Virus record (IMG/VR): IMGVR_UViG_3300031759_000105
Coordinates: 1 to 31,334 of that record
Reading direction: 5' to 3' (one strand)
Length of the DNA: 31,334 nt
Source: a virus
Below, piece by piece: positions 1 through 31,334 of this stretch. Within the stretch, counting starts at the first letter, position 1, and each line of letters starts with the position of its first letter. The notes under the pieces were generated by a model that worked only from the letters and a program-made list of their open reading frames with translations, had not been told where the DNA came from and did no database searches. A program made the translations under genes and the position numbers.

Positions 1-1
1 G

Positions 2-1201
2 TGGAAATCCGTGAAGGGTACCCGGCACATCGCGGTGGATCGGGAAGCCTTGGAGAAACTCGGAGAGAGCTACATCCATGCAACGCCTCTTATCAATATC
101 ATACTCACAATTCGTGATCTCACTAAACAACTCGAAGTGTTTGAGTGTGACCTTGACTCCGACGGACGGTTCCGTGCCGGTTACAATATCGTGGGAACGG
201 AAACAGGACGGCCTTCCAGCAGTGCTAACGCCTTCGGTACTGGACGAAATGCACAGAATATTGACCCAAGCCTCCGCCATGTATTCCAAGCTGACCCTGG
301 ATTCCGACTCGGCTACGTAGACCTCGAACAAGTCGAAGCGAGGGACGTCGGGTTCATTTGCGGGGTTCTCTTCGATGATTGGTCTCTTTTAGATGCGGCA
401 GAAGGGGGTGATTTCCACACCGCGAACGCCAAGAAAGTCTGGCCGGAACTTGGCTGGACGGGGGACCCTCGGAAGGACCGCGAAATCGCCGACACAAACT
501 TCTACCGCAACTTCAGCCACCGCGACTTCGCCAAACGCGGCGGCCACGGCTCGAACTATATGGGCACCGCATGGACCCTAGCGCGGATCTTGAAAATCCC
601 CCTCGGGGTGGTGGAGGAATTCCAAGCCCGGTATTGCCGCGGGGGCCTCATCAAAGGAGCTTCCGTCATCCCAGCCTTCGGCTGCATCCCGCGCTGGTGG
701 GCTTGGACGATCACGGAGCTTCAAACCAAGGGGACCCTTCAGACGCTCTTTGGATTTCGGAGGACCTTCCTCGGCCGCCCCAACGATCCCGCGACGCATC
801 GCGAAGCGATCGCATTCCAGCCCCAAGGTACCACCGCGCAACGGATGAACCTTGGGATGTGGCGGACCTGGCGGCACGAACCTCGCGTCGGCCTCCTCGC
901 GCAGGGCTTCGACTCCATCGTATTCCAGTACCGCGACGAGGGGGCGAAGGTGGAGGACGAAATTCTCTCGCATGTGCTCGACCTCATCAAAGTTGAGATT
1001 GTCGCACCGAACGGGCGGAAGTACTCCGTGCCAGGGGACGCCAAAGTTGGGTGGAACTGGGGCAACGAGAGTCCTTCCAATCCAGATGGCCTCCGCAAGT
1101 GGAAACCGGGGCGAAGGGATGACCGCATCCGACAGCGCTTCCCGGGAATGGGGCTCCTCGGAGCAAGCGCCTCAGATGATTCGATGTTGAGGTTTCGGTA
1201 G
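2..1201 (+). CDS. Family A DNA polymerase, C-terminal polymerase domain (5' end cut by window)
   Basis: This is the polymerase (fingers and palm) domain of a PolA-type replicative phage DNA polymerase. The frame is open to the left edge, so the GTG at 11 is probably internal and the exonuclease part lies outside. Residue numbers count from that GTG. Motif A is DLEQVEARD at 104-112, keeping the metal-binding Asp and the Q-x-E-x-R pattern. Motif B runs 171-193 and aligns without gaps to the E. coli O-helix: R171, K175, H179 (the place of Phe762) and Y183. QGTTAQ lies at 272-277. Motif C is QYRDE at 306-310, where the usual HDE has Arg in place of His but keeps Asp-Glu. A basic tail follows. It is the first gene of a rightward block. 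The family assignment is firm; the two substitutions are noted separately. Confidence 0.93.
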   Translation, partial: WKSVKGTRHIAVDREALEKLGESYIHATPLINIILTIRDLTKQLEVFECDLDSDGRFRAGYNIVGTETGRPSSSANAFGTGRNAQNIDPSLRHVFQADPGFRLGYVDLEQVEARDVGFICGVLFDDWSLLDAAEGGDFHTANAKKVWPELGWTGDPRKDREIADTNFYRNFSHRDFAKRGGHGSNYMGTAWTLARILKIPLGVVEEFQARYCRGGLIKGASVIPAFGCIPRWWAWTITELQTKGTLQTLFGFRRTFLGRPNDPATHREAIAFQPQGTTAQRMNLGMWRTWRHEPRVGLLAQGFDSIVFQYRDEGAKVEDEILSHVLDLIKVEIVAPNGRKYSVPGDAKVGWNWGNESPSNPDGLRKWKPGRRDDRIRQRFPGMGLLGASASDDSMLRFR

Positions 1202-1213
1202 GAGGAAATTAAG

Positions 1214-1462
1214 ATGGCAATTCAAGAAATTCCAAAAGCATTTCTTTACATTTGCGATGGCTGTGGGGCAGAGCACCTCCAAAAGAATGCAAGTGGACAC
1301 TACACGAACTCTACTCCGGCGCATTGGGCAACTCTGATTCTACGCCAGGATGCTTACGACTTTCAAGGTTGTGCAGTTGCGGATGGAACCATTACCCGAC
1401 TACTTTGCGAAGAATGCACTAGCAAAGCTACAAAAGCGATTAATTCTGCTCTGGTAAAGTAG
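1214..1462 (+). CDS. Small CxxC zinc-ribbon-like protein
   Basis: An 82-residue protein with two cysteine pairs, C14-x2-C17 near the N-terminus and C65-x2-C68 near the C-terminus, the layout of a zinc-binding ribbon or treble clef. AGGAGG at 1201-1206 sits 7 bases before the ATG and overlaps the polymerase stop, so the two are likely cotranslated. It is visibly poorer in GC than its neighbours. The protein at 3095-3385 has the same plan (Cys pair, about 50 residues, Cys pair), so the two may be distant paralogues. The function is unknown; DNA or protein binding is the natural guess. Confidence 0.75.
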   Translation: MAIQEIPKAFLYICDGCGAEHLQKNASGHYTNSTPAHWATLILRQDAYDFQGCAVADGTITRLLCEECTSKATKAINSALVK

Positions 1463-1474
1463 GGGCGCGATAGT

Positions 1475-2695
1475 GTGTCAGATGACCTTATCACAGATTG
1501 GTTCTCCTACACCAGCGCGACGCAGGACGACCGGAGCCCCGAGATCTACCGGAAATGGAGTGGTATCGCCCTTGTCGCAGGCGCGATGGAGCGCAAGGTA
1601 TGGGTCAAAACTGGAATGAACCGGACGTACTGCAACCTCTACACTCTTCTGGTCGGGCCGTCCGGCACCGGCAAATTCATCGTCGAAACGGTGAGGGAGT
1701 TCTGGAACGCCGTGAAGGACCCCTTTACGAGCGCGAAAGCATTCCACGTCGCGTCGGACTCCCTCACGAAGGCTTCCCTCATCGACGCCCTCGGACGCGC
1801 GAAGCAAGTGAAACTAAACGAGTGTGGGCAAACCGAGGAATACCACTCCATGCTCGTCGCAGCGGAAGAATTTAAGGTCCTCCTCCCCGCTTACGACATG
1901 GAATACATCGGGACGCTAGAGCGCGTCTGGAACTCCCCCCTCAAACACACCGAGGAGCGCAGGTTCAACGTGAAGCTCGTCGAGATCACGCGGCCCCAAC
2001 TTAACATCCTTGCGGGGGTGCAGCCGTCGTACTTCGCCACGGTCTTCCCTGAGGAGGTGTGGTCGACCGGCTTGGCTCGTCGCATCGTGATGGTCTACTC
2101 CGCCGAACGCCGCATCCGAGACCCCTTCACCGAGTATCCCGACCCTATCGAAATCCGCAAGTGCATCCTCGCGAAGCTGAGCGCCATTTCGGTGATGTGG
2201 GGCGAACTCAAATGGGCTCCCGACGCGAAGTCGTACTTCCAGGCGTGGGTCCTCGCAGGGGAACCTCCGGTGCCGACGCACTCGAGGATGATTCCGTACA
2301 ACACCGAACGAGTCAGGTTTGTACAGAAGCTCGCGGGGATCTCGGCGGTGTCGCGCAAGATTGACTTGAGCGGAATCGACCGCATCGACATCGAACGGGC
2401 CCTTGAATGGCTCTTCGAAATCGAAACCAAGATGCCCTACGTCTTCAGGGCCATGCAAGGGAAGAACGATTGGGCAGTGGTTGAAGAACTTTACCACTGG
2501 ATCGTCGCGCTGCACAGGAAAACCGGAAAACCCATCCCAGGCGGACGCATCATCGAGTTCATCGGGGAGAGGACCCTCTCGGAGAAGGTCGAGAGGACCC
2601 TCGCCCTCGCCGTCCGCACGAGGGCGATTGAATGTGTTGACCAAGGAGCAGATTTATGGAAGCCTCTTGCAAAACAATTCCGGACGGCGGAATGA
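1475..2695 (+). CDS. DUF3987-like P-loop protein (putative primase/helicase-type ATPase)
   Basis: A 406-residue protein. The first part (IYRKWSGIALVAGAMERKV, then NLYTLLVGPSGTGKF) resembles DUF3987-type phage and mobile-element ATPases that are often paired with primase domains. The P-loop is G61-PSGTGK67, but the residue after Lys is Phe instead of Ser/Thr. LVAAEEF around 128-134 could be the acidic Walker B strand. The start is GTG, 12 bases after the preceding gene. The stop lies inside the next gene. Its place after the polymerase fits a role in replication. The family call is by pattern only; ATPase activity is uncertain given the altered P-loop. Confidence 0.65.
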   Translation: MSDDLITDWFSYTSATQDDRSPEIYRKWSGIALVAGAMERKVWVKTGMNRTYCNLYTLLVGPSGTGKFIVETVREFWNAVKDPFTSAKAFHVASDSLTKASLIDALGRAKQVKLNECGQTEEYHSMLVAAEEFKVLLPAYDMEYIGTLERVWNSPLKHTEERRFNVKLVEITRPQLNILAGVQPSYFATVFPEEVWSTGLARRIVMVYSAERRIRDPFTEYPDPIEIRKCILAKLSAISVMWGELKWAPDAKSYFQAWVLAGEPPVPTHSRMIPYNTERVRFVQKLAGISAVSRKIDLSGIDRIDIERALEWLFEIETKMPYVFRAMQGKNDWAVVEELYHWIVALHRKTGKPIPGGRIIEFIGERTLSEKVERTLALAVRTRAIECVDQGADLWKPLAKQFRTAE

Positions 2696-3102
2696 TTCTC
2701 CCGCTTCCGCAATCTCGTCTCCGAGTGGTGATGCTGCAAGGGCCTGATAGGCGCCTCATTGTGAAGTCTCTCGAAGAGCCCGAAGTTCTCTTTGTGGCGG
2801 CGAACTGCCAACGCTTCGCCCGCAACGGGGTCGTCGTGGAGCCGGGGCTTCCAGTAGGGAGGGTGATGATGCTCCTGGGAGCTTCGCAGGGCCGAGTGGG
2901 GCTTCGCCAAATCATCGAGTGCCTCTGGGGCGACCGAGCGGACGGAGGCCCCGACAGCGGGGAATGCCAAGCGAGGCAGATTGCCGCCAAGGCAAACACC
3001 TTCGCCGCAGCGTTGGGACTCGTGGTGACGAGTCAGTACGTGAGAGGGTGGGAGCTTCGGGCCCTTCGGGCCGAGGCGCGAGAGGAGGAAGTTAATGTCT
3101 GA
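2656..3102 (+). CDS. Winged-helix protein with OmpR/PhoB-like C-terminal fold
   Basis: A 148-residue protein. Residues about 70-135 contain RVGLRQIIECLWGDR, a glycine/aspartate-rich turn, a helix (ECQARQIAAKANTFAAAL) and then VVTSQYVRGWEL. This order resembles the OmpR/PhoB DNA-binding domain (LLWG..., recognition helix, then a wing ending in RG.GY.L). No receiver domain precedes it. An AAGGAG at 2643-2648 lies seven bases before the ATG at 2656, which decides the start. A second in-frame ATG at 2692 forms an ATGA overlap with the upstream stop. It may be a phage transcription regulator, or a DNA-binding replication accessory given its neighbours. Confidence 0.6.
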   Translation: MEASCKTIPDGGMILPLPQSRLRVVMLQGPDRRLIVKSLEEPEVLFVAANCQRFARNGVVVEPGLPVGRVMMLLGASQGRVGLRQIIECLWGDRADGGPDSGECQARQIAAKANTFAAALGLVVTSQYVRGWELRALRAEAREEEVNV

Positions 3103-3385
3103 ACGTATCATCTACACTTGTGATTCTTGTGGGACGGAAAGTACCTCTCGCGAGGGTTTCGAAGAGTTAACCCTAACTCGTCGCCTGAATATGAAAGATC
3201 CAGATCATTTATGGTACAGTGCAGTGCCGAATGGCGGAGTGATAATTGCTCGTGGGATTTTCTGTGAGAGATGTTGCAAGGAGCACTTTGACCTCGCACT
3301 TCTACCGCCGCCTCCCAAAAAGATTCCTCCAGAGGAGGAGTTTCTGGTGAGAGTGGTTTCTAGTCTGATGAAGTTTGTTAAATAG
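3095..3385 (+). CDS. Small cysteine-rich zinc-binding-like protein
   Basis: A 96-residue protein with C9-x2-C12 at the start and C57-x2-C60-C61 later, followed by a proline-rich stretch (LLPPPPKKIPPEEE). The start overlaps the upstream gene by eight bases, and GAGGAGG lies a few bases upstream. The cysteine spacing and length recall the protein at 1214-1462. Low GC sets both apart from the genes between them. No specific function can be given. Confidence 0.72.
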   Translation: MSERIIYTCDSCGTESTSREGFEELTLTRRLNMKDPDHLWYSAVPNGGVIIARGIFCERCCKEHFDLALLPPPPKKIPPEEEFLVRVVSSLMKFVK

Positions 3386-3413
3386 AGCCGAGGTTGAATT
3401 GGAACGTCCTGTT

Positions 3414-3452
3414 GCCCCGACCATGGGGTGCCTATAACACCCCGTCTGGGGC
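3414..3452. other. GC-rich inverted repeat in an early-module intergenic gap
   Basis: GCCCC at 3414-3418 pairs with GGGGC at 3448-3452, and GGGGTG at 3425-3430 pairs with CACCCC at 3438-3443 around a seven-base AT-rich loop, with an internal bulge. It lies in the 95-base gap between genes, about 30 bases before the ATG at 3481. No T-run follows, so it is not an ordinary intrinsic terminator. It could be an mRNA-processing or translation-control hairpin. Confidence 0.45.
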
Positions 3453-3480
3453 AAAGTACCCCCTCAAAGGAACCCCCGTG

Positions 3481-3846
3481 ATGTCCGAAGAAACCCGTCG
3501 CGCTCGGCAAGCCCTGATTGATTCCATCGAACAAGAAACTGAATTGCTTCGGGGCGAAATCTCTACCCTCGAAGACCGTATCGAGGAGATGCAACGTAGG
3601 GTTCCCCGGGAGCTTCCCGAAGACCGCGAGTGGCGCCTCGCTCAGCTCGATCCAGTGCAGCGAAAGCTGATCGAAATAGCTGAGAAACTATTTCATGATA
3701 GTGTGATACGACAGTTCGAAGAGAAGTTAAATTTCCTAGAGGACGTCACGTTTATCGATGGAACCCAATGGAAAGTAAACCCGAAGCTGAAAATCAACTA
3801 TCCGAATAATTTTACCATCACTACGCCAAAGCGAGAACTTCCATGA
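3481..3846 (+). CDS. Coiled-coil protein of unknown function
   Basis: A 121-residue protein. Residues 1-45 are charged and heptad-like (SIEQETELLRGEISTLEDRI and onward), giving a probable coiled coil. A less regular C-terminal half ends in a basic TTPKRELP. The open frame extends upstream to a TTG at 3394, but that extension runs through the inverted repeat and looks non-coding. The ATG at 3481 has AAAGGA ten bases upstream. The stop overlaps the next start as ATGA, so the two are likely coupled. Confidence 0.65.
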   Translation: MSEETRRARQALIDSIEQETELLRGEISTLEDRIEEMQRRVPRELPEDREWRLAQLDPVQRKLIEIAEKLFHDSVIRQFEEKLNFLEDVTFIDGTQWKVNPKLKINYPNNFTITTPKRELP

Positions 3847-4136
3847 CCGCCTCGTCCCCTCCCCCTCCGAACATCAACTCCCTCGCGTACTCCACTCCTG
3901 CGTTCTACGTCAACCAAACCTCCATTACCTACATCAACGGGGTCTTTCGGGTGACGTTCTTCGAGCAACATCTCAGCGAAGCGAAGCCGGGGGAGGGGTC
4001 TCCCGAGGTGAACTCGATTCTGGCTCCCCGAGTGAGTGTGGTCCTAACGCCGCAATCTGCGTCGGACCTCCTGAAGACCTTCGGAGACCTCTTTGCTCGG
4101 GGGGCTACGCCCGAAGTGGAAGGAACGATGCAATGA
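3843..4136 (+). CDS. DUF3467-like small protein
   Basis: A 97-residue protein. The pattern FYVNQTSITYINGVFRVTFFE, then APRVSVVLTPQSASDLLKTF, matches my memory of DUF3467: a short beta-rich half followed by a V.MSP..A..LL helix. Such proteins occur in bacteria and phages with no settled function. ATGA overlap with the upstream coiled-coil gene (3843-3846) suggests the two products are made together, perhaps as partners. The family call is moderate. Confidence 0.6.
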   Translation: MTASSPPPPNINSLAYSTPAFYVNQTSITYINGVFRVTFFEQHLSEAKPGEGSPEVNSILAPRVSVVLTPQSASDLLKTFGDLFARGATPEVEGTMQ

Positions 4137-4158
4137 CAACGCGAAGTGGAGCGAAGCC

Positions 4159-4257
4159 ATGAAGTCCCGCCCCCTCGATCCCTCCATTGTCATCACTACC
4201 CTCTATGCCCTCGCGATCTTCGCCGCGGTGGCATTCATCATCTTCGGGACGAAGTAG
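4159..4257 (+). CDS. 32-residue single-span membrane microprotein
   Basis: Read directly: ATG at 4159, stop TAG at 4255-4257. A short basic start (MKSRPLDPS) leads into one hydrophobic helix (IVITTLYALAIFAAVAFIIF) ending GTK. GGAG seven bases before the ATG is a good ribosome site, within GTGGAGCGAAGCC. Its C-terminal half closely resembles the 20-residue ORF at 4474-4536 (LAIFAAVAFIIFGTK against LAILANLAGVAYFTFGTK). It could be a small regulator of lysis or superinfection, but no family is recognised. Confidence 0.5.
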   Translation: MKSRPLDPSIVITTLYALAIFAAVAFIIFGTK

Positions 4258-4276
4258 TCCTTAGGAGAACGTCACA

Positions 4277-4483
4277 ATGTCCCCTTGGCAAGAGTTTCTG
4301 TGTAATGTGGGTGGCTATGTTACGATAGGAGTTGCTACCGTTGCTACTATAGCCGTGGTAGCTTCCCTTATTGTGCCGTGGTTTACACGACTACAACTAA
4401 TGGCGCTTGAAGAAAGCGTTGGCAAACTCTGGGATGAAATTTACGATCTCAAACATCCGAAGGATTCCCCAAAGTGCCCCTAG
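4277..4483 (+). CDS. Small N-terminally anchored membrane protein
   Basis: A 68-residue protein with one clear transmembrane helix at about 13-35 (VTIGVATVATIAVVASLIV), then PWFTRLQ and a charged C-terminal helix (ALEESVGKLWDEIYDLKH). This is the shape of small phage membrane proteins such as holin accessories or inner-membrane spanin-like proteins. AGGAG at 4263-4267 is a good ribosome site nine bases before the ATG. The composition is low GC. The last ten bases overlap the microprotein at 4474. Confidence 0.6.
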   Translation: MSPWQEFLCNVGGYVTIGVATVATIAVVASLIVPWFTRLQLMALEESVGKLWDEIYDLKHPKDSPKCP

Positions 4484-4536
4484 CCATCCTCGCGAACCTC
4501 GCCGGAGTGGCATACTTCACTTTCGGAACGAAGTAG
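4474..4536 (+). CDS. 20-residue hydrophobic microprotein, paralogue of the 4159 ORF
   Basis: GTG at 4474, stop TAG at 4534-4536. The product is MPLAILANLAGVAYFTFGTK. AAGGA at 4460-4464 is nine bases upstream, and the ORF overlaps the end of the 68-residue gene, so translational coupling is possible. The end (FGTK plus TAG) matches the 32-residue ORF at 4159, and the ACGAAGTAG DNA is identical in both. It is either a real microprotein or the degraded tail of a duplicated copy. Confidence 0.35.
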   Translation: MPLAILANLAGVAYFTFGTK

Positions 4537-4540
4537 GAGG

Positions 4541-4639
4541 ATGCAATTCAAAGCTATTGAAGGATGGAACAACGCTCCAAAAAATTACTTTGTAAATATG
4601 ATAGATGCATGGACTGGCAAACCCAAGGAATCCATCTAA
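4541..4639 (+). CDS. Possible 32-residue protein
   Basis: ATG at 4541, stop TAA at 4637-4639. The product (MQFKAIEGWNNAPKNYFVNM...) is soluble-looking. The only strong ribosome-site-like sequence, AGGAGG at 4535-4540, touches the ATG, which is too close to work well. Its stop overlaps the next ATG as TAATG, which supports it. Coding status is uncertain. Confidence 0.35.
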   Translation: MQFKAIEGWNNAPKNYFVNMIDAWTGKPKESI

Positions 4640-4752
4640 TGCCTCTTCTAATTCTAATAGTCCTCTTCGCAGAAGCTCTTAGCGTGCTTTACTTAGTCGG
4701 TCTAAAATTGAAACGCTGGCGTGGCCGCCGGAGTTATCAACGGCGAAGATGA
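4639..4752 (+). CDS. 37-residue membrane protein with cationic tail
   Basis: ATG at 4639 overlaps the upstream stop (TAATG), with AAGGA about ten bases upstream. One hydrophobic helix (PLLILIVLFAEALSVLYLVG) is followed by a strongly basic tail (KLKRWRGRRSYQRRR). The open frame extends upstream to 4564, but the short form fits better. It converges with the minus-strand gene at 4702: the two coding regions overlap tail to tail by 51 bases. The shape resembles small phage membrane-active peptides; the function is unknown. Confidence 0.45.
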   Translation: MPLLILIVLFAEALSVLYLVGLKLKRWRGRRSYQRRR

Positions 4753-6108
4753 CGTTGGAGTCGTCAAAGGTGTTCCCTGTTCTGCTAACATTGCCCCACG
4801 CAACAACGCAGTTTGTGGGGTTGTCGGAAACGACTCCGTCGGAGCACTCCGAACCCGCCAATTGTAGAGTGGTGACCTCTGTCGTACTAGTTCATCTGCT
4901 GCAATGAGCCTTCGAGCTGTTAGGGTATTGTCTAACTCCCTTGCAGCAACGCCAACGAGTGGAACTGCCGACCCAGCGATCGCACCAAGAGTTCCACCAG
5001 CTTCGCCTCCAGCAGCGGCACCACCTAACGCGGCCAGTGGCCCATGTAGCCCACCACTGAGCAACCCTCCTACTTTTCGTGCGATATTGCTTGTTGCAGT
5101 TCCCTCCGTAACTGCTTGCAATGCGTCTAGTTCCTCAGAATTAAACCCCGCTGAAGCTTTGTTGTTAAGCAGCAACGAAGCAACACGAGACCTGATAGCA
5201 TTGCCACTTCGTGCTCCTGAGTCAGTTGCAGCGGATCGAAGATCAACTGTTCTATCAATGCCGTTGATTGTATCGGAGCGAAATCCTGCGGCGGCATTTG
5301 CCCGAGCGTCCGCGACGACTTTCGCGGCGACGTCAGCGGGTCCAGCCACAACAGCTCCCTCAGAAGGATTCGTAACAAAGTCATCAATGGCATTCTTTGC
5401 TGCAATAGCGGCCTTCTGCTCTGTAGGGTTTGTAAACGTCCCTGCGGCATGGCCGAACGCGCGCCTTGCAGCATCAAGATTTCCGAATGGAACCGAACTG
5501 GCGCCTTTTGGCACATCCTGGAGCTTGTTGAGTATTGCGTGGGTCTGGGGGGCAAGTTCAGCAAGAATTCCTTTGTCATTTAGGTCTCCTTGGACCTTTG
5601 TAGCCATTGCAGCAACCGCGGGTGAAGCATACTCTACTCCCAGTTCTCGTGCTGCGTTGTAGCCAGCGTCAGCAGCAGCATGAAGGGCTTCGGCTGTAGG
5701 AGCAGCTACGTTTGCCACTCGAGCACCTAACAGGGCACTTATCCCTTCGCCTGATGCTGGGCTCATTGGACTTGCGATTGTTGCTAACTGTAATGCACGT
5801 TCGATTCCTTCTTGGCTCTCTGGATCTACCTTTCCAGTGACAACATCTCTAGGCAATGTTACTCCGCTCCACGCACCTTGGAGTGCACGTTTCGCCATTC
5901 CAACAACTCCGGCATTGGAATCGAAACCAACGGACTTATCGGAATACTTGGTAAATGGTAGAATTGCGCCAGAGAAAACTGGTGTAGGGGCAGAAGGGAG
6001 TACTCCGCTACCTCGAAAGTCCGTCTCGGCTTGTTCGGGTGTCATTCCAGGTGGCACTACAACAAAATGCCCACCACCAAGATCAAGATACTGGGGCGTA
6101 TCGGGCAT
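4702..6108 (-). CDS. Putative DNA-ejection (internal virion) protein with glycine-zipper region
   Basis: A 468-residue protein at the distal end of the late operon. The N-terminus (MPDTPQYLDLGGGHFVVVPP, GMTPEQAETDFRG) is a motif I associate with phage internal virion proteins. The middle is alanine-rich and helical. Residues about 343-386 are a Gly/Ala-rich, membrane-compatible stretch with repeated GxxxG-type spacing, as expected of a protein that enters the host envelope during ejection. The tail is Pro/Thr/Ser-rich. GGGAG lies upstream of the ATG, six bases after the preceding gene. GC is clearly lower than in the structural genes. The specific family is not identified. Confidence 0.6.
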   Translation of the reverse strand: MPDTPQYLDLGGGHFVVVPPGMTPEQAETDFRGSGVLPSAPTPVFSGAILPFTKYSDKSVGFDSNAGVVGMAKRALQGAWSGVTLPRDVVTGKVDPESQEGIERALQLATIASPMSPASGEGISALLGARVANVAAPTAEALHAAADAGYNAARELGVEYASPAVAAMATKVQGDLNDKGILAELAPQTHAILNKLQDVPKGASSVPFGNLDAARRAFGHAAGTFTNPTEQKAAIAAKNAIDDFVTNPSEGAVVAGPADVAAKVVADARANAAAGFRSDTINGIDRTVDLRSAATDSGARSGNAIRSRVASLLLNNKASAGFNSEELDALQAVTEGTATSNIARKVGGLLSGGLHGPLAALGGAAAGGEAGGTLGAIAGSAVPLVGVAARELDNTLTARRLIAADELVRQRSPLYNWRVRSAPTESFPTTPQTALLRGAMLAEQGTPLTTPTSSSPLITPAATPAFQF

Positions 6109-6114
6109 TTCGTG

Positions 6115-7533
6115 TTACTCCCATTTTCCCGTTTCGGCATTCTTACGCCAAACTTTTGCCCCTTCCGGAAGTTTTACGGCCCCAGCTTCGTCTTTTGCAG
6201 TTCCAGTTATATTTGTGTTGACGTAACCTTTCTTCTGTGCAATATCTTGCCAGATAGTTGGCCAACGAGCCACGTCACCACCTTTGGCCAGATGTTCATC
6301 CATGCCAGTCTGTTCTTCGTGTGACTGCTTATAGAGACTTGTCCAGAAGTTAAAAATCTTCTCGATTGCGCGAGGGTCCGTATTGAGATTAGGATTATTT
6401 TGTGTGAATGAAGTATATTCTACCTGTGCCAATCTGCTCATGTTTGGAAGCTGTTGAGTAATTTGGCCCATAGTAGTATTAACCATCAACTTTTGCATCT
6501 CTTGACTTGCCGCAAGATTGCCATTAGCAACTTTATCTACCAAGTCCTGTGGCAATCCCAAAGCCTGCCCAACTTGACCCAATTTGGAATAAAATTCTGC
6601 GCCGCCGCCAGTCTTCATGGATTTCATGGCATCCCAAGCGGGCTCGATAGTCTTCAAAATCTGTGCGCCCATGGTAGTTGTAGTGTCGAGACGTTGGCGA
6701 TAATCTGCCGTATCGGTGCCGCGGGCTTCGAGGTACTTCGACTGGGTGGCCGAAGGACCAACGAGGGGGGAGCCTGGTGGCGGAACATTAGAGGCGCCTT
6801 GGACGAGAGGGCTCGAAGCATCCCCAGGAGGCCTTCCTTGTGTCATCGGAGTGAACGAAGTCCCCGAAAACACTCCCTTCTGCGTCGCACCACTCCGGGT
6901 CGGAGCTTCGCCCACCACAGGAGCTACGCCGCCCTGGATGGCATAAGCCTTGTCGAGTGGCATCCCGAAAGCCACTCCAAGGTTTCGGAGCCTCGTGTTG
7001 AACTGGTCCTGATTCTGTGGGGTCCACTCAGCGCCATTCTGCGGCATTCCCGCCGTGAGCGAGGTGATGAGGCCCTCCACGGCGTCCTTGGTTTGGCCTT
7101 GGATTTCTGGTGGCACCCCTGCCATCATGCCCTTGTACGTTCCGGCCCATTGGGAGCGATCCCCGCCCGTCGCGGCGAAGGATTGAATCATGTTGCTGAC
7201 GCTGTCGTGCCACATAGCGAGCTTCTGGACTTCCATCCCGACCCGAGCCTGCCCGGCTTGGCGAAACATCCCGATCTCGGGAGCCACGAACGGCGCGTAA
7301 GGGGACTTCGAGATCTTGTCGAGAATTTGGTCGTCATTGAGGCCCTGAGCGCTTAGCACCGCCGCGTCGTCGCCCATTTGATGCCGGGCGGACATCTGCT
7401 GCAAGAACAGCGTGTTCGCGTTCTGGCGATTCCGCATCTCCGCGAGGTCCGACATGAGCCCAATGGCGTTGCCACTAAGCAACGAAGTGGGGCCCAGGTT
7501 TGTATCGACAGTGGTGTTCATGCCATCGGGCAT
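6115..7533 (-). CDS. Putative internal virion/ejection protein, compositionally mosaic
   Basis: A 472-residue, Gln- and Met-rich, mostly helical protein. It sits between two other presumed ejection proteins, the P22 gp7/gp20/gp16-like position. Residues about 215-265 form a Pro/Gly/Ser/Thr-rich linker. Just after it (near base 6715, residue about 273), GC falls from roughly two thirds to well under half and stays low to the gene end. The C-terminal half is helical (FWTSLYKQSHEEQTGMDEHL). A second ATG at 7521 is an alternative start. The reading frame is intact across the shift, so this looks like a functional recombinant, not a broken gene. Confidence 0.6.
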   Translation of the reverse strand: MPDGMNTTVDTNLGPTSLLSGNAIGLMSDLAEMRNRQNANTLFLQQMSARHQMGDDAAVLSAQGLNDDQILDKISKSPYAPFVAPEIGMFRQAGQARVGMEVQKLAMWHDSVSNMIQSFAATGGDRSQWAGTYKGMMAGVPPEIQGQTKDAVEGLITSLTAGMPQNGAEWTPQNQDQFNTRLRNLGVAFGMPLDKAYAIQGGVAPVVGEAPTRSGATQKGVFSGTSFTPMTQGRPPGDASSPLVQGASNVPPPGSPLVGPSATQSKYLEARGTDTADYRQRLDTTTTMGAQILKTIEPAWDAMKSMKTGGGAEFYSKLGQVGQALGLPQDLVDKVANGNLAASQEMQKLMVNTTMGQITQQLPNMSRLAQVEYTSFTQNNPNLNTDPRAIEKIFNFWTSLYKQSHEEQTGMDEHLAKGGDVARWPTIWQDIAQKKGYVNTNITGTAKDEAGAVKLPEGAKVWRKNAETGKWE

Positions 7534-7548
7534 CGGGGCAGGACCTTC

Positions 7549-8151
7549 TTACTGGAGGAGTGACGGAGCAGGTGAAGTGGGTGCCGGGGGCGAAGCTCCT
7601 CCCAACATCGGAGACGTCGCCTCCGAAGGGGCCGAAGGGGCCGAAGGCCCCCGCCCCCCCTGCGCTTTCGAATGCACCTCAACGAGCTTATGCACCGCGG
7701 CGACGCCGAGTTGGTGCTGCGCTAGCGCCATCGCCGGGCGAAGCTTCGCCTCCATTGGGGCGACGATGTCCTTTTCCGCGGTGGTAAGCCATCCTGCGAG
7801 GGGGGCTCCGCTCGGTGGCATCGGACCAACTCCGGCTTCGGTGTTCCCTGCGATCATCGCCGCTAGGGCTTTCGGGTCGAGGCCGTGGGACACGAGGGTG
7901 GCCATCTCATCGAGCACATCATCCGACGTAACCGCGTCGCCCTTTGCGACGAGCGCGTCCAGGCCCTTTCGGATCTGCCCGAACTGCTTCGTGGCTTTCG
8001 CGACTGCGGCGAATCTCGCTTTCGCCTGGGAGAGCATTTGATCCGGCACTGACGGGGCAGGAGGAGGGGCTGCCAACGCGTCCGCCGGAGCACTCGCTTC
8101 GCCTGTGGGGGGAGTTCCCATTCCACCGAGGAGAGAAGAGTTTTGTGCCAT
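7549..8151 (-). CDS. Putative small virion/ejection protein
   Basis: A 200-residue protein with Pro/Ala/Ser-rich ends and a helical core (about 38-165), including QAKARFAAVAKATKQFGQI and a Gln/His helix. A low-complexity C-terminus (SAPSAPSEATSPMLGGASPP) closes it. GAGGA lies before the ATG. It sits between the DNA-transfer-like protein and the ejection proteins, which is the main reason for calling it virion-associated. I do not recognise a family. Confidence 0.5.
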   Translation of the reverse strand: MAQNSSLLGGMGTPPTGEASAPADALAAPPPAPSVPDQMLSQAKARFAAVAKATKQFGQIRKGLDALVAKGDAVTSDDVLDEMATLVSHGLDPKALAAMIAGNTEAGVGPMPPSGAPLAGWLTTAEKDIVAPMEAKLRPAMALAQHQLGVAAVHKLVEVHSKAQGGRGPSAPSAPSEATSPMLGGASPPAPTSPAPSLLQ

Positions 8152-8166
8152 CGAATGTAGTCCTCA

Positions 8167-8937
8167 TTAGGGCGAATACGCCGTATAGTTCGAGACGCCC
8201 GAAGTGGTCCCCGAAGTGCTCGTACTTCCCTGAAGGAGCGCCGAAAGGAGCGCGGAGTTCGAAAGCGAATTTGCCGCTCCGGTCGTCCCCGCCGCAGTCG
8301 CCGCCGCGCCCGAAGTCGTCGCGGAGCCATACTGCGAAGCCGCAGTCGCGTTCGTGCCCGCAGTCGTCGTCGCTGCGCTCTGCCCAACCCCCGCGATCGC
8401 AGCCCCGGCTTGTTCGCCCGGCGAAACGAGCCCGGCGAGTTGGTTGTAGTTTTGTTGGTTCTGCGTAAGGTAGTTTTGATACTGCTGTTGGTATGTCGTC
8501 GAGGCGAGGCCTTCGGCGTAGTTCGCGAGAGCCTTCCCCATAGGGCCCGACGCTCCAATGCCGGAGCCCTGCGAAGATCCAGCTCCCGAAACCGCGGTGC
8601 CTTGGCCCTGCGCGGATGATCCCGCCTGCGTCGCCAGAAGCCCCTGCTGGAGCGAAAACTGATACCCTGGGGTGTTCACGAGGTCCGATCCGGTGAAGTT
8701 TGCCGTCCCCGCAGTAGAGTTGAGCTTTGTGAGTGCCGAAGTCCCCGCATCGACATACGGCGTCAGAAGGGCCTTGTTCGACTCATACGTCGCCTTGGTG
8801 AGCGCGTTGGAACTGTTTGCTTCCTGGAGCGATACATCCGCGGCTTTCGAAGCCGCCGCGGACTGCTCAGCGCCGGAGTAAACCGACGCGGCGGCTCCAA
8901 CAACTCCCGCTCCGACAACTGCTGCTGCTATTCCCAT
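8167..8937 (-). CDS. DNA transfer (ejection) protein-like
   Basis: A 256-residue protein. An N-terminal hydrophobic Gly/Ala segment (AAAVVGAGVVGAAASVYSGA) is followed by NKALLTPYVDAGTSALTKLN, then NTPGYQFSLQQGL and LANYAEGLASTTYQQQYQNY. These are the conserved blocks of the phage DNA-transfer protein family found in P22-like and related podophages (TPY..AG..AL, GYQF.LQQG, Y..GLA...Y...). The tail is Ala/Ser/Thr low complexity. The start overlaps the upstream stop as TGATG, with GAAGGAA upstream. It probably leaves the virion with the genome and helps DNA cross the envelope. Confidence 0.75.
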   Translation of the reverse strand: MGIAAAVVGAGVVGAAASVYSGAEQSAAASKAADVSLQEANSSNALTKATYESNKALLTPYVDAGTSALTKLNSTAGTANFTGSDLVNTPGYQFSLQQGLLATQAGSSAQGQGTAVSGAGSSQGSGIGASGPMGKALANYAEGLASTTYQQQYQNYLTQNQQNYNQLAGLVSPGEQAGAAIAGVGQSAATTTAGTNATAASQYGSATTSGAAATAAGTTGAANSLSNSALLSALLQGSTSTSGTTSGVSNYTAYSP

Positions 8938-10043
8938 CAGGGTGTTCCTTCGTCAAAATTTAGCCGCCACAACGAGCCCGACGGGGCAGCGCCGAGGCGA
9001 CGGAACATTGAGGACATTTTGGGCCCATTTCCCCGGGGGCCTGCCCGAAACCACACCTCGGAGACCCCCTTAGAGCGAAGCCTTCGGAGAGTTTCCCGCT
9101 GGAGTCGCATCCCAAGCCCGGGCATGTCCGGCGACGCGAAGAACGTAGTCTCGACCGCCGCAAGGCGGTTCTGCGCTTCGCGCGACACGGTGAGTTCCGT
9201 CATCAGGTATCCAAAAGATCTTCCGTTCGATCGAGCCATTACGATTTGGAGTTCTCCTGCGTCGGACTTCGCTTGGAGATAAGGGATGTTTTTCTCTCGG
9301 AACGACTCCGAAGTTTCCCCAACTGCAAAAGAGTGCTCGGCGAAGAGGTCTACCCCGTCTCGAAGGAACACCCCGAAGGGTTCCTCCTGAAATTCAACTC
9401 CATCGAGGCTTCGGACTTCGTGTAGGGTCATGTCGTGCAGAATTGCTCCCTTCGCCAACGTAGCCATCCTCCGAAGTTGTGGCGCAAAAGCCTCGACGTA
9501 GCGTTCGAACGTCGTGAAGGGCTCTTGGAGGTTCACCGGGGCCAGGACCCTCCACCACGCTTCATCGAACGGGACGAGGAGGGCGAACTCAAACACCCTT
9601 TTTGCTCCCTCAAGAGTCCCCAAGTCCTCGAAGGAGACGCTCAGCACACCGGGCACTCTCCGCTCCACTTGCGTCAGCTTCGCGTCGAGCTTCGTCATCG
9701 CGGAGTCCAAGTTCAGCGGTGGGGACTTCATGACCCTCCGGAGGCTCCGCGTCACTTCGGCGGGTGAACGCCTCACCACCACAACTCGAACACCCTGAGG
9801 GAGTGTCCCAAAAAGCCGCCAGAACGGAGCGACCGCAGTCTCGGCAGATCCAACAAACGACATGCTCCCCCATGACTTCAAGTCCTCCATGCTTCGGAAG
9901 TGTCGGAACTCCTCGTGGGTGCATTTCCACGGCCCCCACGACAAAAATTCCGAGAGCCACCTCGTCCGGCTCCTCGGAAGAGCGAGAATGAGGAAGGGTG
10001 GCGGGCTCTGCCACTTTGGCTCAAGTGAGAGTGACATACCCAA
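8937..10043 (-). CDS. Sulfotransferase-like / GNAT acetyltransferase-like fusion protein
   Basis: A 368-residue protein with two apparent domains. The N-terminal part (about 15-160) has FLILALPRSRTRWLSEFL at 17-34, which resembles the 5'-phosphosulfate loop of PAPS-dependent sulfotransferases, and VRVVVVRRSPAEVTRSL at 85-101, which resembles the 3'-phosphate-binding Arg...Ser element. The C-terminal part (about 245-365) ends with MPGLGMRLQRETLRRLRSKG and then SSMFRRLGA, like the acetyl-CoA loop and last helix of GNAT proteins encoded among podophage virion genes. The track start is TTG at 10043 with GGAG six bases upstream; an ATG at 10037 is the alternative. The start overlaps the upstream gene by 23 bases. 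Substrate unknown; it may modify host surface sugars or virion proteins. Confidence 0.62.
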   Translation of the reverse strand: MGMSLSLEPKWQSPPPFLILALPRSRTRWLSEFLSWGPWKCTHEEFRHFRSMEDLKSWGSMSFVGSAETAVAPFWRLFGTLPQGVRVVVVRRSPAEVTRSLRRVMKSPPLNLDSAMTKLDAKLTQVERRVPGVLSVSFEDLGTLEGAKRVFEFALLVPFDEAWWRVLAPVNLQEPFTTFERYVEAFAPQLRRMATLAKGAILHDMTLHEVRSLDGVEFQEEPFGVFLRDGVDLFAEHSFAVGETSESFREKNIPYLQAKSDAGELQIVMARSNGRSFGYLMTELTVSREAQNRLAAVETTFFASPDMPGLGMRLQRETLRRLRSKGVSEVWFRAGPRGNGPKMSSMFRRLGAAPSGSLWRLNFDEGTP

Positions 10044-10278
10044 TCGCCACTCCGGTATTCACCGAGTAAAACGTGACTTCTTTCGCCCCGGTTTGGAGCC
10101 CATATACCATCGTCTGGGGCGTCGAGTACTGCCCTCCGAGCTTCCGCCAGAGTTGCTGAAAGAAATAAAACCACGGTTGCTCGAACGTGAAGTCCGTGTC
10201 GGGGTTGTTTTGGTCCCGAATGACACCCTGATTGAGTGGAAGCCCGGCTTGCTGGGCAGGAGGGTTCGTAGAGGGCAT
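10021..10278 (-). CDS. Small conserved phage protein between gp10-like and sulfotransferase genes
   Basis: An 85-residue protein. A Pro/Gln-rich start leads to FEQPWFYFFQQLWRKLGG and a C-terminal beta-like part (VTFYSVNTGVAIGYVTL). AAGGAAC upstream of the ATG is a good ribosome site. The EQPWFYFFQQLW segment is typical of a small conserved protein that I recall from many phage tail regions, but no function is known. It may be a tail or ejection assembly factor. Confidence 0.6.
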   Translation of the reverse strand: MPSTNPPAQQAGLPLNQGVIRDQNNPDTDFTFEQPWFYFFQQLWRKLGGQYSTPQTMVYGLQTGAKEVTFYSVNTGVAIGYVTLT

Positions 10279-10290
10279 TCTCGAAGTTCC

Positions 10291-11820
10291 TTACACTTTG
10301 GCTTTGGTTGCGTCGAGGAATGCTCCGTTGAGCGCAGCGGGGCCAGCGAAACTCCAACTGAGTTCGAAGACCGGCCACCGGGCAAGCCCGAGATTTCGCC
10401 ATTGGGGGAGGATACGATACGACGCCTCGACTACGTCCCCCTCGTTGGAGAGTTGGCCCGTCGTCTGGAGGATGTTTTGGCCCCACGTGCGGCCCCTATC
10501 GGAGCTCATTCTCAGGGCGAGTTGGGGGGGTTCATTGTTAGGTCCGATCGCCCCGTCGCCGCACTGGAAGTCTGCGTAGAAGCCGTTGAGGACAATCCCC
10601 TTCCCATCGGAGAGTTCGGCCCCTTGGCCTCCCCCAACCACCTCGACCTTCGGGAACGTCCGAATGCGCGGGATCGCCCGGGCGAGCGGGCCTGCTCCAT
10701 CCCCGACGTCTACGTCCGCTGCGAAATAGTCCGGGGTGACTTCGTATAGGGTCCCATTCTCCCAGTCCTGCCCCATGTTGAGCCCGTTTACCCACGCCAT
10801 CGCGCCGACCCGAGACCTCCCGAGGGTCCCGTCGGGAAACTGAAATGCCTCCTGGTGCCATCCGAACTTCGGGTCGCCCAGAGTCACATCGAACACCCAA
10901 GTTTGATTCCCCGCCGGAAAAGAGAGCCCGTAGAACATATGCCCATCGCGCATGAACACAAACCCGATGGCATCGGAGATTTGGTTCATCTGCCCAAGGG
11001 CATAGGAGAGGGCGTAGTTGGATACCACAGAGGTTTGATACCCCGACTGCCGCAGCACGACCCCCGAGCCCATTTCGTTCTGCCCGAGCCAGAACACTCC
11101 TTTGTCAATGAACGCAACCGAGTACGGCGCGATACACCCAAACTCGATGTACGCCCCGGGAAGAATAGCAAACGGAAACAACGCATTCCCGGCGTTGTAG
11201 TGGATTTCCCCTCGGGTGTTCCCCAGGAGGATAATTTCTCGTTGGTTCACCACGAAGGTGTTGATGAAGTCAGGGTAGCCATCCTTCACTCCGACGAGGG
11301 TGGAATCAAATCCGATGGCCCCCTGCGTCGTGCAGGCGTATTCGTTCGTAAGAGGGTAATTCCACAGGAGATATCCATCGAGGAAATCGACCTTGGTCGC
11401 CCCAAAGAAAGTTCCCGTGGAGTCCACAATCTGGGCGAACCCGAGGTTCGTCTGGATGTTCCAGGTATACCCCGTGGTGGAGTTGTCCACCAGGATTGCC
11501 TCAAGGCCATTATCCCGCATGGAGCACATATAGGACGAATTTTCGCTCAACGCCCCAAGGAGCGTCAGGCGGTTGTTGAGTCCAATGGCGTAAACGTTCG
11601 TCCCGACGACACAGTAGCCGTTGCCGTTCGAGGCCCGGAAGACCCCCCTTCCAGCGCCCTTCGCAGGTGGCACAATGAGGCCCTTTAAACCCGCCGTGGG
11701 GTAGTGCGTCATCTTCGACGCACCACTCCGGTTGGGCTCGGGGAACAAATTCACGCAGCGCTCGGCGGACCCGAGCACACTCCGAGTAGAGTACGATCCG
11801 CCGAGGAGTTCAAGGAGCAT
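10291..11820 (-). CDS. P22 gp10-like tail accessory / packaged DNA stabilization protein
   Basis: A 509-residue protein. It opens with LLGGSYSTRSVLGSAERCVN followed by LFPE, the family hallmark (G.Y...S....ER.VN.FPE) of the gp10-like DNA stabilization proteins, hub components that plug the portal after packaging in P22. The rest is beta-rich with repeated blade-like segments (DGYLLWNYPLTN, DGYPDFINTFVVNQREI, GVFWLGQNEMG). Length is close to that of P22 gp10. GGGAGG precedes the ATG. It lies downstream of the connector-like gene, as expected for a P22-type tail. Confidence 0.85.
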   Translation of the reverse strand: MLLELLGGSYSTRSVLGSAERCVNLFPEPNRSGASKMTHYPTAGLKGLIVPPAKGAGRGVFRASNGNGYCVVGTNVYAIGLNNRLTLLGALSENSSYMCSMRDNGLEAILVDNSTTGYTWNIQTNLGFAQIVDSTGTFFGATKVDFLDGYLLWNYPLTNEYACTTQGAIGFDSTLVGVKDGYPDFINTFVVNQREIILLGNTRGEIHYNAGNALFPFAILPGAYIEFGCIAPYSVAFIDKGVFWLGQNEMGSGVVLRQSGYQTSVVSNYALSYALGQMNQISDAIGFVFMRDGHMFYGLSFPAGNQTWVFDVTLGDPKFGWHQEAFQFPDGTLGRSRVGAMAWVNGLNMGQDWENGTLYEVTPDYFAADVDVGDGAGPLARAIPRIRTFPKVEVVGGGQGAELSDGKGIVLNGFYADFQCGDGAIGPNNEPPQLALRMSSDRGRTWGQNILQTTGQLSNEGDVVEASYRILPQWRNLGLARWPVFELSWSFAGPAALNGAFLDATKAKV

Positions 11821-11847
11821 GACGCGAAGCCTCCCTTCAGGAAGCCC

Positions 11848-12303
11848 TCACGAAGCCACTTCCTGTTGCTTCCACACTCCAATCGTCGTGCACATGAACG
11901 AAAGCGTATAACCCGAAGCGAGCGTGATCGCGGTTGCGTTCGCAGTCTTCGCGACGGTTGCGTTCGCTACAATCTGATCGAGCGCGGAGGCGTTGTTGAG
12001 GTTTGGCGCTGCATTCGCGTAGATCTTCGCGGTGTTTGCCCCAGCGTTGTTCACCAGGACTCGTGCCCCTGGAATCGCGAACGGAAGTTGTACCGAGTCG
12101 TTCGTCGTGGCGACGGAGGTGATTTCGCTGACATTGTATCCCAGCACGGGCGACCCAGCCTGCGCCCCTCCGGGAAGCGCCGTCACCGAATTGAGTGAGC
12201 CGCAAGTGAAGTTCGCCAGGTTCGTCAGAGCCCTCCGCGAAATGAGAGCCTCACCGAATTTGCCATAAAAGTCCGTCAAGAAATTCATCAACGAGATACC
12301 CAT
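11848..12303 (-). CDS. Small virion protein, possibly decoration or head protein
   Basis: A 151-residue protein. After a short helix (MNFLTDFYGKFGEALI) the rest is Ala/Asn/Thr/Val-rich and beta-like, with VQLPFAIPGARVLVNNAGAN and TAITLASGYTLSFMCTTIGV. The ending (gYtlsFmc...gvWkq) is the style of phage capsid- or tail-associated beta-sandwich proteins. GGAG seven bases before the ATG supports the start. Its position between gp4-like and gp10-like genes implies a structural role; the family is not known to me. Confidence 0.55.
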   Translation of the reverse strand: MGISLMNFLTDFYGKFGEALISRRALTNLANFTCGSLNSVTALPGGAQAGSPVLGYNVSEITSVATTNDSVQLPFAIPGARVLVNNAGANTAKIYANAAPNLNNASALDQIVANATVAKTANATAITLASGYTLSFMCTTIGVWKQQEVAS

Positions 12304-12354
12304 TGTGGTACTCCTTCAGTGGGGCGAGGGGTTTCTTTGTACCTCACTCCGAAG

Positions 12355-13185
12355 TTAAGTCGGACCACTCTGATCCGAGAAGATGTTATACATCCCCGGG
12401 CGCGGATAAAGCCCCGGCGGGATTCCGAGGAGCGGAATTTGGGTGTTGCTCCTCCGAATAGTCTCAAGCGCATCTTTCGCTTGTCCCGCGAGGATGTCTC
12501 CCGGCATCATCGGAATGCCGTACTTGGGGCGAAGCTCCATCGCAATGTTCTTCACGAGGGCTCGGTAGTACTCAAAGGGGATGTTGAGCTTCACCGCGAG
12601 GGGATTCGCCGCAAGGGAGAACGCTTGGGGGAGTTGCTCCCGCACGGTGATGCCGACGGCGTAAATCCCCGCCTGTGGCCATGGCCACACGAAGAGGCCC
12701 CCGTAAGGCCACGCGGCGTCGTAGTACGCGACGAGGGAGAAATTCGTGAGCCCTTTCATCCGGATGGTGTTATAGTCCTCCAGCGACGGGAGGAGCCGGA
12801 GGGGGTAATCCACCGGGCCATTCGGAGTGAGGATGAGTTGCCGGAAGAACGCACTCTCAATTCGATTGGGCCGCGTGGCGAACCCGACGTCGCCGACGTT
12901 GATCTGGGGCGGAGTGACTTCGGCACCGAGGGGACCTACCGTGTAGGGCACGGGGTTTCCACTTCCGTCAATGCTCTGTCCCGTCGCCTGGACCGTCATG
13001 GTCTTGAGGTGGAAAATGAGCCACCTCTTGCGTTCCCACCCCTGAAGGAGCCACATTCCCCTCGCACTCGCGTCGAGGAGGTCCTCCGAGAGTGGAATCA
13101 TCCCGATCCCGAGCGCCCCAGAGTCCCGCAGGGCGGCAGTGAGAAGGTCCCCCCACGTCGTCGCTACGGGGTTCTGGGTGCTCAT
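12355..13185 (-). CDS. Putative head-tail connector / P22 gp4-like tail accessory factor
   Basis: A 276-residue protein. The N-terminus (TWGDLLTAALRDSGALGIGM, then ARGMWLLQGWERKRWLIFHL) resembles the gp4-like family, whose members open with a helix that packs on the portal followed by a Trp-rich segment. A beta-rich middle and a helical end (FEYYRALVKNIAMELRPKYG) follow. It is longer than P22 gp4 and lacks any lysozyme motif that I can see. AAGGA lies eight bases before the ATG. The order coat, small genes, this gene, gp10-like gene supports the call. Confidence 0.55.
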   Translation of the reverse strand: MSTQNPVATTWGDLLTAALRDSGALGIGMIPLSEDLLDASARGMWLLQGWERKRWLIFHLKTMTVQATGQSIDGSGNPVPYTVGPLGAEVTPPQINVGDVGFATRPNRIESAFFRQLILTPNGPVDYPLRLLPSLEDYNTIRMKGLTNFSLVAYYDAAWPYGGLFVWPWPQAGIYAVGITVREQLPQAFSLAANPLAVKLNIPFEYYRALVKNIAMELRPKYGIPMMPGDILAGQAKDALETIRRSNTQIPLLGIPPGLYPRPGMYNIFSDQSGPT

Positions 13186-13207
13186 CGTGAAGGTCCTTCG
13201 AGGGAAA

Positions 13208-13753
13208 TCAGACTAGTCCGGCCGCTTTGACGCTCGAGCCCTTCGATGGCGCCACGAAGGGATCCCCCTCCACCCGAAGCGCCGCCTCGCCCCTTCGGGC
13301 CTCCTCAAGCATCTCAGTGAGGCGTTTGTTTTGCTCCTCAAGGTCCGCAATGAGGGACCCGGCAGAGATCGGCGGCACTGGGAGGGGCTTGAGCCCCTGC
13401 TCCTTCCGCCAAGTCTCGTTGGCGACCTTGATCGCCATAGCGGGGTGCTTATGCCACCCTTCGGCGAGGGCCTCAGAGAGTTCCTCCTCGGACGCCACTT
13501 CCCTCGACACAATTTCCCACTGCTCCCCAAACACCTCGACGGTGCCATACGAAGTCCGCTCGCGGGTGCCGTGGACGCTGATGCGCTCCTCACCCCTCGG
13601 ATGATACAACATCATCGGAAACTTCACCGGCCCTTTGTAGAGACTCCGCCCCTGCGCGTCACGCGAGTTCGGATTCGCCGGATTGCTCAAGAAGGCCCCC
13701 GAAGCCTCCATGGCGTCGTACACTGTGAAGCGGTCGCCGTTTTTGAGGGTCAT
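13208..13753 (-). CDS. Conserved phage protein of unknown function
   Basis: A 181-residue protein. The first two thirds are beta-like (GDRFTVYDAMEASGAF, GTVEVFGEQWEIVSREVASE), followed by a helix with WHKHPAMAIKVANE and a C-terminal coiled-coil segment (LEEQNKRLTEMLEEARRGEA). Its ATG overlaps the stop of the preceding gene (ATGA at 13750-13753), so it is coupled to the two small genes that follow the coat. It may be a head-completion or neck protein, judged only from position. Confidence 0.55.
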   Translation of the reverse strand: MTLKNGDRFTVYDAMEASGAFLSNPANPNSRDAQGRSLYKGPVKFPMMLYHPRGEERISVHGTRERTSYGTVEVFGEQWEIVSREVASEEELSEALAEGWHKHPAMAIKVANETWRKEQGLKPLPVPPISAGSLIADLEEQNKRLTEMLEEARRGEAALRVEGDPFVAPSKGSSVKAAGLV

Positions 13754-14139
13754 TTGGGGGCTCCTTCGGACGCCGGGGGCACGAAGCCCTCGTTCGAGTC
13801 ATCCACGAAGGTGCTCGGGTCGAGCACGGGGGGAGCTTCATCAGACGAGGGCGGACTGACCTGCGTCGCAGTGGGGTCGATTTCGACCGTTCCGACCGCC
13901 CCGGAATTCATCGGAGATGGAGGTTCGTCGTGAGCATGCAGAGGCTTCGCCACAACACCCGCAGCGCTCCGGAGTTTCGCTGCGTCCTCTGCCAGGATGA
14001 GTTCGAAATTCACTCCCTGCTTTGCAAGGTGGCCGAGCCACTCCTCGAGAGGCCCCAGCGCCGCGAGGACTTGACCCTCTTTGTGCGAATGCGCCCCGAA
14101 CTCTCGGGTGGCCCAATCACGGATCTCGGTGATTTTCAT
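13750..14139 (-). CDS. Small acidic phage protein of unknown function
   Basis: A 129-residue protein. A structured N-terminal half (ITEIRDWATREFGAHSHKEG, EEWLGHLAKQGVNFELIL) is followed by a low-complexity Pro/Ser/Asp-rich acidic tail. It overlaps the 41-residue gene upstream (ATGA at 14136-14139) and the 181-residue gene downstream (ATGA at 13750-13753), forming a coupled trio behind the coat gene. No family is recognised. Confidence 0.55.
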   Translation of the reverse strand: MKITEIRDWATREFGAHSHKEGQVLAALGPLEEWLGHLAKQGVNFELILAEDAAKLRSAAGVVAKPLHAHDEPPSPMNSGAVGTVEIDPTATQVSPPSSDEAPPVLDPSTFVDDSNEGFVPPASEGAPK

Positions 14140-14261
14140 TTGCGGTGTTCCTTCTGCTTCGGGGGAGCTTTCGCTTCGCCCTTTTTGAGGTCGGCAGGCT
14201 TGACCATCTTCCGAATGAGGGCTTTGTCGGCCTTCTCATCGGGGTGGGAGGATTTCTTCAT
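14136..14261 (-). CDS. 41-residue lysine-rich protein
   Basis: Read directly: ATG at 14261, stop at 14136-14138. The sequence opens MKKSSHPDEKADKALIRKMV and continues KPADLKKGEAKA with a basic end, about one third Lys/Arg. The ribosome site AAGGAG is six bases upstream, and the stop overlaps the next start (ATGA). Short Lys-rich proteins with a DKALI.KMVKP core are, as I recall, common between coat and connector genes of alphaproteobacterial phages. It may bind DNA or the capsid interior; that is a guess. Confidence 0.6.
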   Translation of the reverse strand: MKKSSHPDEKADKALIRKMVKPADLKKGEAKAPPKQKEHRK

Positions 14262-14279
14262 TTTGGGCTCCTTCGCTAG

Positions 14280-14311
14280 AGGGGAGGGAGGGCACGAAGT
14301 CCCTCCCTCTT
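14280..14311 (-). terminator. Strong GC hairpin directly after the coat gene
   Basis: Purine arm 14280-14292 pairs with pyrimidine arm 14301-14311: nine Watson-Crick pairs plus two G-T pairs, with an eight-base loop. It lies just past the coat stop (14319) and before the ribosome site of the 41-residue gene. There is no T-run on the minus strand, so it may be a weak terminator or an mRNA-stabilising structure that sets coat above downstream expression. Confidence 0.5.
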
Positions 14312-14318
14312 GGGGTGC

Positions 14319-15542
14319 TTACACCACATCGGCCACGACACAAGCCCATTCCGGACGAATCCACAAATGCCCAAACAACACGTCCAACCTGGTCGGCATT
14401 TGATCCGTGTTGATGATGTACTGCGTGAGCATTCGCATCGAGATGCCATCGAACTCGGCGCGAGAGGCTTCGTGCACGCCACGGGGGATTTCGAGGTCCG
14501 CCACGGCGAGGGTGACGGCTTCCGGGGCAAACGCGAAGTTCTTCCGATACGACGTTGACGCAGTGAGCCCATTCGCCGGGTTGACTGCCGCGCCCGTAGT
14601 GGGGGACGCAGTGACCGTCTGGAACTGCACCTGCTGGCCACCCACCGGGGGAATAATTGCCGGGAACATCGGGATTGTGGTGGCATTCACCGCAACATTC
14701 GCCGTCGCGACAAACTGGCACAACTCACCAGTCGATTGCTTCGTAATTTTGTTGACCTTGTACACCCCCGCGATGGTGAAGATGTCGCCCACGTTGAGGG
14801 TCCCCGCGAGGGCATTTACGGTGAGGTTGAGGCCAGTCTGGTTCGCTCCGTTCACCGTCGCAGACCCCTGCGCGAGGGTCCCTGTAGTGTGGATGATAGC
14901 CGTCTGGTCCCTCATCCAGATGAACCCGAGGGCATCATACATCCGTCCGGTGATGTATTGGTTGGACAACTCGGTCTGGGGATTGAGGAGCCCGCTGAGC
15001 GAAGCGACCACCCTCGCCTCAGTGCGCGGGCCATTCACGATCTTCCAGTTCGCCGTCGGCGCCGAGTTCAACGAAAGCGAAGCACCCGCGTTGAGGTAAG
15101 TGCTCGCGTTGGGGGTGAGGATGTTATTGTTGGCGTCCTGATTCGCCACGAAGTTCGCGATGCCTCCCTCAGACCCCGACATGATGTCAACCGCGACGGA
15201 GCCGACGAGGTTATTCACCGCGGGAGCGAGCACTCGGCGGGAGTAGTCGTCGAGGGACATAGTACGATCGACGGTCGTGAAGGAGACCCCCACGTTCTTC
15301 TGAGTCGAAATGACGAGGGTGGTGGACTGCTCCACAGTGTCCTGGACCGAGAGGGCCGGACCCGTCGCCACGGTGTAGTCGTTGGGGAGCCGAATCCTCA
15401 GCGCCGTTCCGATCTTCGCTCCGCCGATGGCGAAGCTCTCGTCGTACTGCATATCCACGTTCTGGATGAACGCGTTGGAGTTCTTCCACAAGCGAACCGC
15501 TTCGCGAGTGATCATATTGATAGTGAGCAGGGAGTTGGCCAC
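14319..15542 (-). CDS. Major capsid (coat) protein, P22 gp5-like
   Basis: A 407-residue P22-type coat protein of HK97 fold. It starts (M)ANSLLTINMITREAVRLW, the conserved N-arm of the family (usually MAN.LLT..MI.RE...). KNVGVSFTTVDRTMSLDDYS, an inserted beta domain around 220-320 (GTLNVGDIFTIAGVYKVN) and a C-terminal EIPRGVHEASRAEFDGISMR complete the pattern. I chose the GTG at 15542 over the longer GTG at 15569: AAAGGA lies eight bases before 15542, and the family begins at exactly this point. The extension to 15569 adds nine residues (MPTFERILA) without a good ribosome site. It is flanked by a coat-like fragment upstream and a hairpin downstream. Confidence 0.88.
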   Translation of the reverse strand: MANSLLTINMITREAVRLWKNSNAFIQNVDMQYDESFAIGGAKIGTALRIRLPNDYTVATGPALSVQDTVEQSTTLVISTQKNVGVSFTTVDRTMSLDDYSRRVLAPAVNNLVGSVAVDIMSGSEGGIANFVANQDANNNILTPNASTYLNAGASLSLNSAPTANWKIVNGPRTEARVVASLSGLLNPQTELSNQYITGRMYDALGFIWMRDQTAIIHTTGTLAQGSATVNGANQTGLNLTVNALAGTLNVGDIFTIAGVYKVNKITKQSTGELCQFVATANVAVNATTIPMFPAIIPPVGGQQVQFQTVTASPTTGAAVNPANGLTASTSYRKNFAFAPEAVTLAVADLEIPRGVHEASRAEFDGISMRMLTQYIINTDQMPTRLDVLFGHLWIRPEWACVVADVV

Positions 15543-15610
15543 GGCCAAGATCCTTTCAAAGGTGGGCACAATTGCCCTGACGGGTGGCGAACCCGAATGC
15601 GGCCAACGCA

Positions 15611-15656
15611 GGGCTTCACGGAAGCCCAGAGTCCGGGAGGAAGTGGGCTCCTCCGG
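15611..15656. other. Two hairpins in the leader of the coat gene
   Basis: GGGCTTC 15611-15617 pairs perfectly with GAAGCCC 15621-15627 around three bases. CCGGGAGGA 15633-15641 pairs with TCCTCCGG 15649-15656 with one bulged G. Both lie in the 124-base gap between the Tat-coat chimera and the coat start. They could terminate upstream transcripts, protect the coat mRNA 5' end, or mark a recombination scar. No T-run is present. Confidence 0.45.
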
Positions 15657-15666
15657 GCCCGCAGAG

Positions 15667-16002
15667 TCAGACGGGACTCAGAACCGAGCGAGACTGAAGC
15701 GAAGTTGCAATCTCGTATGGCAAACAAATCCGCAGCGACGTATCAATCTTCATGTTCGAACGAGCAAAAGCATCGTCGTACTGTGTGTCGATGTTTTCGA
15801 GAAACTTGTTGGAGTTCTTCCAGAGCCTTACCCCCTCTCGAGTAATTTTATTGATCGTCAAAAGGCTATTCCGTTTCGAAAGTTGTGCCAGAACCTCTTC
15901 GTCCGGCATCATACTAACTGGCATGAGCGAAGCTGCTCGTACAATCGCCGGAGTCGCAACGAGGGCAAGGAGTCCGCTAAGGAACCCTCGTCGAGACGGC
16001 AT
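15667..16002 (-). CDS. Twin-arginine leader fused to a truncated coat-protein N-arm
   Basis: A 111-residue protein. Residues 1-29 are a Tat-type leader: MPSRRGFLSGLLALVATPAI then VRAASLMPV, with the RR motif, a hydrophobic core and an AxA-like site. Residues 45-100 align by eye to coat residues 3-58 at about 35 of 52 positions (NSLLTIN, ITRE, VRLWKNSN, QYD, FA, LRI, LP). The coat similarity then stops, and the rest of the coat is absent. The ATG at 16002 has GTGAG upstream; a GTG at 16026 forms a GTGA overlap with the scaffold stop and is the alternative. It is lower in GC than the true coat gene, so it is not a recent copy. It may be a pseudogene or an exported coat-like peptide. Confidence 0.7.
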   Translation of the reverse strand: MPSRRGFLSGLLALVATPAIVRAASLMPVSMMPDEEVLAQLSKRNSLLTINKITREGVRLWKNSNKFLENIDTQYDDAFARSNMKIDTSLRICLPYEIATSLQSRSVLSPV

Positions 16003-16022
16003 TACGAACTCACTTCGCCCCG

Positions 16023-16889
16023 TCACGGGATGATCCTCCGCCCCGCACGCTTATTCACCTCGGTGACGTGGGCGCTCCGGCGTTCCATCCAAACCCTCAT
16101 GTCTGAAATCTGGTCGGAGCGTTCGGGGTCCTCCGCGGAGATCGCGACGTGGGTCCGGCCGACGCCCGAGATCGGGGTGATTGGCTTCGGAGCCCCCGAG
16201 ACTTCCTCGACGCCCCGGGAAGTAAGTTTGCCCAACTCAACCCCCATCTTAGTGGGAGTGAGCCCCATGATTCTCGCCGCTTCGTTCGGGTCCTCTCCGA
16301 GCGCCGCAATGAGCTTCGGAGCCGCCCCCGTGTCGAGCATCGCCTGGAGCATACTGAGATACCGCTGGTTTGTGTCGGGATCGGTGTTGTCGTGGAGCGC
16401 GCGAAGCGCCCCCACCGAGGCGTCGAACTTCTCCGCGCCGAATTCCTTCTGGCCCTCCGAGATCGCCGCGTTGAGGGCTCCCGTGAAGGAGTTCCACGAG
16501 GCGATTTTGGTGGCTTCCTCTTGCGCCAGCTTCGCGGCCTTCTCCGCAATCTCAGCCTGCATCGCAGCGGCGTCACTCGACTGCCCAGACTTCAGTTTCG
16601 CAACTTCGCGCTCGAGTTCGGCTTTCTGCGCGGTGAGTTTGTCGATGCGTTCTTGCTTGCGCTCCGCGGCGTAATCGCGCTTCGGGGGAGGCGAAGCTTC
16701 GGCGGCAGCCTTCTCAGCAGCGGCCTTTTCCGACGCCACTTTCGCAGCAACTTCAGCTTCGCTTGGTTCGGGTTGCGACGTCGCCGTTGTGATAGGGCCG
16801 GGCTCAGTCGCCGGGGGCGTGCCTTCTGTGGAGGCGTTTGCCCCGCCTTGGGGGGCCTTTGTAAGGTCAGATTCTGCCGCTTGCGTCAT
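16023..16889 (-). CDS. Scaffolding protein
   Basis: A 288-residue protein with a Pro/Thr/Ser-rich disordered N-terminus, a long Ala/Glu/Lys helical segment (about 40-130, KLTAQKAELEREVAKLKSGQ) and a basic C-terminus (MRVWMERRSAHVTEVNKRAG then RRIIP). A mostly helical acidic body with a basic C-terminal helix is the layout of P22 gp8, whose basic end binds coat. It is encoded immediately before the coat region, as in P22. Start and stop overlap both neighbours (ATGA at 16886-16889, GTGA at 16023-16026). The sequence itself is too low in complexity for a family match by eye. Confidence 0.72.
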   Translation of the reverse strand: MTQAAESDLTKAPQGGANASTEGTPPATEPGPITTATSQPEPSEAEVAAKVASEKAAAEKAAAEASPPPKRDYAAERKQERIDKLTAQKAELEREVAKLKSGQSSDAAAMQAEIAEKAAKLAQEEATKIASWNSFTGALNAAISEGQKEFGAEKFDASVGALRALHDNTDPDTNQRYLSMLQAMLDTGAAPKLIAALGEDPNEAARIMGLTPTKMGVELGKLTSRGVEEVSGAPKPITPISGVGRTHVAISAEDPERSDQISDMRVWMERRSAHVTEVNKRAGRRIIP

Positions 16890-17254
16890 TGTGTGTCCTT
16901 TCCCGAAGTCAAGCCCTGCGGCCGCCCGCGCCCACGCATAAGGGTGGCGTCTAGCAGCAACGCCTGATAGAGTGCGTCCTTCGTGGCGTCGTCAAGCGGG
17001 GCGCGCAGTCGCGCAGCCATCATGGCTCGGGCAGCCGGCACAAATCGGAATGTGAAAGCCTTCATGAACGCGAGTTCGAGGTGACGCCGACTAAAGCCGG
17101 AGTGACTCTGTTGCCACGCAGCCCAGATTTCGTTCTCCGCCATCAGGGCCTCATACGCACTGAGGCAGAGTTCCTGCGCCTGGCGAAACACCGCCTCGTG
17201 GGCATGGAGGGCCTTCCGGCCTGGGGTACCCTTCGAAATCAACCCTGCCATCAT
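16886..17254 (-). CDS. Conserved phage protein between virion lysozyme-like and scaffold genes
   Basis: A 122-residue, helical protein (KALHAHEAVFRQAQELCLSA, FSRRHLELAFMKAFTFRFVP). I chose the ATG-ATG at 17254, which overlaps the preceding stop (ATGA at 17251-17254) and has AGGGA five bases upstream; the longer GTG form at 17311 runs into the upstream gene. Its own stop overlaps the scaffold start. It ends with a basic GRGRPQGLTSGK tail. It is coupled to the capsid assembly genes; I do not recognise a function. Confidence 0.6.
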   Translation of the reverse strand: MMAGLISKGTPGRKALHAHEAVFRQAQELCLSAYEALMAENEIWAAWQQSHSGFSRRHLELAFMKAFTFRFVPAARAMMAARLRAPLDDATKDALYQALLLDATLMRGRGRPQGLTSGKDTQ

Positions 17255-18072
17255 ACCATTCCCTGATTTGTGTTGGTCCTCTTCGCAGGACCGTCCAGCA
17301 CATACTTCCACGGATCATACTCCACGGGCGAGATGAGGTGCTGGGGGAACATCCCCCGCAGCATCGCAAGCTTCATCTCGCCTTGGAGGATCTCAGCGGG
17401 GGAGGACGTTGCAGGCGAAGCCTCGGGGCTCGACGTGGCAGAAGCCACACTCGACGGAGCATTCCCTCCACCCTGCTTCGCGGGGCCACCCCCGCTCACT
17501 CCATTCTCCACCCTCGCAATCGCCGCCGCAACTTTCTCCTGTACTATTGGATCATGTAGGTTTATTTGGTCCCCCGGTTGCACTCCAAGCGCTTTCGCAA
17601 TCACGCTCCCATACGAAGCAGGGTCGTTTCCTTTCTCGCTTCCTGGGGCCCATGTCGACGCAATTCCGAGAGGGGTCGAAATTCCCTTCGACGCATATCC
17701 ACTGAGATTCTGCTTCAGCGCAACAATCCCCGCTTCGGGCGACGAGAACTTCGCGAAGCGCCCATCCGACCCGACATATCCTGGCAACTTCGCAGTCCAC
17801 GCATTCGCCTCGAGGTTTCCTGGGTTGTTATTTCGCACTCCGCGGGACTCAGAGTTCAACCTGGCCAAGATAGCAGGCGAAGCGGATGTCGAAGTCGCAG
17901 GGGCCTCAGCATTCGAGGCCCCCACAAGTGGACTCTGCGAAGCCGCAGCGCTGCTCGAAGGAGCCCCTACCAAAGCAGACTCCTGCGACCCTTCGGAGAC
18001 CCTCGGAATCCACCCTTCGGGAAGAAGTCCCGAGGTGCCGTCTTGAGTAGTATCTTCGAGATTCGCCATCAC
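17251..18072 (-). CDS. Virion-associated lysozyme-like protein (RNNNPGNL motif)
   Basis: A 273-residue protein. Low-complexity Ser/Ala/Pro flanks surround a compact domain at about 70-195. This has R80-NNNPGNL, then GRFAKFSSPEAGIVALKQNL and STWAPGSEKGNDPASYGSVI, the arrangement of virion structural proteins with a muramidase-like fold that open the cell wall locally during ejection. A catalytic Glu cannot be assigned safely by eye. The start is GTG at 18072 (GTGA overlap) or ATG at 18069. It sits between portal and scaffold, consistent with a head- or tail-located protein. Confidence 0.68.
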   Translation of the reverse strand: MMANLEDTTQDGTSGLLPEGWIPRVSEGSQESALVGAPSSSAAASQSPLVGASNAEAPATSTSASPAILARLNSESRGVRNNNPGNLEANAWTAKLPGYVGSDGRFAKFSSPEAGIVALKQNLSGYASKGISTPLGIASTWAPGSEKGNDPASYGSVIAKALGVQPGDQINLHDPIVQEKVAAAIARVENGVSGGGPAKQGGGNAPSSVASATSSPEASPATSSPAEILQGEMKLAMLRGMFPQHLISPVEYDPWKYVLDGPAKRTNTNQGMV

Positions 18073-18338
18073 ACTACCTGCTCATAGTTCCGCTCAATCC
18101 ACATCGGGCAATCATCAATCCAAACATCGACGTCTAGACCGATACTTTTACAATACTTGTCTTTTCCATTCATCATAGTATTTATAAAAGGAACATTGGG
18201 CTTTCGCCCCTCCGGCTTTCCGTATCGGAGAGTTACACAAACCACCTTGTGTCCTGCTTGTTCCATTAGCCCAATCACCCTATCCCACATATCAGGGTCT
18301 TCAGTATATGTTTTGTCATAATCAATCGCGATGAGCAT
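18069..18338 (-). CDS. Small HAD-like phosphatase
   Basis: An 89-residue protein with HAD motif I as D6-Y-D8-K-T10 (AIDYDKTYTED), a Thr at 36 in VVCVTLRYG (motif II position), K60/K61, and DVWIDDCP with D75-D76 as motif IV. It is a minimal HAD core without a cap, as in phage nucleotidase-like and kinase-phosphatase-like proteins. GC is far below the flanking portal and lysozyme-like genes. The ATG overlaps the portal stop (TAATG) and GGAG lies upstream. Likely a host-takeover or nucleotide-metabolism gene inserted into the structural operon. Confidence 0.72.
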   Translation of the reverse strand: MLIAIDYDKTYTEDPDMWDRVIGLMEQAGHKVVCVTLRYGKPEGRKPNVPFINTMMNGKDKYCKSIGLDVDVWIDDCPMWIERNYEQVV

Positions 18339-20677
18339 TACACCGGACTCCGAAGGTTCTGCCCCGGCACAGCGTGAAGCTGCGCCAGCGGGGCCACCCG
18401 AAGGTACTTCCCCTTCCGCGTCGGATCAGTAAGATACCACTCTCCATCAGGGGCTTTTTTGGCCCCAGCGATCGGGGGAGCTTCCTCAGAAGGCTTCGTC
18501 CCCTGTGAAGCTTCGTCCTCCCCAATGTTCGCATGGACTTTGATCTCATCCATGATGCCACCAATGGAGGTTTTGAGCGAGTCCTGCACTGCCTGAGCGA
18601 TGAGAGCTTGAAGCCCTTCGGGGTCCGTCGGGAGCATCTTGGCGAGGGCCGCGATGCGCTTGGTCTCGGCGTCGTAAACCTCGACCTCGCGGAGGTCACC
18701 CTTATTCGCCAGTTTGATCCGATCTCGCGCGTGAAGATCCATCTCTTTGACGAGGGCCTGCTGGAGGGTCATTAGTTGTTGCTGAAGTATCTGCTCTTGC
18801 TGCGTCGGACCTTGCCCGAGGGCTACCGGAGGTACCATCCGCCGGAGCCTTAGGCTCGCCTCCGCAGCACCCTCAAAGGGCATATTCTTCAGGAGGACGT
18901 CCCCCAGGATCGGAATGAGCCCCGGCGCTTGCGTCAGAAGAAGCGTCATATTCTCGACCGTCTCCTCCCGCCGGGTGTCGTGCGCCGGGCCCACACTCGA
19001 CCCAACTTCGTACTTTCCCACGAGGGGGTTCACAACCCTCTTGATCACCTGGCCCTGGAAGTCTTGCTCTTGGGCGAACGCAGCGCGGAGGGAAGGGTCG
19101 ATGACGAGGTCGTACTCAATTCCGTCCGACGCGACAATCCGCTTGATGCGGCGAGTGTCGTAGAGCCTCGGATAGAGGTCGAGTAGTTGCTTCCCCAACG
19201 CAATCAACATCGCCTCGTAGTTGTCTTGGAAGTGGAAGTTTGCCGTGGCGGACTGCGACCGCCTCGCGTTGATAGCTGCCCCCGTGCGCTCATTCCCGGG
19301 CTCCCCGAGTTGATTTTCGTACTGCCCCGACACCATCATGATCTGCTGGCGTGAGTTTTCCATCGCTTGTTGGAACCCGGCGGACGCGGCGGGAGGATCA
19401 ATCCGCTGAGGGGCCGGAATCGGAACCTCAGGGTTTCCTTCGGGGTCGATGTGATTGTACGGCAGCACCGCAGGGTTGTCGATGTTTGACATTCGCCAAA
19501 CCGCTTCGTGCTCCTCAATCGCCTTGGCGGGGGCTAACCAAGGGGCTTTCGTCTGAAGTGAGAGTCCCTCGATCTGCGCTGAAGAGAAGTAATTGAACAT
19601 ACGCTGTGCATCGAGCATGTAGCGGGTGTGCCCTTTCCGATCCAACCGGCCTTCGATAACGGTCTCTTCCCCCAAACACCGGAGGATGGGGATATACTTT
19701 CCAAGCCAAATCGTTTTCTCAATGACCTCAGAACCCACAATGAGATACCACTCCACTTCATCGGACGTGACTTCGCGAAGGCGTGTTGTTTCACGATCAA
19801 GAATTCCATCCCGAGCCTCCTTGGCACGAATAAGACGTTCGAAGCGGGCCCTCGGAAAGTTGAAGCGTTGGCCCTGGTAGAGGAAACTTACAAGTTCGCT
19901 CCTCTTCGGCACCTTGCGGAAGTACTCAACAACGCGAATGTGACTCTCGCCTCGCCGGTCCGCCCCTCCTGTTCCGAGCCCGAGGGGCTCCGTTCCCCTC
20001 ACTCGCGCCACGAGGTCCGGATACGCCTCCGCGAAGTCTTGCCGAGGGACGTCATCGAACACGAACGCGAACTTGGCGTCGAGGGCATTTCCCCCAACGT
20101 GGATGTCGGGGTCGAGAAAGACCTGCATGGGGTCGTCGATCGGGTCGAGGTAGGCTTCCTGATTGAACGAGTCATCCGCCTCATACCGCGTCACAATGCG
20201 GCAGTATCCGACGCCCCCATCGACCGCCCATGACCGCGCCACTGGGAGCGCCAGATGCTGCGCGTCCGAGATTTGCTGCGTGTGCCGGAAGAGATCCTGG
20301 AAAACCCCCGCCGAATCGGCGGTGGCGCCGTTCCCCATTCCGATAAACTTCACCTCGGATTTGTTCTTCCTCATCTCATTCGAGATCATCTTGTTGTGCG
20401 CCCGAATTAGATTCATCGTAAGGCATGGCCTCGCGGTGTTCTCCCTCGCGTTCCGGATCTCGTTGGGCCATTGGAACCCGTTCTCGGAGTCTCCATAGGC
20501 GAACTTGATATCCCGCAGAAACCGCTGCCGCCACTCGCCTTCCCACTCGTTGCACCGATCAAAGCGCTTTCGAGCCTCCTGCACAACAGGGTCATCCGAA
20601 AGCACGCTCGGATCACTTGGGTCGTCCGCGTCAACGCTTCGGGCTTCGCCCTTCCGCCGTCTCGTCATCTCATCCAC
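18338..20677 (-). CDS. Portal protein, P22 gp1-like
   Basis: A 779-residue protein, the large size typical of P22-type portals. Recognisable elements are RFDRCNEWEGEWRQRFLRDI near the start, RPCLTMNLIRAHNKMISNEM, then QISDAQHLALPVARSWAVDG and a long helical C-terminal half (QEQILQQQLMTLQQALVKEM) matching the stem and barrel helices. Twelve copies would form the DNA channel. GTG at 20677 has AAGGGGG six bases upstream; the ATG at 20668 forms an ATGA overlap with the terminase stop and is a fair alternative. It lies directly after large terminase, as expected. Confidence 0.88.
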   Translation of the reverse strand: MDEMTRRRKGEARSVDADDPSDPSVLSDDPVVQEARKRFDRCNEWEGEWRQRFLRDIKFAYGDSENGFQWPNEIRNARENTARPCLTMNLIRAHNKMISNEMRKNKSEVKFIGMGNGATADSAGVFQDLFRHTQQISDAQHLALPVARSWAVDGGVGYCRIVTRYEADDSFNQEAYLDPIDDPMQVFLDPDIHVGGNALDAKFAFVFDDVPRQDFAEAYPDLVARVRGTEPLGLGTGGADRRGESHIRVVEYFRKVPKRSELVSFLYQGQRFNFPRARFERLIRAKEARDGILDRETTRLREVTSDEVEWYLIVGSEVIEKTIWLGKYIPILRCLGEETVIEGRLDRKGHTRYMLDAQRMFNYFSSAQIEGLSLQTKAPWLAPAKAIEEHEAVWRMSNIDNPAVLPYNHIDPEGNPEVPIPAPQRIDPPAASAGFQQAMENSRQQIMMVSGQYENQLGEPGNERTGAAINARRSQSATANFHFQDNYEAMLIALGKQLLDLYPRLYDTRRIKRIVASDGIEYDLVIDPSLRAAFAQEQDFQGQVIKRVVNPLVGKYEVGSSVGPAHDTRREETVENMTLLLTQAPGLIPILGDVLLKNMPFEGAAEASLRLRRMVPPVALGQGPTQQEQILQQQLMTLQQALVKEMDLHARDRIKLANKGDLREVEVYDAETKRIAALAKMLPTDPEGLQALIAQAVQDSLKTSIGGIMDEIKVHANIGEDEASQGTKPSEEAPPIAGAKKAPDGEWYLTDPTRKGKYLRVAPLAQLHAVPGQNLRSPV

Positions 20678-22092
20678 CCGAGACCCCCTTCAGTCCGGCC
20701 GAGGCCGCGTCCAACGCTACGGGCGATCCTATCCGCGAGAGAGTTCCCTGGAGGAGGCTTCGTCCCTGCTCGCTTCACTTTCGTGCTCACCGCGAAGTAC
20801 TTAAAGGCATCCGCGCCGTCCGAATTCATGAGCACCGTAAGTTGCCCCCGAGTGTCAACTTTGAAGCAGTAGTGTCGAAGGACATCAAGCCCTTCCTCGC
20901 ACCCACTTTCGTCGAAGTAGCAATTCGGAAACACCACCCTCGCCGCGTTGATACCATCGTTGTCGTTCGTCGCAGGAACAATCTGTACATTGAATCCGGA
21001 GTTCCGTACTTGCTCTTCGATGCTTTGTTTGTATCCGAGGCGCTTGTGCTTCGCATCGTGGGGGAGGAACATACTCCCGTAGAAGTACCCCCGCTGCTGG
21101 CAATACTTCAGATAGTGCGAAAGCTCTTCCCGATTCGCCTCGTAGTAGTGTAATATCCGCCACTGCATCGCGACCCGTTGGACAAACCAAAGCGCGGTGT
21201 TGTTGGTCTTCCCAAGGTCCCAGAACACATCCACCGGAACGTCAGGTTCGTAAGGAACATTGCAAATTCGACCTTCGAGTTGCGCTGCGCGAAGTTCTTT
21301 CGCATACACCGCTCCTTCGAGGTTTTGGATCGTCGCCCCTTCCCACACATGAAGGTACTTGTCGTAATCTTCCTCCTTGAGCTTCTCGAGTTCACGCTTC
21401 AGCACCTCGGGGAACCATGGATTGTCCCTCCACGACACCCTCACCGAGAGGATGTCAGTCGACTCCATCACAGGGCACGTAATAGAATCCAGCACAAATC
21501 CATCGCCGAAGAGCCTCTTGAGCGAAATTTCGCTCGCAAAGCGCCTTGATGGATCTTCCACCTTCACGAGACGTTTGTCCTGCACGAAGTGTTTGTATGT
21601 GTGATCGCTCTCGAGTTCAGGGTTAAAGCTCATCCAAATTTCGGAGTTGTCCGCGCGAATGGTCGGGATGAGAACCCCCCACGAATGCCCCGAGATATTC
21701 ACGGCCTCCTCAGCCCAACAAATGTCCACGCCCTCATACGATCGGATGGAGGACACATTATTTTTGATCCCTTCGAACGAAAACGTCGTCCCATTCGCGC
21801 CATAAATCTTTGCCTTCTCGACTTTGTAGAACCCACTCAACCCCATCGCGAGGATTTGCTGCTCGAGAAGCTTATGAACACTGTCGTCGATAGACTTCTG
21901 AAGTTCGCGTACACAGAGGATGGTGAGTTTGGTCTTGCCAGGAAATAGAATCCCTGGAGACATCCCCAAGATAAGAAGGGCCTTTGCAATATCCCAAGAC
22001 TTTCCGGCTCCTCGGCCTCCCCAAAACACTTTGTACCTCTTCGGCACAAAGAGTGGGATGAAAGGAGTAGGAAATGTAATTGGACCGGACAT
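20665..22092 (-). CDS. terL: Terminase large subunit
   Basis: A 475-residue packaging motor. Walker A is GGRGAGKS at 25-32 and Walker B VDICWAEEA at 122-130. WMSFNPELESDHTYKHF is the coupling region. The RNase H-like nuclease half shows VFWDLGKTNNTALW, LPHDAKHKR and a late DGADAFKYFA that supplies a further acidic residue. This resembles the PBSX/Terminase_3 type. The ribosome site is weak, and a hairpin lies in the leader. No small terminase gene is seen next to it; the preceding gene is a fibre-type protein. Confidence 0.92.
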   Translation of the reverse strand: MSGPITFPTPFIPLFVPKRYKVFWGGRGAGKSWDIAKALLILGMSPGILFPGKTKLTILCVRELQKSIDDSVHKLLEQQILAMGLSGFYKVEKAKIYGANGTTFSFEGIKNNVSSIRSYEGVDICWAEEAVNISGHSWGVLIPTIRADNSEIWMSFNPELESDHTYKHFVQDKRLVKVEDPSRRFASEISLKRLFGDGFVLDSITCPVMESTDILSVRVSWRDNPWFPEVLKRELEKLKEEDYDKYLHVWEGATIQNLEGAVYAKELRAAQLEGRICNVPYEPDVPVDVFWDLGKTNNTALWFVQRVAMQWRILHYYEANREELSHYLKYCQQRGYFYGSMFLPHDAKHKRLGYKQSIEEQVRNSGFNVQIVPATNDNDGINAARVVFPNCYFDESGCEEGLDVLRHYCFKVDTRGQLTVLMNSDGADAFKYFAVSTKVKRAGTKPPPGNSLADRIARSVGRGLGRTEGGLGWMR

Positions 22093-22114
22093 TACGAAGG
22101 CTCTGAGAGAGGTT

Positions 22115-22153
22115 GCCCCGGCCAGGGGGGCATTAGCACTCTATGGCCGGGGC
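22115..22153. other. Perfect 10-bp inverted repeat upstream of terL
   Basis: GCCCCGGCCA at 22115-22124 is matched exactly by TGGCCGGGGC at 22144-22153 around a 19-base loop that contains a G-run. It lies in the 92-base gap between the fibre-type gene and terL, 23 bases from the terL ATG. On the minus strand it could end the fibre transcript, control terL translation, or be a protein-binding site linked to packaging. No T-run follows. Confidence 0.55.
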
Positions 22154-22184
22154 CTTACTTGTGCTACAGCTTCGCCCGCCGAGG

Positions 22185-23657
22185 TCACGGCTCCGCCGAG
22201 GCGGAGATGATCCCCGTCGCCGAGGACGTCCCCAGGGTCGTGAGATGATTCGCCGTGCCCGCCGCACCGACCGACGCCGTGCACGTCAACATCACCCCCA
22301 CCGGGCTCGGAAGCGCCGCATACGTCGCCGCCGCCGCCAGCGCAGAGCATGCCCCCACGCTCGTCTCAGCCACCTGGGCGAACGCCTGGAACCCCACGGT
22401 ATACGACACCGCCGGAGTGATCCTCATCGGCACCGGGAACTGCACGTAGCAATTCATCGCCGTCGTTGCGGTGTTCTCGCAAGTCGCCACGGTTTGAATG
22501 GCGGCCTGGTTCTCGAAGTTGTAGTACCAATACGAGTAGTCGATAGCAGTTTCGATCGCCGCCGGGCGCCTCTCAAACGCCGTCGGAGTGATCACTCCAT
22601 TCGGGAGACTCGGAGTGACCGTCGAGGGCTTCGCCTCAAGTTGAAGCCCCTGGACCTCGAACCAGTCCGTCGTGATCGCACTGGCGAGAGTCGGAGTGAA
22701 GCAAAGCTGAACGCTCACATCCGTTACCGCCGTCGTCGTCCCAGGGATCGTAGGGGGGATCGGCGCTGCGATGGCGTAGCGGGCCCACGTCGTGCTGAGG
22801 GGAATCGTGACGAAACCATTCGTCCCGATGGTCCCCGAAGTCCCTGCCACGAGCACCGGCACCGCCGCAGTCTGCGAAGTCGGTCCCGAAGTCCCGAACG
22901 TCGCTGCGTTGGTTCCGATGGTGTACTTCGAGCCCTGAGACCCGGCGTACCCGAGCGTCGCCTGGGTCCCCGCCGCCGCGGTCCCTGCGGAGTATGAAAT
23001 CTCCACCGTGATCGCCCCGCCTGTGGCACTCATGGCGGCGCCGTTGAGCCCATAGAACGAGAACACTGCATTCGCTCCGATGAGGGGAGCGCTCTGGTTC
23101 TGATCGAGCGTCTGCCCAATACACGTCAGGGCTGCAGCGGCACTCGAAGTCCTGGCAACCCTGAGGGCCTTGGTGGTTCCGAGCGCCGGAAGCACCTCGG
23201 TGGTGCCCGAAGCGATAGTCTCGGTGACGTTCGAGGTCCCCGAGGAGTAAATCCACCATCCATCCGCTCCCATCACCGCCGCGTTCGCGGTGAGGCCGGC
23301 GAGCGACGCGATGCCTTTCGTCGTGGAAAGCCTTTGCGCGATGTTGGTGTTGAAGTCCCCTCCGACGAGGCGATTCACCCCAAACGGCAGCGCTAGCACC
23401 GACGTTGGCACGAGTTCCGTCTGCGGAAACGCCCCCTGTGCGAGGCCCGTGTCCACCGCTATAGTCTCGGAGCCCGTTAGGGCCGGGGCTCCTGCGGGGA
23501 CATACCCCTGACAAGCCCCATTCACCGTGTTGTAGCAATACTGTGGACCACCCACCATCGGCACGTTCGGGAAGAACCCAGCCGCCAGTGCGGCTACTCC
23601 CAGCATTCCCGTCGCCGTCGCGAGCACCCCCGCGAGGATCTTTCTCTTGAACCTCAT
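22185..23657 (-). CDS. Fibre/adhesin-type virion protein with hydrophobic leader
   Basis: A 490-residue protein. The ATG at 23657 has AGGAG five to six bases upstream and is preferred to the longer frame from 23798, which runs through the hairpin array. The start is a basic-hydrophobic leader (MRFKRKILAGVLATATGMLG, VAALAAGFFP), which could be a cleavable signal or an anchor. The body is Thr/Ala/Gly-rich and beta-like. Late in the protein, DWFEVQGLQLEAKPSTVTPS then ERRPAAIETAIDYSYWYYNF is the ...LEAG..ATPFE.RP...E...C..YY ending common in phage fibre and baseplate-associated proteins. Likely a receptor-binding or decoration protein. Confidence 0.62.
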   Translation of the reverse strand: MRFKRKILAGVLATATGMLGVAALAAGFFPNVPMVGGPQYCYNTVNGACQGYVPAGAPALTGSETIAVDTGLAQGAFPQTELVPTSVLALPFGVNRLVGGDFNTNIAQRLSTTKGIASLAGLTANAAVMGADGWWIYSSGTSNVTETIASGTTEVLPALGTTKALRVARTSSAAAALTCIGQTLDQNQSAPLIGANAVFSFYGLNGAAMSATGGAITVEISYSAGTAAAGTQATLGYAGSQGSKYTIGTNAATFGTSGPTSQTAAVPVLVAGTSGTIGTNGFVTIPLSTTWARYAIAAPIPPTIPGTTTAVTDVSVQLCFTPTLASAITTDWFEVQGLQLEAKPSTVTPSLPNGVITPTAFERRPAAIETAIDYSYWYYNFENQAAIQTVATCENTATTAMNCYVQFPVPMRITPAVSYTVGFQAFAQVAETSVGACSALAAAATYAALPSPVGVMLTCTASVGAAGTANHLTTLGTSSATGIISASAEP

Positions 23658-23670
23658 CTGACTCTCCTGC

Positions 23671-23733
23671 GGGGCTTCGCCCCTCTTCTGTGGGGGATCA
23701 TTCCCCCATAGCTTCGCTAGGGGCTTCGCGCCC
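23671..23733 (-). other. Array of four small hairpins before a fibre gene
   Basis: On the minus strand, in order: GGGCGCGAAGCCC-type hairpin (23720-23733), TAGC-GAA-GCTA (23709-23719), TGGGGGA/TCCCCCA with a four-base loop (23691-23708), and GGGGC-GAA-GCCCC (23671-23683). Three of the four contain GCGAAGC. They fill the 76-base gap between the two fibre genes and end just before the AGGAG ribosome site of the gene starting at 23657. They may terminate, process or stabilise mRNA. Confidence 0.65.
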
Positions 23734-24873
23734 TCAGTACTTAATGCACGACAAAAATGCGATATTCGCCGGCCTCGTGTCCGTTCCCGTTCCGACACTC
23801 ACTACACCTCCCTTCACCGAAATGGATCCACTCACTCCCACAGTCCCCGTTGATACTCCGGCGGTGCCACCCGAACCAAGCTCGGTGGATCCGATTACGA
23901 CAGTATTTGCGGTTGCTCCGGAGAACGTGCCAGTGCCGCTAGTAATGGTACCCGCTGTCGTCGCCACAGCGTTCGTCTGGGTTGATCCCAAAGTCCGACT
24001 AGGATCAATTCCAGTCCCCCCTGTGTTCACCGAGCGCCAAAAGTATCCTTGGTCATTCGGCAAATTGAATGTCGTAGTCCCGTCACCGGTACCGTACGTG
24101 GTTCCGATGACCCCAAAGAGATTCGCCTCGACGCTTCGCGAAACCGCTTGGCCGTTGTTCTGTCCCCACCCCAGTGGGCACGACCCTCCCGCGAACATCG
24201 CTACTTGACCGGATGGAACTTGTTGTGCTGGAGCATACGCCGCCACGAGGAACGCATTCACCGCTGCGGAGTACGTCGCGTTGACGAGGTTTCCCGTAGC
24301 GATCTCGCCGCCGATAAAAGGAACCGGGCCAGTGATGGTGTTTTTCTCCACGAGAACGATGCCGTATCCCGAGGCGTTGATCGTCACCGATCCCGTGTTA
24401 GTGGCACTTGCAATGAACCCGACACTCTGCCCGTCCGTCGCGTTGAAACCAGTCGGCCCCACAAGGGTGATCGCATTCGTGGTGCCGCTAGCAGTCCCAT
24501 ACCACAGCGTCCCGGTGTCTCCACCTCCTGCACTCGCCGGTGACGCATACGTAAGTTGGTCCCACACCACAACCCCATTGAGGTCTTGGAGGACCTGCCG
24601 ATACACCCCGTTACCCCAGATGATAGCTCGGCCATTCGAGTCAAGCGAAATCGGGTTCTGGTTTGGCGTAGCCCCGTAGGGGTCCTGGTACGTCATCTTC
24701 GGAGTGGTCGTATAGGGCACGTACATGTAGAGGTGCCCCCCGGCGTAAGGAACCCCATTCCCGTCGCTGAATTGCTGCATCCCTCCGGGAAGCACGGCTT
24801 GGGTCTGAGCGAACGCCCCCGTAGCAAAGCAAAGCCCAACGAGGATGACGATCCTCAAGAGGAATTTTAGCAT
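23734..24873 (-). CDS. Tail fibre with collar domain and Sec signal peptide
   Basis: A 379-residue protein. The ATG at 24873 has GGAG seven bases upstream and gives a textbook signal peptide, MLKFLLRIVILVGLCFATGA then FAQ, with predicted cleavage after residue 23. Immediately after comes a phage fibre head-binding type domain: FSDGNGVPYAGGHLYMYVPY, ...TYQDPYGATPNQNPISLDSN, GRAIIWGNGVYRQVLQDLNG. A phage tail collar domain follows at about 240-300 (LFGVIGTTYGTGDGTTTFNL). The end is Gly/Thr-rich. The domain calls are good; the leader on a virion protein is odd, since phage structural proteins normally assemble in the cytoplasm. Confidence 0.8.
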   Translation of the reverse strand: MLKFLLRIVILVGLCFATGAFAQTQAVLPGGMQQFSDGNGVPYAGGHLYMYVPYTTTPKMTYQDPYGATPNQNPISLDSNGRAIIWGNGVYRQVLQDLNGVVVWDQLTYASPASAGGGDTGTLWYGTASGTTNAITLVGPTGFNATDGQSVGFIASATNTGSVTINASGYGIVLVEKNTITGPVPFIGGEIATGNLVNATYSAAVNAFLVAAYAPAQQVPSGQVAMFAGGSCPLGWGQNNGQAVSRSVEANLFGVIGTTYGTGDGTTTFNLPNDQGYFWRSVNTGGTGIDPSRTLGSTQTNAVATTAGTITSGTGTFSGATANTVVIGSTELGSGGTAGVSTGTVGVSGSISVKGGVVSVGTGTDTRPANIAFLSCIKY

Positions 24874-24890
24874 TGCTTCGCTCCACCCTC

Positions 24891-25190
24891 TCACGTCGAA
24901 TGCCCCGAAAACAACTTCACCAAATACGTCGCCGAAGCCCCCGCCGCCGCCGCGAAGCCCGAGTACCACGCGATGCGATTCTCGAGTCGTACCACTCTCG
25001 GCTCGAGCTTGTCATGCACAAACGACCCCACTTCGTTCCCGGAGCTTTGCTCGAGGTATCGAATCCTCCCGTCGAGTTCCGAGTGCTGCCTCGCGTTTCG
25101 GTCGTCCTGGATGCCGAGTTGATCAACGAGTTGCTTCGTCCTCCCGTCAATTTGCCCCACAAGGTAGTGAATGTCATCCAGGGTTGTCAT
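24891..25190 (-). CDS. Coiled-coil membrane protein, DUF1515-like
   Basis: A 99-residue protein. The N-terminal two thirds are a probable coiled coil (YLVGQIDGRTKQLVDQLGIQ, RIRYLEQSSG) and the C-terminus has one hydrophobic span (about 75-95, WYSGFAAAAGASATYLVKLF). The plan and wording resemble DUF1515 proteins of rhizobial genomes and phages, recalled not searched. It stands at the end of the lysis cassette, so a lysis accessory role such as holin partner is possible. AAAGG lies about nine bases before the ATG. Confidence 0.55.
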   Translation of the reverse strand: MTTLDDIHYLVGQIDGRTKQLVDQLGIQDDRNARQHSELDGRIRYLEQSSGNEVGSFVHDKLEPRVVRLENRIAWYSGFAAAAGASATYLVKLFSGHST

Positions 25191-25211
25191 CGCATCGGCC
25201 TTTGAGGTAGG

Positions 25212-25301
25212 TCAGTTGAATCCAAGTTGGTGGCTGTTTTTGCACGCCTCGAGGAGGAGCGGGAGCATCACAATTAGGGCGAGCTTGACACAAACCATCA
25301 T
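25212..25301 (-). CDS. 29-residue putative lipoprotein
   Basis: Read directly: ATG-ATG at 25301-25296, stop TGA at 25212-25214. MMVCVKLALIVMLPLLLEAC is a signal with a lipobox-like L-L-E-A-C, leaving a ten-residue mature peptide (CKNSHQLGFN). It starts two bases after the stop of the upstream gene, so reinitiation is likely, since no strong ribosome site is present. The size and place suggest an Rz1-like outer-membrane spanin fragment or a small exclusion lipoprotein; neither is proven. Confidence 0.45.
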   Translation of the reverse strand: MMVCVKLALIVMLPLLLEACKNSHQLGFN

Positions 25302-25303
25302 GA

Positions 25304-25627
25304 TCAAGCCCCCGCAGGAGGTGCGAGCGGATCAACGAGGCCCTCGTCCTTACCAGCCTGGACGAGCGCCGCATCGAGGTCAGCCGACATCTTCTCCAGA
25401 GTCGTCATCTGATCCGCAGTGAGATTCCCCTTGGACTGCACCGCAGCGATCATGTCTTTGACCGACGCGATGAGGGCCGGGAAAACCTTCATGATGTCGG
25501 GCAGGATTTTGTCAAGCAACGAGATAATCTTCGCTGCCGCCGAAGTTGACCCTCCGGAGACATCGGAGAGCAAACTAACAACGAGGTCGAGGACGGCCTG
25601 AATAATGAGTTCGGCTGCGCTAAGCAT
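25304..25627 (-). CDS. Amphipathic helical phage protein in the lysis region
   Basis: A 107-residue protein, helical and rich in Leu/Ile/Ala (LIIQAVLDLVVSLLSDVSGG, IISLLDKILPDIMKVFPALI), followed by LTADQMTTLEKMSADLDAAL. Similar small proteins with an LTADQ...L..L...L.A end are frequent near phage lysis genes. The N-terminal part might insert into a membrane but lacks a clear uninterrupted span. GAAGGAA lies nine bases before the ATG. Confidence 0.5.
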   Translation of the reverse strand: MLSAAELIIQAVLDLVVSLLSDVSGGSTSAAAKIISLLDKILPDIMKVFPALIASVKDMIAAVQSKGNLTADQMTTLEKMSADLDAALVQAGKDEGLVDPLAPPAGA

Positions 25628-25666
25628 TGTAGGGGTTCCTTCTAGGGGGAGGGGAGGTGGCGGAAG

Positions 25667-26065
25667 TTACGACGTGGGAGTTATGCCAGCGCTGATGAGG
25701 TCAGCCTTGAGAGTCCCGTAGACCGTCATCAGAGTGTTGTACGACACAACCGGAATCGGGCCGCCGTTGTTGTCACGCAAGAGATTCAACACCGCGTCGC
25801 GATCTTGCCCATACACCCGAAGATCAGAAAAGACCTTCTGCTCAGTCGCCCGATTGCACGCCTGGGGTGTTCCGGCAAGCTTATGGCACGAGTTGATGTA
25901 CCCGATGCCGAACCCCTCGGCAGTGTTGTACGAGTCAACCATTACTTGAGCAACCTGCGGCGAAACTGTCGCTCCGGTGATTGCGCTGGTGACGTCAGAG
26001 CAACTGGCGGCGGTGAGCAGCGGCATGGCAATCACCGCGGCGAGCATAATGAGCCATTTCTTCAT
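25667..26065 (-). CDS. Putative lipoprotein of the lysis cassette
   Basis: A 132-residue protein. MKKWLIMLAAVIAMPLLTAA followed by SC is a lipoprotein signal with a lipobox-like LTAASC. The mature part is helical with two further Cys (NSCHKLAGTPQACNRATEQK). Its ATG overlaps the stop of the preceding small membrane/coiled-coil gene (ATGA at 26062-26065). A lipoprotein behind a membrane-anchored coiled-coil protein is the arrangement of a two-gene spanin, but the mature sequence is longer and less proline-rich than usual outer spanins. Confidence 0.6.
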   Translation of the reverse strand: MKKWLIMLAAVIAMPLLTAASCSDVTSAITGATVSPQVAQVMVDSYNTAEGFGIGYINSCHKLAGTPQACNRATEQKVFSDLRVYGQDRDAVLNLLRDNNGGPIPVVSYNTLMTVYGTLKADLISAGITPTS

Positions 26066-26240
26066 GTCGAAGGTTCCTTTTCTGAAGTTTTGCCAGGCTT
26101 GAGGGTCTCTGCAATCACCCCCGCAAGCTTCACGATCTCCACCCGAAGGTGCGCGTCGGACTCAGCTTCGCTCCGGCGCTGGATGAGGGCTCCGACGAGC
26201 CTCCGACACACATCGCGACGACGATGGCTGCGATGCTCAT
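26062..26240 (-). pseudogene. Small membrane/coiled-coil protein split by an apparent frameshift
   Basis: The start at 26240 overlaps the holin-like stop (ATGA 26237-26240) and reads MSIAAIVVAMC, a hydrophobic start, but that frame soon turns non-coding and stops. In the minus-one frame the sequence LVGALIQRRSEAESDAHLRV then EIVKLAGVIAETLKPGKTSE runs to a TGA that overlaps the next start (ATGA 26062-26065). The 179-base span is one base short of a whole number of codons. Both ends fit the coupling style of this genome, so one gene is the best reading: a spanin-like inner-membrane protein with an indel, assembly error or frameshift event. Confidence 0.55.
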
Positions 26241-26593
26241 GACGCCACCTTCGTGATGGGCGAGTTCACCTGTGGTGCCAACGCGGTATCCGCCACGACC
26301 TTCACCCCATTCGTCGGGTCAGCATTGACCGCCTTGATAAGCATCGCTGGCGGCAGCGCTCCCATTCGCTCCGCCGGCGAGAGCGCCAGTACCGCGGAGA
26401 CTTTCGCCGAACGAGTGTGGGACAAAATTCCCCAGAGGCCCGGGCCGACCGTCACAATCGCACTTCCGAGGGTGATGATGGCCGTCACCAGCACCGCCGA
26501 ATCTGCCGCGGAGAGATACCCCTTCGCCGCAAGAACCCCTCCCAAGAATGCTGCCCCCGTCCGAATGAGAGAATTCCACTGGTCTTGATTCAT
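26237..26593 (-). CDS. Holin-like protein
   Basis: A 118-residue protein. MNQDQWNSLIRTGAAFLGGV, then LAAKGYLSAADSAVLVTAII and TLGSAIVTVGPGLWGILSHT give two hydrophobic helices separated by a short turn, with a soluble C-terminal tail. This matches the phage protein type annotated as Pam3 gp28-like putative holin, from memory. AAGGA eight bases before the ATG at 26593 decides the start over the GTG at 26596. It sits downstream of the endolysin and before the spanin-like gene, completing a lysis cassette. Confidence 0.7.
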   Translation of the reverse strand: MNQDQWNSLIRTGAAFLGGVLAAKGYLSAADSAVLVTAIITLGSAIVTVGPGLWGILSHTRSAKVSAVLALSPAERMGALPPAMLIKAVNADPTNGVKVVADTALAPQVNSPITKVAS

Positions 26594-26617
26594 CACGCGA
26601 TTCCTTTTTAGTTTCGC

Positions 26618-26781
26618 CTAGAAGAGCCCCAACAACCTTAGGATGAGGAGCACTACAATAACCCCCACGATCCCGCCGCCGAAGCCAACCCCTCCCCCCG
26701 GAAATTCGTTGTGCCACCCGCCGTAGTATCCGCCTCCCCGACGAGGAGAATCACGATGATTAAGATGACGAGAATGTTCAT
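26618..26781 (-). pseudogene. Glycine-rich small membrane protein split by a one-base gap in a G-run
   Basis: From ATG 26781 (ATGA overlap with the endolysin stop) the frame reads MNILVILIIVILLVG, a membrane helix, then turns implausible. In the next frame, from the GGGG at about 26737-26740, the sequence reads GGYYGGWHNEFPGGGVGFGG then GIVGVIVVLLILRLLGLF. Adding one G restores a single 54-residue protein with two helices joined by a Gly-rich loop, like DUF3309-type small phage membrane proteins. The 164-base span is one base short of whole codons. A homopolymer error or a real mutation could both explain it. Confidence 0.6.
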
Positions 26782-27254
26782 GTTGAGGTTCCCCCATGCG
26801 CCACGTCGTACTGGTACAAGTTCGCACTCTTCATAATCGCGATGAGTGCAGGCCCATACGGATGTCCCGGAATCCCCGTCGCGTACACTCCCTGGAGTGC
26901 CATAGCGTAAGCATCCGGCGTCTGGGCGGCTTGTGCAGCATGATAGCACGGGGCCGTCGCAAGGAGCTTCGCGTGCGCGTCAAAAGCCTCCTGGAGGGAG
27001 GCGAACTTCGCAAAGTGCTGCGGCAACGACACATACACCCCGTGGAGGGTTTCGTGCGTCCACGCGATCACATCAAGTTGTCCAGGCAACGCCTTGATTC
27101 CGAAGGGGTTATTGCTCCCCGAAGGCATCGCTCGCCCGTACGCACTTTCGAGCGCCCACTGTGCGAGCGACACCGACACGAAAGGCCCCATCGGATACCA
27201 TTTCCGCTCGGACTCTTGCGCCGCAGCAATTACTTCGGGAGGAAACGAGTTCAT
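26778..27254 (-). CDS. Endolysin, glucosaminidase (FlgJ/LytG-like) domain
   Basis: A 158-residue protein that is one domain throughout. VSVSLAQWALESAYGRAMPS carries the expected catalytic Glu (E36) after SLAQWA, then NNPFGIKA at 49-56, FAKFASLQEAFDAHAKLLAT and YHAAQAAQTPDAYAMALQGV end in YATGIPGHPYGPALIAIMKS, the typical last block of N-acetylglucosaminidase endolysins. It has no signal peptide or anchor, so it needs a holin for release. The stop overlaps the next start (ATGA 26778-26781). Confidence 0.85.
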   Translation of the reverse strand: MNSFPPEVIAAAQESERKWYPMGPFVSVSLAQWALESAYGRAMPSGSNNPFGIKALPGQLDVIAWTHETLHGVYVSLPQHFAKFASLQEAFDAHAKLLATAPCYHAAQAAQTPDAYAMALQGVYATGIPGHPYGPALIAIMKSANLYQYDVAHGGTST

Positions 27255-27339
27255 TTATTCTTCTCCAAAACTTCCACCACGGTCCAACTTGCCCCCTCAT
27301 CCATCCCCGTCGCGCTCGGGGAGGGAGAGGAAGACACCC

Positions 27340-28926
27340 TCAGTAAGCCAGCATGGAAGTCGGGGCGACGGCGATGCGAGAGATGACGCCATTGAACGAC
27401 ATGTCTCCGATCCCACGAACGCCAATGCTCAGTTGGGTCGGCGTCGGCATAGTAATCGGCGTGGTGCTGAGCGAACCCAGCGTCGAATTGAATTTCATTT
27501 GACCGCCAGCTACATTTATAAAAGTTAAGACCTTCGCTTGAGTGCTTCGCGCCCACGTCCCGGAAACAGTCGGAACAGTCTGCGCGACGCCGCCAGCCGT
27601 GATCGAAGTCGCCACGCCACCCGTCGCACTAGAGCGCGAAAGCTGTACGCAGTTGTTCGCCGTGCCATCGTTGACCGACGCAACAGCCTGACCCTGTGTG
27701 TAACTCGTAGGGTCCTCTGGTGTTCCAATCGCGTAGAGCGAGTATGCCAGCATCGGTCGAATCGGCAGGGTGATGACATCCGCCGCCCGCGCCAGAGCAC
27801 TGCCGCTCGTCAGGATCGGCGTCGTGGCGAAAGCCGCTGCGGCGTTATTGGTCGGCGTTAAGTTGACGCTCGCACCGGTCCAGCCCGTAGCCGCGCCAGA
27901 GACATATGTCAGCGCCGATGGACTCGTCGGGAACACGGTATAGGAGCCCGCGCTCGCGACGGAATTGACCGTCAGAACCCCGCCCGACCACGTGCAGTTG
28001 AGCGTCGCCGCCGTGCCTGTACCGTCGCCTACTGAGTAGACCGCCGATCCGTTAACGCCTCCCGAGCCGCTGGCGTTGACCGCAGCAGAGGCGACGGTGG
28101 AGTTGATTAAAGTATTTAATTCCATTTGTGGAACGGCGATGTTAACAGTGCCGTTGTAAGACTGACCGTTGATAACATTAAAGTAAAATCGCGATGTAAC
28201 ATACGCGGTCGTTGCGTCTATTGGGGTAAACGATATATTTATTCTAGTTGGAGATGATGTAGCTGCGCCTACTATTGAATTCGCACCACTTAGCGTAACA
28301 CCCGCACTATTTCTATTTGTTATTGCAATATTAATTGTAGGCAAGGTTCCTGATGCATACAAATATACTGATGCATTCCACGTTTGACCATATGTAGCTG
28401 CTGCAATCTGTGTTCCTTCGAACTGAACATACGCAACGCCAGAAGCATTAGCCGTTCCGAATATGCTAACCGGAATCCACGTAAAACCAAAGAAAACAAA
28501 TGGTGCTCTGGGGGTCGCCGTTATTGTGCCGGCTGGTGCATATGACCAGTTCGTTGGCCATGTTGATCCCGTTGCCCCCACCATCGTATTGTTACGGATT
28601 GAGTTGGTCCGACCTTCCTCTATCGTGACGCCGAGGTTTGTGCGACGCAGCGTATTCGACGGGAATGAAGTCCAGTTGCCCAAGGCGTTGACCGCCGTTC
28701 CGACGCTGGCGCGGGAGACACTGAGTGACCCCGACGCGTCCTTGAGCCAATAGCGATTGTTGGCAAAGTCGAGATCGACGCCGTGAACGGCAGGAGGAAG
28801 GACCCATGACGAGGCAACGCTGAACAGCGCCGCCTTCTGTCCTGGCGTCAGTGCCTCTCCCGCCCCACCCCACAGGGCGGCGCCGAGAGCGATGGTGAGG
28901 GTGATAAGGTGGCGCATGGGGTACAT
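27340..28926 (-). CDS. Fibre/adhesin with signal peptide and LamG-like end
   Basis: A 528-residue protein. The ATG at 28926 overlaps the upstream stop (TGATG), giving MYPMRHLITLTIALGAALWG then GAGEALT, a probable Sec leader (a second ATG at 28917). The segment SVSRASVGTAVNALGNWTSF, then LRRTNLGVTIEEGRTNSIRN is a hallmark of phage virion proteins (SRAS...GL.IEE.RTN). The middle is beta-rich. The C-terminus (SLYAIGTPEDPTSYTQ..., FNGVISRIAVAP) looks like a concanavalin/LamG-type carbohydrate-binding domain. The stretch around 28090-28600 is much richer in A+T than the ends. Likely a receptor-binding fibre. Confidence 0.68.
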   Translation of the reverse strand: MYPMRHLITLTIALGAALWGGAGEALTPGQKAALFSVASSWVLPPAVHGVDLDFANNRYWLKDASGSLSVSRASVGTAVNALGNWTSFPSNTLRRTNLGVTIEEGRTNSIRNNTMVGATGSTWPTNWSYAPAGTITATPRAPFVFFGFTWIPVSIFGTANASGVAYVQFEGTQIAAATYGQTWNASVYLYASGTLPTINIAITNRNSAGVTLSGANSIVGAATSSPTRINISFTPIDATTAYVTSRFYFNVINGQSYNGTVNIAVPQMELNTLINSTVASAAVNASGSGGVNGSAVYSVGDGTGTAATLNCTWSGGVLTVNSVASAGSYTVFPTSPSALTYVSGAATGWTGASVNLTPTNNAAAAFATTPILTSGSALARAADVITLPIRPMLAYSLYAIGTPEDPTSYTQGQAVASVNDGTANNCVQLSRSSATGGVATSITAGGVAQTVPTVSGTWARSTQAKVLTFINVAGGQMKFNSTLGSLSTTPITMPTPTQLSIGVRGIGDMSFNGVISRIAVAPTSMLAY

Positions 28927-29609
28927 CAGTTCTGATACCCCGTCGCATCGACCGAGTACGCTCCGATGCCTGGAGTGAATGTCAGGATCGCCACCGCGCA
29001 AGCGTAGATGTTTAGCGAGAGCGTCGTATCTTGGTTGGCGTAAGATGCCGGAGGCACAAAGTCGTTCTCGAAGTACGTCTTAGCGTCGCCCTGGGTTTGT
29101 GCAACCGCGACAGGAGTCACGTTGAAAGGCTGCGCGATGAGGTGCAAATCATCTGAGGCGTTCCCAATGTAAGCCACATTGTCAGTGCAAGTAGTCGAAG
29201 CAGGTCTGACGTCCCAAATCCTCCACAAAAGCGCTGTCGTGTCGCCCGCCACAGAAGCCCCAAAGAACCTCGAAATCGCGCCAGAGCCCCCTAAAGCCCT
29301 CGCCACCGGGATCGTAAAGAGTCCCCCAACCGAAACTCCCGCGGTGTGAGAGGAGTTCGTTGGGGTCTTCGAGGCCCCTGTGGCAGTCGCAGGAGCGCTT
29401 CCGGTGTCGAACCCTTGTACCGGAAGGGGATTCTGCGTCGACACCGGACACTGTCCGTACGTCGTGACGCCCGAGGCGGAAGTTGAGGAACACTGCCACC
29501 CAATTGCGACGTCCGCCGCCTCGACGGGGGCGAAAGCACTTCCGAGGGTGATGGCGAAGCCTCCCATCACCCCGAAAAGCCCCCCCAGAAGTGCTTTCGC
29601 TTGCGTCAT
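28926..29609 (-). CDS. Exported virion-type protein with Sec signal peptide
   Basis: A 227-residue protein. MTQAKALLGGLFGVMGGFAI then TLGSAFAPVEAAD is a signal peptide with AEA-type cleavage near residue 32. The mature part has four or more Cys in its first half and at the end (WQCSSTSASGVTTYGQCPV, STTCTDN, YACAVAI) and a beta-rich domain (LWRIWDVRPA, FENDFVPPASYANQDTTLSL) like proteins found beside fibres in related phages. Start and stop overlap both neighbours (ATGA 29606-29609; TGATG 28924-28928). Possible disulfide formation after export would fit the Cys content. Confidence 0.6.
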   Translation of the reverse strand: MTQAKALLGGLFGVMGGFAITLGSAFAPVEAADVAIGWQCSSTSASGVTTYGQCPVSTQNPLPVQGFDTGSAPATATGASKTPTNSSHTAGVSVGGLFTIPVARALGGSGAISRFFGASVAGDTTALLWRIWDVRPASTTCTDNVAYIGNASDDLHLIAQPFNVTPVAVAQTQGDAKTYFENDFVPPASYANQDTTLSLNIYACAVAILTFTPGIGAYSVDATGYQN

Positions 29610-29842
29610 CGTCCGATCCTCTCGCCCAAGTACGCCGTCGCCCCGCGGAGGCTCTCCGACCCCGTCGAGGGCTCCGGCCGCAGCATCACTTCGTAGCCAC
29701 CTTCGGGGTCAAACACAACTTTGGCTTCGCCAGGGCGTGGGCTTCGCCTCGAACACGCTGCTCCTGCGTTGGGGTCCGGCGAGTCCCCTCCCCGAAGTGG
29801 CATCGCCCGGAGCACCGAGGTGTCGTTGAGTCGCTTCGACAT
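29606..29842 (-). CDS. Small basic phage protein of unknown function
   Basis: A 78-residue protein from ATG 29842 (GAGGG five bases upstream); a GTG at 29854 overlaps the preceding stop as GTGA and is the alternative. An Arg/Pro-rich first half (RGGDSPDPNAGAACSRRSPR) leads to EAKVVFDPEGGYEVMLRPEP. The ATGA overlap with the exported protein supports its being real. No family is recognised. Confidence 0.5.
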   Translation of the reverse strand: MSKRLNDTSVLRAMPLRGGDSPDPNAGAACSRRSPRPGEAKVVFDPEGGYEVMLRPEPSTGSESLRGATAYLGERIGR

Positions 29843-29850
29843 CGGAGCCC

Positions 29851-30159
29851 TCACTTCTTTCCGTAGTGCGTATGCGGAGTTTCGTGCCGAATGTGGTCCG
29901 AGGTGTGGTGAATGCCCCCTTCGGAGTGGTGATGCGGATGCTGCCGATGAAGTTCCTCCACGGCGTGCCCGAGGTGACTTCGACCGGGGCCCATCTCAGC
30001 CGCCTCGGCTCTCGATCCACCTTCCTGAGCACCTCTGACGTTCTCATGCTTCTCATCCCCCACTCCCGTCGGTGGACTCGGGCGCGACGAAGTGTCGCGG
30101 TCGTGGAGGACTTTCCCGTAAGGGTCACGCTCTTTCGACATTCCAGAATGCTTAGCCAT
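29851..30159 (-). CDS. Histidine-rich small protein
   Basis: A 102-residue protein. I chose the ATG at 30159 because AGAAGGAA lies seven bases upstream; the frame is open to 30243 but that part overlaps the next gene. It starts MAKHSGMSKERDPYGKVLHD and ends with a run dense in His (ELHRQHPHHHSEGGIHHTSD then HIRHETPHTHYGKK). A His-rich tail could bind metal such as Ni or Zn, or serve as a pH-sensitive virion segment; both are guesses. Confidence 0.55.
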   Translation of the reverse strand: MAKHSGMSKERDPYGKVLHDRDTSSRPSPPTGVGDEKHENVRGAQEGGSRAEAAEMGPGRSHLGHAVEELHRQHPHHHSEGGIHHTSDHIRHETPHTHYGKK

Positions 30160-30197
30160 TACGAAGTTCCTTCTGTTGTGGGGTTTCGCTTCGCCCC

Positions 30198-30416
30198 TTA
30201 CCGAGAGTCCCGACCACCACGGCCGTGACCTTTGTGGTTCCAATGCTCCATCGTCTCCGCACGAATGGCGTCATTACGGACTTCAGCGTCCTCCGAGTGA
30301 GTTGCCGAACGCAACTTCGCCGGAGGTATCTTCTCGCTTTCGGGCACCCCCAACTCTCGGTGCAGTTTCCCCCTTTCGCCACCAGGTCGGAAGTCCCGAC
30401 TTCGCTCGCGTGGCAT
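30198..30416 (-). CDS. Small conserved phage protein (GKLHRELGVP motif)
   Basis: A 72-residue basic protein. GGERGKLHRELGVPESEKIP then PAKLRSATHS matches a motif I recall in many phage small proteins near structural genes (KkG.LH..LGVP...kIP..kl..A), followed by a helix with a charged end. AAGGA lies before the ATG at 30416. The first 134 bases are shared, in another frame, with the end of the nuclease-like gene. Confidence 0.6.
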   Translation of the reverse strand: MPRERSRDFRPGGERGKLHRELGVPESEKIPPAKLRSATHSEDAEVRNDAIRAETMEHWNHKGHGRGGRDSR

Positions 30417-30891
30417 GATGGGATTCCTTCGTCAGGATAGGAAGATGCAGAACAGGAATGCAGGTCGGATCAACATACACTCGGCGCATCGCCTCGGCGA
30501 GATTGCCCACAACGTCGACTTTCGGGGTCTCTCGAGTTAGGTTCTGACACACCACAATCCCACCCACGGGTGCACTCCAAAGATACCGTAGAAGCGGAAT
30601 ATAGAGCCTCCGAAGCTGAATGTACGCCATTAGAGTCCAAGTAAGCTTCGCTTCGACGGCAATGGGAACACTCCCTTTGAAGACAAAGTCGACTTGGGCG
30701 TATCCGTGCCCATTTGCATCGTCAAACTCAACCCAAACTCCATGTGGTGTTTCACAGAACCCCGGAAGCTTCGCCAACGCCCCTTCGTACTTCACTCCGC
30801 GCGCTTTTGCCCCCCTCGGATGCCCTTGCGGAATGCATCCCGGCTTCGCCGAGAGCACCCTCGCCCATTTGAGCCCCCTCACCTCACGCAT
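30283..30891 (-). CDS. PD-(D/E)xK nuclease-like protein
   Basis: A 202-residue protein. KYEGAL around E36, QVDFVFKG with D68, and IAVEAKLTWT with E80-x-K82 fit the E...D...ExK core of the PD-(D/E)xK superfamily; LMAYIQLRRLYIPLLRYLW after it matches the helix that follows in phage resolvase-like nucleases. The ATG at 30891 has AAGGA upstream. The last about 45 residues overlap a second convincing gene in another frame, so the natural end may lie near 30420. It may process replication or packaging intermediates, or act on host DNA. Confidence 0.6.
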   Translation of the reverse strand: MREVRGLKWARVLSAKPGCIPQGHPRGAKARGVKYEGALAKLPGFCETPHGVWVEFDDANGHGYAQVDFVFKGSVPIAVEAKLTWTLMAYIQLRRLYIPLLRYLWSAPVGGIVVCQNLTRETPKVDVVGNLAEAMRRVYVDPTCIPVLHLPILTKESHHATRAKSGLPTWWRKGETAPRVGGARKREDTSGEVAFGNSLGGR

Positions 30892-30955
30892 TCGAAATAT
30901 TCCTTCCGGAAGACGCCCGCGACAGAAGCGGGTCGGTCATGGCTTAGCCTTTCAG

Positions 30956-31087
30956 TTAAGTCGGTTGAGGACGATGGTGGCGATGGAAAACCAATAGGTC
31001 GTCGATCCCGCCGCGCAACTGCCAATTGATCCGCCGCACGGCGCTGGCGCTAAACAGAGCGCCGGCGAAGATCGAGAGATATTTCAT
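30956..31087 (-). CDS. 43-residue protein with hydrophobic leader
   Basis: Read directly: ATG 31087, stop TAA 30956-30958. MKYLSIFAGALFSASAVRRI resembles a short leader, followed by NWQLRGGIDDLLVFHRHHRP and a short end. AGGTGG five bases before the ATG is a good ribosome site and starts inside the stop of the tailspike gene, so coupling is likely. No family is recognised; coding is plausible, not certain. The 64 bases between it and the nuclease-like gene hold only a short CCCGC/GCGGG hairpin and a ten-base palindrome. Confidence 0.4.
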   Translation of the reverse strand: MKYLSIFAGALFSASAVRRINWQLRGGIDDLLVFHRHHRPQPT

Positions 31088-31096
31088 GAATACCAC

Positions 31097-31334
31097 CTAA
31101 TGGTTGTTGTTGGCGTTGCAGCCCGCGGTCGGTGTACCGCCGTTGAGCTTGTTTTCTGCCAAGATGCACGACGTGTCGGTTGTGGTTGAAAAGAAAGCCG
31201 GAGTGGTGGACCCCTTCAGTGAATTTCCAATTGCTATAAGATTTGACGGGCTTACATAGGCAGAAATCGCTGCTACAAATGAGGCCCCCTGCACGCCTAT
31301 ATCGTTGTCGCCCACGCGCATTGACGCCGGCGCG
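31097..31334 (-). CDS. C-terminal end of a tailspike-like beta-helix protein (5' part outside window)
   Basis: The frame is open to the right edge, so at least 78 residues of a longer protein are seen. NDIGVQGASFVAAISAYVSP, then NLIAIGNSLKGST and CILAENKLNGG have the repeating hydrophobic/Asn-Gly spacing of right-handed beta-helix rungs, as in tailspikes and pectate-lyase-like adhesins. It ends with TAGCNANNNH. Identification as the receptor-binding spike is an inference from the rungs and from its place at the head of the late block. Confidence 0.5.
   Translation of the reverse strand, partial: APASMRVGDNDIGVQGASFVAAISAYVSPSNLIAIGNSLKGSTTPAFFSTTTDTSCILAENKLNGGTPTAGCNANNNH

Follow-up and report, generated by a model that had tools for sequence, protein, structure and literature searches.

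Assembly of the tailed-phage virion is taken to be wholly cytoplasmic. A lack of signal peptides has even been used in support of a phage origin of target proteins (PMC6199706). Why, then, should the proteins of a phage receptor-binding cassette open with export signals? This question is raised by the window, by which we mean the whole stretch of 31,334 nucleotides analysed here (IMG/VR virus record IMGVR_UViG_3300031759_000105).

Sec leaders of the cassette proteins

A full leader of the Sec/signal peptidase I type opens each of four minus-strand proteins, here called A to D (starts 23657, 24873, 28926 and 29609). All four proteins had been singled out in an earlier note on this DNA, and the pattern proved wider than noted there.

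22185–23657, minus strand: protein A, 490 aa, Sec leader and predicted tail-appendage domain, eight conserved cysteines
23583–23657, minus strand: Sec leader of A, 25 aa, predicted cleavage between ALA and AG
23734–24873, minus strand: protein B, 379 aa, Sec leader, P22-type tailspike head-binding domain and tail collar domain
24808–24873, minus strand: Sec leader of B, 22 aa, predicted cleavage between AFA and QTQ
27340–28926, minus strand: protein C, 528 aa, Sec leader, weakly related to Azospirillum phage Cd gp49
28852–28926, minus strand: Sec leader of C, 25 aa, predicted cleavage between GEA and LTPGQ
28926–29609, minus strand: protein D, 227 aa, Sec leader and four-cysteine domain
29517–29609, minus strand: Sec leader of D, 31 aa, predicted cleavage between VEA and ADV

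The leader of A is MRFKRKILAGVLATATGMLGVAALA, with the predicted cut before AGFFPN; those of B, C and D are MLKFLLRIVILVGLCFATGAFA (cut before QTQAVLPGG), MYPMRHLITLTIALGAALWGGAGEA (before LTPGQ) and MTQAKALLGGLFGVMGGFAITLGSAFAPVEA (before ADV). By a rule-based test, they have the positive n-region, uncharged hydrophobic h-region and AxA-type junction of Sec precursors. For A, the earlier note had spoken only of a hydrophobic leader; a leader is present, but this was an understatement, as it is a complete Sec leader once viewed alongside its family. The note had also credited each start with its own ribosome site or overlap, and this holds: Shine–Dalgarno-like sites (GGAG/GAGAG/GAGG) are found at the starts of A, B and D, and the stop codon of D and the start of C overlap (TGATG).

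With a leader detector and gene caller made for this analysis, and with some false-positive leader calls among the passes, 79 N-termini passed the test among the 575 genes called across the leader lineage, against a mean of 22 and a maximum of 34 after shuffling, a comparison on which chance hydrophobic N-termini were rejected. The control phages gave 14 passes versus 7.8 after shuffling. Membrane anchors or holin-like proteins were likewise rejected for A to D, since the leaders were scored as cleavable and no transmembrane segment beyond them was flagged. Apart from the detector, the leader conclusion draws on conservation within families and on the parity of cysteine counts.

Conservation of the leaders in the lineage

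The window phage carries a P22-type portal, coat and head closure protein (Hc3), and genes A to D are located within a structural/lysis cluster. Other features are as follows.

10291–11820, minus strand: head closure Hc3/P22 gp10-like protein (phrog_578, E 1.7e-61)
18338–20677, minus strand: P22-type portal protein, the marker defining the lineage
25667–26065, minus strand: small exported or lipoprotein-like protein (LLTAASC), between tail genes
26237–26596, minus strand: holin, Pam3 gp28 family (PF23987, E 2e-10)
26778–27254, minus strand: endolysin (glucosaminidase) without a leader, from domain searches

Within the lineage, defined by one shared P22-type portal, genomes have up to about eight leadered proteins each, mostly in the tail cassette. 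The earlier note had recommended a search for conserved leaders, and these are present in close relatives: the leader is conserved as a pattern among relatives of A, B and D. In the A family the leader sequence drifts, with the pattern kept in all 12 homologues that have an intact N-terminus; the only homologue without an intact N-terminus begins at its contig edge. All 13 aligned A homologues with an intact N-terminus, the window included, have AxA or AxG followed by AG, or an AG-like junction. Leadered B-type head-binding proteins occur in the window and in G001–G004, G006–G009, G011 and G014, and in G013 a leader stands ahead of a more diverged head-like domain. D has leadered relatives, found among called genes, in G003 and G009. 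A family search turned up no relative of C, and G008 encodes a leadered protein with LTPGQ directly after the leader, as in C. An IMG/VR pattern search gave no relatives of C or D; a genome-contig search gave none of B and, for A, a single match, a Beijerinckiaceae MAG contig also bearing the phage portal.

Head-binding proteins without a leader were found in PAE2, P26218, ctNMl277, ctfPj964, PBR31, G010 and G012. These begin a few residues ahead of the conserved motif, as expected of a cleaved form, with Met at the would-be cleavage point. Window B has no Met at its head-binding start (mature QTQAVL). The earlier note had named leaderless relatives with downstream starts as evidence against export; close relatives do not behave in this way, and the only leaderless relatives start at the would-be cleavage site. 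On the portal tree the leader trait requires two changes, compared with 8.1 when labels are shuffled. The head-binding fold does not in itself need export, as the leaderless relatives manage without it.

Cysteine parity

In the leadered proteins, even cysteine counts outnumbered odd ones by 43 to 4, compared with 110 to 112 in leaderless proteins of the same genomes, counts that depend on both the detector and the gene caller. Taken by family, the ratios were 26:3 and 52:57, and a fixed-cut version of the test was similar (Fisher p 6e-7). Of the four odd leadered cases, two resemble false leader calls and one is the lipoprotein-like protein. The mature parts contain the even, paired, disulfide-type cysteines looked for in Sec precursors. 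The conserved cysteines of A (C41, C49, C179, C319, C393, C403, C437 and C459) vanish pairwise: 437/459 jointly in three genomes, and 41/49 and 393/403 jointly in two. Two of the three 437/459 losses adjoin portal-tree neighbours that retain the pair. The leaders appear functional because even counts mark the leadered and not the leaderless proteins, and confinement of this bias to leadered proteins suggests an oxidising compartment. A search for a phage-encoded oxidoreductase, covering the thioredoxin family only, found no such gene in the ten lineage records.

A docking domain behind the leader of B

24520–24789, minus strand: head-binding (virion-docking) domain of B, approximately residues 29–118, by fold match
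24040–24210, minus strand: phage tail collar domain of B, residues 222–278 (PF07484, E 2e-17)

The earlier note had placed a Sec signal in B ahead of head-binding and collar domains, and both domains were recovered. The mature N-terminus of B has the P22-type tailspike head-binding fold (VIA-align Z 9–11 over about 80–89 residues; Pan3 10.9, Pam1 9.4, Sf6 9.2, P22 1lkt 9.1), a fold found in B only among the four proteins. Every one of the 13 top-scoring PDB matches is a head-binding structure of a phage tailspike (Z 8.4–10.9); a Pfam search gave no match for this domain. A P22-type tailspike would be expected to dock next to Hc3. A P22-type β-helix endorhamnosidase body was looked for; the body of B contains the collar domain, and the AlphaFold model beyond the head-binding domain was poor. 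The model of A was of low confidence (pLDDT 50) and weakly resembles carbohydrate-binding modules. Both were set aside for their quality. For A, a PDB sequence search gave no match, and C matches Azospirillum phage Cd gp49, annotated as a tail protein, weakly (E 7e-3).

A proposed two-compartment assembly

Predicted export of the leadered tail proteins is strongly supported by the conserved leaders, by the even and pairwise-lost cysteines and by cleavage sites that match leaderless starts. We hypothesize, with a probability of about 0.6, that the tail appendages leave the cytoplasm, are trimmed and gain their disulfide bonds in the periplasm, and then dock on cytoplasm-built virions at or after lysis. 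Appendage and receptor-binding proteins would be made as Sec precursors, pass to the periplasm, be cut by signal peptidase I and fold there with disulfide bonds, while the leaderless portal, coat and head closure proteins would be assembled in the cytoplasm. Holin and endolysin would open the cell and mix the contents of the two compartments, mature appendages would attach to the exposed tail hub via the head-binding domain of B, and infectivity would be completed at or after lysis. Actual export and cleavage, the disulfides, presence in the virion and the time of docking are what we infer from these patterns. The P22 tailspike (gp9) is the last protein to join and binds tail-less heads in vitro. 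The probable reason for this route is access to an oxidising compartment, in which surface proteins can fold into stable, disulfide-bonded forms. Counting against docking, A, C and D are without a demonstrated virion-docking domain, and an exported protein could retain a head-binding domain for a different purpose; dual targeting may also occur, one part being exported and another remaining cytoplasmic.

The earlier note had offered several purposes for export. The best match is a combination of two of them, disulfide-containing appendages and parts that join the virion at or after lysis; decoys and superinfection blockers match less well. Were A to D exported to remain on the infected cell, as decoys, receptor-masking proteins or agents of superinfection exclusion, the docking domain would be a leftover of tailspike ancestry. 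This is unlikely, although the real leaders and disulfide signature speak for it and exported phage envelope proteins such as Lom of lambda-type phages are known (PMC12309495). The head-binding fold of B is well formed, and B corresponds to the tailspike that sister phages make without a leader; a whole set of appendages is leadered, with several different proteins per genome. No leaderless head-binding paralogue was found in the leadered-B genomes, so a phage whose B stayed on the envelope would be without that virion spike. The genes lie in the structural/lysis cluster, and integrase (PF00589) is absent from all ten lineage records, which may be fragments.

Rather less probable is that A to D are exported enzymes or adhesins foreign to the virion, acting before or at lysis on exopolysaccharide around the host to aid release and spread. 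The prophage phiAX1 has a leadered GH66 dextranase-like enzyme inside its structural gene block, and the weak resemblance of A noted above points the same way; yet domain searches recognised no catalytic domain in A, C or D, and a leader ahead of a virion-docking domain in B is left unexplained. That the hydrophobic N-termini are uncleaved, membrane-interacting virion segments for adsorption or assembly is improbable: export and cleavage of the leaders are predictions from sequence, but the families have a fixed n-h-c pattern and AxA junction, cleavage falls at the canonical start of leaderless homologues, and the even-cysteine bias is strong in leadered proteins only. An annotation artefact, with real starts downstream as in the leaderless homologues, was rejected as scarcely credible on the ribosome sites and gene overlap, the lack of Met at the mature head-binding start, and reading frames and a leader pattern kept across divergent relatives.

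The export leaders and paired, disulfide-type cysteines suggest that host-recognition tail proteins of the uncultivated window phage and its relatives mature outside the cytoplasm and join the particle late. It is an even question whether this is a tailed-phage lineage that finishes its virions outside the cytoplasm, with receptor-binding proteins routinely secreted, oxidised, processed periplasmically and attached only upon lysis. If so, lineage-wide exported, disulfide-type appendages would constitute a two-compartment assembly route, oxidised receptor-binding proteins would be explained, late extracellular spike attachment would become a direct, testable question, and spikes could pass between particles where a lysate contains more than one phage. 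Searches of the open-access PMC literature gave no report of Sec-leadered virion spikes; closed journals may hold prior art. Annotation pipelines may classify leadered tail genes as host secreted proteins, and for recombinant production of leadered spikes the periplasm is worth trying.

Comparison with known systems

The head-binding fold of mature B is common to the tailspikes of P22 (gp9), Sf6 (gp14), Pam1 and Pan3, but B has a cleavable-looking Sec leader in front and a collar domain behind, where the P22 spike body is a β-helix. SAR endolysins (phiKMV, JG068 gp47, P1 Lyz) are phage proteins sent out by a Sec-type N-terminus (PMC3765740); they differ in being uncleaved and in their role in lysis rather than in the tail, and the window endolysin is leaderless. 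Leadered variable lipoproteins of bacterial DGRs are likewise exported ligand-binding display proteins, whereas phage DGR targets are reported to be without signal peptides (Benler et al., PMC6199706). The premise of the earlier note, a usual lack of signal peptides in phage virion proteins, is borne out by most control phages, but leadered proteins are also encoded in or next to the tail genes of three cultivated phages, BcepC6B, PBR31 and phiAX1. BcepC6B gp19 and Xanthomonas phage PBR31 gp35 (annotated as tail fiber/putative structural protein) have a Sec-like leader and even cysteines, and their genes adjoin the main fiber or spike gene; they belong to a protein family unrelated to those of the window, and the main fiber or spike alongside carries no leader. 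On the portal tree the Acetobacter prophage phiAX1 falls with the leader lineage, and its appendage genes (26418–27383 and 27387–29312) encode two leadered proteins amid structural genes, although the proteins are different ones (one the GH66 enzyme) and the phage is temperate. The hallmark shared by these cultivated phages renders the proposal testable.

Export signals in the tail cassette

The window record (31,334 bases, an IMG/VR virus, possibly a fragment) encodes a P22-type podovirus set on its minus strand, namely terminase, portal (phrog_156), scaffold, coat (phrog_283) and the head closure protein Hc3 (phrog_578), and a family A DNA polymerase on its plus strand. Four minus-strand proteins, A, B, C and D (starts at 23657, 24873, 28926 and 29609), lie in the following region.

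22185-29609: tail and lysis cluster, with A, B, small genes, a holin, a glucosaminidase endolysin, C and D

A complete Sec leader opens each of the four, all of them named in the earlier note, and support for their starts comes from ribosome sites or from the D-C overlap (TGATG). The leader of A had been described as merely hydrophobic, but comparison with the A family reveals a full Sec leader. Leaders were called with a rule-based detector that, on six known E. coli proteins, found OmpA, MalE, DsbA and Bla, rejected LacZ and missed PhoA; outside the window both gene and leader calls were made in this analysis. Within the leader lineage (the window and relatives sharing one P22-type portal) 79 of 575 genes were flagged, against a mean of 22 with shuffled N-termini.

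Conservation of the leaders and fold of B

All A homologues whose N-terminus lies inside the contig have a leader with an AG-type junction at its end (homologue L009, which starts at a contig edge, was left out of this count). The leaders are less alike (mean pairwise identity 38%) than the mature parts (54%); judged from sequence, the pattern of these leaders is conserved while their letters drift, which is how real signal peptides evolve.

Leadered B-type proteins occur in most records, followed by differing C-terminal bodies. The same head-binding domain is leaderless in Pseudomonas phage PAE2, Rhodoferax P26218, ctNMl277, ctfPj964, Xanthomonas PBR31 and the uncultivated G010 and G012, with the start codon immediately before the domain (MTQLLPNGKQHF, MATLLPEGKQSF). 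Cleavage of B at the predicted site, between AFA and QTQAVLPGGMQQF, would yield an N-terminus equal to that of these leaderless relatives, and window B has no Met at this point, where they start. In the PAE2 record (L084; 14624-15073 and 14864-16873) the head-binding tailspike gene is missing from the annotation, and its start is covered by the annotated minus-strand hypothetical protein PAE2_16.

For mature B, AlphaFold gave a model of low overall confidence (pLDDT 41), with residues 9-88 fair (about 71-87 in most blocks). The top 13 VIA-align matches of this model were phage tailspike head-binding structures (Z of 10.9 for Pan3, 9.4 for Pam1, 9.2 for Sf6 and 9.1 for P22 1lkt, over ~80-89 residues), unrelated folds reaching 7.4 at most, and a profile search gave the Pam1 head-binding domain as a match (E 2e-5). 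The fold and profile matches so place a predicted virion-docking module in B immediately after its predicted export signal.

Cysteine parity and joint losses

Proteins that are exported and form disulfides tend to carry an even number of cysteines. Leadered proteins of at least 130 aa comprised 43 even, 4 odd and 1 without cysteine, against 110, 112 and 100, respectively, for leaderless proteins of the same genomes. With homologues merged, the even/odd counts were 26/3 for leadered and 52/57 for leaderless families; with a fixed 30-residue cut they were 41/6 and 105/111 (Fisher p 6e-7). Two of the 4 odd leadered cases are homologous MKFLLVGT proteins that resemble false leader calls, and another is the lipoprotein-like window protein at 25667-26065.

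In the A family, C437 and C459 are jointly absent from the related records L042 (G013), L044 (G015) and G004, and cysteines 179 and 319 are kept throughout. The pairs 41/49 and 393/403 are each jointly absent from G011 and G004, although the loss of all four in the same two genomes does not fix which pairs with which. Because G013 and G015 each adjoin a genome retaining 437/459 on the portal tree, loss of 437/459 probably occurred repeatedly. Parity and joint losses together point to folding of the leadered proteins under oxidising conditions, that is, to their export.

Distribution and proposed assembly route

A survey of the window and twelve related contigs, whose per-genome lists include some false calls, placed the leadered proteins mostly within the tail cassette, with up to about eight in G004 and several in G007, G008, G009, G011, G013 and G014; these rule-based calls gave no convincing leadered protein in G010 or G012. 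The portal family is common to all sixteen related records searched, and on its tree the leader trait requires two changes, against a mean of 8.1 for shuffled labels. Acetobacter phiAX1 (L082) groups with the leader lineage and has two further leadered proteins among its structural genes, different from those of the lineage. One is a GH66 enzyme, which may be an exported exopolysaccharide depolymerase.

L082 27387-29312: leadered GH66 dextranase-like protein amid phage structural genes, annotated as cycloisomaltooligosaccharide glucanotransferase

A Beijerinckiaceae MAG contig, together with phiAX1, hints at alphaproteobacterial hosts. Beyond the lineage, leaders also precede two tail-type proteins, BcepC6B gp19 and PBR31 gp35.

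Position and co-occurrence suggest that the virion includes A, C and D. In phage P22 the spike is able to join last, also in vitro. Our working hypothesis is that the appendages would mature in the periplasm and heads and tail hubs would be assembled in the cytoplasm, the two meeting on lysis by holin and endolysin. Leaders might instead serve lysogenic surface conversion, which is less likely since no integrase was found in the ten lineage records searched, some of which may be incomplete. Exported phage lysis proteins and Lom have been described (PMC3765740, PMC12309495), and phage DGR target proteins were reported to lack signal peptides, an absence read as support for phage origin (PMC6199706). 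We found no report of leadered virion spikes in searches of open-access literature, which does not in itself prove novelty.

Other window proteins

Between the tail and lysis genes, 25667-26065 (minus strand) encodes a small protein whose leader resembles that of a lipoprotein (LLTAASC); a family search with it gave no match. In the structural block, the first half of the 8937-10043 protein (minus strand) matches the 'hydrolase' phage family phrog_10855 (E 3e-11), and a Pfam search with this protein gave no match. A 119-aa protein (15667-16026, minus strand) has a twin-arginine-like leader (PSRRGFLSGLLALVATPAIVRAASLMPV) fused to an incomplete copy of the coat protein N-terminus (coat protein at 14319-15569). 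Its relatives occur in L076 (13849-14241), L007 and L013; the relative in G009 has the identical layout of Tat-type signal and coat fragment.
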